Origin: Thermincola carboxydiphila
GTDB taxonomy: Bacteria; Bacillota; Thermincolia; Thermincolales; UBA2595
DNA length: 64,000 bases
Reading direction: 5' to 3'
NCBI GenBank assembly: GCA_016841725.1
Contig: JAENYP010000006.1
Span: 124,001 to 188,000 of the forward strand
Each line of letters begins with the position of its first letter. The first letter of the stretch is position 1. Of this stretch, positions 1 through 64,000 are shown piece by piece. The notes beneath the pieces were generated by a model that was not told where the DNA came from, ran no database searches, and worked only from the letters and a program-made list of their open reading frames with translations. The position numbers and the translations under genes were made by a program.

Positions 1-1
1 T

Positions 2-1696
2 TTTATTAAGATGATTTATTCTTGCTTAGTAGATGCTGACTTTATTGATACTGAGAGTTATATGTCTGATACCTTAAAACCTCGCGGAAATAATACTTCA
101 ATTTCTCAATTAAACGATGTATTTAATAAGTTTTTATCGGATATGACCTTTAATAAAACGAAAATCAATATTAAGCGCAAAGAAATCTTGGAGCGGTGTT
201 TAAGTATGGCTAAATCAGCCACTGGATTGTATTCGCTTACTGTCCCGACTGGAGGAGGAAAGACATACTCTTCTCTTGCATTTGCATTAAATCATTCAAT
301 ATCAAATAATCTTAAAAAAATTATTTATGTAATACCGTATACCAGCATTATTGAACAAAATGCAAAGGTGTTTAAAGATGCTTTAGGTGATGAAAACGTT
401 TTAGAGCATCACAGCAATTATCAGTTTGACAACAAGGATTTCGAGGATATTCAGGCTATTAACGAAAAATTGAAGTTTGCATCGGAAAATTGGGATATTC
501 CAATTGTGGTTACAACAAATGTCCAATTCTTTGAGTCTTTATTTTCGAACAGAAGCTCGAAATGTAGAAAAATTCATAACGTGGCAAAAAGTGTTATTAT
601 ATTTGATGAAGCCCAAATGCTGCCTATTCAGTTTTTGAAACCATGTCTTTTAGCGGTGTCTGAGCTTGTAAAGAATTATGGCTCTACTGCTGTCCTTTGT
701 ACGGCTACACAACCCTCAATAAATGAATTACTTCCTTCTTCTGTTAAGTCAATAGAAATAATGGATAATCCAAAGCAACTATATGATGATTTTAAAAAAG
801 TAAAAGCTGTTAAAAAAGGTGAGATGGATGACGACACTCTTGCCGGTGAAATCAACAGACTTGAACAGGTGCTTTGCATCGTAAATACAAGAAAGCATGC
901 AAAAGAGATTTACAACAAATTAAAAGGCAATGTCTTTCACCTTAGTACTTTGATGTGTCCGGTTCACAGGCAAGAGACACTTGCAGAAATTAGACAACGT
1001 CTAAAAGATAAACAGCCATGTAAAGTTGTATCTACACAACTTATTGAAGCGGGTGTTGATATTGATTTTCCAGTGGTTTATCGTTCTATCGCCGGTATTG
1101 ATTCTATAGTACAATCTGCGGGCAGATGTAACCGTGAAGGCCGTTTACCGACAGGAAATGTCTTTGTATTTAAACCTGTTTCAGAATATGCCAAAATTAA
1201 AGGCTATTTAGAAAGAACTGCCAAGGTTGCGGATATGGTATTTAGAAGATATGATGATCCAATCTCTTTAGATGCCATTGACTATTATTTTAAGATGTTG
1301 TTTGACGTTGAGGGAGAACAAGCCATAGATAAAAAAGATATTATAGCCTGCTTTGAACAAAAAAGTAGTCAGTTGGAATTTAATTTTCAAACAGCAGCAG
1401 AGAGATTTAAACTAATTGAAAGCAACACATACTCTATTGTAATTCCTTATAATGAAGCTGCTAAAAAGTTGTTGAACGAAGCGCAATTCAGCCCATATCC
1501 GCGTGGTGCAGCAAGGAAACTGCAGCCGTATACTATATCGGTTTACGAATATGAATTCAAAACACTGCTCAAAAATGCTGCATTAAAAACAATTAACGAT
1601 AATTTTACTGTTCTCGATATTTTTGAAAAAAATTATGACCAAAGTACCGGTCTTATTATACCAAAAGATACCTATGGTGAAGCTATATTCGCATAG
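2..1696 (+). CDS. cas3: CRISPR-associated helicase Cas3, type I-C (5' end outside window)
   Basis: Cas3 is recruited by type I Cascade to the R-loop, where it nicks and unwinds target DNA. The reading frame is open to the window edge, so the HD nuclease half is missing from view. The ORF-track Met is internal: its first residues (LVDADFIDTE) look like the end of the HD domain. Counting from that Met, visible helicase motifs are Walker A PTGGGKT (79-85), DEAQ box (199-202), then STQLIEAGVDIDFP and the arginine-finger region QSAGRCNREGR. The C-terminal Cas3 accessory domain follows. It is the first visible gene of a tightly packed cas operon, 18 bp before cas5c. The HD residues could not be inspected. 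Confidence 0.95.
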   Translation, partial: FIKMIYSCLVDADFIDTESYMSDTLKPRGNNTSISQLNDVFNKFLSDMTFNKTKINIKRKEILERCLSMAKSATGLYSLTVPTGGGKTYSSLAFALNHSISNNLKKIIYVIPYTSIIEQNAKVFKDALGDENVLEHHSNYQFDNKDFEDIQAINEKLKFASENWDIPIVVTTNVQFFESLFSNRSSKCRKIHNVAKSVIIFDEAQMLPIQFLKPCLLAVSELVKNYGSTAVLCTATQPSINELLPSSVKSIEIMDNPKQLYDDFKKVKAVKKGEMDDDTLAGEINRLEQVLCIVNTRKHAKEIYNKLKGNVFHLSTLMCPVHRQETLAEIRQRLKDKQPCKVVSTQLIEAGVDIDFPVVYRSIAGIDSIVQSAGRCNREGRLPTGNVFVFKPVSEYAKIKGYLERTAKVADMVFRRYDDPISLDAIDYYFKMLFDVEGEQAIDKKDIIACFEQKSSQLEFNFQTAAERFKLIESNTYSIVIPYNEAAKKLLNEAQFSPYPRGAARKLQPYTISVYEYEFKTLLKNAALKTINDNFTVLDIFEKNYDQSTGLIIPKDTYGEAIFA

Positions 1697-1714
1697 GGGA
1701 AAGGAGGGTGAGAG

Positions 1715-2365
1715 ATGGGATACGGAATTAAATTTAAGGTGTATGGAGATTATGCTTGTTTTACAAGGCCTGAAATGAAGGTTGAACGTGTCAGCTATGA
1801 TGTTATCACTCCGTCAGCCGCAAGAGGAATTATTGAAGCAATATACTGGAAACCGGCAATAAGATGGGTTATAGACAGAATTCATGTTATCAACGAAATC
1901 AAATTTACGAATGTAAGGCGGAATGAAGTTAGCCAAAAGATTTCAAGTAGTAATGTAAAAAAAGTTATGAATGGTGGCAATTCAGAGTTATATCAAATAG
2001 CTCCGGAAATTAGACAGCAGCGAGCATCTATGATACTAAAGGATGTCTGCTATATTATTGAAGCACATTTTGAAATGACTGAAAAGGCCGGTGCAGAAGA
2101 TACCCCAGAAAAACATTATAACATTGCACTTAGGCGAATGCGACAAGGACAGTGTTATCATCAACCATGCTTTGGGACAAGGGAATTCGCTGCAAACTTT
2201 GAAATAGTAGAGAATGAAGTTCCAATAAGCGCATACAGTGGTGAAGTAGATTTAGGCTGGATGCTGTGGGATATTGATTTTCAAAATGATATGACACCAA
2301 TATTTTACAGAGCAATTATGAGAGAAGGAATCATTGATGTTAAAGACCTATTGAAAGTGAGGTGA
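1715..2365 (+). CDS. cas5c: Cas5c (Cas5d), type I-C crRNA-processing endoribonuclease
   Basis: In type I-C systems, which lack Cas6, Cas5c cleaves pre-crRNA in the repeat and stays on the 5' handle as a Cascade subunit. The 216-residue length and the N-terminal RAMP signature (GIKFKVYGDYACFTRPEMKV, then ITPSAARGIIEAIYW) fit the family. The start ATG follows a strong aaaggagg site. No cas6 is present in the operon, which agrees with this role. The stop lies 7 bp before cas8c, so translation is probably coupled. The catalytic Tyr/Lys/His set known from other Cas5c proteins was not aligned here. Confidence 0.95.
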   Translation: MGYGIKFKVYGDYACFTRPEMKVERVSYDVITPSAARGIIEAIYWKPAIRWVIDRIHVINEIKFTNVRRNEVSQKISSSNVKKVMNGGNSELYQIAPEIRQQRASMILKDVCYIIEAHFEMTEKAGAEDTPEKHYNIALRRMRQGQCYHQPCFGTREFAANFEIVENEVPISAYSGEVDLGWMLWDIDFQNDMTPIFYRAIMREGIIDVKDLLKVR

Positions 2366-2372
2366 CAAATAA

Positions 2373-4211
2373 ATGATCATCAATGCGTTAAATAAGTACT
2401 ATGAAATACTTGCAGGGGATAAAAAGAGTGGAATCCCGTTGTACGGTTACAGCAGTGCGAAGGTTGGTTTTGCTCTTAATATTTCAGAGGCGGGAGAATT
2501 GCTTGATGTTATCCCGTTGAAAGTGGAAGAACAAGTTGGTACTAAAACAAAATTGTTTTTGCGAATGTTGATAGTACCGGAACAAAAGCTTCGATCCTCT
2601 GGGATTGCGCCAAATTTTTTATGTGACAATAGCACATATATTCTGGGGATTGACAAAAAAGGTAAACCTCAACGGTCAAAAGATGCTTTTACAGCATTTA
2701 AGGACTTACACAATAGAGTTTTAAATTATGCTGTAGGATACGCAGCAAAAGCTATTTTGGCTTTTTTAGATAACTGGAATATAAACGAAGCAAAAAATCA
2801 TCCTGTTTTAATAGATTATTTAGAAGAAATTTTAGAAGGAAGCAATTTAGTCTTTAAGTTAGATGGGGAAGTAGGCTATATACACAATGATTTAGAGATT
2901 AAAAAACTATGGGAAGAATACAACTCAAAAGGTGAAGATGATATAACAGGACAATGCCTAATAGTTGGGGAGAATACTTCAATAGCGAAGCTGCACCCAA
3001 TTATAAAAAATGTAAAAAATGCTCAATCAAGTGGCGCATCAATAGTATCATTTAATGCAAATGTTTATGAATCCTATGGTAAAGAAAATGGCTATATTTC
3101 GCCTGTTGGCAAATATTCAGCATTTGCATATACGACAGTTTTAAACCATATGCTTTCACGTCAAAAGCAAAAGATTCAAGTAGGGGATGCAACTACAGTA
3201 TTTTGGGCCGAAAGTCCTGAAGAAATATATCCGGATCTGGCGGCTGAGTTTTTCAATCCTTCTGTTGCTCTACAAGGAAAAGAAAGTAAAAATGAACATA
3301 AACGCGATGCACATATTGAAGAGTTGGTTAAAGATGTTTTGTTAAGAGCAAAGGCGGGTATGAGAATTAATGATTTAAATGGAGAAGTGAATCCACAAAC
3401 CAGATTTTACATTTTAGGATTATCACCAAACGCCAGTCGTATTTCAATCAGGTTTTTCCATTCCGATAGCTTTGGCGGATTTATAGAAAAGACTGCTCAG
3501 CATTATAAAGATATGGAACTGGTAAAAGATTTTGACAATAAACCGGAAAATATACCTATATGGATGATACTTGGAGAAACTGTTTCACCTAGAAGCAGAG
3601 ATAAGGATGCGGTCCCTCTTTTAGCAGGTGCTGTTATGCGCTCTATCATAAGTGGAACGCCATACCCGGCATCGCTTTTTAATGCTGTTATGATTAGAGT
3701 AAGAGCTGATATGGATGATAAGGATAAAAATATTCATAGGGTGAACTATGTTAGAGTTGCCATAATCAAAGCCTATCTACTAAGAAATACCAGAATATAT
3801 AAACACAAAAATTTGGAGGAGGTTTTAACGGTGAGTCTAAACGAGCAATCAACCAATGTCGAGTACTTACTGGGACGACTTTTTGCTGTACTGGAAAAAG
3901 CACAACAGGATGCAAACCCCGGTATAAACGCAACCATAAAAGACCGCTATTTTGCATCAGCATGTGCAACTCCCGCAGCAGTATTTCCAATACTACTAAG
4001 GCTTGCACAACACCATATTTCGAAGTCAGATTATGGTTATGCAATTGACCGAAAAATTGAGCCCATTATGAATAAAATAACTAAATTTCCGTCTCATTTG
4101 ACACTTGAGCAGCAAGGAGTATTTATATTAGGATATTATCACCAAAGAGTTGCATTATTTCAAAAAGTCGATAAAAAAGAAAAAGAAAATTTAAAATTGG
4201 AGGGATTATAA
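2373..4211 (+). CDS. cas8c: Cas8c (Csd1), type I-C Cascade large subunit
   Basis: This is the large subunit of type I-C Cascade, which in this family recognises the PAM and helps open target DNA. The 612-residue size, the position between cas5c and cas7c, and recognisable Csd1 segments (GKYSAFAYTTVLNHML, TRFYILGLSPNASRISIRFF) support the call. It has no enzymatic motif, as expected. In many I-C systems an internal start in cas8c also yields the small subunit Cas11. The ATG after ggagg near 3820 (frame not checked against a Cas11 model) would be the place to look. The gap to cas7c is 1 bp. Confidence 0.95.
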   Translation: MIINALNKYYEILAGDKKSGIPLYGYSSAKVGFALNISEAGELLDVIPLKVEEQVGTKTKLFLRMLIVPEQKLRSSGIAPNFLCDNSTYILGIDKKGKPQRSKDAFTAFKDLHNRVLNYAVGYAAKAILAFLDNWNINEAKNHPVLIDYLEEILEGSNLVFKLDGEVGYIHNDLEIKKLWEEYNSKGEDDITGQCLIVGENTSIAKLHPIIKNVKNAQSSGASIVSFNANVYESYGKENGYISPVGKYSAFAYTTVLNHMLSRQKQKIQVGDATTVFWAESPEEIYPDLAAEFFNPSVALQGKESKNEHKRDAHIEELVKDVLLRAKAGMRINDLNGEVNPQTRFYILGLSPNASRISIRFFHSDSFGGFIEKTAQHYKDMELVKDFDNKPENIPIWMILGETVSPRSRDKDAVPLLAGAVMRSIISGTPYPASLFNAVMIRVRADMDDKDKNIHRVNYVRVAIIKAYLLRNTRIYKHKNLEEVLTVSLNEQSTNVEYLLGRLFAVLEKAQQDANPGINATIKDRYFASACATPAAVFPILLRLAQHHISKSDYGYAIDRKIEPIMNKITKFPSHLTLEQQGVFILGYYHQRVALFQKVDKKEKENLKLEGL

Positions 4212-4212
4212 A

Positions 4213-5079
4213 ATGAGTGAAATTATTAAAAATCGTTATGAGTTTGTAGTTTTATTTGATGTTGAAAACGGAAATCCAAACGGTGACCCTGACGCGGGAA
4301 ATATGCCAAGGATTGATGCTGAAACTGGGTATGGGATTGTAACAGATGTATGCATTAAAAGAAAAATCAGGAACTATGTTGAGGTTGTGAAAGACGATAG
4401 TGAGGGATATAAAATTTATGTTAAAGAGGGTGCAGTGCTTAATAAACAGCATGAAACAGCCTATATCGGATTAGGTGTTGACCCCAAAGATGAAAAAGCG
4501 GCAAAACAAAATCGTGAGCCACTTAGAGATTTTATGTGCAAAAACTTTTTCGATGTCCGGGCATTTGGCGCAGTTATGACTACAAAGGTTAATTGTGGAC
4601 AAGTTAGAGGACCTATTCAAATTAATTTCGCAAGAAGTATAGATCCTATTGTTGCACAAGAAATAACAATTACCCGGATGGCTGTAACAACTGAAAAGGA
4701 TGCTGAAAATAAGACAAATGAAATGGGCAGGAAGCATATTGTCCCATATGCACTATATAAGACAGAAGGTTATGTTTCCGCAAACCTGGCAAGAAAGACA
4801 ACCGGTTTTTCAGAGGAAGACTTAGAGTTACTATGGGAATCCGTAATAAATATGTTTGAACATGACCATTCAGCTGCCAGAGGTAAAATGGCAGTACGGA
4901 AGCTAATAATATTTAAGCATGACAGTGAACTTGGTAACGCTCCCTCAAACAAGTTATTTGAATTAATAAGTGTTAAAAGAAATGAAAGTGAAAGACCTGC
5001 TCGTAATTATAATGATTACAATGTAAAAATTGATATGTCAAAAGTACCTGAGGGCGTATCTGTTATTGAGAAGTTATGA
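4213..5079 (+). CDS. cas7c: Cas7c (Csd2), type I-C Cascade backbone
   Basis: Several copies of Cas7c form the backbone along the crRNA spacer in Cascade. The 288-residue protein opens with the typical Csd2/Csh2 signature FDVENGNPNGDPDAGNMPR, followed by TDVCIKRKIRNY. A further conserved part is GQVRGPIQINFARSIDP. The start follows ggaggg 8 bases upstream. Its last codons overlap the cas4 start by 4 bases (ATGA), so the two are translationally coupled. Nothing looks broken. Confidence 0.96.
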   Translation: MSEIIKNRYEFVVLFDVENGNPNGDPDAGNMPRIDAETGYGIVTDVCIKRKIRNYVEVVKDDSEGYKIYVKEGAVLNKQHETAYIGLGVDPKDEKAAKQNREPLRDFMCKNFFDVRAFGAVMTTKVNCGQVRGPIQINFARSIDPIVAQEITITRMAVTTEKDAENKTNEMGRKHIVPYALYKTEGYVSANLARKTTGFSEEDLELLWESVINMFEHDHSAARGKMAVRKLIIFKHDSELGNAPSNKLFELISVKRNESERPARNYNDYNVKIDMSKVPEGVSVIEKL

Positions 5080-5756
5080 TACCGAAATACAATGATGAAG
5101 ATCTTTTAGCTTTATCTGGGATTCAACATTTTGCCTATTGCCCAAGACAATGGGCTTTGATACATATTGAAAAACAGTGGAGTGAAAACCTGCGTACAGT
5201 TGAAGGGAGACAATTGCATGAACGTGTTGATAATCCAGATTTTTTTGAAGCCAGAGGTGGGATTTTAACAACACGTTCAGTGCCTCTTTCTTCTTATGTG
5301 CTCGGTTTCTATGGTGTAGCTGATGTAGTTGAATTTTATGCTATCGAGGAAAAAGGTGTAACATTAAATGGACGTGAAGGACAATGGTGCCCCCTTCCTG
5401 TTGAGTATAAGAGGGGAAGACCCAAAAAAGACATTATTGACGAGGTGCAACTTTGCGCCCAGGCAGTTTGTCTTGAGGAAATGCTTTGCACTACTATTGA
5501 GCATGGATATCTCTTTTATGGAGAAACAAAGCATAGAACCAAAGTAATGTTTTGCGAGGAACTTAGGCAGCAAGTTCTAAAGTTTTCTGAACAAATGCAC
5601 AGTTTGTTTGATAAACAAATTACGCCCAAAGCCAGTGCCACTAACAAAAATTGTAAGTCCTGCTCCCTTGTTGGTATTTGTCTTCCTAAAGTTGGTACCA
5701 AACAAGCAAATGTTAATGGTTACATCAAAAAATATTTAGGGCAGGAAAAATCATGA
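5076..5756 (+). CDS. cas4: Cas4, PAM-selecting exonuclease with iron-sulfur cluster
   Basis: Cas4 works with Cas1-Cas2 to trim prespacers and select and orient the PAM. The 226-residue protein has the RecB-like layout. An N-terminal cysteine in YCPRQWAL (C22) pairs with a C-terminal cluster CKSCSLVGIC to hold an Fe-S cluster. Between them lie the nuclease motifs LPVEYKRGRPK and DEVQLCAQAVCLEEM. It overlaps cas7c by 4 bases and cas1 by 4 bases. Type I-C loci normally carry cas4, so it is in its usual place. Confidence 0.95.
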   Translation: MIPKYNDEDLLALSGIQHFAYCPRQWALIHIEKQWSENLRTVEGRQLHERVDNPDFFEARGGILTTRSVPLSSYVLGFYGVADVVEFYAIEEKGVTLNGREGQWCPLPVEYKRGRPKKDIIDEVQLCAQAVCLEEMLCTTIEHGYLFYGETKHRTKVMFCEELRQQVLKFSEQMHSLFDKQITPKASATNKNCKSCSLVGICLPKVGTKQANVNGYIKKYLGQEKS

Positions 5757-6784
5757 AGAAATTACTGAATGTTTTATATGTAACTACGCCAGATTCATAT
5801 TTATCCTTAGATGGTGAGAATATTGTGATTTCAATGGGTGGCAGTGAAAAGTTTCGTTTGCCAATTCATAATATTGAAAGTATTGTATGTTTTGGTTATT
5901 TGGGAGTAAGTCCCGCTTTGATGGGATTTTGTGCGGAAAAAGGCGTTGGGCTATGTTTTGTGAGTCTCTATGGCAAGTTTTTAGCTCGTGTATCCGGCGG
6001 TGTATATGGAAATGTGCTGCTAAGAAAAAAGCAGTTTCGTGTTTCAGATATTGAAGGTGATTGCATACCAATAGCTATAAATTGTATTACGGGTAAGTTA
6101 GTAAATTCCAGAGTCGTAGTTGAACGGGGGATTCGAGATCATGCTGAACAGGTAGATATTACTGCTCTTAAACAAGCATCTTCATACCTGAAAAATTCCA
6201 CGATACGGTTGCAGAGTTGCAACACTTTAGATGGAATACGAGGTATTGAAGGTGATTGTGCCAAACTATACTTTAGGATTTTTAATGAGTTGATTTTACA
6301 GCAAAAAGAAAGTTTTTTCATGCATGGTAGAAACAAAAGACCTCCATTAGATAATTTAAATGCTTTGCTTTCTTTTCTTTATACACTGCTAGCCCATGAT
6401 ATACAGTCAGCACTAGAAACTGTAGGGTTAGATCCATATGTGGGTTTTTTGCATAGGGAACGGCCTGGAAGAGCATCACTTGCATTGGATATTATGGAAG
6501 AATTCCGAGCTTTTTTTGTTGACAGATTAGCACTTTCTTTAATTAACAGAAAGCAAATCACCACAAAAGGATTTACTGTTAAAGAAAGTGGTGGAGTAAT
6601 GATGGATGCGGATACAAGAAAAGAGGTTTTAATCGCTTGGCAGAAAAGAAAACAGGAGAAAATAACTCACCCATTTTTGAACGAAAAAATCAGTATAGGT
6701 CTATTACCATATGTTCAAGCATTATTATTAGCAAGGCATTTAAGGGGTGACCTGGATGCATATCCGCCATTTTTTTGGAAGTAG
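5753..6784 (+). CDS. cas1: Cas1 integrase, type I-C
   Basis: Cas1 is the metal-dependent integrase that, with Cas2, inserts new spacers next to the leader. The 343-residue protein has the expected catalytic set: E166 in GIEGDCAKLYF, H234 in GFLHRERPGR, and acidic residues D246/E249 in LALDIMEEFR. The N-terminal beta domain starts LNVLYVTTPDSYLSLDGEN. It overlaps cas4 by 4 bases and ends 10 bp before cas2. All catalytic positions are intact, so spacer acquisition is probably still possible. Confidence 0.97.
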   Translation: MKKLLNVLYVTTPDSYLSLDGENIVISMGGSEKFRLPIHNIESIVCFGYLGVSPALMGFCAEKGVGLCFVSLYGKFLARVSGGVYGNVLLRKKQFRVSDIEGDCIPIAINCITGKLVNSRVVVERGIRDHAEQVDITALKQASSYLKNSTIRLQSCNTLDGIRGIEGDCAKLYFRIFNELILQQKESFFMHGRNKRPPLDNLNALLSFLYTLLAHDIQSALETVGLDPYVGFLHRERPGRASLALDIMEEFRAFFVDRLALSLINRKQITTKGFTVKESGGVMMDADTRKEVLIAWQKRKQEKITHPFLNEKISIGLLPYVQALLLARHLRGDLDAYPPFFWK

Positions 6785-6794
6785 GTGATAGAAT

Positions 6795-7085
6795 ATGATG
6801 GTATTAATAACTTATGATGTTAACACGGAAACTAATGCGGGTAAAAAGCGCTTAAGGCAGATTGCAAAACAATGTGTAAATAAGGGCCAAAGAGTTCAAA
6901 ATTCTGTTTTTGAATGTTTAGTAGACCCCGCCCAATTTTCGGAGTTGAGAAATAAATTAGAGAAAATAGCAGAACCTTCTACAGATAGTTTGCGGTACTA
7001 TTTTTTGGGTGAAAAATGGAAAAAACGTGTCGAGCATTTTGGAGCCAAAGTTGCATATGATCCTGAAGGAATATTGATTACTTAA
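6795..7085 (+). CDS. cas2: Cas2, adaptation complex subunit
   Basis: Cas2 forms the dimer at the centre of the Cas1-Cas2 integration complex. The 96-residue protein has the ferredoxin-like start MMVLITYDVNTE with the conserved Asp of YDV, followed by RVQNSVFECLV, which is characteristic of the family. It is the last gene of the cas operon. The CRISPR leader begins directly after its stop codon, which places the acquisition genes next to the array end they act on. Confidence 0.96.
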   Translation: MMVLITYDVNTETNAGKKRLRQIAKQCVNKGQRVQNSVFECLVDPAQFSELRNKLEKIAEPSTDSLRYYFLGEKWKKRVEHFGAKVAYDPEGILIT

Positions 7086-7264
7086 TATTTATTAATTTGC
7101 GAACCTATTGCTAACATGTTTTTTCTGGGGGATTCGCAGTTCTTAGTGTGACTAAGCAATTAGCATTATTTTTAGAATTAGTTTTATCTATTTTGTAGAT
7201 TAATTGATACGTTCGCAAAAGTTGTTTATCACTCATTGATATAGTAGATTTTTTTGTGTATACT
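7086..7264 (+). promoter_or_regulatory. CRISPR leader
   Basis: This 179-base non-coding AT-rich stretch between cas2 and the first repeat is the presumed leader, holding the array promoter and Cas1-Cas2 docking signals. It ends in a T-run shortly before the first repeat. The leader assignment follows from cas2 proximity and from perfect repeats at this end versus degenerate repeats at the other. I could not identify a convincing -35/-10 pair by eye. Confidence 0.8.
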
Positions 7265-10200
7265 GTCGCACCCCCTGCGGGTGCGTGGATTGAAACTCCA
7301 GAGTGTTACCAAGATTATCTTTTAACACTGGTCGCACCCCCTGCGGGTGCGTGGATTGAAACCTGTGGATTGCTGATAAACCCGGCCTCAATGAGGGTCG
7401 CACCCCCTGCGGGTGCGTGGATTGAAACAAAACTACTGGCTGAGCTAACTGAAAAACGGTTCGTCGCACCCCCTGCGGGTGCGTGGATTGAAACATTATC
7501 ACCTTGCAGCCAAAAGCGACCAGAAAGGTCGCACCCCCTGCGGGTGCGTGGATTGAAACCTCTTGGGGATTGCTAATAAAGCCGGCTTCAATCAAGTCGC
7601 ACCCCCTGCGGGTGCGTGGATTGAAACAGTGTCTGAATAATTGGCTGCCACTGTAAGTATCCCGTCGCACCCCCTGCGGGTGCGTGGATTGAAACATCAT
7701 AGGCAGAATCGAGCCTGTATATGGGATCAGTCGCACCCCCTGCGGGTGCGTGGATTGAAACATTAATCTTATAAGAGGAAGTTTCTTTATCGTAAGTCGC
7801 ACCCCCTGCGGGTGCGTGGATTGAAACTCCTGCAGTTTGGCAACAATGTTTTTGATTACTGGGTCGCACCCCCTGCGGGTGCGTGGATTGAAACCGTCAG
7901 AAGTCGAAGCGTTTGTGGAGGCATGGGTTGTCGCACCCCCTGCGGGTGCGTGGATTGAAACCTTCAGGGCGGTTTCGTCAACCGCACCTTCTTTGGTGTC
8001 GCACCCCCTGCGGGTGCGTGGATTGAAACCAGTGCGTTGCACGTCTCTACAAAATCCATCCTGGGTCGCACCCCCTGCGGGTGCGTGGATTGAAACGATG
8101 ACAGAAGCTAAAACCAATAAGGGCGAACGACGTCGCACCCCCTGCGGGTGCGTGGATTGAAACCGTCCGATAGGATCATTTTCCTCTGCTGTTACCGGGT
8201 CGCACCCCCTGCGGGTGCGTGGATTGAAACTGGTGGGCAGCTGATGTTTATGCCCTCCTCAAACGTCGCACCCCCTGCGGGTGCGTGGATTGAAACCAGC
8301 GTTAGCGCTTCGGCAATATCTCTCATTATCAAGTCGCACCCCCTGCGGGTGCGTGGATTGAAACACCAGATATCTGGAAGCCCTGGAGGGCAAGGATAGT
8401 CGCACCCCCTGCGGGTGCGTGGATTGAAACCATGGCATTACTCCTCGTACCAAATAATAAACTCGTCGCACCCCCTGCGGGTGCGTGGATTGAAACCTTT
8501 GGCGATACTGTAGTAAAAACCGGCGCCACGTCGCACCCCCTGCGGGTGCGTGGATTGAAACATCTTTAAGCCCTGGAGGGATAAGCACCTTTAGCGTCGC
8601 ACCCCCTGCGGGTGCGTGGATTGAAACCGATGGTTTATCAGTTAACGTTGTAGACGAAACCGTCGCACCCCCTGCGGGTGCGTGGATTGAAACCAAGTCG
8701 CCGTCACCCTGGATGGTTACGGATGTTGTCGCACCCCCTGCGGGTGCGTGGATTGAAACTTGAGAAATATCGAACTAAAGCTCTTCGTTAGTGGTCGCAC
8801 CCCCTGCGGGTGCGTGGATTGAAACATCAATGCTGCCTTAATTTGAGCCGATACTGTTGTCGCACCCCCTGCGGGTGCGTGGATTGAAACAGGGCTACAA
8901 TGAGGATACGGAAGGTATCTACCTGTCGCACCCCCTGCGGGTGCGTGGATTGAAACCCCGTCTGCTCCCGTGCCGACGACGTCCCCATAAATGTCGCACC
9001 CCCTGCGGGTGCGTGGATTGAAACCGGGCTGATTTTGGCTTATCTAACCGAGTAAATCGTCGCACCCCCTGCGGGTGCGTGGATTGAAACAAGGTGTTCG
9101 TCTTGGGTGTCGCCAGCAAGGTAAGTCGCACCCCCTGCGGGTGCGTGGATTGAAACGATGTAAACTCAGCCAGGTCCAATATCGGGTAAAGTCGCACCCC
9201 CTGCGGGTGCGTGGATTGAAACGCCTAAAAGCCTGCCTAAATGTATCCTAATCACTCGTCGCACCCCCTGCGGGTGCGTGGATTGAAACCCTAACTTTAG
9301 TCTCATAATAAGACTTCATATCCTCGTCGCACCCCCTGCGGGTGCGTGGATTGAAACCCCAGCTACTACTTGGGCAAATTCCCAAACAAAGTCGCACCCC
9401 CTGCGGGTGCGTGGATTGAAACCGGATGTCATACAGCAGCTCCCCGTCTTTTTTGATGGTCGCACCCCCTGCGGGTGCGTGGATTGAAACGTTGTCAGCA
9501 TCATCGGAACCAATAGGCTGGTTAGTCGCACCCCCTGCGGGTGCGTGGATTGAAACACGCCCTGATTACCCACGGATGAACCCGCTAAAGGGTCGCACCC
9601 CCTGCGGGTGCGTGGATTGAAACCGTCTATAATTTGGCTAATGTTATTTAGTTTTGAGTCGCACCCCCTGCGGGTGCGTGGATTGAAACTTAAGCCCCGC
9701 ATACTGTTTGGCTGTGTGCTTAGGTCGCACCCCCTGCGGGTGCGTGGATTGAAACATCTTTGCTGTTACCGTTTGTGTAAGTTCTGGGTCGCACCCCCTG
9801 CGGGTGCGTGGATTGAAACAGGAGGTAAAGCATTTATTGAGCTCCGGCGCGGTGTCGCACCCCCTGCGGGTGCGTGGATTGAAACTTGTAAATACTGGAT
9901 TGCGTTTTTTACGTCCGCACGTCGCACCCCCTGCGGGTGCGTGGATTGAAACCCATAAAACTACAATATCATGATGGCGAATATTGTCGCACCCCCTGCG
10001 GGTGCGTGGATTGAAACCATACTTGAAAAACTTGAAAAAGCAGGTGCGGACGTCGCACCCCCTGCGGGTGCGTGGATTGAAACTATCCTTGTCATGTGGC
10101 AGGGTTTGGGAAGGGGATGTCGCACCCCCTGCGGGTGCGTGGATTGAAACAATACCTCTCAGAGCCTCCAAATTGCCCTGTAGGTCGCACCCCCTGCGGG

Positions 10201-11284
10201 TGCGTGGATTGAAACCTTGTCAATAAACAAAAAGCAATACTAGCTGATGTCGCACCCCCTGCGGGTGCGTGGATTGAAACACAATATGCCATATTAAAGA
10301 CTTATTACCGTAATTGTCGCACCCCCTGCGGGTGCGTGGATTGAAACCCGATGCAGCCCCGGCAGGGGCCGGGACATCTGCAGTCGCACCCCTGCGGGTG
10401 CGTGGATTGAAACATAGTAATGTCAATTAGTTTGTCGCGGGTCTTTAGTCGCACCCCCTGCGGGTGCGTGGATTGAAACTTCTTGCATCCAGTAGATTGA
10501 CCGATAGAATATTGTCGCACCCCCTGCGGGTGCGTGGATTGAAACTCATCTTTTTTAATTTCATCCTGGGGGTCATTCTGGTCGCACCCCCTGCGGGTGC
10601 GTGGATTGAAACCTGGGTAGTTTGGTGAGACAGGATGTAGCGTGGTGTCGCACCCCCTGCGGGTGCGTGGATTGAAACATCACAGAATCAATTATATGGT
10701 AGTTTATTTAGGTCGCACCCCCTGCGGGTGCGTGGATTGAAACCGTTTGGTTTGGATTCCGAGCCTCAATGCGAATGTCGCACCCCCTGCGGGTGCGTGG
10801 ATTGAAACAGATGTCATACCAGGCTGGAATTCTCCGTGTTTAGTCGCACCCCCTGCGGGTGCGTGGATTGAAACCATTTTAGCGGCCTATAATATCCCAG
10901 GTAAAAAACGTCGCACCCCCTGCGGGTGCGTGGATTGAAACTGGTAGGTCAAGCATTTCAGACTTTAGCCGCCGTCGCACCCCCTGCGGGTGCGTGGATT
11001 GAAACGGACAATATTACTGCGCAGGTCATAACAATGGTGTCGCACCCCCTGCGGGTGCGTGGATTGAAACATATGTTCAAACGTAAATATATATTTGACT
11101 GTGGTCGCACCCCCTGCGGGTGCGTGGATTGAAACTCTGTTAGAGATTCTATGAGAACGGAATTCAGGAGTCGCACCCCCTGCGGGTGCGTGGATTGAAA
11201 CATAATGTAGCCTCCTTTTATTTTCGGGTTAAGCGGTCGCACCCCCTGCGGGTGCGTGGATTGAAACTCACCGGCTCAAATTAA

Positions 11285-11404
<120 letters not shown>

Positions 11405-12951
11405 TAAGAGCTGCGTCCCGCTCCCGGTCTTCGTCGCACCCCCTGCGGGTGCGTGGATTGAAACAACTAGCCCACCTAACACCTTGGTAGCCAGTTGCGT
11501 CGCACCCCCTGCGGGTGCGTGGATTGAAACTAGGTAACAGTGATGGCAAGTAATTAACCGCTGAAGTCGCACCCCCTGCGGGTGCGTGGATTGAAACCAA
11601 ATGAGCGAAGAAGATTCCCACAAGTATTGGAAGTCGCACCCCCTGCGGGTGCGTGGATTGAAACACTGTTACAGTCACCGCTCCAGCCGATTGTGTAAGG
11701 TCGCACCCCCTGCGGGTGCGTGGATTGAAACCATACACACAGCACACCGCACACAAGCCCACTAAGTCGCACCCCCTGCGGGTGCGTGGATTGAAACATG
11801 GTATCATGGGTCAAGAACAGAAAATTCCCGGTCGCACCCCCTGCGGGTGCGTGGATTGAAACTCCAGTTCATCCACATCATCGGCATCATATATTGGGTC
11901 GCACCCCCTGCGGGTGCGTGGATTGAAACAAGAAATTTGGCTGCCACATCCCCAAACCGGACCCGTCGCACCCCCTGCGGGTGCGTGGATTGAAACACAA
12001 AGAGAGCTGGCATTAATGACAGGGATATCGTCGCACCCCCTGCGGGTGCGTGGATTGAAACCAAATAAGGAGTCACTGAAGTTTTCCATCTGCCTGGGTC
12101 GCACCCCCTGCGGGTGCGTGGATTGAAACTCCACCACCTTTTTAGTGGGCCACCCCAGGTAAATAAGTCGCACCCCCTGCGGGTGCGTGGATTGAAACTC
12201 TAGCAACAACAGTATCGGCAGTTGTGGCAATAGTCGCACCCCCTGCGGGTGCGTGGATTGAAACTTGACATACCAGGTCCACTGGTGGAGACCGGTAGTC
12301 GCACCCCCTGCGGGTGCGTGGATTGAAACTTGTTGGTAAAGTCAACAGTTTACAGTTTACAGAGTCGCACCCCCTGCGGGTGCGTGGATTGAAACCACTG
12401 CTTTGATTGCTGTAACCGATTGTACCACCGTCGCACCCCCTGCGGGTGCGTGGATTGAAACCCGCCCAGACATGAAAACATTGTCAACTGTGCCTGTCGC
12501 ACCCCCTGCGGGTGCGTGGATTGAAACACGATTTTAATTAACCTTTTACTCATTTTAAAAGTCGCACCCCCTGCGGGTGCGTGGATTGAAACTAAGAAAA
12601 GCTGATAATGGCGGGGCTATGATATGGTCGCACCCCCTGCGGGTGCGTGGATTGAAACCGGGTAGAGTACACGGCATAAGCACACCCCAGGGCCGTCGCA
12701 CCCCCTGCGGGTGCGTGGATTGAAACTGACATGATCTCTTTGCCCATATACGGGGCCTTGTCGCACCCCCTGCGGGTGCGTGGATTGAAACGATGCTGTA
12801 GCCCTCTGCGCCCATGACAACACCGTCGCACCCCCTGCGGGTGCGTGGATTGAAACTTACAAACTTTCATTCGGACCACTCCTTTGCTTTGTCGCACCCC
12901 CTGCGGGTGCGTGGATTGAAACCTCCCGGGCATTTACGCGACGTGTGATGA

Positions 12952-13245
<294 letters not shown>

Positions 13246-13913
13246 TGAAACAACCAAAGCATATCAGAACAGACGCAAACGGCAAAAGTCGCACCCCCTG
13301 CGGGTGCGTGGATTGAAACTGGAAATAATCAGGCCGATTGATGTTTTTTCTCTAGTCGCACCCCCTGCGGGTGCGTGGATTGAAACTAATGGTGGATACC
13401 CCAAAATGGCCAGCTTTTGATGTCGCACCCCCTGCGGGTGCGTGGATTGAAACTGATACCAATAGCAGACAAATAACCAAAACAACTGGTCGCACCCCCT
13501 GCGGGTGCGTGGATTGAAACTTGATATAGCAGATACTATGATAACATTCTACAAGTCGCACCCCCTGCGGGTGCGTGGATTGAAACTTATTGTATGTGCC
13601 AGTCTTAGGGTTTTTGCCAAGTCGCACCCCCTGCGGGTGCGTGGATTGAAACTATCCACTCAATCCTACCCAGGTCGCGTTTCTACGTCGCACCCCCTGC
13701 GGGTGCGTGGATTGAAACTCATAGAGGCCGGGTTTATATCGAATCCCCAGGTCGCACCCCCTGCGGGTGCGTGGATTGAAACTTCCTGGCACAGCCCAAC
13801 ATAGAAGTGAAGCAGGTCGCACCCCCTGCGGGTGCGTGGATTGAAACACCCCCAAAATTTAACACTATAAGGAGGAATTACGTCGCACCCCCTGCGGGTG
13901 CGTGGATTGAAAC

Positions 13914-13948
13914 CGGTCTCCTTTGCAATCTGGTGCCGGTTGATTCTC
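13914..13948 (+). repeat. CRISPR spacer, first copy of a duplicated spacer
   Basis: This 35-base spacer recurs exactly at 14511-14545, nine units further on, between different neighbours. On the reverse strand both read RINRHQIAKETG in one frame, which resembles part of a helix-turn-helix protein; that reading is only suggestive. Confidence 0.95.
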
Positions 13949-14510
13949 GTCGCACCCCCTGCGGGTGCGTGGATTGAAACTAATGCTTGTTTGCGTGTCA
14001 CTGATAAACCCCTCGTCGCACCCCCTGCGGGTGCGTGGATTGAAACTATTTTGTTGATGTTGTTCTGCATTTCCTGGCGGGTCGCACCCCCTGCGGGTGC
14101 GTGGATTGAAACCCAAACCTGCTTGCTATGCTTAATCATGTGATTACGTCGCACCCCCTGCGGGTGCGTGGATTGAAACCGGCTCAGGCCGGTCAGCCTT
14201 ATGACCTCAGTGAGTCGCACCCCCTGCGGGTGCGTGGATTGAAACCCAACAGCAGCCGCAGCACAGCCCACACATGCCCGTCGCACCCCCTGCGGGTGCG
14301 TGGATTGAAACAAGAATTATGAGCGAATTTTTGGGCATAAACCAAGGTCGCACCCCCTGCGGGTGCGTGGATTGAAACCAGTGCCAATGTTTCCTCTTTG
14401 TAAGTCATAGAAGTCGCACCCCCTGCGGGTGCGTGGATTGAAACCTCAATCACTCCGGGTACGATAATTACCCGCTGCGTCGCACCCCCTGCGGGTGCGT
14501 GGATTGAAAC

Positions 14511-14545
14511 CGGTCTCCTTTGCAATCTGGTGCCGGTTGATTCTC
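14511..14545 (+). repeat. CRISPR spacer, second copy
   Basis: Exact copy of the spacer at 13914-13948. The flanking spacers differ, so this is either a dispersed duplication by recombination between repeats or a repeated acquisition of the same protospacer. Confidence 0.95.
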
Positions 14546-15239
14546 GTCGCACCCCCTGCGGGTGCGTGGATTGAAACCAATGATGAGCTGTGGCAGGCTT
14601 TTTTTCGAAGTAAGTCGCACCCCCTGCGGGTGCGTGGATTGAAACAAAGATCGAAGCTATTTTGTTGGCTTATTTTGACGTCGCACCCCCTGCGGGTGCG
14701 TGGATTGAAACAAAATATATTGCAAGGCATCGTATCTGCCTCAAACGTCGCACCCCCTGCGGGTGCGTGGATTGAAACGTGACAGGATGAAAAAAGGCAC
14801 CCTTGATGCTGGTCGCACCCCCTGCGGGTGCGTGGATTGAAACGTCACTGTCACCTAATGTCCAGCAAGGCATTGTAGTCGCACCCCCTGCGGGTGCGTG
14901 GATTGAAACCAGCGTTACGAATCAGAAGGTACGGAATTAACTGTCGCACCCCCTGCGGGTGCGTGGATTGAAACTTTTGTTGAACAGAGATACAGGCAGA
15001 CTGGGTTATGGTCGCACCCCCTGCGGGTGCGTGGATTGAAACACTGTTAGCGGTGCGGCTGCAGAAATAAATCTGGTCGCACCCCCTGCGGGTGCGTGGA
15101 TTGAAACATTATAGCCGGCTTCGGCGAGCAGATCCCGCCGGTCGCACCCCCTGCGGGTGCGTGGATTGAAACGGACTATCAATAACAAACCTCCATATTC
15201 CCCGGGCGTCGCACCCCCTGCGGGTGCGTGGATTGAAAC

Positions 15240-15343
15240 CCACAGATTTAAAAACAAAAGACATGATGAGTCCGCGTCGCACCCCCTGCGGGTGCGTGGA
15301 TTGAAACCCACAGATTTAAAAACAAAAGACATGATGAGTCCGC
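15240..15343 (+). repeat. Tandemly duplicated CRISPR spacer
   Basis: The 36-base spacer at 15240-15275 is repeated exactly at 15308-15343 with one repeat between. This is a one-unit tandem duplication, most simply explained by unequal recombination or replication slippage between repeats. Confidence 0.97.
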
Positions 15344-16302
15344 GTCGCACCCCCTGCGGGTGCGTGGATTGAAACAGGCTATATGCCGTCATCCAGACGG
15401 ACCACCAAAAGTCGCACCCCCTGCGGGTGCGTGGATTGAAACCTTACAGATGTCTCATATAGTATATCAAAAGATAGTCGCACCCCCTGCGGGTGCGTGG
15501 ATTGAAACTGGATCAGGGCAGTAACCTCTTCATGCTCCGGAGGTCGCACCCCCTGCGGGTGCGTGGATTGAAACCTCTATGCTCATGTTTTTGATAAGTT
15601 CATAATTAGTCGCACCCCCTGCGGGTGCGTGGATTGAAACTTGTACAATCTCATTAACTTCATTAATCTTATGTGGTCGCACCCCCTGCGGGTGCGTGGA
15701 TTGAAACCAGGGAGACAGGAAGGGGCAAGAATATTTTGCGAGTCGCACCCCCTGCGGGTGCGTGGATTGAAACCACGGAAGGAGGTGACACCGCCGCCCG
15801 GTGCCCCCGGTCGCACCCCCTGCGGGTGCGTGGATTGAAACTGGCCCATAGATTTCTGTATGAGCAAATCAAAGGTCGCACCCCCTGCGGGTGCGTGGAT
15901 TGAAACGACTAAGGTAAAAGGGGCAATTGCCAATGCTTAAGTCGCACCCCCTGCGGGTGCGTGGATTGAAACACTGATCAGGATGCGGCCTTTAAGGTGC
16001 TCAAAGCGTCGCACCCCCTGCGGGTGCGTGGATTGAAACCCGCTACCGACATGGGTAACGGCCTGGAAGTGCGGTCGCACCCCCTGCGGGTGCGTGGATT
16101 GAAACAATCCCCCTTTCTTATTGACCACCGAACTGGAAGGTCGCACCCCCTGCGGGTGCGTGGATTGAAACATAAGTCTCTCTGTCAAAAATAGCCTGCT
16201 GCGCAGTCGCACCCCCTGCGGGTGCGTGGATTGAAACAGCAAAGCCAAGGGTGGCAAACCAGTTGAAAAAGTCGCACCCCCTGCGGGTGCGTGGATTGAA
16301 AC

Positions 16303-16366
16303 CCGGCTTAGTATTAAATCCTTTAGCGCCGCTGGTCTCACCCCCTGCGGGTGCGTGGATTGAAAC
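16303..16366 (+). repeat. CRISPR spacer plus variant repeat, copy 1
   Basis: The 32-base spacer is followed by a repeat starting GTCTCACC instead of GTCGCACC. The same spacer and the same variant repeat occur again at 17313-17376, so the pair was copied together rather than acquired twice. Confidence 0.95.
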
Positions 16367-17312
16367 AAGGTATTTCTGCAGCCATATCATACACTTTATG
16401 GTCGCACCCCCTGCGGGTGCGTGGATTGAAACTTCAGAGAGTCTGGGATATTGTCAAATCTGCCGGAGGTCGCACCCCCTGCGGGTGCGTGGATTGAAAC
16501 AAAGAGGATATAGAGCCCTGCCCAGGCCAAGGGGGTCGCACCCCCTTGCGGGTGCGTGGATTGAAACACGATAAAGCGTGAAATATGGCTTAAGAGATAT
16601 CTAGTCGCACCCCCTGCGGGTGCGTGGATTGAAACAAGAGATTAAGGCATTGGAGGTTGGGGATAAGTCGTCGCACCCCCTGCGGGTGCGTGGATTGAAA
16701 CAATGTCCCATACTCACCTCTGTATGACATGGGCGTCGCACCCCCTGCGGGTGCGTGGATTGAAACTGGCATAATAAAAAACCTTTCCACAATGGGCACG
16801 TCGCACCCCCTGCGGGTGCGTGGATTGAAACTGCCTGGTTACCCATGACTAAAACCCCCTCCGAGTCGCACCAACTCCGGAAGAGTCGCACCCCCTGCGG
16901 GTGCGTGGATTGAAACAATTGCAATCCAGTCATAAGTGCCAGTGTCAGGTACGTCGCACCCCCTGCGGGTGCGTGGATTGAAACCATAACTCCACAGTCA
17001 AAGTCGCGCCGGGGGGCAGGTCGCACCCCCTGCGGGTGCGTGGATTGAAACAGGCGAGCAACGAGCTGCGAAACGCCGAGCTTCGTCGCACCCCCTGCGG
17101 GTGCGTGGATTGAAACCTGTAATTAGCAGCTAATCCATTCATCTGCCAGGTCGCACCCCCTGCGGGTGCGTGGATTGAAACTGTGCATTGTTCGTATGCC
17201 TCCTGCAGATTTTTAGTCGCACCCCCTGCGGGTGCGTGGATTGAAACGTCACACTCCTTGCAAATTTTTACGTACCCTGCGTCGCACCCCCTGCGGGTGC
17301 GTGGATTGAAAC

Positions 17313-17376
17313 CCGGCTTAGTATTAAATCCTTTAGCGCCGCTGGTCTCACCCCCTGCGGGTGCGTGGATTGAAAC
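17313..17376 (+). repeat. CRISPR spacer plus variant repeat, copy 2
   Basis: Copy of 16303-16366, including the G-to-T change in the repeat. The next spacer differs from the one after copy 1. Confidence 0.95.
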
Positions 17377-17478
17377 ATCCTTTTCGGTGTATTCAACTTC
17401 ATATGTGTATGGTCGCACCCCCTGCGGGTGCGTGGGTTGAAACCATCGGGGCTCCGCTATTAATCAGATTCGTGGCAT

Positions 17479-17493
17479 GTCGCACACCCTTGC
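17479..17493 (+). repeat. Decayed terminal CRISPR repeat remnant
   Basis: The 15 bases GTCGCACACCCTTGC resemble the first half of the repeat with two changes. They lie 35 bases, one spacer length, after the last recognisable repeat. This looks like the eroded original end of the array. Confidence 0.65.
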
Positions 17494-17613
17494 CAAACAC
17501 CCCGACCTTTCTTAGCTTAATATACCGCGGAAAGGACATGAACGACTACTTGAAAATTGCATTGGGATTGCAACGTCTCACATGAAATTGAAAGGCTGTA
17601 AAGAAATTGTTGA

Positions 17614-17642
17614 TTGAATTTATAGCATAAAAAATGTATAAT
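17614..17642 (+). promoter_or_regulatory. Sigma-A-type promoter of the first toxin-antitoxin operon
   Basis: TTGAAT and TATAAT are separated by 17 bases, about 35 bases before the antitoxin start. This is a near-consensus housekeeping promoter, read by eye. Confidence 0.6.
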
Positions 17643-17675
17643 ATGATTAGAATGTTACTATGAGGAGTTGATACC

Positions 17676-17966
17676 ATGCAGATTAAACCGTCAGCAAGCA
17701 TCCGGCAGAATTACAACGAAATCGCGGATTTATGCAGATCTACCGGAGAACCTGTGTATCTTACGAAAAACGGTGAGGGCGATCTTGTAGTTATGGATAT
17801 AGAGTCGTTTACCCGCCGTGAGAAAATGCTAAAGCTGCGGGAAGAACTGTTGGCCGTTGAGGAAGGTCGTCTGGCCGGACGCGCCGGAACTACGCCGGAG
17901 GAACTGGATAGCTATTTGGAAAGTATCATTGATGAGGTGGAGCATGGGAAAAAATCCTCAATATAA
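17676..17966 (+). CDS. Antitoxin, Phd/YefM type
   Basis: Predicted antitoxin that binds its own promoter with the N-terminal half and neutralises the downstream toxin with the C-terminal half. The 96-residue protein starts MQIKPSASIRQNYNEIADLC and contains VYLTKNGEGDLVVMDIESF, the standard Phd/YefM core. The C-terminal tail is charged and probably disordered until toxin-bound. The ATG follows tgaggag. Its end overlaps the toxin start by 23 bases. It is clearly paralogous to the antitoxin at 21900-22172 (shared IKPS-x-x-IRQ-x-YN and EADLVVM-like segments). Confidence 0.85.
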   Translation: MQIKPSASIRQNYNEIADLCRSTGEPVYLTKNGEGDLVVMDIESFTRREKMLKLREELLAVEEGRLAGRAGTTPEELDSYLESIIDEVEHGKKSSI

Positions 17967-18261
17967 GGTGATTGTATCAGATCGTTCCCGTCAAATGCTG
18001 GCAAACCATGTCCGGTTTATGGCACAAAAAAATCCCTTCGCTGCCCGTAAAGTGAAAAATGACCTGATGGATGCTATCCGTTCCCTTTATCAAATGCCGG
18101 AGCGGTTTCCGTTTCTGGAGGCTGAATTTATGCCCCCGAATAAATATCACAAGATGTTCGTGGAGAAATGGTATCTGATTCTTTATCAGATTGAGGATCA
18201 GACGGTATACGTCGATTATATCGTTGATTGCAGGCAGGATTATGGATGGCTGGTGCTATGA
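17944..18261 (+). CDS. Toxin, RelE/ParE superfamily
   Basis: Predicted 105-residue toxin of the RelE/ParE fold; members either cut mRNA on the ribosome or poison gyrase. The start chosen is the ATG at 17944 (MGKNPQYKVIVSDRS), because the longer ORF-track version is an out-of-frame reading of the antitoxin. Family features are the first strand YKVIVSDRSRQML, the helical AARKVKNDLMDAI segment, and the C-terminal YLILYQIEDQTVYVDYIVDCRQDY. Which target it has cannot be decided from sequence alone. It overlaps the antitoxin by 23 bases and the next gene by 4 (ATGA). Confidence 0.82.
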   Translation: MGKNPQYKVIVSDRSRQMLANHVRFMAQKNPFAARKVKNDLMDAIRSLYQMPERFPFLEAEFMPPNKYHKMFVEKWYLILYQIEDQTVYVDYIVDCRQDYGWLVL

Positions 18262-18974
18262 CAAGTAAAGCGTTTTTAACCATAATTATATTAGTGTTAA
18301 CGGTATTTGTCCTCACACCTGTATGCTATGGGAATTCAGCTGAGCCACCGTCAATATTGATTATAGTTGATAATGCGCCAGATGATCTTGAAATAAGCAT
18401 AAGATTAGATAATACGTATGCTAAAGCCATGAAAACGGACAAGGTTGTTGAAACATATTTTACCTTTTATTCACATGGGCTAAGAACAGCAGGTGATTAT
18501 ACTCTAAGAATAAGCTCAGGAAGCGGCACCTTTGAAATATCATTAGATAAGCCAATGAAACTATATAACAACATCTTTACACTGGATTTGAATAATCAGA
18601 CACTTACAGCTGGGAAATCAGTGTCAAGATCAATTTTTTTAGTGTCCCTGCGCCTAACCTTGACACTTTTAATAGAAGCTATGGCATTTTGGCTATTTGG
18701 TTTTAGAGCTAAAAAGTCATGGATTGTTTTTCTTATTACTAATTTAATTACCCAAGGGGCATTGAATATCTGGATAAATGGATTTACTCCTTTGGGAAGC
18801 TATATGATTCTTACACTGATATTTGGTGAAATCCTGGTATTTATTGTTGAAATTATGGCATTCTTAATCTTGGTACAAGAGCATCGTCGTATAAGGACAT
18901 TTTTATATGTGATTATAGCAAATTTATTAAGCTTATTTGCGGGAGGATACATAATTACTGTTCTTCCGATATAA
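18258..18974 (+). CDS. Membrane protein of unknown function coupled to a toxin-antitoxin pair
   Basis: I do not recognise this family. The start at 18258 (MTSKAFLTIIILVLTVFV) is preferred because it gives a clean signal peptide or N-terminal anchor and an ATGA overlap with the toxin stop. The 238-residue protein has an extracytoplasmic beta-rich part (roughly residues 25-125, including ISIRLDNTYA and DYTLRISSGSG). It then has about four hydrophobic segments, one starting LTLTLLIEAMAFWLF and the last ending LSLFAGGYIITVLPI. The coupling suggests co-expression with the toxin-antitoxin pair, but the overlap may also be accidental. Confidence 0.65.
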   Translation: MTSKAFLTIIILVLTVFVLTPVCYGNSAEPPSILIIVDNAPDDLEISIRLDNTYAKAMKTDKVVETYFTFYSHGLRTAGDYTLRISSGSGTFEISLDKPMKLYNNIFTLDLNNQTLTAGKSVSRSIFLVSLRLTLTLLIEAMAFWLFGFRAKKSWIVFLITNLITQGALNIWINGFTPLGSYMILTLIFGEILVFIVEIMAFLILVQEHRRIRTFLYVIIANLLSLFAGGYIITVLPI

Positions 18975-18987
18975 CGAGAGGGGAAAG

Positions 18988-19932
18988 ATGATGACTAACC
19001 CAATTGTAAAGCGCTATCAGGACAATCCTATATTAACAAAAAAAGATATACCTTATCCTGTACACACCGTACACAATGCAGGTGTAGCGAAGCATAACGG
19101 TAAATATTACATGCTTTTCAGGTCACACCTGGATACCGGACGCTCTATAATAGGTTTGGCTGAGAGTGATGATGGGTATAAATTCAAACCACATGATAAG
19201 CCATTTCTCATCCCTGCAAAAGATGGATTTTTCAAGGAATACGAAGCACATGGTGTTGAAGACCCTCGTATTGCTTGTATAGAAGGTGCATATTATATAA
19301 CATACAGCGCTTACTCAAAGCACGGAGTAAGAATAGGACTGGCAAAAACCAATGACTTTAAATCAATTGAAAAAATATCCTTGATTACCGAAGCTGACTA
19401 TCGAAATACCGTTCTTTTCCCTAAAAAAATAAATGGACGATATGTAAGACTGGATAGACCACACTCTGAAATCTCCCCCTGGTCAATATGGATTAGTTAT
19501 TCAAAGGACTTAATATACTGGGGTGAATCTGAACTAATTATGAAACCTGAGCCTTATCATTGGGATGAGATGAAAATCGGTCCAGGGGCTACTCCTATTG
19601 AAACAGATAAAGGGTGGCTATCAATATACCATGGTGTTTTCCCGACTATGTGCGGTTCAGTTTACAGATTAGGTGTTGCCTTGCACGACCTCGAAAATCC
19701 TGCCAGAATACTTGGCGTTAGTGACAGTTGGATTTTACAGCCTGAGGACCCATGGGAAGTAACCGGGTATGTTAATAATGTTGTGTTTACTTGTGGCGCT
19801 GTTCCTGAAAATGACGGGACAGTTAAAATATATTGGGGAGCCGCTGATTCAGTGATGTGTGTAGGAACCGCCCAAATTGATGATCTCATAAACTGCTGCC
19901 TGAATAATGCCAGGCCGCCTATACCTGTTTAA
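18988..19932 (+). CDS. Glycoside hydrolase family 130-like beta-mannoside phosphorylase
   Basis: GH130 enzymes phosphorolyse beta-mannosides (mannosyl-glucose, mannobiose and related oligosaccharides) to mannose 1-phosphate; some members are hydrolases. The 314-residue protein shows the five-bladed propeller pattern: HNAGVAKHNGKYYMLFR, GLAESDDGYKF, GVEDPRI at about residue 89, KIGPGATPI and DLENPARILG. GVEDPR carries acidic and phosphate-site residues typical of the family. The start follows gagaggggaaag. It is convergent with a GT4 glycosyltransferase, a pairing seen in sugar-metabolism clusters. Exact substrate is not predictable here. Confidence 0.85.
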   Translation: MMTNPIVKRYQDNPILTKKDIPYPVHTVHNAGVAKHNGKYYMLFRSHLDTGRSIIGLAESDDGYKFKPHDKPFLIPAKDGFFKEYEAHGVEDPRIACIEGAYYITYSAYSKHGVRIGLAKTNDFKSIEKISLITEADYRNTVLFPKKINGRYVRLDRPHSEISPWSIWISYSKDLIYWGESELIMKPEPYHWDEMKIGPGATPIETDKGWLSIYHGVFPTMCGSVYRLGVALHDLENPARILGVSDSWILQPEDPWEVTGYVNNVVFTCGAVPENDGTVKIYWGAADSVMCVGTAQIDDLINCCLNNARPPIPV

Positions 19933-19937
19933 ACAGG

Positions 19938-20945
19938 CTATTTATTCACTATTTCCTTATACACTTCGATATACTCTTGAACCATTTTCTCCTGTGAAAA
20001 TCTCTTGATAACTGTCTCCCGGCATAATTTTCTGGAAACATTCTCTACATCTTTCACCTTTTGTGCCATTTCTTCTATATTTGAGACAATAAAACCATTC
20101 CGGCCATTTTCAATGATCTCAGGCATGGAACCTTTCCCAAAGGCAAGTACGGGCGTACCACAGGCCATTGCTTCAACAACACTTAACCCAAAAGGCTCGT
20201 TAAAATTAATTGCATGAAGTAATGCGTAGGCATTGCTTAAAACAGAATCCTTTTCTGGCGGTGAGACACAACCGATATAAGTAATATCATCATTCAAGTA
20301 AGGCTGAACATATTCTTCATAATACCTCCGGTCCTGAATAAGCCCTGCAATAACCAGCTTCATTTTCGCCATTTTGGCGACCTGAATAGCCTCCCAGGTA
20401 CCTTTATCAGAGTGTATTCTGCCAAAATAGAGCAAATAATCCCCTTTATTTTCATTGAAGGGGAAATTACTAATATCTATACCATGATAGACAGTCCTGA
20501 TATAATCAAGGTCTAGGCTCCTATCAGCGTCACTTATGGAAACATAATGGGTTGTTGCATTATATTTCTGATAAACAGGCAAAATCTTCGGTGAAGAAAA
20601 ACCATGAATTGTGGTAACCATTGGAGTCTTTATTAACCCACTATAAGTCAAAGGCAAAAAGTCATAGTTATTATGTATAATATCAAATTCGTCTGCCTGC
20701 TCCATTACTTCTGATATATGAAGGCATTCCCAGACTTTGGGATCTATGGCTCTATCCTCCTCGTAAGGCACTTGGCAAATACTTCTTAACTTAGCCGACG
20801 TCAAGGAATCACCGGTGGCAAATAAGGTAACATCTATTTTTTCCTTAACAAGCCCCTCTGTAAGCAGTGATGCTACTGTCTCCCACGGGCCATAGTGTCT
20901 TGGCGGCGTTCTCCAAGCAATTGGTGAAATTACTGCAACTCTCAT
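19938..20945 (-). CDS. Glycosyltransferase family 4
   Basis: Retaining GT-B glycosyltransferase, probably using an NDP-sugar to build a glycan or glycoside in the cytoplasm. The 335-residue protein opens with MRVAVISPIAWRTPPRHYGP, a form common in GT4 proteins. It has the C-terminal E-x7-E nucleotide-sugar motif EPFGLSVVE at residues 250-258, followed by AMACGTPVLAF. The gene lies 5 bp from the convergent GH130 gene. Together they suggest synthesis and phosphorolysis of a mannose-containing glycoside, which is inference from context only. Confidence 0.88.
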   Translation of the reverse strand: MRVAVISPIAWRTPPRHYGPWETVASLLTEGLVKEKIDVTLFATGDSLTSAKLRSICQVPYEEDRAIDPKVWECLHISEVMEQADEFDIIHNNYDFLPLTYSGLIKTPMVTTIHGFSSPKILPVYQKYNATTHYVSISDADRSLDLDYIRTVYHGIDISNFPFNENKGDYLLYFGRIHSDKGTWEAIQVAKMAKMKLVIAGLIQDRRYYEEYVQPYLNDDITYIGCVSPPEKDSVLSNAYALLHAINFNEPFGLSVVEAMACGTPVLAFGKGSMPEIIENGRNGFIVSNIEEMAQKVKDVENVSRKLCRETVIKRFSQEKMVQEYIEVYKEIVNK

Positions 20946-21092
20946 ATTAAAATTGCCTCCACATCATTATTCTATTTAACCAATTATACACAAATTAGCC
21001 AACCAAAGCAATTTACACCACATAACTGTGTAGGAAAATTCACCAGTTTTTAAAAGTCAAATATGATACCGATTTTGAAGAGTAAAGAAAAA

Positions 21093-21122
21093 TTGGTAAG
21101 GTAGTACGGTACGTGATATAAT
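21093..21122 (+). promoter_or_regulatory. Probable promoter of the small winged-helix gene
   Basis: TTGGTA and TATAAT are spaced by 18 bases, about 40 bases before the GTG start of the small gene at 21165. Confidence 0.5.
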
Positions 21123-21164
21123 ATAGCAATAAACCCCTGAGAATAAAGAAAGGAAGGACAAAAA

Positions 21165-21344
21165 GTGGACAATTATGAGGTGATACTGGATTTTTTCAGC
21201 AAGGCTGAAAAGCCGGTTAGTGCAGGGCAAATCGCGACTGCAACCGGCATAGCAAGAAAAGAAGTTGACAAAGTAATGACCAAGCTTAAAAAAGAGGAAA
21301 AAATAATTTCTCCGAAGGTTTGTTATTGGGAAATTAAAAAATAA
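21165..21344 (+). CDS. Small winged-helix DNA-binding protein (59 aa, GTG start)
   Basis: This gene is missing from the ORF track. It starts with GTG after aaggaagg and encodes 59 residues, beginning VDNYEVILDFFSKAEKPVSA and ending VCYWEIKK. The pattern of a helix, GQIATATGIARKEVDKVMTKL, and a basic wing-like end resembles a minimal winged helix-turn-helix (MarR/Z-alpha-like). It has its own promoter candidate and a strong terminator 15 bases after the stop, so it is probably a monocistronic gene. Its DNA target is unknown. Confidence 0.7.
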   Translation: MDNYEVILDFFSKAEKPVSAGQIATATGIARKEVDKVMTKLKKEEKIISPKVCYWEIKK

Positions 21345-21359
21345 ATAAGCGTTGGGTGC

Positions 21360-21391
21360 AAAAGACACGAAGATTATCATTCGTGTCTTTT
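21360..21391 (+). terminator. Terminator of the small winged-helix gene
   Basis: AAAAGACACGAA and TTCGTGTCTTTT form a perfect 12-bp stem around an 8-base loop, ending in T residues. Confidence 0.85.
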
Positions 21392-21483
21392 GATTATCCA
21401 TGAGAAGGGAAAAGCTTGATCCCCACAGGACTGGGATGATGCTCTATCCATCCGGATGCCCATTTGTTAAGCCTCAAATATTT

Positions 21484-21518
21484 CAAACGTCTGACTTTAA
21501 AAAGCAAAGTCAGACGTT
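21484..21518. repeat. Perfect 14-bp inverted repeat
   Basis: AAACGTCTGACTTT and AAAGTCAGACGTTT flank a 7-base loop. There is no T-run after it. It lies in a 245-base stretch (21345-21589) without a convincing gene, which also holds the preceding terminator and a short AGGCTTGATAAGCCT hairpin near 21577. It may be a mobile-element remnant or an RNA hairpin. Confidence 0.6.
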
Positions 21519-21589
21519 TCGACAAAATGGGGGAACCCCCGACTTCGAGGATTGGGAGGCCGTGCACAACGACACAGGCTTGATAAGCC

Positions 21590-21916
21590 TCATTCCTGTA
21601 TAGAAAACAATTCGCGCAAATAGTCACGGCGACCGTGTAATATCCTGTGTATTATAATGGTACGACCAATTACCCTATAAAAAACAAGATATGGTTGAAT
21701 AACGATAAAGCGATAGGCACTATTAACAAGGGTATAATCTTCATCTGAAAGTACCGAACCCATATTTGGGAACTCGGACAGTCCGGATATTCCTGTGTTT
21801 ATCTTTTCTAACAAAATTTCTGCCGCGGCAATATTATCTTTTGATATATATGAGAAAATCTCATCCATATCATCAACCGCTACCGGAGCATATATAATTT
21901 TAGTTTTTTGCGGCAT
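21590..21916 (-). CDS. Toxin, ParE/RelE superfamily
   Basis: Predicted 108-residue toxin paired with the antitoxin at 21900-22172. The start at MPQKTKIIYAPVAVDDMDEI is chosen because the longer ORF-track version reads backwards into the antitoxin gene. Typical family parts are IIYAPVAVDDMDEIFSYI, the FPNMGS turn, and the C-terminal YLVFYRVIGRTIIIHRILHG followed by RRDY. This RILHGRRD ending is frequent in ParE-like proteins, so a gyrase target is slightly favoured. It overlaps the antitoxin by 17 bases. Confidence 0.85.
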   Translation of the reverse strand: MPQKTKIIYAPVAVDDMDEIFSYISKDNIAAAEILLEKINTGISGLSEFPNMGSVLSDEDYTLVNSAYRFIVIQPYLVFYRVIGRTIIIHRILHGRRDYLRELFSIQE

Positions 21917-22172
21917 CGATTTTCCTCTGCATTCTAGCCATGACTTCATTATGTTCAATCAATTTTTCACCTTCGGCAATTTGCTTTTCGGCAACCAATA
22001 ATTTGGATTGTAACTTAATGCGGGCTTCCATCCGCCGAAATGCCTCATGACTCATGACAACCAGGTCGGCTTCACCGTTACGCGTGAGTACTACCGGCTC
22101 GTCAAGCTCGTGGCAGAACTTTGAAAAGCCATTATAATCTTGCCGAATTGTTGTGGACGGTTTTATATACAT
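21900..22172 (-). CDS. Antitoxin, Phd/YefM type
   Basis: Predicted 90-residue antitoxin. The start MYIKPSTTIRQDYNGF at 22172 is used because it has a good gggagg site upstream and matches the paralogue at 17676. The Phd core is EPVVLTRNGEADLVVMSHEAF, followed by a long charged helix (RIKLQSKLLVAEKQIAEGEK) that should wrap the toxin. It is expected to repress its own promoter together with the toxin. It forms the second of two related toxin-antitoxin modules in 5 kb, oriented opposite to the first. Confidence 0.87.
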   Translation of the reverse strand: MYIKPSTTIRQDYNGFSKFCHELDEPVVLTRNGEADLVVMSHEAFRRMEARIKLQSKLLVAEKQIAEGEKLIEHNEVMARMQRKIDAAKN

Positions 22173-22330
22173 TAGATATCCTCCCTTGTGCATGATATTA
22201 TTCTGACTATATTCTATCATATTTATGGCATATGAACAATATTATGACTCCCCACACGATGGTTTTTATCCCGTTTGCGGGTGCGCGCGCAACAAAGCGA
22301 GAGGGTACTTTGACGCACATGCAAAAATGT

Positions 22331-23731
22331 TTACTCTTTGCCGTTCCAGCAGTAGGTACACACATTGTCCCACGGCAAGCCGATTGCATCCAGCATATCA
22401 TACAGGGATTGATATTTTAATGTGGTAAAGTTCAAACGCTTTCTAATCCAGGCAATCATACAACTGTATTTTTCTGAATCCGGTTCGCAATACTCATCCA
22501 GCGAAGCCGGCTGATTACCTTCCAGATCCCGTATGGCCCGCCGGGCTACCAGGTCCATCTCTGAGTTCGACCTTGAGAAATTCAGATATTTGCAGCCGAA
22601 AACCAGTGGAGGACAAGCGGAGCGAATGTGCACTTCTTTGGCATTACAGTTATAAAGCAGTTCAGTTGTCTCCCTCATTTGGGTACCCCGCACAATGGAG
22701 TCATCACAGAAAAGAATCCGCTTTTCTGCCACTAATTCAGTGATGGGTATAAGCTTCATCCTGGCAACAAGATTTCGGATATTCTGGTCCTGGGGCATAA
22801 AACTTCTGGCCCAGGTTGGTGTATATTTGATGAAAGGCCTGCCATAAGGAACCCGGGACTCATTAGAATAACCTATGGCATGGGCGATACCGGAATCAGG
22901 TATTCCCGCAATAAGGTCTACTTCCACATCATCATTGCATGCTAAGGCAGCGCCATTACGATAGCGCATGACCTCGACATTCATTCCTTCATATGATGAA
23001 GAAGGATACCCATAATAGACCCATAGGAAAGCACATATTTTCATTTTTTCACGGGGAGGTGAAATTTTTTCGACACCTTCAGGTGTTAAAAGAATGATTT
23101 CTCCAGGTCCAAGCTCATATTTCATCTGATATCCCATATTGGGAAAAGCACAAGACTCGAATGATACACAGTAAGCTCCCTCTTTTTCACCAACAACCAG
23201 AGGTGTTCTGCCAAAACGGTCCCTGGCGGCATAGATTCCTTCTGAAGTCAGTATCAGCATAGTGCATGAACCGTCAATAGCTTCCTGCGCTTTTTGGATA
23301 CCATCTTTAAAGGATTCTCCTTCATCTATTAAAGAGGAAACTACTTCAGTAGGATTGATTACTCCCTTGCTCATCTCTAAAAAATGAGTATTTTTTTTTG
23401 CCAAAGATTTATTGGCCAGATCCTGAATATTGTTAATCCGACCTACAGTGGTTATTGCATAGTGGCCCAGGTGGGAATAAACCAACAGGGGTTGGGCCTC
23501 AGTATCACTGATGCACCCAATGCCCATATTGCCCTCCAGACCTGATAAATCGTTCTCAAATTTTGCTCTAAACTGAATGTTTTCGATATTATGGATGGAT
23601 CTTACAAAACTATTTCCGGTCCAAACTGCCATTCCACCCCGGCTTGTACCTAGGTGTGAGTGATAATCAGTACCGAAATATAAATCCATAACACAATTGC
23701 CTTTTGAAGCTACACCAAATAGTCCCCCCAT
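22331..23731 (-). CDS. PurF-like amidophosphoribosyltransferase paralogue lacking the catalytic Cys1
   Basis: PurF normally makes 5-phosphoribosylamine from PRPP and glutamine, using an N-terminal cysteine as glutaminase nucleophile. This 466-residue protein keeps the two-domain layout. The PRPP loop is CDDSIVRGT (342-350), and cysteines at AC, GC and CTYC (458-461) suit the PurF-type Fe-S cluster. However, the N-terminus reads MGGLFGVASK, with Gly where active enzymes have Cys. Glutaminase activity is therefore unlikely; it may use ammonia or have another role. It lies 52 bp downstream of carB on the same strand, probably in one transcript. Confidence 0.8.
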   Translation of the reverse strand: MGGLFGVASKGNCVMDLYFGTDYHSHLGTSRGGMAVWTGNSFVRSIHNIENIQFRAKFENDLSGLEGNMGIGCISDTEAQPLLVYSHLGHYAITTVGRINNIQDLANKSLAKKNTHFLEMSKGVINPTEVVSSLIDEGESFKDGIQKAQEAIDGSCTMLILTSEGIYAARDRFGRTPLVVGEKEGAYCVSFESCAFPNMGYQMKYELGPGEIILLTPEGVEKISPPREKMKICAFLWVYYGYPSSSYEGMNVEVMRYRNGAALACNDDVEVDLIAGIPDSGIAHAIGYSNESRVPYGRPFIKYTPTWARSFMPQDQNIRNLVARMKLIPITELVAEKRILFCDDSIVRGTQMRETTELLYNCNAKEVHIRSACPPLVFGCKYLNFSRSNSEMDLVARRAIRDLEGNQPASLDEYCEPDSEKYSCMIAWIRKRLNFTTLKYQSLYDMLDAIGLPWDNVCTYCWNGKE

Positions 23732-23783
23732 AATATATTCACTCTCCTGCGCTTATTTAAAATACCTTGACTCCTGTTGATTA

Positions 23784-26700
23784 TTATTCTTCTATAATGT
23801 CAGTATGGTAATCTTGCAGGGATCTTGCCTTATCTTCTTTCAGATGAGTTTCCCTGTAGGCTTTAATTCCTTTAACACTTGCCATTGCGGCAGTAAGGGT
23901 GGTGATATAAGGTATCTTATGTTTGATAGCGGTCTTCCGAATATAGGAATCATCATGCTGGCCTTGTTTACCGATTGGTGTATTTACAATCAGCTGTATT
24001 TTTTTGTTCATTATAGCGTCTGTTATATTTGGACGGCCTTCGTATAATTTCTTAATTAATTCTGATTTGATGCCGTTTTTGCTTAAAAAGCTGTGGGTTC
24101 CTTTAGTAGCTTTTATTTTAAAGTCAAGTTCGGTGAACATCTTGGCAACTTGAAGCGCAGCGGCTTTATCCTGTTGGGCAACACTGATTAAAACAGTTCC
24201 TGAGGTCGGCAGGGATACCTGGGTGCCCTCCTCAGCTTTGAAAAAAGCAAGTCCGAAGGAATTTGCAATACCTAAGACTTCTCCGGTAGAACGCATTTCC
24301 GGTCCTAATAGAGGATCTACCTCAGGGAACATACTAAACGGGAAAACAGCCTCTTTTACTCCAAAATGGGTAATCTTCCTGGGTTTTAACTCATTGATCA
24401 GCGATTTTTCTCCCGTCAGGTTAGACAGAATAATTTCTGTGGCGATATGTGCCATGGATATATTGCAGACCTTTGAAACCAGTGGAACTGTTCGTGAAGC
24501 CCGGGGATTGGCTTCCAGAACATAAACACGATCATCTGCAATAGCATATTGCATGTTCATAAGACCGATGACTTTCATTTTACTGGCGATTTTTGAGGTA
24601 TATTCGTAAATGGTCTGCAGATGCGCCGGGGCAATATTGATTGGAGGTATTACACATGCTGAATCCCCGGAATGAACACCTGCTAATTCGATATGTTCCA
24701 TTACAGCAGGTACAAAAGCGTCGGTTCCATCAGCAATGGCATCTGCTTCTGCTTCAATAGCATTTTCCAGGAACCTGTCTATCAGGATAGGCCGCTCCGG
24801 GGTTATGTCAACAGCAGCTTTAACATATTGGAGAAGCATTCCTTCATCATAAACAATTTCCATGCCGCGTCCACCAAGAACATATGATGGCCGAACCATT
24901 AAAGGATATCCAATTTTGTTTGCAATTGCCAGCGCCTCTTCCAGGTTGCTGGCCATGCCGGATTCGGGCATGGGTATATCAAGTTCCTCCATAATTTTAC
25001 GGAACATGTCGCGATCTTCGGCAAGATCTATTGTTTCCGGGGTAGTGCCCAGAATTGTGGCTCCGGCTTTAGCAAGTTCTCCGGCAATATTCAACGGAGT
25101 CTGCCCGCCAAATTGAATGATTATCCCCAGGGGGTTTTCTTTGTGGTAAATGCTGAGCACATCTTCAACAGTCAGTGGCTCAAAATACAGCTTATCTGAT
25201 GTATCATAGTCAGTGGAAACCGTTTCGGGATTGCAGTTTACCATTATTGTCTCATAGCCCATATCACGCAAAGCAAATGCTGCATGGACACAACAGTAAT
25301 CAAACTCTATTCCCTGACCGATCCGGTTAGGACCTCCTCCTAGGATCATCACTTTCTGCCTGTTGCTGGATTGGGTTTTATCCTCTGCATTATAGGTTGA
25401 AAAATAATATGCTGCATCCTCTACACCACTTACTGGAACCGGTTCCCATCCTTCGACTGCTCCCAAAGCAATACGCCGGTTCCTGATTTCTTCCTCAGGG
25501 ATGCCTAAGAGTATAGCCAGATAACGATCGGCAAAACCGTCTTTTTTAGCCTGGATGAGTAAATTGTCAGGCAGTGAATCTCCGGTATATTTCAGGATTT
25601 CTTCTTCCAATAAAACCAGTTCCTTCATCTGCTCAATGAACCAGTGTTTGATATTGGTTAAACGGAAGAGTTCATTGATATCTGCTCCCTTACGTAATGC
25701 TTCATACATTATGAATTGCCGCTCACTGGATGGCTCTATAAGCATTTCCATAAGGTCCTTCAAGGAACACTTGTTGAAGTTCTTGGCAAACCCCAGGCCA
25801 TAACGGCCAATTTCAAGGGAACGGATAGATTTTTGGAAGGCTTCTTTATAGTTTTTCCCGATACTCATGACTTCACCGACAGCCTTCATCTGGGTGCCAA
25901 GTTTGTCATGGGAGCCTTTGAACTTCTCAAAAGCCCAGCGCGGAAATTTAACAACCACATAATCACCTGATGGAGTATACTTATCAAGTGTCCCCTCACG
26001 CCAGTAGGGGATTTCATCCAAAGTAAGACCTGCGGCCAGCATGGAAGAAATCAGGGCAATAGGAAAACCTGTGGCTTTAGATGCTAAGGCTGAAGACCGT
26101 GAAGTACGGGGGTTTATTTCAATAACCACTACCCGGCCGGTTTTCGGGTCATGAGCAAATTGCACATTAGTGCCACCAATGACCTGTATTGCTTCTACGA
26201 TATCGTAAGAGTATTTCTGTAAACGCTGTTGGAGTTCAGGACTAATCGTCAGCATTGGTGCAGAGCAGAAGGAGTCACCTGTATGTACACCAATGGCATC
26301 TATATTTTCTATAAAACACACAGTAATCATTTGGTTTTTGGCATCACGTACGACTTCGAGCTCCAGTTCCTCCCAGCCAAGTACCGATTCTTCAACAAGG
26401 ATTTGTCCGATAAGGCTTGCGGCAATTCCGCGCTGTGCAACAACCCTTAGCTCCTCGATGTTGTATACCAGCCCGCCTCCCGTACCGCCCATAGTATAAG
26501 CAGGACGGATAACTACCGGGAATCCAAGTTCGAGTGCGGTTTTTTCAGCTTCTTCTATAGTGTAAGCAGGTTTGCTTTGAGGCATCTCTATACCAAGTTT
26601 GTTCATGGTTTCTTTAAATGCAATTCTGTCTTCACCGCGTTCTATTGCATCTACCTGAACTCCAATTACTTTAACACCATATTTTTCAAGAACTCCTGCT

Positions 26701-27011
26701 TTTGAAAGCTCTAAGCACAGGTTAAGGGCGGATTGACCTCCCAAATTCGGCAGCAGCGCATCAGGCCGTTCCTTAGCGATTATCTGTGATACCCTTTCCA
26801 GGTTAAGCGGCTCAATATAAGTTGCGTCAGCCATGGCCGGATCAGTCATAATGGTTGCCGGATTTGAGTTTACCAGTACTATTTTATAACCCAGCTTGCG
26901 AAGAGCTTTACAGGCCTGAGTGCCGGAATAATCAAATTCACAGGCTTGTCCTATAATTATGGGTCCCGAGCCAATTATGAGTATTTTGTTGATATCAGTT
27001 CGTTTTGGCAT
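23784..27011 (-). CDS. carB: Carbamoyl-phosphate synthase large subunit
   Basis: CarB makes carbamoyl phosphate from bicarbonate, ATP and ammonia delivered from the CarA glutaminase, feeding pyrimidine and arginine synthesis. The 1075-residue length is normal. Both ATP-grasp halves are present, each with its start motif (ILIIGSGPIIIGQACEFDYS and VMILGGGPNRIGQGIEFDYC). The C-terminal MGS-like allosteric domain includes LIVNTPIGKQGQHDDSYIRK. No carA gene lies next to it in this window, so the glutaminase partner must be elsewhere or absent. A PurF-like gene follows directly. Confidence 0.97.
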   Translation of the reverse strand: MPKRTDINKILIIGSGPIIIGQACEFDYSGTQACKALRKLGYKIVLVNSNPATIMTDPAMADATYIEPLNLERVSQIIAKERPDALLPNLGGQSALNLCLELSKAGVLEKYGVKVIGVQVDAIERGEDRIAFKETMNKLGIEMPQSKPAYTIEEAEKTALELGFPVVIRPAYTMGGTGGGLVYNIEELRVVAQRGIAASLIGQILVEESVLGWEELELEVVRDAKNQMITVCFIENIDAIGVHTGDSFCSAPMLTISPELQQRLQKYSYDIVEAIQVIGGTNVQFAHDPKTGRVVVIEINPRTSRSSALASKATGFPIALISSMLAAGLTLDEIPYWREGTLDKYTPSGDYVVVKFPRWAFEKFKGSHDKLGTQMKAVGEVMSIGKNYKEAFQKSIRSLEIGRYGLGFAKNFNKCSLKDLMEMLIEPSSERQFIMYEALRKGADINELFRLTNIKHWFIEQMKELVLLEEEILKYTGDSLPDNLLIQAKKDGFADRYLAILLGIPEEEIRNRRIALGAVEGWEPVPVSGVEDAAYYFSTYNAEDKTQSSNRQKVMILGGGPNRIGQGIEFDYCCVHAAFALRDMGYETIMVNCNPETVSTDYDTSDKLYFEPLTVEDVLSIYHKENPLGIIIQFGGQTPLNIAGELAKAGATILGTTPETIDLAEDRDMFRKIMEELDIPMPESGMASNLEEALAIANKIGYPLMVRPSYVLGGRGMEIVYDEGMLLQYVKAAVDITPERPILIDRFLENAIEAEADAIADGTDAFVPAVMEHIELAGVHSGDSACVIPPINIAPAHLQTIYEYTSKIASKMKVIGLMNMQYAIADDRVYVLEANPRASRTVPLVSKVCNISMAHIATEIILSNLTGEKSLINELKPRKITHFGVKEAVFPFSMFPEVDPLLGPEMRSTGEVLGIANSFGLAFFKAEEGTQVSLPTSGTVLISVAQQDKAAALQVAKMFTELDFKIKATKGTHSFLSKNGIKSELIKKLYEGRPNITDAIMNKKIQLIVNTPIGKQGQHDDSYIRKTAIKHKIPYITTLTAAMASVKGIKAYRETHLKEDKARSLQDYHTDIIEE

Positions 27012-27252
27012 ATTTTATCTCCTTACCTTATTAATGTAGATTGTCTCATGACATATTATATAGTAATTTTATCCTCAATAACATTTTTTCTACGAAATTT
27101 ATTTAATAAAATTTTCAAAAGGAGTCTTAAAAAATGGAAAATCTTAACCTAAAAGGAATTTTTATTAAGGTGTCGAAATGTATTTGGTAAGTAAATCCGA
27201 TGGGCAAAACTGGAAGATGCCAAATTACGAGTTTTAAGGGGTGATTCTCAGG
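27012..27252. other. Divergent intergenic region between carB and a stalk-domain gene
   Basis: About 240 AT-rich bases separate carB from the opposite-strand gene. They contain two very short ATG-led frames (18 and 19 codons), the first after aaaaggag, but no recognisable protein. No PyrR-like attenuator could be identified by eye. Confidence 0.4.
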
Positions 27253-28515
27253 ATGAAAAAATTGATTCTTGTGTTAGCGGTTTTTCTTTTATGTGGGTCC
27301 TTTATTGGTTTTCCTGTTTTGGCACATGCGGCTGATGTTGATTTGATTAAAACAGCTAACCAGATGAATGACCTGTGTAAAAGTGGTCAGTATGAAGGAT
27401 GTATAAAACTGGCAGACCAGATGTTAGCAAAAGGTCTATTAATTATGGAAGCTTATCGGAACAAGTCTGCTTGTTATTTTGCAATGGGCAGGACCACAGA
27501 AGCATTGGATACGTTAGCGGCACAACTTAAACTAAACCCCAATAATCAACTGGCTCTTTATAATGCAGCATGTGCCAGTGCCAAACTGGGGGAAAACCAC
27601 CAGGCGATTAACTACCTGAAAAGACTTTTGTCTTTGAATATTAATGATAAATTGGACATTCGGCAAGACAGTGACTTTAATGCAATCAGACAGACACCGG
27701 AATTTCAGAGTTTAACCGGTATCAGTGTCCGAGTCGGAGGAGAACTGCTTGATTTGGATGTTCCGCCTTTAATCTCAGCAGGAAGAACCATGGTTCCCAT
27801 GCGTGCAATTTTTGAGGCTCTTGGGGCGGAGGTTTCGTGGGACGGGAATGCCCGAACTGTTACAGCCAGGAAAGACGGAACTACAATTGTTCTCACAATA
27901 GATAAAAAATTATCACAAATAAACGGTACAAATAAAAACTTGGATGCTGCCCCTGTCCTAAAGGATGGAAGAACACTGGTGCCGGTGCGATTCATCTCTG
28001 AAGCTCTTGGCGCTGAGGTTCAGTGGGATGCAGAAAACCAATTGGTAGAAATTTTAACTGCTAAACCGAAGGGAATAGGCAGTGACTACGAAACAGTGAA
28101 GCAGGAGTTAGATACTTTAATTACGGTATCAGTAGTTGATGGATTATGGCCTGAACCGTATAATCTCTATGCAACCGAAGGGATGACTTTAATTATTGCC
28201 AGGGATAAGAAGGCGTTGGATTTAATGAATTCCCTGGAGGAAACCTTAAGGGCAAAATATATGTACGAGACCACATATGATAATTTTGCATTAGTTACAG
28301 GGTGTGAAATTGTAAAGATGAAATTTGTCTATGACGGTAAAGTATATTATTCGGGAGATATGTATTATCAGAAAGAGGGAGAAGGTATTAATCTGACGTA
28401 TTATTTCAAGGGGTTACCGATAAATGTGGTCAAGCAATACAAGGGGGTTTTAGATTATAAGGATTTCTATCAACTCCCCACAGAAGAACAGACCACTTCT
28501 CAAATCAGTGATTAA
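27253..28515 (+). CDS. Secreted TPR and stalk-domain (copper amine oxidase N-like) protein
   Basis: Function unknown; probably a wall-associated or secreted protein. The ATG at 27253 (MKKLILVLAVFLLCGSF) gives a clean signal peptide, while the GTG at 27241 abuts its own aagggg site and is less likely. Residues of about 35-130 form TPR-like helices (LNPNNQLALYNAACASAKLGEN). Two copies of the copper amine oxidase N-terminal-like unit follow (GRTMVPMRAIFEALGAEVSWD and GRTLVPVRFISEALGAEVQWD). The last 150 residues match nothing I know. No copper-oxidase catalytic domain is present. Confidence 0.75.
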   Translation: MKKLILVLAVFLLCGSFIGFPVLAHAADVDLIKTANQMNDLCKSGQYEGCIKLADQMLAKGLLIMEAYRNKSACYFAMGRTTEALDTLAAQLKLNPNNQLALYNAACASAKLGENHQAINYLKRLLSLNINDKLDIRQDSDFNAIRQTPEFQSLTGISVRVGGELLDLDVPPLISAGRTMVPMRAIFEALGAEVSWDGNARTVTARKDGTTIVLTIDKKLSQINGTNKNLDAAPVLKDGRTLVPVRFISEALGAEVQWDAENQLVEILTAKPKGIGSDYETVKQELDTLITVSVVDGLWPEPYNLYATEGMTLIIARDKKALDLMNSLEETLRAKYMYETTYDNFALVTGCEIVKMKFVYDGKVYYSGDMYYQKEGEGINLTYYFKGLPINVVKQYKGVLDYKDFYQLPTEEQTTSQISD

Positions 28516-28561
28516 CTGTATATAGGCGGTTTGTTTTCCAATACTGTATTCTGTGCAGGTG

Positions 28562-28599
28562 AAAAACAGTTTCCGTGGTTTATCCGGAGGCTGTTTTTT
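28562..28599 (+). terminator. Terminator after the stalk-domain gene
   Basis: AAAAACAG...TCCG pairs with CGGA...CTGTTTTTT and ends in a T-run. It lies between convergent genes and may serve both strands. Confidence 0.7.
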
Positions 28600-28600
28600 C

Positions 28601-29359
28601 TTAATAAGTCTGCCACAAGTCCCCTAAGTTAATAACCAACTTGGGAAAATCCGGGTGTTCGACAACCTCTTCATCCATTCCGGATGCAGCAAGGGCATAT
28701 ATGCCATCCTTCAGGGAAAAACATTCCAGACTTTTTTCGTCCGGGTTCACCAGCCAATAGTGCAGGACCTGGGCATTCCGGTAAATCCGCATCTTTGTCA
28801 GCCTGTCTTTGCGGCCGGTTGAAGGAGACATTACTTCAACCACCAGTTTTGGAGGGCCGTCAATACGTTTTTCCTTTACAATTGGTTTTTGTTCCCCCGC
28901 AATATAGAACACATCCGGCCGGACAACAGTAATATCCTGAAACGTTACATCCAACGGTGCATTGAAAATTTCGCCACCGGGGTCAGCCTTCCAAAAGTAG
29001 TCTTCCAAAATTCGCTGCAGCCGGCGGGATACCCTCTGGTGCATAACATTGGGTGACGGGTCCCTGACCAAAACCCCCTCAAGAACCTCGAACCGGTATC
29101 CCGGTTCTTCCGGGAGTTCCAGGTAATCCTGATAAGTATACTTTTTAGCGGGGTCGATCTCATACCTGGCCGCGTTTTCCTGAACGGTTGACCCGGCCAG
29201 CGCTTTAATTACATCGGCATAACGGTAACGGTATTGTTTATTGCCCAGGTCCACGCAGGGGATTTTTTTCTCTCGGGTGTATCTCCAGATTGTGTCAACA
29301 GCCAGGTTTAAAGTATCAGCCAGAACATGGGCGGTTATCAGTTCGTTATTATCAGCCAT
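28601..29359 (-). CDS. Uma2 (DUF820) PD-(D/E)xK protein with N-terminal helix-turn-helix
   Basis: Uma2 proteins have a restriction-endonuclease-like fold but mostly unknown biological roles. Residues of about 6-55 form a MerR/excisionase-type helix-turn-helix (VLADTLNLAVDTIWRYTREKKIP, then GNKQYRYRYADVIKAL). Residues of about 75-250 are the Uma2 domain, with YRFEVLEGVLVRDPSP and the putative catalytic pieces VRPDVFYI and LVVEVMSPST followed by KMRIYRNAQVLHYWLVNPD. The DNA-binding head suggests recruitment to specific DNA. A second Uma2 protein at 39681 carries a different head. Confidence 0.82.
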   Translation of the reverse strand: MADNNELITAHVLADTLNLAVDTIWRYTREKKIPCVDLGNKQYRYRYADVIKALAGSTVQENAARYEIDPAKKYTYQDYLELPEEPGYRFEVLEGVLVRDPSPNVMHQRVSRRLQRILEDYFWKADPGGEIFNAPLDVTFQDITVVRPDVFYIAGEQKPIVKEKRIDGPPKLVVEVMSPSTGRKDRLTKMRIYRNAQVLHYWLVNPDEKSLECFSLKDGIYALAASGMDEEVVEHPDFPKLVINLGDLWQTY

Positions 29360-29439
29360 GCTATCACCTCTATTTCTATTATATATCTGTCTCTATTGTA
29401 TACCGAATATTAACCAAAGTAAATTGTAACCAACCAAAA

Positions 29440-30029
29440 CAAAGAGCAGTTGGAAGTAACCATGGAACGGATAATGAACTTCTCGGAGATTGCCTGCAAT
29501 TTTCATTATATGATGCCACGGATTATCGGATAGATTCCCAATATTTTACTGACCAGTTTGATTATGTATTGCCCTTTGAGCTTATATCCCAGGAGGCCTG
29601 GCAGCAAACCATCGGTGACAGTAATGTAATTCTGGCTGTCATTGATACCGGTGTGGATACAAGCCATCCGGAATTTGCCGATAAGACCTTTATAGAACCC
29701 TATGATGCCACCGGTGAAGGTTCAAGACGTCGGTATATCTGGAGAACATCGAGAATACTGAAGGGTGGCATGAAATACCGATAACCGTTGTGCAGGAAGG
29801 GATATATGAATTTACCACCTCTTACTACATGGAAGACTGTGATACCGTTTTATATATTAATGATGTGAACGGTAATGAGATTGCGTATAATGATGACTAT
29901 AACGACGGGTATTATTCCTCCATTATGTTAACTCTGTCCCCCGGAGATTACACCATTGTTGTTGAGGAATTTTCGGGCGATCCATTGAATTGTACTTTAG
30001 AGATCCTTGTGCTTGATGTAATATATTAA
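29440..30029 (+). pseudogene. Decayed subtilisin-like (S8) serine protease
   Basis: The first part encodes ELISQEAWQQTIGDSNVILAVIDTGVDTSHPEF, the N-terminal catalytic Asp region of S8 proteases. The frame then breaks near 29715-29741. The second part, in another frame (ENIENTEGWHEIPITVVQEG, then IYEFTTSYYMEDCDTVLYI), resembles a C-terminal pre-peptidase (PPC-like) domain. The middle, with the catalytic His and Ser, is absent. A large internal deletion with frameshift is the simplest explanation. The start of the gene is not clear; the ORF-track start lies antisense inside the Uma2 gene. Confidence 0.8.
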
Positions 30030-30074
30030 CTTTCGTTGAGGTTTCAAAGGGATAAAAAAATATCTTTAAATAAC

Positions 30075-30112
30075 ATTTAGCGCAGCACCAAATATGGTTG
30101 ACTGCGCTAAAT
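30075..30112. repeat. 11-bp inverted repeat, hairpin
   Basis: ATTTAGCGCAG and CTGCGCTAAAT flank a 16-base loop between the subtilase remnant and the GntR operon. Without a T-run, it may be the old terminator of the broken gene or a regulatory hairpin. Confidence 0.55.
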
Positions 30113-30148
30113 GCCGTTTAAAAGAAGAAGTAAATGGGCTTTTTTTCT

Positions 30149-30177
30149 TGAATTATTTATCCAAAAGGTGTATACTA
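30149..30177 (+). promoter_or_regulatory. Promoter of the GntR-ABC operon
   Basis: TTGAAT and TATACT are spaced by exactly 17 bases, about 45 bases before the regulator start. Confidence 0.65.
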
Positions 30178-30178
30178 C

Positions 30179-30194
30179 ATTACAACAGTAATGC
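30179..30194 (+). promoter_or_regulatory. Probable GntR operator
   Basis: CATTAC-aaca-GTAATG is a perfect dyad directly after the -10 box. A dimeric GntR protein bound here would block transcription of its own operon. Inference from position and symmetry. Confidence 0.5.
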
Positions 30195-30220
30195 ACTAAT
30201 CTGGCGCTGGGTTTAAGGGG

Positions 30221-30625
30221 GTGTCGCAGCTGAAGCTTAACACCGAAGGAATGAAACCCATATATGTTCAAATTGCGGAATGGCTGGAAACAGAAATACT
30301 TTCCGCAAGCATAAAGAGTGATGAAAAGATATACTCTCAATACCAACTTGCCGAGATGTTCAATATTAACCCGGCCACTGCCGCCAAAGGGCTTAATATA
30401 TTGGCTGACGAAAAAATCTTATATAAAAAGCGGGGACTGGGTATGTTCGTCTCACCCAAGGCAAAAGAAAGCATTCAGGAGAAACGGAAAAACCAAATTT
30501 TAAAAAATTTGGTACTGGAATTGGTTACGGAAGCGGGGCGTTTAGGTGTCGATGAAAATGAACTGATTAGCATGATAAAGACTTCTAACAAATTTGTGGG
30601 GGGAAGGGATCATGAACGTAATTGA
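30221..30625 (+). CDS. GntR-family regulator, YtrA type
   Basis: Short GntR repressors of the YtrA group control an adjacent ABC transporter. The 134-residue protein has the winged helix at about residues 12-80, with QYQLAEMFNINPATAAKGLNIL as the recognition region and the wing KKRGLGMFV. It lacks a large effector domain, as is normal for the subfamily. It starts with GTG after a taaggggg site. It overlaps the ATPase gene by 14 bases. It should bind the dyad at 30179 and respond to cell-envelope stress or an antibiotic-like signal, judging from relatives. Confidence 0.87.
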   Translation: MSQLKLNTEGMKPIYVQIAEWLETEILSASIKSDEKIYSQYQLAEMFNINPATAAKGLNILADEKILYKKRGLGMFVSPKAKESIQEKRKNQILKNLVLELVTEAGRLGVDENELISMIKTSNKFVGGRDHERN

Positions 30626-31514
30626 GTCCAGGGGGCTTACCAAAACATATGGGAACCTGAAGGCTGTAAATAACCTTTCTTTTGATATCGAAGAAAATAA
30701 GGTTACCGGGTTGATTGGGCGCAACGGGGCCGGTAAAACAACACTTTTAAAACTGATTGCCGGTTTCTTACATAAGACTTCAGGAGAGATTGAGGTTTTT
30801 TCGGACAATCCTTTTAACAGTATTAAAGTATCTTCCAATATGATATTTATTGATGACAAGATGAGTTTCCCGGCTTCCTTGCACCTCGTGGATATACTTG
30901 AAGCGGCAGGTAATTTTTATGATAACTGGGATGCAGGACTCGCTAACGGCCTTATCGATTATTTTAATCTGAATCCCAGGCAGCCTCACAGTAGCCTTTC
31001 AAAGGGTATGAAGAGCGCTTTTAATATGATCATTGGGCTGTCTGCCCGATGCCCGCTGACAATTTATGATGAGCCGACAACAGGAATGGATGTGGCAGTC
31101 AGAAAAGATTTTTACAGGGCTTTACTTAAGGATTACCTGCAAAATCCGCGGACGATAATTATATCAAGTCACCTTTTAAATGAAGTGGAACATGTCTTGG
31201 AAGATATTTTATTATTAAGGGAAGGACAAAAATGTATGCATATGCCTGTTGAAGAACTTAAGGAATTGGCCATTTGTCTAAAGGGGAAAGCAGGTATAAT
31301 TCAGGAACTGGCGACAGGCAAAGAAATTTACCATAAGGAAAACATAGGGAAAGACAGCGCCTATGTTGTCGTAAAAAACGATTTTACGGAGGATAGGCTG
31401 CAAAATGTAAAGTTGTCAGGAGTCGAAATAACTCCTGTGGCAACTGATGAGCTTTGTGTTTTCCTTACTTCCAGAAACAAAGGGGGTATTGATGATGTCT
31501 TTGACAGAAACTAA
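30612..31514 (+). CDS. ABC transporter ATP-binding protein (YtrB/BcrA-like)
   Basis: Cytoplasmic ATPase of an exporter-type ABC system. The ATG at 30612 (MNVIESRGLTKTYG) is chosen because it follows ggggaagg and matches the usual start of the family. Motifs are Walker A GRNGAGKTT, the signature SLSKGMKSAF (a LSKGM variant of LSGGQ), Walker B LTIYDEPTTGMDV and the H-loop SSHLLNEVEH. Length is 300 residues. It overlaps the permease by 23 bases. With the upstream GntR gene it forms the common YtrA-type operon. Confidence 0.93.
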   Translation: MNVIESRGLTKTYGNLKAVNNLSFDIEENKVTGLIGRNGAGKTTLLKLIAGFLHKTSGEIEVFSDNPFNSIKVSSNMIFIDDKMSFPASLHLVDILEAAGNFYDNWDAGLANGLIDYFNLNPRQPHSSLSKGMKSAFNMIIGLSARCPLTIYDEPTTGMDVAVRKDFYRALLKDYLQNPRTIIISSHLLNEVEHVLEDILLLREGQKCMHMPVEELKELAICLKGKAGIIQELATGKEIYHKENIGKDSAYVVVKNDFTEDRLQNVKLSGVEITPVATDELCVFLTSRNKGGIDDVFDRN

Positions 31515-32250
31515 CTTGATTGAAGTTACTAAAAGGCAGTATTTTTATAAGCTCAGAGGTTATATGAGCATGTTTTTAAATATGGTTGGAGTTCAGATAG
31601 TGGCGCTTCTGTTTTCATCCGGTGGGGTCTCGGGTTCTTCGGGAATGAGCTCTAATAATATACAATTTTCTGTTAACTGGTTTTCTGCAGATATGGTACT
31701 AAGTTTTACTTTAATGTGGGCTTTTGTGGTGGCGATTTATTTAACCACAAACAACTATCGAAATATTGATTTTGGTTTTGTATCTAACCGGCTGAGCAGT
31801 AATCTATCTAATATTGCTTTTTTATTAACGGCAGGTGTTGCAGGTGGAATTACAGCATCTTTGGCAGGCTATCTGATAAGGGTTATAGCGTATTTGTCCA
31901 CTGGAAGCCAACATATTGTCAGCGAAAACTTCTTTATTTTACCTCAGGAATTACTTGCCGGCACTATAGCCGCAGTTTTATACATTATTTTGGTCAGCTC
32001 CCTTGGATATTTTGTGGGTATACTGGCCCAACTGCACAAAGCAATTGTTGTTTTATTACCTGCTCTTATATTTGGCACAATGATCGCGGAAGCCAAAATA
32101 GCAGGTAAACCGCAGACTTTTGTAAAGCTGGCCGAATTTTTTACTAATGAAGGGTCATTTACACTGTTTGCATTAAAAGTAATGATAACTGTCGTTGTAC
32201 TTTTTTGGGGTGGAATAATTATGTCCAATAGATTGGAGGTAAGGCAGTGA
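31492..32250 (+). CDS. ABC transporter permease
   Basis: Integral membrane partner of the ATPase at 30612. The start at 31492 (MMSLTETNLIEVTKRQ) overlaps the ATPase end and follows aaaggggg. The 252-residue protein has about six hydrophobic stretches, for example MSMFLNMVGVQIVALLF, MVLSFTLMWAFVVAIYL and LLPALIFGTMIAEA. It fits YtrC/D-like permeases rather than import permeases because it lacks the EAA loop. The substrate is unknown. Its stop overlaps the next start. Confidence 0.82.
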   Translation: MMSLTETNLIEVTKRQYFYKLRGYMSMFLNMVGVQIVALLFSSGGVSGSSGMSSNNIQFSVNWFSADMVLSFTLMWAFVVAIYLTTNNYRNIDFGFVSNRLSSNLSNIAFLLTAGVAGGITASLAGYLIRVIAYLSTGSQHIVSENFFILPQELLAGTIAAVLYIILVSSLGYFVGILAQLHKAIVVLLPALIFGTMIAEAKIAGKPQTFVKLAEFFTNEGSFTLFALKVMITVVVLFWGGIIMSNRLEVRQ

Positions 32251-32879
32251 TGGTAAATAATAAAAAGTTACAGTGGATTTTAGGTATATATTTAGCTATC
32301 CTGCTTTTATCCGCTGCCGCTGTTTATATGATTCCCAAGGAGAGTTTTTTTGCTCAGGATATCCTTACTTCAGAAAAGATAGCAAAAGCTCAGCTTGCTG
32401 CGGGGAATTTATATGAAGCTGCCATAGAAGGGAAATTAGATCAGGTTGAAGGGGTATCTGTTAATGGGCAATGGAAATTTGATTACACTGGAAATAAACT
32501 GAAGATTATTGACAGAGATCAAAGCATATTAGTTGTAGCGGAAAGGAAGGAAAGCGATGATAGTAAAATTGAAATAAGCAGTTATATGCCGCTTACTATT
32601 TTGGAGGGGATTGACTTCACCGGCAGGTTAGAACCGCCAAAGGTTACGTTATCAGGAAATGAATTAATAATAAAGCCAATGGATCTTTATCAGGTTGAGT
32701 TTGTGAAGTTCAACAGGGATTTTACCGTGGCACAATTCTGGGGTAATGGTGCAGAACAAGGCAGGCAGGGGCATCAAATAAGCCATGTTGCCGGAAATCC
32801 GATGCTTTATTTACGTATTCCCAAAGGCCTCCAAATCGATTCTGATCATCCGGGCATTCAGATTATTCCAAAAAGGTGA
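32247..32879 (+). CDS. Membrane-anchored accessory protein of the GntR-ABC operon
   Basis: No family recognised. The 210-residue protein has one N-terminal transmembrane segment (WILGIYLAILLLSAAAVYM) and a mostly beta extracytoplasmic part. It is translationally coupled to the permease; GTG at 32247 and ATG at 32250 are both possible after ggaggt. A strong terminator follows immediately, so it closes the operon. It could be a sensor or substrate-capturing part of the transporter, which is inference from position. Confidence 0.7.
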   Translation: MMVNNKKLQWILGIYLAILLLSAAAVYMIPKESFFAQDILTSEKIAKAQLAAGNLYEAAIEGKLDQVEGVSVNGQWKFDYTGNKLKIIDRDQSILVVAERKESDDSKIEISSYMPLTILEGIDFTGRLEPPKVTLSGNELIIKPMDLYQVEFVKFNRDFTVAQFWGNGAEQGRQGHQISHVAGNPMLYLRIPKGLQIDSDHPGIQIIPKR

Positions 32880-32900
32880 GCACCAGAGCTCACCTTTTTT
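32870..32900 (+). terminator. Terminator of the GntR-ABC operon
   Basis: AAAAAGGTGAGC and GCTCACCTTTTTT form a 12-bp stem with a 6-base loop and T-tail, partly overlapping the last codons. Confidence 0.9.
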
Positions 32901-32996
32901 GTAACCTGTCGGATCATATACAATAATTAATTATAGTGGTATAATATGGGTATTGTTTATGGGCAGTTTTGCTCTGTTATGAAGGGGGTTAGAAAA

Positions 32997-35900
32997 ATGG
33001 ATAAAGGGATATTGGTTGAGGGTTCATTCAGTGATGTCGTTAATTTTGCCATGCAGCAGAACTATGTTCCAATCATAAAAAAACTAACCGTAAAAAACCT
33101 TCGCGAGGAAGATATCAGAGATATAGATATTGAGATTACAGTAGAACCGGAATTTGCTCATCAGTGGACCATGAGGATTGAAGTAATACCCGGATTACAG
33201 GCGGTAGAACTGGGTCCCCTGAATATTAAACTGTCTCCCGTGTTTTTATACAGCCTGACAGAAAAAATGTCGGGTACCGTTTTCGTTGAGGTAAAACATG
33301 GTGAATCCTTACTGGCAAGTGGGGCACATGATATCGGCGTATTGGCTTTTAATGAATGGAGCGGCAGCCTGATTATGCCGGAGATAATATGTGCCTTTAT
33401 TACTCCCAATCACCCTAAGGTCACTGAGATTATCATGAAATCTAAGCCGATACTGCAGGAATGGTGTGGCAGCCCTTCTTTTACCGGATATCAAAGCAAT
33501 AACATAAATGCGGTAAAAATGCAGATGGCTGCTATTTATGCGGCCCTGCAGAAAGAAAATATCACCTATTGCATGCCGCCGGCGAGTTACGAAAGCATAG
33601 GGCAGCGGGTCCGCCTCTGTGATACAGTGCTCTGTCAGAAGATGGGGACCTGTCTTGATCTGTCACTTTTGTATGCTTCCTGTCTGGAAGCAGTTGGTCT
33701 CAATCCCCTGGTGATTTTTCTAAAAGGGCATGCATTTGCCGGCTGCTGGATGGAAGACCAGTGTTTTGCCGAATGTGTGCAGGATGATGTTTCCCTGGTC
33801 ACCAAAAGGATAGCGGAAGGCATCAATGAAATTTGTCTGGTTGAGGCTACCTGCTATGTTGCCGGCAAAACAATGACTTTTGAGGATGCGATTAAAGAAG
33901 GGAAAAATAACTTGACTGATGTCGGGCAATTTGATTTTCTGGTTGATGTTAAGCGTTCCCGGGGGAGTGGGATAAGACCGATTCCTTTATTGAAGACTTC
34001 GGATGATGGCCGGGTTATTTGTGATGAAATGGGTCCCGGGCAAACCTCGTCAGGCGGAATAGAGGATTTGGTAAATGTGCCTGAAGAACTTGAAGTATTT
34101 GAAAAGATAAAACAGGTTGACCATCTTGACCTGACCCGTCAGCAAATTTGGGAACGTAAGCTGCTAGACCTGAGTTTGAGAAACACCCTGGTCAACTTCC
34201 GGGTTACAAAAACCACTATACAATTGATGGTCAGCCAATTGGGGGAACTGGAAGACGAATTGGCCGGGGGCCAGGAGTTTCAAATCATGGCAAAGCCCAG
34301 GGATTGGAACAATACGCTGCGTGATGCCAAAATATTTGCAGTGGAAAACCAGGCCTCGGCCTTGGACAGTCTTTCCCGAACGGAGTTTGCCAACAGAAGA
34401 ATACGGACCTTTATTGAAGAAAATGAGGTAGCCTATCGTGTTACCAATCTCTACCGCCAGGCGAAGCTCAGCCTGGAGGAGAATGGGACAAACACGCTTT
34501 TTTTGGCGCTGGGTTTCTTAAAATGGTACGAGTCTGAAGTCAGTGAAAAGGCCAGATATGCACCGGTTGTGTTGATTCCCGTCGAGATTGTGCGCAAGTC
34601 TGCCCAGAAGGGCTATGTTATTCGCAGCCGTGATGAGGAACCGCAAATGAACATCACCCTGCTGGAAATGCTGCGTCAGGATTTTGGCCTGACCATTGGC
34701 GGTTTAGACCCGTTGCCAACTGATGCCAGCGGTATAGATTTAAAGATGGTCTTCAACATAATTCGCCAGGCTGTGATGGGAAAATCCAGGTGGGACGTGG
34801 AAGAATTTGCTTTCATCGGCTTGTTTTCATTTAGCCGGTTCATTATGTGGAATGATATCCGCAATCGTTCGGATGATTTGAAGGAAAATAAGGTTGTCGC
34901 CAGTTTATTGTCAGGTAAGATGGAGTGGATACCAAATGAAGATTTCCCTTCCCCCGATACCCTGGACGATGTTTACAGCCCCAAGGACCTGGCAGTGCCT
35001 ATCAATGCAGATTCATCACAATTGTCGGCGATTGCCGCGGCTGGCAGAGAGAACAGTTTTGTTTTACACGGACCCCCGGGGACGGGCAAATCGCAAACGA
35101 TAACCAACATTATTGCCAATGCATTGTTCCAGGGTAAGTCTGTGCTCTTTATTGCCGAAAAGATGGCGGCTCTGTCTGTGGTGCAAAAAAGACTGGAGTC
35201 AATTGGGTTAGCGCCTTTCTGTTTGGAATTGCACTCCAATAAGGCCAGGAAAAAAGATGTGCTGGAGCAGTTGGAGAAGGTGCTGACAATTGGAAAATAC
35301 CGGTCACCGCAGGAATATGAGTCCCAGGCCAACCGCCTGCACGGTTTGCGGAAAAAACTAAACAGTATGGTTGCGGCGGTTCATCAGAGAAGGCATTTCG
35401 GATTTTCTCTGTATGATGCCATTACCTGTTTTGAACAATACAGGGACTATGCCGACTGCACAAAGTTTACCCGGGAACAAATCAAAACCCTGACCCCGGA
35501 AAAATATACACTTTGGGTTGACCTGGCAGGTGAATTGAAAACCGCAGGCCTGGAATGTAGCGGCGCTGCCTGTAACCCATTAAGCGCATTTGCCAAATGC
35601 AGTTATTCTCAAAGTATTAAGGATGAAATCAGGGGAGACCTGAAAAATTATGTAGAGGCAACAAACAATTTGCAGGATGGAATCATGAAGCTTGGGCGGC
35701 TGCTCGGGTTGGAAAAACCCCTGTCTTACCGCCAGCTTCGCGCCTTCATAGAATTAATTACACTGCTCAACATAACTCAAACCATACCGGGCAAGTTATT
35801 TGCCTATCAGGAGCTTAGCTTGCTGCAGGAAACTGTGGCCATGGTCTGTGAAGAGGGAGGAAAACGGGATGAGTTGCAGAAGCAGCTTTTATCCGAGTTT

Positions 35901-38849
35901 TCCGAGGCGATTCTTTCCTTCGATGCGGAGACTGCTATGCAGCAGTGGAGATTAGCGGAAACAAAATGGTTCCTGCCAAAACTCCTGGGGCAGAACAAAG
36001 TTGCCAAATCCCTTAAGGTGATGGCTAAAAATCCCGGTGAATTTAAAAAAGAGAAGACAGTTGTCTACATGAACCTGGTCTTACAGTATAAGGCAAAAGC
36101 AAAGGCAATTGATGAACAGAAAGATCTGTTTAATGAATTGTTCGGCTTATTATGGCATGAGGGCCGGGCAGACTGGACGGCAATCAGTGAGACCTATGCC
36201 GCTGCCGTTAAAGGGAATGCCCTGATTTCGGCTATTTGTAACAGTAGCTCGGAGAGACAGGCCGTGAGGTCCGGAATTGTTGCCGAAGTGTTAACTGATT
36301 TAACCGGATTCCGGCACTCTTACGGGGACGCTTTAAAATCTGTGGCTGCCCACTGGGACCGGATAAAGGAGATCGAAGACAACCTTTCCCAAAAGGCTGG
36401 AATCGAATTTGACAAGCTCAGAGAAAGCGCAGATTGGCCGGCAGACGTCCTCAAAAAGGCTGGGGAATGGTTGGAAAACCTGGAGAACCTGAGAAACTGG
36501 TGTACCTACTTAAGTACTAAAGCAAAAGTATCAGAAGCAGGACTGTCAAATCTGATTTTGGCCTATGAGAGCGGTCAGGTATCTGAAGAAGAACTTTTAC
36601 CGGTGTTCTATCGGGGAGTCTCCCATGCGTGTGCCGTTTTTGTTGTTGAAGAGGAAAAATGCTTATCTGATTTTAATGGGGCTGTTTTTGAAAATGAAAT
36701 CTCAAAATATAAGCAAACCTGCGCTGATTATGAAACCCTTACAAAATATGAACTTATTTCGAGATTGAGCGCCAAGATACCGGCGACCCCGGCTAGTTTT
36801 GCCAATTCCTCGGAAATCGGGATACTGCAAAAGGCAATCAGAAGCGGAGGCAGGATGTTATCTATCCGGAAACTGTTTGACGGTATTCCCAACCTGCTTA
36901 GAAGATTATGTCCCTGTATGCTGATGAGCCCGATTTCAGTTGCCCAGTACATTGACCCCCAATACCCCCAGTTTGACCTGATTGTGTTTGATGAAGCATC
37001 ACAAATGCCGACCTGTGAGGCTGTCGGGGCAATGGCCCGGGGTAGCAATGTTATCGTGGTCGGTGACCCAAAACAGTTACCGCCAACAAACTTTTTTAAC
37101 CCGGACAGTGTTGATGAGGACAATTATGAAAAGGAAGATTTGGAGAGCATCCTGGACGACTGTCTGGCATTATCCATGCCGCAACAGCATTTGCGGTGGC
37201 ATTACCGTTCCCGTCATGAGAGTCTGATAGCATTTAGTAATATACAATATTATGGTAACCTGTTTACTTTCCCATCACCCAATGATCTGGTATCATGTGT
37301 GAAATATGTCCCGGTAGAGGGCTATTACGACAGAGGTAAAACAAAACAGAACCGGGCTGAGGCCGAGGCCGTAACCTCTGAAATAATAAGGAGATTAAGT
37401 GATCCTCTGCTTTGTGAACAAAGTATAGGGGTGGTAACCTTCAACTCGGCACAGCAGAATTTAATCGATGATTTACTGGTAGAGGTCTTTGCCAAAAATC
37501 CTGAACTTGAAGAAATAAATAACCGGTCATATGAGCCGATCTTTGTCAAAAACCTGGAGAATGTACAGGGTGATGAACGTGATGTAATTCTGTTTTCCGT
37601 TGGTTACGGCCCGGATGCTTCCGGAAAGGTAACCTTAAACTTCGGCCCGGTTAACCGGGAGGGTGGCTGGCGCAGATTAAATGTCGCAGTATCCCGGGCG
37701 AGAAATGAAATGATGGTGTTTTCCACCCTTAGGCCGGAACAAATTGATTTATCCAAAACAAGATCATTGGGAGTGGAAGGATTAAAGGCATTCCTGGAGT
37801 ATGCGCAGAAGGGGAAGAGCGCTTTGGCTGCTAAGGCATCAAATATCTCTATGAAAAAGGGGATTACCGAAAAACTGATTGCAGAAAAAATCCGGAAACT
37901 GGGCTACGAAGTTAAAACCAATATTGGTTGTTCCGGGTACAAAATTGATATCGCCATAGTTCACCCGGATAAAAAGGATGAATACATATTAGGAATAATG
38001 TGTGATGGGAAGACCTATCACTCGGCAAATACAGCACGGGACAGAAATATCCTGCAAAGTAATGTACTGCAGTCATTGGGCTGGAATATATACCGGCTGT
38101 GGATTTTGGACTGGTGGGAGAACCAAGACAGGGAACTGGAGAAAATCCGCACTGCCGTGGAGCAAGTGCTTATAAACAAAGAGGAAAAACCCATGGTAAA
38201 GGCAACCCCGGAAACTATCAGGCCGGTCAGATTTAATTATGCTGACAATAAAGCAGAACCCCCTGCCAAAAACACACCTGTCGATGAAAATGTCAGGTAT
38301 GAGGTTTGTGTTTTACAGGGCAGCAGCGGCGGAGCAGATGAATTCTATCTGCCGCAGAATAACGGGCTGATTCAGACACAAATCAAACAGGTTTTGGAAG
38401 TGGAAGCCCCGGTAAGCAAGAATCTGTTGTGTCGGCGCGTTCTGGGCGCGTGGGATATAGCGCGTTTGGGAACTCGGCTGGAGAAGCGGTTTGAAGAATT
38501 TTTTCGGGAGTTGAAGTTGAAGAAAAACATTTCCCATAATGTTGCGTTCTATTGGAACAGTTCGCAATTACCGGCTGAATATACCATGTTCCGGGTCCCG
38601 GCAAGTGATGCCACCCGCAGAAACATGGAAGACCTTTGTTCCGAGGAAATAGCTAATGCGATAAGACACATTTTAAAAAGTCAGGTCAGCATACTCAAAC
38701 CGGATTTAATCAGGGAAGTATATAAAATCTTCGGTTTTTCCCGTGGCAGTGCTTCTATTGAGAAGATTATTTCTGTGGGACTAAAAGAGGCTGTAAAAAG
38801 AAATTATGTAGTCCTTGATGGTGCAGACAGGGTAATTATCAAAGGATGA
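32997..38849 (+). CDS. Giant DUF4011-SF1 helicase-DUF3320 protein with transglutaminase-like and Vsr-like nuclease domains
   Basis: Possible anti-phage or nucleic-acid quality-control helicase; the function of this family is not settled. The ATG at 32997 (MDKGILVEGSFSDVV) follows gaaggggg. In order: a beta-rich N-terminal part; a transglutaminase-like region with Cys in GTCLDLS (about 217) and His in KGHAFAGCW (about 245); DUF4011 (KLLDLSLRNTLVNFR, about 385); Walker A GPPGTGKS (692-699); a helical insert of about 640 residues; Walker B DEAS (1332); GDPKQLPP; VAVSRARNEM; an MTES_1575/Vsr-like nuclease (about 1620-1710); and DUF3320 at the end. In the nuclease, a Met lies where relatives commonly have an acidic residue (GIMCDGKTYH). 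Confidence 0.85.
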   Translation: MDKGILVEGSFSDVVNFAMQQNYVPIIKKLTVKNLREEDIRDIDIEITVEPEFAHQWTMRIEVIPGLQAVELGPLNIKLSPVFLYSLTEKMSGTVFVEVKHGESLLASGAHDIGVLAFNEWSGSLIMPEIICAFITPNHPKVTEIIMKSKPILQEWCGSPSFTGYQSNNINAVKMQMAAIYAALQKENITYCMPPASYESIGQRVRLCDTVLCQKMGTCLDLSLLYASCLEAVGLNPLVIFLKGHAFAGCWMEDQCFAECVQDDVSLVTKRIAEGINEICLVEATCYVAGKTMTFEDAIKEGKNNLTDVGQFDFLVDVKRSRGSGIRPIPLLKTSDDGRVICDEMGPGQTSSGGIEDLVNVPEELEVFEKIKQVDHLDLTRQQIWERKLLDLSLRNTLVNFRVTKTTIQLMVSQLGELEDELAGGQEFQIMAKPRDWNNTLRDAKIFAVENQASALDSLSRTEFANRRIRTFIEENEVAYRVTNLYRQAKLSLEENGTNTLFLALGFLKWYESEVSEKARYAPVVLIPVEIVRKSAQKGYVIRSRDEEPQMNITLLEMLRQDFGLTIGGLDPLPTDASGIDLKMVFNIIRQAVMGKSRWDVEEFAFIGLFSFSRFIMWNDIRNRSDDLKENKVVASLLSGKMEWIPNEDFPSPDTLDDVYSPKDLAVPINADSSQLSAIAAAGRENSFVLHGPPGTGKSQTITNIIANALFQGKSVLFIAEKMAALSVVQKRLESIGLAPFCLELHSNKARKKDVLEQLEKVLTIGKYRSPQEYESQANRLHGLRKKLNSMVAAVHQRRHFGFSLYDAITCFEQYRDYADCTKFTREQIKTLTPEKYTLWVDLAGELKTAGLECSGAACNPLSAFAKCSYSQSIKDEIRGDLKNYVEATNNLQDGIMKLGRLLGLEKPLSYRQLRAFIELITLLNITQTIPGKLFAYQELSLLQETVAMVCEEGGKRDELQKQLLSEFSEAILSFDAETAMQQWRLAETKWFLPKLLGQNKVAKSLKVMAKNPGEFKKEKTVVYMNLVLQYKAKAKAIDEQKDLFNELFGLLWHEGRADWTAISETYAAAVKGNALISAICNSSSERQAVRSGIVAEVLTDLTGFRHSYGDALKSVAAHWDRIKEIEDNLSQKAGIEFDKLRESADWPADVLKKAGEWLENLENLRNWCTYLSTKAKVSEAGLSNLILAYESGQVSEEELLPVFYRGVSHACAVFVVEEEKCLSDFNGAVFENEISKYKQTCADYETLTKYELISRLSAKIPATPASFANSSEIGILQKAIRSGGRMLSIRKLFDGIPNLLRRLCPCMLMSPISVAQYIDPQYPQFDLIVFDEASQMPTCEAVGAMARGSNVIVVGDPKQLPPTNFFNPDSVDEDNYEKEDLESILDDCLALSMPQQHLRWHYRSRHESLIAFSNIQYYGNLFTFPSPNDLVSCVKYVPVEGYYDRGKTKQNRAEAEAVTSEIIRRLSDPLLCEQSIGVVTFNSAQQNLIDDLLVEVFAKNPELEEINNRSYEPIFVKNLENVQGDERDVILFSVGYGPDASGKVTLNFGPVNREGGWRRLNVAVSRARNEMMVFSTLRPEQIDLSKTRSLGVEGLKAFLEYAQKGKSALAAKASNISMKKGITEKLIAEKIRKLGYEVKTNIGCSGYKIDIAIVHPDKKDEYILGIMCDGKTYHSANTARDRNILQSNVLQSLGWNIYRLWILDWWENQDRELEKIRTAVEQVLINKEEKPMVKATPETIRPVRFNYADNKAEPPAKNTPVDENVRYEVCVLQGSSGGADEFYLPQNNGLIQTQIKQVLEVEAPVSKNLLCRRVLGAWDIARLGTRLEKRFEEFFRELKLKKNISHNVAFYWNSSQLPAEYTMFRVPASDATRRNMEDLCSEEIANAIRHILKSQVSILKPDLIREVYKIFGFSRGSASIEKIISVGLKEAVKRNYVVLDGADRVIIKG

Positions 38850-38882
38850 TTTTTTCTGAACATGAGAGACTGGAGGTTGGTT

Positions 38883-39599
38883 ATGAAAAGATCAAAGAAG
38901 ACAGGGTTGTGCGTTTTGGTTTTTGTCATCCTCATGGGCATAATGGCAGTGAGTGTAAACGCGGCATCAGTTCACAGGTCACTACAGGTGAAGTACGGTG
39001 TGAAAGTTGTGTACAATAACAAAGTGATGGCCGGTACAGAAGCCCCGTTTATTTCAGAAGGAAGAACCTATGTGCCACTAAGGATGCTGATAAACACCTT
39101 TGGTGATAAAACGATTTCCTGGGATGCAGTGAATCAAAAAGTAATTATCACCGATGCTGAAAATTCACTGAGGTATCAACTGGCGGAAAAGGAATCCCAA
39201 ATCGAAGACCTGCAAAGTGAAAACGATGACCTGCAAAGTGAGATTGATGACCTGGAAAATGAGATTGAACACTTAGAAGATGAGATTGACGATTTGGAAG
39301 ACGGCAACAGCAGTATGGACTTATCAGATTTGGAAGATTACCTGGTGGATTATTACGAGGATGATATTACCGATATTGTCCTCAGCGGAGATGAAGACGA
39401 TATCAGGGTTACAATAAAGGTAGACGAGTCAGACTGGGATTCTTTTTCAGCCTCTGAGAAGGAAATCTTTCTGCAAGACATTTGTGACGACATCTGGTAT
39501 GATTTTGAAGATGCCGATATTACCGGGACGGTCAAGGAAGGAAGCTCAATTCTGCAGACATTTGAGGTATCAGCAGGTGATGATGTATCGATAGAATAG
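38883..39599 (+). CDS. Secreted stalk-domain protein with acidic coiled coil
   Basis: The ATG at 38883 (MKRSKKTGLCVLVFVILMG) after ggagg gives a signal peptide cut after NAAS. One copper amine oxidase N-like unit follows (GRTYVPLRMLINTFGDKTISWD). Next is a heptad region of about 50 residues rich in Asp, Glu and Leu (LQSENDDLQSEIDDLENEIE), almost certainly a coiled coil. The C-terminal 90 residues are very acidic and unrecognised. Likely an extracellular or wall protein. It may share a transcript with the giant helicase 33 bp upstream, though functions appear unrelated. Confidence 0.72.
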   Translation: MKRSKKTGLCVLVFVILMGIMAVSVNAASVHRSLQVKYGVKVVYNNKVMAGTEAPFISEGRTYVPLRMLINTFGDKTISWDAVNQKVIITDAENSLRYQLAEKESQIEDLQSENDDLQSEIDDLENEIEHLEDEIDDLEDGNSSMDLSDLEDYLVDYYEDDITDIVLSGDEDDIRVTIKVDESDWDSFSASEKEIFLQDICDDIWYDFEDADITGTVKEGSSILQTFEVSAGDDVSIE

Positions 39600-39617
39600 A
39601 AAATATGATGGATGATA

Positions 39618-39666
39618 AACCCCCGCATCGGAGCTGCCGGAGCTGACTCTGTTGCGGGGGTTCGTT
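39618..39666 (+). terminator. Terminator between convergent genes
   Basis: AACCCCCGCA pairs with TGCGGGGGTT over a 25-base loop and is followed by cgtttt. It lies between the stalk-domain gene and the convergent Uma2 gene. Confidence 0.7.
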
Positions 39667-39680
39667 TTAAGTTCACTGCG

Positions 39681-40430
39681 CTAAGCCTCAAATATTTCGT
39701 CCACTGTAATCTCCAAACCCTCAAAGAAATAGGAAACTAAGGTGTCTCCTGCCTTATAGCCGGCGTATTCATCAATGTCAAAGTCTTTAAAGCCATATGC
39801 CAGGACTGAATGTTTTTTGGGATCGACAATCCAGAATTCCCTGACTCCTGACAGCATATATGTATTGAGCTTATCTACCATATCCTTTGTGCGGGTGCTT
39901 TTTGATAAAATTTCAATACACAGGGTGGGTGTACCCATATACCGCCCCTTTTCATTAACGGCATCCTTCAGATCACAGGCGATGAGCAGATCAGGCTGCA
40001 TTACATCCGGTGTCTCGAAGTCCTTTTTGAAAAAATGGACATCAAAAGGCGCATAAAATACCTTGCATTTGTTACCTTTTAGGTAAGTCCGCAGGTGGAT
40101 ATGCAGATTACCGGAAATATCCTGGTGAAAAGTGTCAGGTGAAGCTAAAAGAACTATTTCGCCATTGATGTATTCCATTCTGAGGTCACTTTTCTCATAA
40201 ATTTCCATAAACTCTTCATAAGATACCTTCTTGCCGCCGTATTGATAATCCAGAGCATTTTCCTTGACCATGAAATATCGGTCGATTTCTGTAATATATG
40301 GAGTGAGTCGTACGGATTTCTTGCCGTTTTTGGTAACCACAACCTCATGGTTTTCAGTGACATAGTCAATGTACTTGCCCAGATTAGTCTTGAATTCTGT
40401 TGCGGTAACAACTTTTGTTGTATCATTCAT
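39681..40430 (-). CDS. Phd-type antitoxin domain fused to Uma2 nuclease-like domain
   Basis: The start MNDTTKVVTATEFKTNLG at 40430 follows gaggtg; the ORF-track GTG is three codons upstream. Residues of about 6-55 are a Phd/YefM DNA-binding domain (EFKTNLGKYIDYV, VVVTKNGKKSVRL). Residues of about 75-249 are a Uma2 domain (LRMEYINGEIVLLASP, VMQPDLLIACDL, TLCIEILSKSTRTKDMVDKL) with the putative PD-(D/E)xK residues D and E-x-x-S in place. Such a fusion puts an autoregulatory antitoxin head on a nuclease-like body. No separate toxin gene is next to it. A 22-base palindrome upstream is a likely operator. Confidence 0.82.
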   Translation of the reverse strand: MNDTTKVVTATEFKTNLGKYIDYVTENHEVVVTKNGKKSVRLTPYITEIDRYFMVKENALDYQYGGKKVSYEEFMEIYEKSDLRMEYINGEIVLLASPDTFHQDISGNLHIHLRTYLKGNKCKVFYAPFDVHFFKKDFETPDVMQPDLLIACDLKDAVNEKGRYMGTPTLCIEILSKSTRTKDMVDKLNTYMLSGVREFWIVDPKKHSVLAYGFKDFDIDEYAGYKAGDTLVSYFFEGLEITVDEIFEA

Positions 40431-40450
40431 ATTTATCACCTCGTACGAAA

Positions 40451-40479
40451 ATTATACCATATGGCACGAAAAAATACAA
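40451..40479 (-). promoter_or_regulatory. Promoter of the Phd-Uma2 gene
   Basis: On the minus strand TTGTAT and TATAAT are spaced by 17 bases, about 20 bases before the start codon. Confidence 0.6.
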
Positions 40480-40483
40480 TCAA

Positions 40484-40505
40484 TAGAATATCGTGCGATA
40501 TTCTA
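40484..40505. promoter_or_regulatory. 22-base palindrome, probable Phd operator
   Basis: TAGAATATCG-TG-CGATATTCTA has perfect 10-base arms and lies directly upstream of the -35 box of the Phd-Uma2 gene. It fits the short palindromes bound by Phd dimers. It could instead serve the divergent lipid kinase gene. Confidence 0.55.
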
Positions 40506-40585
40506 TGATTATGCCAAAAGTTGAGCAGCGCTTATGTTAATATGGTATAATTTAGGGTAAAAGGATGGATGTAAAGGAGACAAAT

Positions 40586-42235
40586 GTGAAAATACTACTG
40601 ATCTACAACCCGGGTTCAGGTAATGGAAAATTCAAATCTAATTTGGACAAAATTGTACAAGCAGTTCAGAATAAAGGCTTTTATTTGGTGCCATATAGAA
40701 TCAACTCCGGGGAAGTTTTGGAGAAGATGCTTTTGGCCATTGACATAAATAGCTTCAACAGGATTTGGATTGCCGGGGGTGACGGGACTATTCATCAGGT
40801 GGTCAATTTGCTGATGCGATTGGAGTGTGAAGTCCCGGTAGGTATATATCCGGTGGGAACAGCTAATGATTTTGCCGGTTACTTTAATTTCCCTGACACA
40901 ATCGACGAAATGACAGAAATCCTGCTGAGAGACAATTATACCTATTGTGATCTTGGAGCTGCCAATGGTCACTATTTCTTAAATGTGGCCAGTCTGGGTT
41001 CTATTATAGATGTCAGTCAAAAAACAGATAAAAACCTGAAAAACAATTTTGGTGTTCTTGCATATTACCTAAAGGGTGCAGAAGAATTATCCGGTCTGAA
41101 GCCTGTACGGGTCAGCATTCGGTGCCAGGAAGCCGACAGGGATGATGAGATATATTTTATCCTGATTATGAACGGCAAATCGGCAGGAGGCTTTAAGAAG
41201 ATAGCCCCTTTGGCATCATTAACCGATGGATTGCTCGATGTATATATTTTTCGAAAATGCCCCGTAATAGAGCTGATTCCTCTAATCATACAGGCTGCAA
41301 ACGGGGAGCATGCCGAGAGTCCCTATGTTGATTATATTCAAACGGCAGAAATGCTGATAGACTGTAACGAATCTGTCGGGACCGATATGGATGGTGAAAA
41401 GGGTTTTAGTTTTCCGGTGAAGGTTTCAGTTGCTTCAGCAAAACTCAAACTAATCACCAGGAACAATCAGGAAGAAGGCTGTCAGGAAAAGCAGAACTTC
41501 AGTTTTCACGATGTGAAAAAGGCTGTTGAGATGATATCTAATGGAATTTTTAATGAGTTTACCGGGCCGGTTAACAAAATGCTGACTGACCGCAGTACAT
41601 TCAGGGACCTGGTTTCATTAGCTGCTGATATGTCACGGCATAATGCCCTGAATTATATCAATAATAATTCTTTGAATGAAAGATATTTTGAAATTGCTGA
41701 AAAGTCATTGGATAATGGGTACTTATATATCATATTATCCAGTACAGGAAGCGCCGCCGGGGAACTTATCCAGAAGGTAACCAAAAAGGAATATGCACAT
41801 GCTTCCATTGCCTTTGATGAGGAGTTAGAGACCATTGTCAGCTATAACGGGGGAGAAAATATTTATGCGCCCGGCCTCAATCAGGAGATGATTGAATTCT
41901 TCGGTCAGAAGGATGATGCTAATATCATGATTTATAAGATAAAGGCAGACAGAGGGAAGAAGCAAAAAGTCCTTGACGAAATCAGAAAGATTAATCAGGA
42001 TGGCAGTTCCTACAACATACTTGGCCTGTTTGTACCTTATTCTCACCGGGAAAATATCATGTTCTGTTCTCAGTTTGTTTATTGTATGCTGAAAGCAGCC
42101 GGGCTGGATTACTTTGAGAAAAAGCCGGAAGAAGTAAAGCCGACAGATTTTGTCGAGCTGGATTACAAGAGAGACCTGGAATACCATGGGCAGATTTTTA
42201 CGAAGGAGTATAAAGTTAGCAAAGGGGGGAGATGA
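40586..42235 (+). CDS. Diacylglycerol-kinase-like protein fused to a permuted NlpC/P60 (YiiX-like) domain
   Basis: The GTG at 40586 is preferred since aaaggag lies 5 bases before it and VKILLIYNPGSGNGKF is the usual family start; ATG 40565 is the alternative. Residues 1 to about 300 are a DAGK/LCB5 lipid kinase domain with GGDGTIHQVV (about 64) and PVGTANDF. Residues of about 360-540 look like a circularly permuted NlpC/P60 (papain-like) domain, with His405 in YAHASIAF and Cys494 in MFCSQFVYCML in the His-before-Cys order of that group. The N-terminal part may phosphorylate a lipid, and the second may hydrolyse or transfer acyl/peptide groups. Confidence 0.8.
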   Translation: MKILLIYNPGSGNGKFKSNLDKIVQAVQNKGFYLVPYRINSGEVLEKMLLAIDINSFNRIWIAGGDGTIHQVVNLLMRLECEVPVGIYPVGTANDFAGYFNFPDTIDEMTEILLRDNYTYCDLGAANGHYFLNVASLGSIIDVSQKTDKNLKNNFGVLAYYLKGAEELSGLKPVRVSIRCQEADRDDEIYFILIMNGKSAGGFKKIAPLASLTDGLLDVYIFRKCPVIELIPLIIQAANGEHAESPYVDYIQTAEMLIDCNESVGTDMDGEKGFSFPVKVSVASAKLKLITRNNQEEGCQEKQNFSFHDVKKAVEMISNGIFNEFTGPVNKMLTDRSTFRDLVSLAADMSRHNALNYINNNSLNERYFEIAEKSLDNGYLYIILSSTGSAAGELIQKVTKKEYAHASIAFDEELETIVSYNGGENIYAPGLNQEMIEFFGQKDDANIMIYKIKADRGKKQKVLDEIRKINQDGSSYNILGLFVPYSHRENIMFCSQFVYCMLKAAGLDYFEKKPEEVKPTDFVELDYKRDLEYHGQIFTKEYKVSKGGR

Positions 42236-42289
42236 TATGGTTTTTAACACAAACAATAAGAAACTAAAGGAATAAGAGGGGGATTTTTT

Positions 42290-42361
42290 ATGTGGAAGGA
42301 ATTCAGGGAGTTTGCCATGAAGAGGAACGTCCCAACTGCACTTCTGCACTTCTGCAATTGA
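42290..42361 (+). pseudogene. mscL: mscL remnant (first 14 codons)
   Basis: After a good aagaggggg site, the frame reads MWKEFREFAMKRNV, which matches the very conserved start of the large-conductance mechanosensitive channel. It then changes to PTALLHFCN and stops, 24 codons in all. The rest of the channel is gone, leaving only the translation start and a terminator 17 bases further on. This is too short for the ORF track. Confidence 0.75.
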
Positions 42362-42377
42362 ATAGTGAATTTACGAA

Positions 42378-42408
42378 TTCCCCGTTTAAATGGGGATTTT
42401 TTTTATTT
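42378..42408 (+). terminator. Terminator after the mscL remnant
   Basis: TCCCC and GGGGA enclose GTTTAAAT and are followed by a run of T residues. Probably the original mscL or lipid-kinase terminator. Confidence 0.7.
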
Positions 42409-42521
42409 ATATTGCCATAACTGTATGATATTATTAAAGGTAGCAATAATGGCACTTTTTACTAATATAAAAGTGATATTATAGGTGGGCATATTGAAGA
42501 ATAATTGAGGGGGAAAACAGC

Positions 42522-45500
42522 ATGAAAAAGATATTACGGTTACTTTTTCTGACCAATATTGTTGCTGTACTGATATTGTTGGGACAGGCATGCTTGTCTC
42601 CGGTTCTGTCTGCTGCAGAAGCTGGGGAAATCAATATGGAAACAGTGAGTGGAGACGGTGCAGGCTATACTTATTTGGACAGTGTTGTCACAATCACTCA
42701 GGATGGCAGCTATATCCTTACCGGCACAGGAACTGAGACAGCAAACCGAATTGTGGTCAATGGCGGCGTAACAGCTGATATTACAATAAATAGTGTGAAC
42801 ATTAATTCGGGCAGCGGGGCTTTTGTTATGACCGGGGCAACGGTGAACCTCACCCTGAGCGGCAGCAACACTCTCAGAAGCGGAAGTGGATTTGCCGGCC
42901 TGCAGGTTTGTAGTGGAATACTTACTATTACCCAGACCAGTACAGGCAGTCTGACAGTGTATGGCGGCTATAACTCTGCGGGAATCGGGGCGCCGGACAG
43001 GGTTAGGCCTAATACAGGCACAATTATAATTGAGGGTGGCACGGTCAACGCAAACGGCGGAACATACGGCGCAGGTATCGGTGGAGGGTTATACAGTGAA
43101 TATGGCACCATCATCATCAGGGGTGGCAGTATAACCGCCAATGGTACGACTTCGGCGGCCGGTTTAGGCGGCGGTGATTATAATTACCCTGGGACAATCA
43201 CTATTGAAGGTGGCACAGTGACCGCAAACGGTGGCTATAATGGTGCAGGCATCGGCGGCGGCTGTGACGGGGTAGGCGGTATTATAAATATCCTGGGTGG
43301 TACGGTCAACGCAAACGCCGGAACCAACGGTGCCGGCATAGGCTGCGGACGGGGCGGCAGCCCACGCAGGGCTGCCGGAGGCACAGTAACTGTATCCGGA
43401 GGTAATACTGTTGTGAATGCACGCGGCAGTGGCAGCGGAAAAGATATCGGCTCAGGAGATAATTATGACCAAACTATCAGGGATGGCGGGACACTTACGG
43501 TTGATGACAGCGCCACGGTTAACCTGAATGCGACCGGAACAGATGCACAGACAGATTTTATCACCTGTACAATCAGTGGCGGGGGAGCGGGACTTCACTC
43601 CGGGACTTATTTGAATGGGCATAAAAAAATTACTTTAAGCAGCTTTACCGCTCTGCCCAATAGTCAGGTAAATGCCTTGGATAATATTACTTTTTCGGTA
43701 AATGTTAATGGGCTCTCCTATACTGATCCACAAGGGAGTATTTCCTTTAAGGCCAATGGGGCTGAAATCGCAAGTACCCCCATCACCCGTGAAGGTGTGG
43801 TTGCAGCCGGTACAGCCGGTATAAGTAAAAGTGATGTTCCCGGCGGCAGTTACACATTTATCGCGGAATATGTTCAGGACAGTGTTGACAGCTATTATAC
43901 TGCTGATGTGTTACAGATTACGGGTTATACTGTGAATAAGCTTAATCAGGCTTTGCTGCTGAGCGGCATTCCAGATACCATAACGTACGGTGATGCAGCT
44001 TTTGACATGGTTGTCAGCGGGACAGGCGGTACGGGTTTATTGAGCTTTAATGTTACTTCCGGTGATGCTGTTACAGTGAGTGGGAGTGGTGCAGTTACCA
44101 TATTAAAGGCAGGAACGGCTGAAATTACCGTAACCAAAGCAGGTGACGATTATTATAATGGGGCTTCGGCCACTGTCTCAATTGTTGTAAATAAAGCCAT
44201 CCCCGAGGCGGTAATATTCCCAGCCGCTTCACTCACCTACGGTCAGAGTCTTGGGGAGGCTGTGCTTACGGGCGCTGCGGGCGATGGCAGCTTTGCCTGG
44301 CAGGACGCTGCTGCTGTCCCGCCGGTACAGAATGCAGGATATCAAATGGTGTTCACCCCCGCTGATTCTGTAAATTTTGATTATTCCGGGGTTGTGCTGC
44401 AGCAGATTGTAACCACGATAGTAGAGAAAAAAGACTTAACCATCAAAGCCGCAGATAAGACCAAGGTCTATGGAGAATCAGACCCCCTGTTCACAGAAAG
44501 CTATATGGGATTTGTCAATGGTGAGGATAAGAGCAGTTTGACCGGTATCCTTGCCCTGACCCGCCAGGAGGGTGAAAATGCCGGGACATATACCATCACA
44601 CCATCGGGGCTGACCTCCGCAAACTACAATATCATTTATCAGACAGGCCAACTGGAGATTACACCGACAGCCTTAACCATTGCCGCTGATGCCGAAAGCA
44701 AGATTTACGGCGAGCCGGACCCGGAGCTTACTTATGTGATAACAGCAGGTACATTGCTGGGAGCTGATGGAATCACCGGAGCCTTAACCAGGATAGCCGG
44801 TGAGAATTTGGGGACCTATATGATAGAACAGGGCACTTTGACTGCCGGAATTAATTATGACATCACCTATACCGGAGCAAGCCTGACCATCAATAAAAAG
44901 GCCTTAACCATTAGAACAGAGGATAAGAGCAAGGTTTACGGGGCGGCTGATCCCGCTTATACAATAAGCTGTAACGGGTTTATCGCAGGTGAGGATGAAA
45001 GCGACCTTCACGGAACACTTGCCTTTGACCGTGCAGAAGGTGAGGATGTGGGCGAATATACCATTACACCTTCGGGCCTGACCTCGCTTAACTACGAAAT
45101 TACTTATGAAACAGGAGCATTAACAATCAATAAGACAACTTTAACCATAAAAGCAGAAGATAAGAGCAAGGTTTACGGAGCGGCTGACCCTGTTTTTACA
45201 GTCAGCTATGATGGGTTTATAACCGGGGAGGATGATAACGTTCTTGACGGTATCCTTGCCCTGACACGTCAAGAGGGTGAAAATGCCGGGACATATACCA
45301 TCACACCATCGGGGCTGACCTCCGCAAACTACAATATCATTTATCAGACAGGCCAACTGGAGATTACACCGATAGCCTTAACCATTACCGCGGATGCCGG
45401 AAGCAAAATTTACGGCGAGCCGGATCCGGAGCTTACCTATGTGATAACAGCAGGTGCATTGCTGGGAGCTGATGGAATTACCGGAGCCTTAACCAGGATA

Positions 45501-47621
45501 GCCGGTGAGAATTCAGGGACATATATGATAGAACAGGGGACCCTGAGTGCCGGCATTAACTATGACATCACTTATGCCGGAGCAGTCCTGAACATCACTA
45601 AGAAGACCCTGACCATTAGAGCCGGGGATAAGAGCAAAGTTTACGGGGCGGCTGATCCCGCTTATACAATAAGCTGTGACGGGTTTATCGCAGGTGAGAA
45701 TGAAAGCGACCTGCTCGGAACACTTGCATTTGACCGCACAGAAGGTGAGGATGTGGGTGAATATTCCATTACACCTTCAGGCCTGACCTCGGTTAACTAC
45801 GAAATTACTTATGAAACAGGAATACTAACTGTCGATAAGAAAGCTTTATCCATTAGGGCAGAAGATAAAAGCAAGGTTTACGGAGCGGCTGATCCTGTCT
45901 TTACGGTTACATACGATGGATTGATAACAGGAGAGGATGAAGAAAATCTAAGCGGAACACTTGCCTTAGACCGTGCAGAAGGTGAAGATGCAGGCACTTA
46001 TACTATTACACCTTCGGGCCTGAGTTCGAATAATTACGAGATCACCTTCATACCGGGAACTTTGCGGATTTTAAGCACTAATGCCCACCTGAGCAACCTT
46101 TCCCTCAGTAATCCGGCTTTGAACCTAAATAATTTAACCTTCAGCCCTGCTTTTGATTCCGGAATAACGAATTATATTGCCGGTGTGGCGAATCGTGTGG
46201 GAAGCATTACTGTCACACTCATGGCGGAGGACAGCAATGCCAGCATCAGCATCAATGGTTTATCGGTATCCACTGGACAGGCTTCCGATGACATCATCCT
46301 GAATACTGGCCTTAATACCATCAACGTTATGGTGACAGCGGAGGATGTAGTAACTACAAAAACCTATCTTGTGACCATTAAGCGAAGCCATGGCGGCAGC
46401 AGTACCATCCCTCAGCCCGAGCCGGAGCCTGTGGCAGAAATTTCGGAGCAGCTTACAGGAGGGACTTTTGACAGTGCAACAGGAAATGTATCTGCATCAG
46501 TGGATGATAAGCTGCTTGAATACCTCTTTGGAAAGGCTGAAGCCGGTGAAGGAGCAAGAAAAACTATCCGACTGGTGATTCCTGAGGTAGAAGCAGCAAG
46601 TTCATATACCCTCGAAGCTTCTGTGACGGGATTGTCTTCCACCGGAACGGATAAAGAAATGCTGTTAACGACTCCCTTAGGCACAATCGGCATACCTGAT
46701 GACATGCTGACAGGATTGGAAGACGCGGCAGGAGAAAAAGCGGCTGTTACCATAGGCCGGGGGGACAAGGCCAGCATGTCCGCTGATGTGAAAGCAGCAC
46801 TTGGTGACCGTCCGCTGGTACAGCTTTCCCTGACCATAGACGGCCGACAGGTGGCGTGGAACAATCCGGATGCTCCGGTAACCGTTTCTATTCCTTATAC
46901 ACCTACAGCAGCAGAACAGCAGGACCTGGAACATATTGTTGTCTGGTACATTGATGGAAGCGGAAAAGCAGTATTGGTGCCCAGCGGCCGTTATGACCCG
47001 GAGACTGGATACGTGACCTTTACCACCACCCATTTCAGCAACTATGCAGTGGCCTTTGTATATAAAACTTTTGGTGACCTGTCCCGTGTGGAATGGGCCC
47101 GGAAACCCATTGAAGTCATGGCCTCAAAGGGCATCATCAACGGGACCGGAGCGGATACCTACTTACCGGCTGCCAATATAACCAGAGCTGATTATCTGGT
47201 GCTGCTGGTAAAAACCCTGGGTCTGACAGCTGACTTTGACGGCAACTTTAGTGATGTGGCATCTGGGACATACTACTATGAAGCCGTTGGCATTGCCAAA
47301 GAACTCGGCATTACCGCCGGCAGCGGAAGGAACCGGTTTAGCCCGAATGAGAAAATTTCCAGGCAGGACATGATGGTATTGACAGCCCGTGCCCTGGAGG
47401 AATCCAAAGGGCTAAAGATATTAGGCGACTCTACCGTGTTGGATCAATTCAGTGACAAAAATGATATAGCCGGCTACAGCGCAGAAAGTCTGGCGGCACT
47501 TGTCAGTGAAGGTCTTATTACAGGCTCGGGGGATAAGCTGAACCCACGCGCTAATACTACCCGTGCCGAAGCAGCAGTATTCCTTTACAGAATTTACACA
47601 GACCGTTTCTCAAATCGGTGA
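42522..47621 (+). CDS. Large SLH-anchored surface protein with seven MBG repeats
   Basis: Surface protein of 1699 residues, start ATG after gaggggg. A signal peptide (MKKILRLLFLTNIVAVLILL) leads into a Gly/Asn/Thr-rich beta-helix-like region to about 340 (IEGGTVNANGGTYGAGIGGG type repeats). An Ig-like region follows. Seven MBG-type units lie at about 636-1183, each starting like LTIKAEDKSKVYGAADP. A cadherin-like beta-sandwich follows at about 1185-1287. Three SLH domains end the protein from about 1513 (WARKPIEVMASKGIINGTG; ITRADYLVLLVKTLGL) and should bind secondary wall polymer. Likely role is adhesion or S-layer decoration. Blocks of the MBG region are almost identical at the DNA level. 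Confidence 0.9.
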   Translation: MKKILRLLFLTNIVAVLILLGQACLSPVLSAAEAGEINMETVSGDGAGYTYLDSVVTITQDGSYILTGTGTETANRIVVNGGVTADITINSVNINSGSGAFVMTGATVNLTLSGSNTLRSGSGFAGLQVCSGILTITQTSTGSLTVYGGYNSAGIGAPDRVRPNTGTIIIEGGTVNANGGTYGAGIGGGLYSEYGTIIIRGGSITANGTTSAAGLGGGDYNYPGTITIEGGTVTANGGYNGAGIGGGCDGVGGIINILGGTVNANAGTNGAGIGCGRGGSPRRAAGGTVTVSGGNTVVNARGSGSGKDIGSGDNYDQTIRDGGTLTVDDSATVNLNATGTDAQTDFITCTISGGGAGLHSGTYLNGHKKITLSSFTALPNSQVNALDNITFSVNVNGLSYTDPQGSISFKANGAEIASTPITREGVVAAGTAGISKSDVPGGSYTFIAEYVQDSVDSYYTADVLQITGYTVNKLNQALLLSGIPDTITYGDAAFDMVVSGTGGTGLLSFNVTSGDAVTVSGSGAVTILKAGTAEITVTKAGDDYYNGASATVSIVVNKAIPEAVIFPAASLTYGQSLGEAVLTGAAGDGSFAWQDAAAVPPVQNAGYQMVFTPADSVNFDYSGVVLQQIVTTIVEKKDLTIKAADKTKVYGESDPLFTESYMGFVNGEDKSSLTGILALTRQEGENAGTYTITPSGLTSANYNIIYQTGQLEITPTALTIAADAESKIYGEPDPELTYVITAGTLLGADGITGALTRIAGENLGTYMIEQGTLTAGINYDITYTGASLTINKKALTIRTEDKSKVYGAADPAYTISCNGFIAGEDESDLHGTLAFDRAEGEDVGEYTITPSGLTSLNYEITYETGALTINKTTLTIKAEDKSKVYGAADPVFTVSYDGFITGEDDNVLDGILALTRQEGENAGTYTITPSGLTSANYNIIYQTGQLEITPIALTITADAGSKIYGEPDPELTYVITAGALLGADGITGALTRIAGENSGTYMIEQGTLSAGINYDITYAGAVLNITKKTLTIRAGDKSKVYGAADPAYTISCDGFIAGENESDLLGTLAFDRTEGEDVGEYSITPSGLTSVNYEITYETGILTVDKKALSIRAEDKSKVYGAADPVFTVTYDGLITGEDEENLSGTLALDRAEGEDAGTYTITPSGLSSNNYEITFIPGTLRILSTNAHLSNLSLSNPALNLNNLTFSPAFDSGITNYIAGVANRVGSITVTLMAEDSNASISINGLSVSTGQASDDIILNTGLNTINVMVTAEDVVTTKTYLVTIKRSHGGSSTIPQPEPEPVAEISEQLTGGTFDSATGNVSASVDDKLLEYLFGKAEAGEGARKTIRLVIPEVEAASSYTLEASVTGLSSTGTDKEMLLTTPLGTIGIPDDMLTGLEDAAGEKAAVTIGRGDKASMSADVKAALGDRPLVQLSLTIDGRQVAWNNPDAPVTVSIPYTPTAAEQQDLEHIVVWYIDGSGKAVLVPSGRYDPETGYVTFTTTHFSNYAVAFVYKTFGDLSRVEWARKPIEVMASKGIINGTGADTYLPAANITRADYLVLLVKTLGLTADFDGNFSDVASGTYYYEAVGIAKELGITAGSGRNRFSPNEKISRQDMMVLTARALEESKGLKILGDSTVLDQFSDKNDIAGYSAESLAALVSEGLITGSGDKLNPRANTTRAEAAVFLYRIYTDRFSNR
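44560..45400 (+). repeat. Near-identical internal DNA duplication in the MBG region
   Basis: A stretch of about 105 bases near 44567-44671 (from GAGGGTGAAAATGCCGGGAC) is repeated without visible change near 45275-45379, about 708 bases later. That distance spans about three MBG units. Weaker similarity extends beyond. It indicates recent block duplication or gene conversion. Confidence 0.8.
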
Positions 47622-47673
47622 TTAACTTTTTGACCCGACAAACATTAGAGGAGCAATAAATGAGAGTTTTACT

Positions 47674-48307
47674 GGCAAAGAGGATCCTCCCAGTATTGTT
47701 ACCAGGACACTGGGTGTAAGCTTATTGCCCGGTGAAGGCTTATTCTGCAGAGTTATAACAGGTGGGATTATTGAAAAGTGAGGAGAGGTCACTAAAGCTT
47801 GATTGAAAGAATTAAGACCATCAATGCTGATAAGGTCTTAGATGTAAATCTGATAATTGAGACTTTGGAGAAAATAACTACAGCAGTTATGCAGCAAAGA
47901 GACGATACCAGTACACACATTCCAACAGAAATAATGTATAGGGACGGTAACTATGTTGCAAAAATAAACAGTCTGAGGGTATAGGCAATAATCAGTTTGA
48001 GCCTGACCGCGAGGTAACCAGGGGAGAATTTGCCCTGATGCTGGTTACCGGACTGGGACTGCACAGAGCGCTGGAAGGAGAGGACGTATTCCTGGATGTT
48101 ATCTCAAACTGGGCAAGATATTCAATGGACTCAGGGATTAAACTCGGAATAATAAATGGCGACAAAGACAGTATTATGCCGCAAAGAAGTGCTACAAGGG
48201 CTGAATGTATCGTCATAATAGAAAGACTCTTAAAAACTTCGGAACTGATAAACAGGGAAACAGTTGTGGTCTGCCACAAGGCTCCTAACTATAGTAAACC
48301 GAAATAA
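47674..48307 (+). pseudogene. Decayed SLH-domain surface protein
   Basis: Three pieces in different frames read like one surface protein. At 47674-47779 is SIVTRTLGVSLLPGEGLFCR. At 47799-47984 is a segment ending THIPTEIMYRDGNYVAKINS, which resembles the linker before SLH domains in clostridial proteins. At 47985-48307 is NNQFEPDREVTRGEFALML, then IKLGIINGDKDSIMPQRSAT, one complete and one partial SLH repeat. The expected WHPLEF...HWA segment between the last two is missing. Two ORF-track genes (47799 and 48038) are parts of this wreck, though either could still be translated. Confidence 0.72.
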
Positions 48308-48453
48308 ATCATAATCAACTCAAAGGGGTCGTGGGCAACATCGCAGCAGAGATGCCGGTTATCAAAATGGAAGTTTCTGTGATATAATATAAAGGAAAAG
48401 CCATCTGATAAATGGGCAATGAATAAGACGGTGGGAAGAAATGCAGTGAAAAA

Positions 48454-48513
48454 ATGCAGGAAAAGGTGCGAGAAGAAGTGCAAGAAAAAGTGCAAGAAAA
48501 AGTGCAAGAAAAA
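48454..48513 (+). repeat. Tandem 12-base repeat inside the MNT gene
   Basis: Five 12-base units, the last three identical (GTGCAAGAAAAA), encode VQEK copies. Because the unit is a multiple of three, length can vary by slippage without frameshift. Confidence 0.9.
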
Positions 48514-48912
48514 GTGCTGGAATTGGCTAAACGTTTTCAACTTAATTTACTGATTTTACTGGGCAGCTATGATACCGGTGATTTTAGGCCGGGAGAAAGT
48601 GATATTGACATAGCTTATTTAGGTGATGAGATAAAAGGGATTGAGAGGCAATTAGAGTTCATGAATGAGTTATCCCGAATTTTTAAGTACAGCAAAATAG
48701 ACTTGATTGATTTACAGAAAGCCTCCGGATTATTAAAGTATGAGATTGCTGTCAAGGGAAGGGTCCTGTTTGAGCGTTCTGAAGGATTATTTGAAAGGTA
48801 TAAGCTGTATTGTTACCGTTATTATTATGATACCGATAAATTCCGGCAGGGGAAAAAGGAATTTTTCCGGGAACAGTTGGAGGGGTTATTGAATGGTCAA
48901 AATAGAGCTTGA
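48454..48912 (+). CDS. MNT-domain nucleotidyltransferase antitoxin
   Basis: MntA-type antitoxins AMPylate a tyrosine of the partner HEPN toxin. The 152-residue protein has the nucleotidyltransferase motif GS (37-38) and D50-I-D52 in GSYDTGDFRPGESDIDIAYL, one residue longer between the parts than the commonest GS-x10-DxD spacing. The first 20 residues are a run of VQEK-type repeats encoded by 12-base DNA repeats, a likely helical extension. The ribosome binding site is weak. It overlaps the HEPN gene by 20 bases. Antitoxin before toxin is one of the usual orders. Confidence 0.83.
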   Translation: MQEKVREEVQEKVQEKVQEKVLELAKRFQLNLLILLGSYDTGDFRPGESDIDIAYLGDEIKGIERQLEFMNELSRIFKYSKIDLIDLQKASGLLKYEIAVKGRVLFERSEGLFERYKLYCYRYYYDTDKFRQGKKEFFREQLEGLLNGQNRA

Positions 48913-49321
48913 GATTATTTTGGAGAAAATGGCTGCTTTACAGGGATATTATAAGGAATTAAAGGGACTGGAGCATATTTCATTTGAAGAGTATATGCAA
49001 AATAATCTTTATAAGCGAACGGTAGAGCGAATCATACAACTTATTGTCGAGGCAGCGACAGATATTAATAATATGCTGTTAAAAAGCTTAGATAAAGGCC
49101 CAACTGTTGACTACTATTCTTCGTTTATTGAGTTGGCGGAAGCCGGAATACTGCCGGTGGAATTCGCCATAAGCATAGCCCCGTCGACAGGGCTTAGAAA
49201 CATAATTGTCCATGAATACCAAAAGATAGATGACCGTAAAGTCCATAGTTCGATAAAATATACCCTTGATTACTATTTGAAATATATGAAGCTGATAAAT
49301 GATTACCTTAAGATAACCTGA
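48893..49321 (+). CDS. HEPN-domain ribonuclease toxin (DUF86/HepT-like)
   Basis: HepT-type toxins are RNases with an R-x4-6-H catalytic motif. This 142-residue protein has R102-N-I-I-V-H107-E-Y109, which is the R-x4-H-x-Y form; the Tyr is the residue AMPylated by MntA in characterised pairs. The rest is all-helical, including NLYKRTVERIIQLIVEAATD, a typical DUF86 segment. ATG start overlapping the MNT gene. A terminator follows at 49399, so the pair forms a closed operon. Confidence 0.88.
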   Translation: MVKIELEIILEKMAALQGYYKELKGLEHISFEEYMQNNLYKRTVERIIQLIVEAATDINNMLLKSLDKGPTVDYYSSFIELAEAGILPVEFAISIAPSTGLRNIIVHEYQKIDDRKVHSSIKYTLDYYLKYMKLINDYLKIT

Positions 49322-49398
49322 GACATATGTACTATCTCCGGGCCGAAATACCTCCTGAAAACAAAGAATACGAGGTAGACCGTTAACGGTTGTAAGCA

Positions 49399-49457
49399 AG
49401 TCCAACATCAGGTGACTGATAGCATTTGATGTTGGGCTTTTTATTTTTTTTAGTCGT
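49399..49457 (+). terminator. Terminator of the MNT-HEPN operon
   Basis: CCAACATCA pairs with TGATGTTGG over a long loop and is followed by gctttttatttttttt. Confidence 0.7.
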
Positions 49458-49534
49458 GTAGACATCTCTGACCATTCACCCATCTCTGCCTGCTTCAGTA
49501 TACTGTAATAGGGACTTGAAAGGGGGGGAGAGCA

Positions 49535-50302
49535 TTGAACAATGTTGTGGAGCTGAATGACATCGGAATGAAATACCAGTCCCTCAATGGAGAGATCCCT
49601 GCCCTGGAGCACATCAGTCTGAAGGTTCGCCAAGGGGAGTTTGTAAGTATTGTCGGTCCCAGCGGCTGTGGGAAATCGACCCTTTTATCGATAGTTTCCG
49701 GATTATTGCGCCCTACATCAGGCAGCGTTTTTGTAGAGAGTGAAAAGGTAATGGGCCCATCAAAAAAGATTGGCTATATGCTGCAAAAAGACCATTTGTT
49801 TGATTGGAGAACCATCACCCAGAATGTCCTTCTTGGCCTGGAAATTCAAAAAGCCGTTACGCCTGAAGCCAAGGAATATGCCGAACGTCTTCTTGTAACC
49901 TATGGTCTCTCTGAGTTCGGCCATAAGTACCCCAGCCAGCTTTCGGGGGGGATGAGACAGCGTGCTGCCCTTATTCGTACTCTGGTCACCAATCCACAGA
50001 TACTGCTTTTGGATGAAGCTTTTTCAGCACTGGATTATCAAACCCGTCTTGCTGTGAATGACGATATTTATGCCATCATAAAAAAAGAAAACAAAACAGC
50101 AATCATGGTTACCCATGATATTGCTGAAAGTATCAGCATGGCCGACCGGGTCATTGTCCTCACCCGCAGGCCGGGGACGGTAAAGAGCTGCCACACGATC
50201 ATATTCGGTTTGGACAAACGAACTCCCTTAAAATCAAGAAAGGTGCCTGAGTTCCAGACATATTTTGAGCAGATATGGAAGGAGCTGGACGTCCATGTTT
50301 AA
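49535..50302 (+). CDS. ABC importer ATP-binding protein (SsuB/TauB/ThiZ-like)
   Basis: Energises uptake by the permease and binding protein that follow. Starts with TTG after aggggggggag. The 255-residue protein has Walker A GPSGCGKST, Q-loop YMLQKDHLFDWRTI, signature LSGGMRQRAAL, Walker B ILLLDEAFSALD and H-loop MVTHDIAES. The QKDHLFDWRT form is typical of the nitrate/sulfonate/taurine/thiamin-precursor group. Overlaps the permease by 8 bases. Confidence 0.92.
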   Translation: MNNVVELNDIGMKYQSLNGEIPALEHISLKVRQGEFVSIVGPSGCGKSTLLSIVSGLLRPTSGSVFVESEKVMGPSKKIGYMLQKDHLFDWRTITQNVLLGLEIQKAVTPEAKEYAERLLVTYGLSEFGHKYPSQLSGGMRQRAALIRTLVTNPQILLLDEAFSALDYQTRLAVNDDIYAIIKKENKTAIMVTHDIAESISMADRVIVLTRRPGTVKSCHTIIFGLDKRTPLKSRKVPEFQTYFEQIWKELDVHV

Positions 50303-51134
50303 GCACCAAAAAAATTCAGTTGCATTACAGCCTCTGCCCATTTCCCCGGAACATCGGGATTACTTAAAACATGTCCGGCGTCAAAAAATCATGGTCGGAT
50401 TCACACAAGTTTTTATTTTAATCCTGGCCTTTGGTTTATGGGAGATTTGCGCGGCCTGCAAATTCGTGGACCCCTTTATCACCAGCCAGCCTTCGCGGGT
50501 TTTCAAGACCATGCTTATGCTCCACCAGGAAGGAGTGCTTATTGAACATATTGCTGTGACCTGCCTGGAAACCGTTATCGGCTTTGTCCTCGGAACGGTA
50601 TTGGGGACAATAGCAGCTATCGTATTATGGTGGTCAGAATTCATTTCCAAGGTTTCAGAACCTTATCTTGTCATCTTGAACAGCCTTCCTAAAATAGCTT
50701 TGGGACCCATTTTTATTGTCTGGATCGGAGCAGGGCCTGCCGCGATTATCGTGATGACCCTGGCTATTTCCCTGATTGTCACTATTCTTGAAGTACTGAA
50801 TGGCTTTTTGGCCATTGATAAGGAAAAGATCAAGCTTGTGCAGACATTTGGGGGTACCAAGCTTCAGGTGATGGCCAAAGTTATTCTCCCCGCGTCCCTG
50901 CCCACCATCATCAATGCATTGAAAATCAATGTCGGGTTATCCTGGGTCGGTGTAATCGTAGGCGAGTTTTTGGTTTCTAAAGCCGGATTAGGGTATCTAA
51001 TTGTTTATGGAGGGCAGGTTTTTAAGCTGGATCTGGTGATGACCAGTGTCTTAATCCTTGGTGTTGCTGCAGCATTAATGTACCAGGGGGTGGTTTACCT
51101 TGAAAAAATGCTTGTTAAAAGGCAGGGGCAATGA
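50295..51134 (+). CDS. ABC importer permease (SsuC/TauC/ThiX-like)
   Basis: Membrane subunit with about six transmembrane segments. The ATG at 50295 (MFKHQKNSVALQPLP) after aaggag is preferred to the ORF-track start, which lies deeper inside the ATPase gene. The BPD_transp_1 region contains LVILNSLPKIALGPIFIVW, a hallmark of this permease group, and the EAA-like loop with TFGGTKLQVMAKVILPASLP. Length 279. The substrate is set by the lipoprotein encoded 45 bp downstream. Confidence 0.92.
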   Translation: MFKHQKNSVALQPLPISPEHRDYLKHVRRQKIMVGFTQVFILILAFGLWEICAACKFVDPFITSQPSRVFKTMLMLHQEGVLIEHIAVTCLETVIGFVLGTVLGTIAAIVLWWSEFISKVSEPYLVILNSLPKIALGPIFIVWIGAGPAAIIVMTLAISLIVTILEVLNGFLAIDKEKIKLVQTFGGTKLQVMAKVILPASLPTIINALKINVGLSWVGVIVGEFLVSKAGLGYLIVYGGQVFKLDLVMTSVLILGVAAALMYQGVVYLEKMLVKRQGQ

Positions 51135-51179
51135 CTCGAAAAAATCAGATGAATTTAAAACAAGAAAGGGAGGGTAAAT

Positions 51180-52196
51180 ATGAAGAGGAAATGGTTTTTC
51201 TTCTTTCTTATTGCAATAATACTGGGAGCATTCTTAGGGATAAGCGGGTGCAGCCAACAAAACTCCCAGCATCAGCTAACAAAAATTCAGCTATCTGAAG
51301 TCACCCATTCCGTTTTTTATGCACCTCAATATGTTGCTTTAAGTCAGGGTTTCTTTGAGGAAGAAGGTCTGAAGATTGAGCTCTCTAACGGTCAGGGTGC
51401 CGATAAGGTCATGACCGCAGTACTGACCGGACAGGCAGATATAGGCTTTGCCGGGCCGGAAGCCAGTGTCTATGTCTATAATGAAGGAAAAGAAGATAAC
51501 AGTGTAGTCTTTGCCCAACTGACAAATGGTGATGGAACATTTTTAATGGGCAGGGAACCTGATCCCGATTTTAAATGGAGTGATGTTAAGGGTAAGACTA
51601 TTATCGGCGGGCGCAAAGGCGGAATGCCTGAAGTAATACTCCAGTATGTGCTGCGCAATAATGGCCTGAAACCTGGTGAAGATGTAATGATTGACACGAC
51701 CATGCAATTTGCAGCCATGCCAGGAGCCTTCATTGGGGGCCAGGGAGACTATGTCATTATCTTTGAGCCCACAGCATCACAGATGGAGAAAGAAGGGAAA
51801 GCCTATATCCTGGCCTCTTTGGGAAAATCCAGCGGAGAGGTACCTTATACAGCCTATTTTGCCCGGAAAAGCTATATTGAGCAAAACCCGGAAATCATTC
51901 AAAAGTTTACAAACGCTATCTATAAAGGACAGCGCTGGGTGGATACCCACACACCTGAAAAAATTGCCCAGGTCATCAAACCACATTTCCCTGACGCCGA
52001 CACTGAAATCTTAACGACTGTTGTCAAACGCTATAAAGAGCAAAATACATGGAAGAAGGACCCGATCCTCTCAGAGAATGATCTTGGGGTCCTGCAAAAG
52101 GCCCTTCAGGATGCCGGCGAACTTCAAAAAACGGCCCCCTACTCTGAAATTGTAACAACAAAATTCGCTGAGACCGCTATTGAAAACATAAGATGA
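51180..52196 (+). CDS. ABC importer substrate-binding lipoprotein (NMT1/SsuA/ThiY-like)
   Basis: The 338-residue protein has a lipoprotein signal with lipobox LGISGC (Cys24), so it is anchored to the outer face of the membrane. The mature part has the NMT1/THI5-like pattern (VTHSVFYAPQYVALSQGFFEEEGL, GQADIGFAGPEASVYVYNEG, YFARKSYIEQNP). These proteins bind small organic solutes such as sulfonates, taurine or thiamin pyrimidine precursors; the exact one cannot be chosen. The start follows aaagggagg. A similar gene order is common for such importers in Clostridia. Confidence 0.9.
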   Translation: MKRKWFFFFLIAIILGAFLGISGCSQQNSQHQLTKIQLSEVTHSVFYAPQYVALSQGFFEEEGLKIELSNGQGADKVMTAVLTGQADIGFAGPEASVYVYNEGKEDNSVVFAQLTNGDGTFLMGREPDPDFKWSDVKGKTIIGGRKGGMPEVILQYVLRNNGLKPGEDVMIDTTMQFAAMPGAFIGGQGDYVIIFEPTASQMEKEGKAYILASLGKSSGEVPYTAYFARKSYIEQNPEIIQKFTNAIYKGQRWVDTHTPEKIAQVIKPHFPDADTEILTTVVKRYKEQNTWKKDPILSENDLGVLQKALQDAGELQKTAPYSEIVTTKFAETAIENIR

Positions 52197-52197
52197 A

Positions 52198-52284
52198 GAA
52201 ATTACGGTAGGGGCAAATATTGCTTACATCAGGGTAACAGCACAGGACGGAACAACACAGAAGACAAACTACCGGTATGAAACC
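52198..52284 (+). pseudogene. Fragment of a cadherin-like beta-sandwich domain
   Basis: Directly after the binding-protein stop, the frame reads ITVGANIAYIRVTAQDGTTQ, resembling the end of a cadherin-like beta-sandwich unit such as the one in the 42522 protein. It has no start of its own. It may be a leftover of a deleted surface-protein gene. Confidence 0.5.
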
Positions 52285-52311
52285 CCTCTCATGGAGACAG
52301 GAGAGGGGTTT
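52280..52311 (+). terminator. Terminator after the importer operon
   Basis: AAACCCCTCTC and GAGAGGGGTTT form a perfect 11-bp stem with a 10-base loop; T-rich sequence follows. Confidence 0.8.
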
Positions 52312-52437
52312 ATCCATTTTAAAAAATTTACATGTTTCGACGTTATTTGCAGGAAAAATCTACTTTACAGAGGAATTTATTGTTTTATTAATGATTCGTA
52401 CTATTATCCAATTTTGCTCCAGAGGTGTATTTTGAGA

Positions 52438-55400
52438 ATGCTGATATATAAAAAGAGATTTATCACAGTATTAATCACTCTACTGGTTTTAGCTGTACTA
52501 TTTGTCATTGGTTTTTCTAGATTGGCAAAAGAGCATTACACGAAACCACGTATTCAAAAGGGTATTATGGATTTGTCTGATTGGAATCCGGGCAATGAGG
52601 TTAATCTTAACCTCAACGGCGAGTGGGAGTTTTATTGGCAAAAACTGCTTACTTACGATGACCTTTATAGCGATAATCTAGAACCGGACTTGTTTGCTGA
52701 GGTACCTAAGGTATGGAACAGTTACAATATTGACGGCAAAAGGTTACCCGGCTTCGGTGCTGCAACATACAGGCTGCAGGTAAAAAATGCGCCGGAAAAT
52801 CAGGAATTAGTTATTAGAATGCCGACAGTTTCTGCTGCTTATAAGCTGTACATAGATGATAAACTGGCAGGTTCCAATGGCAGGGTCGCCCTGGAAAAGC
52901 GGCATTTTTTACCGGAATACCGCCCTGTTATGACAGAATTTACCCCGCCTTCCGGAGACTTTGACATAATTATTCAGACAGCTAATTTTTCTTATGCCCG
53001 TGGTGGTGTATGGAATCCTATTTTTATGGGATCACATGAAAATATGGTCAAGTACGATAAAACCATAGGCTATAAGGATTTGTTCTTGGTTGGGGCTTTC
53101 CTGATCATGGCGCTCTACTATCTATGCATTTTTTTTATGCTGAAAGAAGGCAGGAGCAGTCTTTACTTTGCCTTGTTGTGCCTGATTGCCATAAGTATGA
53201 CTGTTATTTACGGAGATTTCATTATTAACCGAATTGTTCCTCAGGCCGGTTATCATGTTATAGTCGCCATAGATTATGCTGCGACAACCTGGGCTCCCAT
53301 AGTCCTTGTCTTTCTTATGGGAGAACTTTTTCCGGAGCAGGTTTCCAAAAAAATCAAAAAACTGTTAATAATCTATGCAGTTTTAACATTACTGCTTATC
53401 TTGTCATTTCCAATACATGTTTATACCGGTTTTTTATATATGTTTCAGACTGTGGGCCTTGTTACGGCGGGATATGCTGTCATTTGTGCCGCCATGGCTA
53501 TTGCCAAAAACCGGGGTGATTCAGTAATCATAGTGGCAGGAGCATTGCTTGTTACTTTGGGAGGCATCCATGATGTGCTTTATCATGACAACATTATCTC
53601 CTCTGATTTTGGGGAACTTTCTTCCTTTGGTTTTCTTATCTTTCTTTTCCTGAATGCCATTATCCTGGCAAGACGATTCTCAGAAGCCTTCAAAGAGTCG
53701 AAACTGCTGTCAGAAAAGCTGATGAAGCTTGATAAAATGAAGGACGAGTTTCTTGCCAACACATCCCATGAACTGAGGACTCCGCTCAATGCCATGATAA
53801 ATATTGCTGACGGAATATCCCGGGGAACGGAGGGAGCGGTAAATGAAAAACAGAAAGCCGCACTTGGCCTGATTACCGGCAGCGGGAAGCGCCTGACCAA
53901 TCTCATAAATGATATTCTGGATTATGCCAAACTTAAAAACTTCGACCTCCAGTTAAATTTCAGGACGGTAAATGTGAAGCGTATTGCTGAAAGCGTTGTC
54001 AATGTACTTGGAAGGTTAAATAAAACCGAAAGTGTCCGGATGCTTATTGATATTCCCGATGACCTCCCTGACATTCATGCAGATGAAAACAGGCTGCTCC
54101 AGATTTTATACAACCTTGTGGGAAATGCCGTTAAATTTACGGAAACAGGATATATCAGGATATCGGCAGCCCAGACGGACAATAGGGTTGAAATTTGTGT
54201 CGAAGATACGGGAATTGGAATTCCTGAAGACGAACTTGACACTGTATTTGAATCTTTCCGGCAGATTGAAAATTCCCTGACCCGAAAAAGCGAAGGCACA
54301 GGATTAGGTCTTTCTGTAACCAAATATCTGGTTGAAGCCCACGGCGGGGAAATTCGTGTGGAATCGGAGGCAGGGGCGGGTTCAAAATTCTGTTTCTCTG
54401 TTCCTGTGGCCACAGAAGCTGTCAAAGAAAAATCATGGCTGTATGACAGAGTTGAAGCCGAAATAGCGGCTGCCGAAGACACCGGAAATTACCCTGATAT
54501 GCTTTCATGCAGGTATGGGGGGGAAGGCCCCCATATCATGCTGGTGGATGATAACAACTCCAACCTTATATCCCTGGCCGGGATTCTTAAGATGGAAAAC
54601 TATGCAGTCACTGCTGTTGCTTCAAGTGAGCAATTTTTTGAAGAATTTAAAGCGGCAGGCGATGTCAGCCTTGTCATCCTGGATGTAATGCTGCCAGGCC
54701 TGTCGGGGTATGAGATATGCCGTGAAATCAGAAAAACCTTTACTGTTTCTGAGCTTCCTGTACTGATGCTGACAGCCAGGACAACCACTCAGGACATCGT
54801 TATGGGTATGGAAGCTGGAGCCAATGATTATCTTGCCAAGCCTTTTGATACAGACGAGCTTTTAGCAAGGGTAAAGACCCTTATCCAGCTCAAGCAGTCG
54901 GCAGACAGGGCCAGGGCTTCCGAATTAGCCTTTTTGCAGGCTCAGATTAAACCACACTTTTTGTATAATGCTTTAAACACTTTTGTTTCAATTTCACAAT
55001 ATGACATAGATAAAGCCAGAAACCTGATTATAGATTTTGGGAATTATTTAAGAAGAACCTTTGATTTCAAAGATTTAAGCCAGCTTGCCCCACTGCGGAA
55101 TGAACTGGAGCTTGTCAGGTCATATCTTGAGATTGAGAAGGCGCGTTTTGAAGAAAGGATTGAAGTAGTCTATGACCTGACAGATGATCTGGAAGTGCGG
55201 GTTCCGATACTGGTATTACAGCCTATTGTAGAAAATGCGGTGATACATGGCATATTACCACAAGAAGAAGGCGGACGTATTGAAATCGGTATAAAAAGGG
55301 ATGAAACAGCTTTGTGTTTTAGGGTTAAGGACAATGGCGCCGGTATGGATATGGAAAAGGAGGGCGGAATTTTTGAACATAAATTCGGAAGCGGTGTCGG

Positions 55401-55530
55401 CCTGTCCAATATAGATAACAGGCTGAGGAAACTTTACGGAAAGGGACTGCAGATGAAAAGCAGTCCGGGGAGGGGAACTGAAGTCACATGGTCTGTTCCG
55501 ATAAGACGCGGTGAAAGAGAGGGGTTTTAA
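52438..55530 (+). CDS. Hybrid sensor with two histidine kinase modules and a receiver
   Basis: Membrane sensor kinase, about 1030 residues from ATG 52438 (TTG 52432 also possible); the ORF-track start reaches into the preceding terminator and is unlikely. In order: an N-terminal membrane anchor; a 7TMR-DISM-type extracellular domain (LNGEWEFYWQKLL); about seven transmembrane segments; HisKA with H444 in SHELRTPLNAM; HATPase (DTGIGIPEDELD); a receiver with D749 in LDVMLPGLSGYE; then a LytS-type kinase with H840 in QIKPHFLYNALNTF and a second HATPase. The next gene, 23 bp downstream, is its probable response regulator. Confidence 0.9.
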   Translation: MLIYKKRFITVLITLLVLAVLFVIGFSRLAKEHYTKPRIQKGIMDLSDWNPGNEVNLNLNGEWEFYWQKLLTYDDLYSDNLEPDLFAEVPKVWNSYNIDGKRLPGFGAATYRLQVKNAPENQELVIRMPTVSAAYKLYIDDKLAGSNGRVALEKRHFLPEYRPVMTEFTPPSGDFDIIIQTANFSYARGGVWNPIFMGSHENMVKYDKTIGYKDLFLVGAFLIMALYYLCIFFMLKEGRSSLYFALLCLIAISMTVIYGDFIINRIVPQAGYHVIVAIDYAATTWAPIVLVFLMGELFPEQVSKKIKKLLIIYAVLTLLLILSFPIHVYTGFLYMFQTVGLVTAGYAVICAAMAIAKNRGDSVIIVAGALLVTLGGIHDVLYHDNIISSDFGELSSFGFLIFLFLNAIILARRFSEAFKESKLLSEKLMKLDKMKDEFLANTSHELRTPLNAMINIADGISRGTEGAVNEKQKAALGLITGSGKRLTNLINDILDYAKLKNFDLQLNFRTVNVKRIAESVVNVLGRLNKTESVRMLIDIPDDLPDIHADENRLLQILYNLVGNAVKFTETGYIRISAAQTDNRVEICVEDTGIGIPEDELDTVFESFRQIENSLTRKSEGTGLGLSVTKYLVEAHGGEIRVESEAGAGSKFCFSVPVATEAVKEKSWLYDRVEAEIAAAEDTGNYPDMLSCRYGGEGPHIMLVDDNNSNLISLAGILKMENYAVTAVASSEQFFEEFKAAGDVSLVILDVMLPGLSGYEICREIRKTFTVSELPVLMLTARTTTQDIVMGMEAGANDYLAKPFDTDELLARVKTLIQLKQSADRARASELAFLQAQIKPHFLYNALNTFVSISQYDIDKARNLIIDFGNYLRRTFDFKDLSQLAPLRNELELVRSYLEIEKARFEERIEVVYDLTDDLEVRVPILVLQPIVENAVIHGILPQEEGGRIEIGIKRDETALCFRVKDNGAGMDMEKEGGIFEHKFGSGVGLSNIDNRLRKLYGKGLQMKSSPGRGTEVTWSVPIRRGEREGF

Positions 55531-55553
55531 CAGACCGGAAGGGAGTGCATTAA

Positions 55554-56651
55554 GTGGTAACAGCAGTTCTGGTGGATGATGAAAGACCGGCGCTTCGGGG
55601 ACTTGAATTTTTTTTAAGACCTTATCCGGAGATTTCAGTAGTGGGAATGTATATAAATCCACTTACAGCTTTAGATGAGATAGGACGATTAAGACCTGAG
55701 GCTGTGTTTCTCGATATCAATATGCCGCAGCTAAAAGGAGTTGACCTGGCTTCCAAAATACTGGATGTGAGCCCGGACACGAATATTGTTTTTGTAACCG
55801 CCTTTGACCAATATGCTGTCGAAGCCTTTGAACTCCATGCGTTGGACTACATATTAAAACCTATTAATCAGGAACGTTTAAGGAAAACCGTAGAGCGTTT
55901 GGTGCAAAAGAAACCTTTGCTAAAGGAAAAGAGTGCAGGGAGGCTTCAAATAAAATGTCTGGGGCGGTTTCAGGTAACCTGGGAAGGCCAGGAACCTATT
56001 AAGTGGCGCACTGAGAAAACAAAAGAGCTTTTTGCATTTTTGCTTTATAACCAGGGACGGGATGTCTCCAAAGACGAGCTTTTAGACAGGCTCTGGACGG
56101 AGATTGATCCTGAAAAGGCCATCCGGCAGCTCTACAATGGAATTTATTATATCCGTAAGGCTTTGGAGGAATATGACGTAGACAGAAGTCTGATATGTAT
56201 TGACAGCAATTATAATTTAAAGTTGGGACCGGTCGATTTTGATGTAAAGAATTTCTGTGATCTGAAGAATAGCGCCGGACCTGACAATTTAGAGACACTG
56301 GAAGTAATGGAAATTCTATATGCAGGCGATTATCTGGAAGGTGAAGACTACCTATGGGCGGATTCTGAAAGAGAGAGCCTGGCAAGGCTGTACCAACAGT
56401 GCCTGATAAAAATTTCCCAACTGTATATTAAGAAAAAGTATTTTGAAAAGGCAGAGAGCATTCTAATCAAAGCATATCTTAAAAACCCTTATGAAGAAAT
56501 TATTACCGAACTTCTGCTGAGACTTTATACTGAAACAGGTGAAAAAAGCAAAGCAGTAATACACTTCAATTCATATTCAAAGCTCTTGCAGGAAGACCTC
56601 GGTATTAAACCAAATGATAAATTATTTCAAATCTACCAATCTATAAAATAG
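55554..56651 (+). CDS. Response regulator with SARP-type DNA-binding and BTAD domains
   Basis: Transcription regulator of 365 residues, GTG start after ggaaggg. Receiver domain at about 1-120 with D54 in FLDINMPQLKG and K in LDYILKPI. A winged helix of the OmpR/SARP type follows (LQIKCLGRFQVTWEGQEPIKW, DVSKDELLDRLWTEIDPEKAIRQLY). A bacterial transcriptional activation domain with TPR-like helices forms the C-terminus. Such CheY-SARP proteins are partners of LytS-type kinases. The receiver presumably takes phosphate from the kinase upstream. Confidence 0.9.
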   Translation: MVTAVLVDDERPALRGLEFFLRPYPEISVVGMYINPLTALDEIGRLRPEAVFLDINMPQLKGVDLASKILDVSPDTNIVFVTAFDQYAVEAFELHALDYILKPINQERLRKTVERLVQKKPLLKEKSAGRLQIKCLGRFQVTWEGQEPIKWRTEKTKELFAFLLYNQGRDVSKDELLDRLWTEIDPEKAIRQLYNGIYYIRKALEEYDVDRSLICIDSNYNLKLGPVDFDVKNFCDLKNSAGPDNLETLEVMEILYAGDYLEGEDYLWADSERESLARLYQQCLIKISQLYIKKKYFEKAESILIKAYLKNPYEEIITELLLRLYTETGEKSKAVIHFNSYSKLLQEDLGIKPNDKLFQIYQSIK

Positions 56652-56659
56652 CTAAGACA

Positions 56660-56710
56660 TAAAAAGCTGTTGGCCTGTCATATCCTGACAGAGCGACGGC
56701 TTTTTTCTTA
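56660..56710 (+). terminator. Terminator of the kinase-SARP operon
   Basis: AAAGC...CTGTCA and TGACAG...GCTTTTTT form an imperfect long stem ending in T residues. Confidence 0.7.
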
Positions 56711-56840
56711 ATACAAATAGATATAGCAATTATAGAAACAAATAGAGCAATAATTGAAACCATTTATAATAGATAAAAACATAAAATATAAGGTGAGGGT
56801 AAAACAACATAAAAATGAACCATAAAAAGGAGGAGTAATA

Positions 56841-58445
56841 TTGATTACAAAAAAATGTTTTTTGAAGTCTGCAAAAGTAATGATAATATTTACTTTCTTA
56901 ATATTATCATTACTTGTATTGAGTGCGGTACCTGTATATGCAGCTTCTACTTGGGAAACGGTAGGCAGTACAGGATTTTCCGCAGGGTGGTCAGAGTATA
57001 CCTCAATGGCCATGGACAGCAGCGGAAAGCCTTACGTGGTATATCAGGATGACGGAAATGGTCTAAAGGCAACAGTGATGAAGTATAATGGAACCAGTTG
57101 GCAAGCCGTAGGAGATCCAGGGTTTTCAGCAGGTATGGTACGTTATACTTCAATAGCGATAGACGGTAGTGGGATGCCTTATGTGGTATATAGAGATGAG
57201 GCAAATGATAATAAGGCAACAGTGATGAAGTATAATGGAACCAGTTGGCAAGTCGTAGGAAACGCAGGCTTCTCCGCAGGTACGGCTGATTATACTTCAA
57301 TAGCAATAGACGACAACGGAACCCCTTATGTGGTATATCAAGACGGAGGAAATGACGTCAAAGCTACGGTTATGAAGTATAATGGAACCAGTTGGGAAGC
57401 GGTAGGAAGTGCAGGTTTCTCACCAGGAGGGGTAGAGTATACGTCGATAGCTATAGACAATAGTGGGAAATTATATGTCGCCTACAGGGACGGTTATGAG
57501 CTTTATAATAATAAGGCAACAGTGATGAAGTATAATGGAACCAGTTGGGAAGCCATAGGAAACCCGGGATTTTCAGCAGGTAAAGCAGCATATACTTCAT
57601 TAGCCATAGATGATACCGGGACACTTTATGTGGCTTATCAGGATCTTGGAATGGATTATAAAGCCACAGTAATGACGTACAGTGGGAATAGTTGGGAAGT
57701 AGTGGGAAATGCAGGTTTTTCACCAAGCTGGGCAGTTACTACTTCAATAGCCATAGACGGCAGCGGAACCCCTTATGTAGCATATAAAGACGTAGGAAGC
57801 AATGATAAAGCTTCAGTAATGAAGTATAATGGAACACGTTGGGAAAGCGTAGGCAGTCCAGGTTTTTCAGCAGGTGGAACAAATTATACTTCAATAGCGA
57901 TTGACGGTAGTGGAGTGCTTTATGTGGCATATATGGATGGCGAAAACAGTGGGAAGACAACAGTGATGAAGTATGGCTCAACAGTTCCCGCTGCAACAAC
58001 TCCACCTGTTACAGGCATTATGGCAACCAAATCAAATGTTAATGTTATTGTAAATGGCAAAGCAGTCAGTTTTGATGCTTACAACATAAATGGTAACAAT
58101 TATTTCAAGCTTCGTGACATTGCTATGGCTTTAAATAGTTCTAATAAACAGTTTGAAATAACATGGGATAATACGGCAAAAGCCATTAATCTAATTGGCC
58201 AAAAGGCTTATTCACCTGTTGGCGGGGAACTTAGTATGACTACAGGGCCATCTAAAACAGAGGCAAAGTTGTCAACCGCAACAGTACTGTTAAATAGCCA
58301 AGAGATATCTGTAGTAGCATACAACATCAACGGCAACAATTACTTTAAGCTTCGTGACTTGGGAAAAACCCTAAACTTTGGAATTACTTGGGATGGTACT
58401 ACACAGACGATAGGAATTGATGCATCGAGTAATTATGTTGAGTGA
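56841..58445 (+). CDS. Secreted beta-propeller-like repeat protein with two stalk domains
   Basis: 534 residues; TTG start after aaaggagg. A signal peptide (IIFTFLILSLLVLSAVPVYA) precedes about eight repeats of roughly 45 residues, each like YTSIAIDGSGTPYVVYQD followed by ATVMKYNGTSWEVVG. These look like propeller blades. Two copper amine oxidase N-like units end the protein (AYNINGNNYFKLRDIAMAL and AYNINGNNYFKLRDLGKTL). The repeats are close in sequence at both DNA and protein level, so the number of blades may vary between strains. The function is unknown; a surface or sugar-binding role is conceivable. Confidence 0.8.
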   Translation: MITKKCFLKSAKVMIIFTFLILSLLVLSAVPVYAASTWETVGSTGFSAGWSEYTSMAMDSSGKPYVVYQDDGNGLKATVMKYNGTSWQAVGDPGFSAGMVRYTSIAIDGSGMPYVVYRDEANDNKATVMKYNGTSWQVVGNAGFSAGTADYTSIAIDDNGTPYVVYQDGGNDVKATVMKYNGTSWEAVGSAGFSPGGVEYTSIAIDNSGKLYVAYRDGYELYNNKATVMKYNGTSWEAIGNPGFSAGKAAYTSLAIDDTGTLYVAYQDLGMDYKATVMTYSGNSWEVVGNAGFSPSWAVTTSIAIDGSGTPYVAYKDVGSNDKASVMKYNGTRWESVGSPGFSAGGTNYTSIAIDGSGVLYVAYMDGENSGKTTVMKYGSTVPAATTPPVTGIMATKSNVNVIVNGKAVSFDAYNINGNNYFKLRDIAMALNSSNKQFEITWDNTAKAINLIGQKAYSPVGGELSMTTGPSKTEAKLSTATVLLNSQEISVVAYNINGNNYFKLRDLGKTLNFGITWDGTTQTIGIDASSNYVE

Positions 58446-58459
58446 TAAATATAGTTTAG

Positions 58460-59338
58460 TTAAACTCTGTTGAAATATTTGTAAGCGGCTGAATTTCTAT
58501 AAAAGGATGGTGTCATACCCACCATCCTTTTAAATATTGTAGAAAAGTGAGTACGGTTAGCAAAACCGCATAAAAAACTTACTTCAGTAATGGAGTAACT
58601 CTTTGTTGCTAACAGACCTTTAGCTTTTTCAATTTTTAATTCTGTCAGGTACTCAAAAGGAGTTTTCCCGGTGTGCTTTTTAAATATACGTATAAAGTGA
58701 TAGGGGCTGTAGTTTACAAAAGATGCCAGATCATCCAGTGAAAAATCGGAACATAAGTGGCTTTGGAGAAATTCTTTGGCGCGTTTTATGGCCCTGATAT
58801 CACTATATTCTTTGGGTCTCGAATCATTTGAAAGATTGTTACTTACATTTCTTAATAGGCTGACTGTGATTTGTGAATTAAGACTCTGGAGAACAAATTC
58901 ATACCCAAGCTGCTTGTTTTCGGCCTCTTCCATAAATTGAAACACCAGTCTGCTTATGTTAGGGTGCATATTAAAGGAGCCGTTATTATAGAATATGCCG
59001 CTTTTTCCTGAAAGTAAGTGGGAAAATTCTTTCATATAATCGGTTTGAATAAAAATAGGTATAAAAGTCTCAACTGATTTTTCTTTATTAAACAGGTGAA
59101 CCTGATCGGGATTTACAGGAAAGATTTTTTGCTGTTCCAGGTGATATTTCTTTTTTTCTACCACGGCTACAGGCATATTCCTTGCAGGAAGCAGAAATTT
59201 ATAGCATCCAAATCCCTTGGGCTCTGAAAACACGTTTCTTGCTTTTAAAATAGTTATTTTATCGCTGGAATACGTCTTTACTATATTTGGAATATCCGGA
59301 GGAAACTCTGTAAATAATTCTGTGGAATATAGCTTCAT
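58460..59338 (-). CDS. AraC-family transcriptional regulator
   Basis: 292 residues. The N-terminal two thirds form a cupin-like sensing domain of the AraC group (HLEQQKIFPVNPDQVHLF). The C-terminal 100 residues hold the two helix-turn-helices: FSLDDLASFVNYSPYHFIRI and ITEVSFLCGFANRTHFSTIF, then MVGMTPSFYR. The gene is convergent with the propeller protein gene. Its targets are unknown. The upstream region (59339-59590) is shared with the divergent sensor kinase gene. Confidence 0.92.
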   Translation of the reverse strand: MKLYSTELFTEFPPDIPNIVKTYSSDKITILKARNVFSEPKGFGCYKFLLPARNMPVAVVEKKKYHLEQQKIFPVNPDQVHLFNKEKSVETFIPIFIQTDYMKEFSHLLSGKSGIFYNNGSFNMHPNISRLVFQFMEEAENKQLGYEFVLQSLNSQITVSLLRNVSNNLSNDSRPKEYSDIRAIKRAKEFLQSHLCSDFSLDDLASFVNYSPYHFIRIFKKHTGKTPFEYLTELKIEKAKGLLATKSYSITEVSFLCGFANRTHFSTIFKRMVGMTPSFYRNSAAYKYFNRV

Positions 59339-59495
59339 AGTATTCCCCTGAGATTCAGACTTAATATTAATACCATTATATAGTAATTATGAAAACAATC
59401 AAGCTAAAGTACACAACCATTAACAATCTAGAGCACTCAGCCATTAACAATAATAAAACGAATTAGTGAAATAGTGGCCGCCAATATGGTATAAT

Positions 59496-59533
59496 AATGG
59501 TGTATTTTGCCGAACAGGGCAAAATGCACCATT
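59496..59533 (+). repeat. 16-bp inverted repeat upstream of the sensor kinase gene
   Basis: AATGGTGTATTTTGCC and GGCAAAATGCACCATT (one mismatch) flank a 6-base loop. It begins directly after a TATAAT box (59490-59495) and is followed by acttttt. It may be a 5' leader hairpin or an attenuator of the kinase operon; it could also be an operator. Confidence 0.6.
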
Positions 59534-59590
59534 ACTTTTTCTAATCAGAATCGAATATATGCTAAAAGGCTGTAAATAAGGGGGGAGAAA

Positions 59591-61330
59591 ATGCAGTATC
59601 AGTATATTCCATACATCTGGCTCCTGATGGTGTCTGCAGTGATCTCCCTGTCCCTGGGCATATATGCACTGTCCAGGCGGCGCAATTCCAAAGGCGCTAT
59701 AAGCTTTATACTCAGCATGCTTGTGGTGACAATATGGTCTTTAGCCAATGCCCTGGAAATGTCAGCAACTGATTTTTCCACAAAGCTTTTCTGGGCTAAC
59801 GTGCAGTATTTCGCTTTTGGCTATTCCCCTGTTACCTTGCTGGCATTATGCCTGCAATTCACCGGTTATGACAGGTGGATTCAAAATAAAAGGATTTTGT
59901 GGTTTGCAATCATACCCACCATTACTATTATACTTATATGGACTGACGGAATGCATGGTTTGATGAGGTATGATATGCATATGGATTACAGCGGTTCCTT
60001 CCCGGTAATCGCGAAAAAATATGGGCCTGTTTTTTTCCTTCATGCGGTATACGCACATTCTTTAAATTTAGCCGCAGGGGTGATCCTTATTAGATCGCTA
60101 TTTTTCCGGAATACGGTTTACCGGAAACAGGCCGCTGCATTACTCATTGGATTATGTTTAATCGAATTACCGAATATCTTGTATATTTCCGGTATCAGCC
60201 CAGTGGAAAGGTTTGATATTACACCGATATTCATTGGACCTTCCGGCTTGGTGATTGCATGGGGTATTTTTCGGCTTAAGCTGTTGGATTTGGTGCCATT
60301 AGCGCGCACCACAGTTATTGAGACAATGGATGCAGGTGTGATGGTACTTGATTTACAGAACCGGGTATTGGACATCAATCCTGCCTTCGAAAAAATTGTT
60401 GGTTTATCTGCTTCCCAGATTTCGTCCCGGAGAGCAGACGAAGTCTGTGGTAAAATTCCCGAACTGGCTAAGGCTTGTATGGACAGCAGCATTACCCAAA
60501 CAGAGTTTTATTTAAACACAAAGGAAACAACACGGGTTTACGAGGTCCTGCTTTCTCCGCTTACCGACAGTAAGGGCATACTCATTGGGAGACTCGCAGT
60601 AACCTATGACATAACGGAAAAAAAACAGGCTCAGCAGGCATTTTTAAAGCAGCAGCGTAAGCTTGCTGTCATTCAGGAGAGAGAGCGGATGGCCAGGGAT
60701 ATGCATGACAATTTGGGCCAGGTGCTGGGGTTCATCAATCTTCAGGCACAGGGCATCAGGCAGGAATTAATAAACGCCGGCATAGAAATTACAACACATA
60801 AGCTTAACAAACTGGTAGATGCCACCCAAGCCGCTCATCATGAAATCAGGGAATATATTTGCAATGCCAGGAATGCAGCAAAATTGGAAAAGGATTTTAT
60901 TACTGAACTGGCTAAGGTTATTATCAGATTTGAGGAACAGACCGGCTTAAGAGTAAAGCCTGATATCCCTATTGATTTTACCGCCCAGGATCTGGAACCC
61001 AATGTCCAGCTTAGTGTACTTAACATTGTCAAAGAAGCTTTGAACAATATCGGGAAACATGCCGGAGCTGACCATGTAAAAATAGCCTTTTCACTTGCCC
61101 GGGAGGAGTTGTCTGCCGCCATAGAGGATGATGGCATGGGTTTTGATGTTTTTAATAGTCATAATGGGAATCAAACCAGGTTTGGATTGGACATAATGCG
61201 GGAGCGCGCGTTGGAGATAGGAGCTCAGCTGGACATTGAATCAACGCCGGGGAAAGGGAGCCGGATTGTTTTGCGTGTACCCATCAGCAAGGGGGAGGGG
61301 AATAGAGATGAAACTGATGTTGGCAGATGA
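59591..61330 (+). CDS. Sensor histidine kinase, NarL-type, with 7TM and PAS domains
   Basis: 579 residues; ATG after aaggggggag. About seven transmembrane helices lead (histidine-kinase 7TM region, residues 1-225). A PAS domain follows (TVIETMDAGVMVLDLQNRVL). HisKA_3 has H372 in ERMARDMHDNLGQ. HATPase_c has NIVKEALNNIGKHAGADHV and IEDDGMGFD. This is the NarX/DegS kinase class. It overlaps its response regulator by 23 bases, indicating coupled expression. Its signal is unknown. Confidence 0.92.
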   Translation: MQYQYIPYIWLLMVSAVISLSLGIYALSRRRNSKGAISFILSMLVVTIWSLANALEMSATDFSTKLFWANVQYFAFGYSPVTLLALCLQFTGYDRWIQNKRILWFAIIPTITIILIWTDGMHGLMRYDMHMDYSGSFPVIAKKYGPVFFLHAVYAHSLNLAAGVILIRSLFFRNTVYRKQAAALLIGLCLIELPNILYISGISPVERFDITPIFIGPSGLVIAWGIFRLKLLDLVPLARTTVIETMDAGVMVLDLQNRVLDINPAFEKIVGLSASQISSRRADEVCGKIPELAKACMDSSITQTEFYLNTKETTRVYEVLLSPLTDSKGILIGRLAVTYDITEKKQAQQAFLKQQRKLAVIQERERMARDMHDNLGQVLGFINLQAQGIRQELINAGIEITTHKLNKLVDATQAAHHEIREYICNARNAAKLEKDFITELAKVIIRFEEQTGLRVKPDIPIDFTAQDLEPNVQLSVLNIVKEALNNIGKHAGADHVKIAFSLAREELSAAIEDDGMGFDVFNSHNGNQTRFGLDIMRERALEIGAQLDIESTPGKGSRIVLRVPISKGEGNRDETDVGR

Positions 61331-61982
61331 CCATCCTTTATTCCTGGAAGGCCTGCAATACCTTCTGGAAACTCATGGTATTCAGGTTGCCGGTGTGGCC
61401 AAAGATGGTAAAGAAGCGGTTGTTCAAGCCCGGATGCTTCAGCCGGATATTATCCTGATGGATATTAAGATGCCTGTGTGCAGTGGAATGGATGCCTTGA
61501 AGCTGATTAAGGCGGAAATGCCTGAAATTAAAATTGTTATGCTGACAACTTCGGAGGAGGATGAAGATCTCTTTGATGCAGTCAAATATGGCGCCTCAGG
61601 ATACCTTTTGAAAAGCACTAATGCCCGGGAGCTTGTGGACATGCTGTCTGACCTGGAAAAAGGAGAGGTTCCTCTGTCACCGGGCCTGGGTATCCGGTTG
61701 TTAAAAGAATTCAAACCTAGTGGAGCATATGACAATAATGCCTCACCTCAAAGATCAGAGGAAGCTAAGAGGGTACAGCTTACCGAACGGCAGTTGGAAA
61801 TACTGGAAATGGTAGCCAGGGGGATAACCTATAAAGAAGCGGGGGATGCCCTGGGACTTACAGAACGGACTGTAAAATACCATATGGGAAGAATTATTGA
61901 GCTGCTGCAGCTGGAAAACCGGGCTCAGGTGATTGCCTACGCAGCCCGGATGGGACTGGTAAAGTACAGGACTCTTTCATAA
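61308..61982 (+). CDS. Response regulator, NarL/LuxR type
   Basis: 224 residues from ATG 61308 (MKLMLADDHPLFLEGL), which follows gggggaggg; the ORF-track start is in the kinase gene. The receiver has D52 in ILMDIKMP and T/K positions in place. The C-terminal GerE/LuxR helix-turn-helix is LTERQLEILEMVARGITYKEA followed by TERTVKYHMGRII. It should be phosphorylated by the upstream kinase. A terminator overlaps its stop. Confidence 0.94.
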   Translation: MKLMLADDHPLFLEGLQYLLETHGIQVAGVAKDGKEAVVQARMLQPDIILMDIKMPVCSGMDALKLIKAEMPEIKIVMLTTSEEDEDLFDAVKYGASGYLLKSTNARELVDMLSDLEKGEVPLSPGLGIRLLKEFKPSGAYDNNASPQRSEEAKRVQLTERQLEILEMVARGITYKEAGDALGLTERTVKYHMGRIIELLQLENRAQVIAYAARMGLVKYRTLS

Positions 61983-61999
61983 AGAGCTGTACTTTTTTT
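61961..61999 (+). terminator. Terminator of the NarL-type two-component operon
   Basis: AAGTACAG-ga-CTCTTT and AAAGAG-CTGTACTT form a long stem followed by T residues. It overlaps the last codons of the regulator. Confidence 0.85.
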
Positions 62000-62112
62000 A
62001 TTGGGATGACTGTACTTTGGTACATTGTTACAAAAGAGCGAAAAATATATAATTATGGTGAAATCTCTATATATAGTAGAGATTTTGTAGAATATTTGTT
62101 AGGGGGGATATC

Positions 62113-64000
62113 ATGAAGAGGAAAGCGTTGGTTTTTCTGCTATCTGCAGCAATGGTTATTGCCATGCTGCCCACAGGAGTATTTGCCGCAGAATTCTCTG
62201 ACATGCCAAATGACTGGTCCACACAAGCTCTTGAAAATGCAGTTGCAAACGGTTTGCTCACAGGGGCAGATGGAAAACTTATGCCAAAAGACAATTTAAC
62301 CAGGGCGCAAATGGCGGTGATTATCAACCGTGCCTTTGGCGCAGAGCATCAGGCTTCGTTAAACAGCTACACTGATGTGGCCTCCGGCGCGTGGTACTAT
62401 GCTGATATGGCCAAGGCGGTGCAGATGAAAACATTTGTCGGCAGCGGCGGCAGGTTGAATCCTGAAAGCAATATTACCCGCGAGGAAGCCTTTGTGGTGC
62501 TTGCCCGTGCCTTCGAGCTAACAGGCAGTGCAGACAGTACGCTTGACAGATTTGCGGACAAATCTGCCATTAGCAGTTGGGCCAAAGACGGCATTGCATC
62601 ACTTGCATCAGCAGGTTATGCTGCCGGCTCTAACGGCCGGCTGAATCCAAAGCAGAACATTACCCGGGCTGAATTCGCCCAGATTATGGACAACCTTTTA
62701 AAGAGCTACATCAAAACCGCAGGCACCTATACAGAGGTCTCAGATGGCAACGTCATGATTAACGCTGCCGAGGTAACCCTTAAAGATGTTACGGTAAAGG
62801 GCGATTTAATAATTGGTGACGGTGTCGGTGACGGTAATATTATTCTTGATAATGTCAAGGTAACGGGAAGAACGGTGGTTCGCGGCGGTGGCGTTAACTC
62901 CATAAGGATTATCGGAGGCAGCGAAATTGCCAGTGTGATTATATCCAAGGTTAACGGAAATGTCCGTGTCGTTACCGAGAGCGGCGCGATGGTAGAAGTA
63001 GTATATATTGATGATGGTAAAGATGATGTTGTTATCGAGGGTAATATTGGCAGTATCGAAGTTGCTGCTTCCAATGTTCCCGTTGTCATTCAAAACGCAG
63101 TGATTACAAGTGTGACAGTAACCGCCCCGGACGCAAGCCTCACTGTTGGCAGCGCCGCAACGGTAACTACGGTTTCTGTAACTCAGGCGGCCCAGGGTGC
63201 GACAATCACTGCGGGTAATGGTGCAACCATTACCAACGTCAACACAGCAGCTCCCAACACAACGGTTGGCGGTACAGGGACAGTCAAAAATGCAAACATA
63301 GAGGGAGATAACTCCAGTATAAATACGGTAGGGACAAAAATTGAGGTTGGTATAAATATAAGCGGTACCAAAGTTGTCGGTGAATCAGTTGTTGGGGGTA
63401 CAGCAGGTACATCGGTCTCCACCGGAGGTGTAGCTGCACCTTCCACAAGCAGTGGCAGCAGCGGTTCATCAAGTGTAGCTGTTGTTTCCATCAGTGTTAC
63501 CGGTGAAGGTGGTGCAGTCACTGTTGTCAATGGTGGTATCTTACAGCTGAATGTAGCTGTAGCGCCGGAGAATGCAACAGATAAGACGGTAACATGGAGT
63601 GTGGCAACATTAGTATACGGCACAGCAACAATTGACACAACCGGATTATTGACCGGGACCGGAGATGGGACGGTACTGGTAACAGCAGCTAATGATGCTT
63701 CCAGTGTGACAGGGACCTTGGAAGTTACAGTAGTTACAGTTGACAAAACTGCCCTCACAGCAGCAATTACAGCAGAAGTAGGAGCAGATCATGCGAACCC
63801 TGTATATGAGTTGACCCAGGCTGATTATACAGCAGAGAGCTGGACAGCATATACAGGTGCCATTACAGTAGCGTTAGCTGTTGAAGACAATGCAAGTGCA
63901 CTGCAGGCAGCAGTAGATGCAGCGGTGACCCCCATTGGGACTGCTAAAGCAGCACTGGTGTTTGCCGGACAGGCAGAGCTGAATACAGCGGTAGCTGAGG
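62113..64000 (+). CDS. SLH-domain surface protein with beta-helix and Ig-like parts (3' end outside window)
   Basis: Not in the ORF track because it has no stop before the window end. Start ATG 62113 after aggggggat. A signal peptide (MKRKALVFLLSAAMVIAMLP) is followed by three SLH domains to about residue 200 (FSDMPNDWSTQALENAVANG; YTDVASGAWYYADMAKAVQ; FADKSAISSWAKDGIASL). A beta-helix-like Val/Gly/Asn-rich part follows (VTLKDVTVKGDLIIGDGVGD). Then comes a Ser/Gly linker, a Big-type Ig-like domain (QLNVAVAPENATDKTVTWSV) and the start of an FIVAR-like helical unit (AALTA-type). SLH at the front rather than the end contrasts with the 42522 protein. Confidence 0.88.
   Translation, partial: MKRKALVFLLSAAMVIAMLPTGVFAAEFSDMPNDWSTQALENAVANGLLTGADGKLMPKDNLTRAQMAVIINRAFGAEHQASLNSYTDVASGAWYYADMAKAVQMKTFVGSGGRLNPESNITREEAFVVLARAFELTGSADSTLDRFADKSAISSWAKDGIASLASAGYAAGSNGRLNPKQNITRAEFAQIMDNLLKSYIKTAGTYTEVSDGNVMINAAEVTLKDVTVKGDLIIGDGVGDGNIILDNVKVTGRTVVRGGGVNSIRIIGGSEIASVIISKVNGNVRVVTESGAMVEVVYIDDGKDDVVIEGNIGSIEVAASNVPVVIQNAVITSVTVTAPDASLTVGSAATVTTVSVTQAAQGATITAGNGATITNVNTAAPNTTVGGTGTVKNANIEGDNSSINTVGTKIEVGINISGTKVVGESVVGGTAGTSVSTGGVAAPSTSSGSSGSSSVAVVSISVTGEGGAVTVVNGGILQLNVAVAPENATDKTVTWSVATLVYGTATIDTTGLLTGTGDGTVLVTAANDASSVTGTLEVTVVTVDKTALTAAITAEVGADHANPVYELTQADYTAESWTAYTGAITVALAVEDNASALQAAVDAAVTPIGTAKAALVFAGQAELNTAVAE

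Follow-up and report, generated by a model that had tools for sequence, protein, structure and literature searches.

A predicted type VII HepT-MntA toxin-antitoxin operon of Thermincola carboxydiphila whose antitoxin gene opens with a 12-nt repeat array

AMPylation of the toxin HepT by its antitoxin MntA has been shown for Shewanella and for other relatives. Three described HEPN/MNT pairs offer the closest comparison for the locus presented here: HepT-MntA from Aphanizomenon flos-aquae (7ae2/7ae9), SO_3166/SO_3165 from Shewanella oneidensis (5yep, 7bxo; PMC7641770), and the HEPN-MNT pair from Legionella pneumophila (8xeh, 8xeo; PMC11586414). The locus lies in a 64,000-nt stretch of the T. carboxydiphila genome (hereafter, the window, to which all coordinates refer unless another locus is named), and its features are collected in Table 1.

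Table 1. Features of the mntA-hepT locus and their window coordinates
Feature	Coordinates	Strand	Evidence
Promoter-like site, TTATCA-18-TATAAT, extended -10 TG	48359..48388	+	Consensus scan
Shine-Dalgarno-like region GGTGGGAAGAA	48430..48440	+	Alignment to GGTGAGAAAAA, which precedes the sister-species start; -6.8 kcal/mol, spacing 5 to ATG 48441
Two-codon mini-ORF ATG CAG TGA within the 13-nt first unit	48441..48449	+	Sequence
Five 12-nt units, MQEK VREE VQEK VQEK VQEK, then VLEL	48454..48513	+	
mntA, MNT-domain adenylyltransferase antitoxin (predicted), 152 aa, opening at ATG 48454	48454..48912	+	Pfam Polbeta 5.6e-17; NCBIfam NF047752; fold match to MntA structures
hepT, HEPN RNase toxin (predicted), 142 aa	48893..49321	+	Pfam HepT-like 6.5e-27; NCBIfam NF047751; phmmer to 7ae9 chain A 1.8e-24
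Intrinsic-terminator-like hairpin, 17-pair stem, T tail TTTATTTTTT	49398..49439	+	

Regarding the identity of the two proteins, the antitoxin scored 79.5 bits against the NCBIfam equivalog for type VII MntA and the toxin scored 99 bits against that for type VII HepT, with a cut-off of 60 for each; the MNT-HEPN pair proposed in a preliminary description of this DNA was thus borne out, and so was its report of an intact R-x4-H-x-Y motif in the toxin, whose residues are R102, H107, and, as that description had it, Y109. By sequence, both proteins find their best PDB matches in MntA-HepT pairs, those of the 7ae2/7ae9 and 5yep families. The toxin aligns over residues 3-139 with the same residues of the A. 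flos-aquae HepT, which has the same motif with its Tyr also at position 109; the A. flos-aquae antitoxin shares the fold of the window protein, but it has ten residues between GS and DxD and is devoid of N-terminal four-residue repeats. The S. oneidensis pair has the same domains and motifs, and its MntA gave the best fold match for the antitoxin (E 6.7e-9, TM normalised to target 0.79); the two antitoxins differ, however, in their sequence (21-27% identity over the fold alignment), in the GSx10DxD spacing of the Shewanella protein, and in its lack of repeats. Finally, the L. pneumophila MNT has the same core fold without the C-terminal α4 helix, whereas the model of the window antitoxin has a long C-terminal helix at residues 112-151.

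The catalytic residues of the antitoxin are complete and correspond to G37, S38, D50, D52, and the third Asp, D83; the GS, the DxD, and the third Asp are invariant or nearly so across 52 sequences. The two reading frames share 20 nt, and they are adjacent on the same strand between one promoter-like and one terminator-like site, as in a single operon; the region upstream of mntA (48365-48437) has 82% identity with that of a sister species of the same genus (G002). Judged from its sequence, the locus is a complete, ordinary type VII toxin-antitoxin operon composed of a HepT RNase and a MntA adenylyltransferase, and the pair is expected to act in the way already known for this type: by homology, HepT would be a HEPN ribonuclease, and MntA would neutralise it by modifying Tyr109, beside the RNase motif, with AMP groups taken from ATP.

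As for the spacing between GS (residues 37-38) and DxD (50-52), a published census of HEPN/MNT pairs demanded GSX10DXD (PMC7641770), and the window antitoxin, with 11 intervening residues, departs from this exact motif of the class I pairs. The preliminary description had pointed to the 11 residues in place of 10; the count is confirmed, but it is not peculiar, as spacings of 11 are usual in this part of the family. Among 57 relatives, the spacing is 10 in 47, 11 in two, and 12 in eight; more members with 11 residues are L121 (a gene of L003), L125 (a gene of L004), L128, and L129, and the members with 12 residues L040, L041, L044, L045, and L047 adjoin HEPN genes with the motif RNILVHEY. Because relatives share GSx11, it was ruled out that this spacing is unique or that it inactivates the protein. 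The length of this loop evidently varies inside the family, so strict GSx10DxD scans miss these antitoxins and overlook real MntA proteins.

Regarding the start of the antitoxin gene, TRF detected a tandem array at 48448-48517 with period 12, 5.8 copies, 86% matches, and a score of 105; the 12-nt periodicity had 34 matches out of 36, compared with a best value of 26 in 10,000 shuffles of the same bases. From ATG 48454, the units are, in order, ATGCAGGAAAAG, GTGCGAGAAGAA, GTGCAAGAAAAA three times, and GTGCTGGAATTG. Five VQEK-type repeats had been described at this place, and both their coordinates and their type hold; what had been missed is an additional 13-nt unit, ATGCAGTGAAAAA, located directly 5' of the ATG at 48441-48453 and out of the antitoxin frame. 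Counting this unit and GTGCTGGAATTG, the array totals seven units, while in the sister species, the one other genome compared for this count, four units occupy the same chromosomal site: ATGCAAGATAAA, GTGCAAGAAAAA, ACGCAGGAAAAA, and ATGCAGGAATTG.

The best 12-nt self-match before GS is 0.94 in the window and 0.83 in the sister species, against a maximum of 0.58 in 57 more distant MntAs, and the repeats were accordingly ruled out as a family-wide trait. The nearest repeat-free relatives are L004, which starts MQEIARQYGLKL, and L039, which includes VQEIAKAFGLKL; both align with the last unit of the array, which in the sister species is MQELAQRFQLNL. Copies of the repeat were sought elsewhere in the genome, with only one weak match (3 mismatches), and a literature search on repeats in MntA found nothing. 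In the simplest history, the repeats probably arose in this lineage by in-frame duplication of the first codons of the antitoxin, (A/G)TG CAG GAA; if so, the locus neatly illustrates a familiar kind of toxin-antitoxin system with an antitoxin N-terminus that grew in this manner.

The coiled N-terminal tail suggested in the preliminary description did not survive modelling. The AlphaFold model of the antitoxin (52 sequences, mean pLDDT 91) has a continuous helix at residues 2-27 that leads on to the domain's first strand, with block means of 86/91/97, and this corresponds to the usual first MNT helix, lengthened; a coiled or disordered tail was ruled out on the high confidence of this helix, allowing for the tendency of AlphaFold to build helices from sequence of this kind. 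The residues preceding GS are 21-44 in the 57 relatives (median ~27), 28 in the sister species, and 36 in the window if counted from 48454, so most of the putative tail would be normal helix. In the model, the repeats make up part of the ordinary first MNT helix, to which they would add at most ~9 residues, or about two turns.

The sister allele shares with that of the window the chromosomal site, the promoter region, and the VQEK-type repeats, and it differs in its number of units, in its in-frame start, and in its broken toxin gene. The two antitoxins are 89% identical. Synonymous divergence between the two toxin-antitoxin pairs is dS ~0.8, against 0.01-0.18 for the flanking genes at the same site, and the alleles have a dN/dS of 0.05 in the antitoxin core and 0.08 in the toxin. 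These substitution rates indicate that the two alleles began to diverge long before their surroundings did, and that both genes have been under purifying selection for most of the divergence time; one of the alleles was probably replaced through recombination. Taken over window positions 48454-49256 and positions 9954-10740 of the sister locus L031, the contrast in dS suggests either that an allele was replaced or that the two pairs reached this site independently. The sister hepT (L031 10380-10740) is broken, with an internal TGA and its 3' end lost in a deletion of ~3 kb, and the intact sister mntA beside it is an orphan antitoxin.

As for the start codon, the antitoxin of the sister species opens with GGTGAG-AAAAA-ATG, with a Shine-Dalgarno duplex energy of -7.7 kcal/mol, and its in-frame ATG aligns with window position 48441. 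In the window, the 13-nt length of the first unit places CAG TGA directly after the ATG at this position; the resulting two-codon ORF ends 4 nt 5' of ATG 48454, and it leaves the start of the window antitoxin uncertain: it would be either ATG 48454 or GTG 48478, hence with 36 or 28 residues before GS. The predicted N-terminus is MQEKVREE... from the former and MQEKVQEKVQEK... from the latter, and a start at GTG 48478 yields MQEKVQEKVQEKVLELAKRF, equal in length to MQDKVQEKTQEKMQELAQRF of the sister species. The duplex energies are -6.8 kcal/mol for the mini-ORF, -4.4 for ATG 48454, -7.3 for GTG 48478, and -2.5 for GTG 48514. The additional base that makes the first unit 13 nt long may stem from an error in sequencing or assembly. 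Leader RNA structure gave no signal (z -1.1).

The reading preferred here, and considered likely, is that of a type VII operon in which the in-frame repeats extend the first helix, with a near-neutral or mildly tuning effect, and in which translation starts at 48454 or 48478. The repeats would encode a charged extension of the normal first MNT helix, the helix itself being predicted; since the units keep the frame and most of them carry their own ATG or GTG, the gain or loss of a unit would be mild in its effect, lengthening or shortening the helix by roughly one turn while the enzyme and toxin binding stay largely unaffected. A +1 indel in the window allele would have moved the ancestral start out of frame, and translation would most likely proceed from ATG 48454, possibly coupled to the mini-ORF, or from GTG 48478, for which the better Shine-Dalgarno pairing and the N-terminal length of the sister protein speak. 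A more dynamic role, that of a contingency locus in which frequent slippage within a population tunes antitoxin activity or stability and the ease of toxin release, appears very unlikely. Three identical tandem units do point to recent duplication, and the sister species has four units instead of seven; however, the alleles are so old (dS ~0.8) that a difference of three units requires no rapid slippage, and the repeats are located in what the model depicts as an ordinary helix. Moreover, the unit length of 12 nt is a multiple of three and the array lies inside the reading frame, so gain or loss of units keeps the frame, and on/off phase variation by frame switching was ruled out.

The array also spans the initiation site, and indels or slippage could shift or multiply the starts, with the mini-ORF setting the level of the antitoxin. 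This control at translation is rated improbable, even though the start aligned with that of the sister species, now ATG CAG TGA, has good Shine-Dalgarno pairing, stronger than that of ATG 48454 and surpassed by that of GTG 48478. A two-codon ORF just 5' of a toxin-antitoxin gene has a counterpart in axe-txe, where such a minigene raises toxin translation and its distance is critical (PMC8708949); that minigene, however, acts on the toxin gene of a type II system and not on an antitoxin gene, while the effect of the window mini-ORF, which precedes the antitoxin, is putative. In addition, the mini-ORF occurs in one genome only, is missing from the sister species, and may reflect a sequencing error or plain decay. 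A related version, in which gain or loss of units and indels in a start-codon repeat array move initiation and the mini-ORF of the shifted unit sets the antitoxin:toxin ratio, is held to be quite doubtful; if true, it would offer evolution a simple way of retuning an antitoxin. Lastly, the repeats might be untranslated 5' sequence, with MntA beginning at the last unit (GTG 48514) like the relative starting MQEIARQYG, the repeat-free L004, which appears to begin there; the last unit of the sister species likewise has an ATG with AGGA close upstream. Such a start, beyond all repeats, is unlikely: GTG 48514 has the weakest pairing in the window and leaves 16 residues before GS, compared with 21-44 in the 57 relatives, and in the sister species the first ATG has the best signal, with the repeats then in frame.

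Regarding its surroundings, the operon is flanked on one side by a gene for an S-layer-type protein (42522-47621) and on the other by an ABC transporter (49535-52196). The sister species is without ~695 bp of the window at this spot (47671-48364), and without 49257-52279, which comprises the last residues of the toxin and the transporter; another genome of the genus (G001) and one of the same family (G005) have homology that begins only at 49463 or 49473, on the side of the transporter. This distribution is consistent with an insertion of the operon upstream of the ABC transporter. Carriage by a phage or plasmid was rejected, as the operon had no phage match and its two plasmid matches were weak.

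The segment at 47671-48364 resembles a degraded coding sequence of the S-layer-homology type, and it has no Pfam match. Elsewhere in the window, a single ORF at 39684-40433 on the reverse strand looks like an antitoxin-nuclease fusion, with matches to a Phd/YefM antitoxin domain at residues 7-46 and to a Uma2 nuclease domain at residues 73-244. The tandem-repeat table also revealed a very long CRISPR array region at 7330-17443, with the repeat GTCGCACCCCCTGCGGGTGCGTGGATTGAAAC, and 147-bp tandem repeats occur at 56951-57933 within an ORF that has beta-propeller-like matches.
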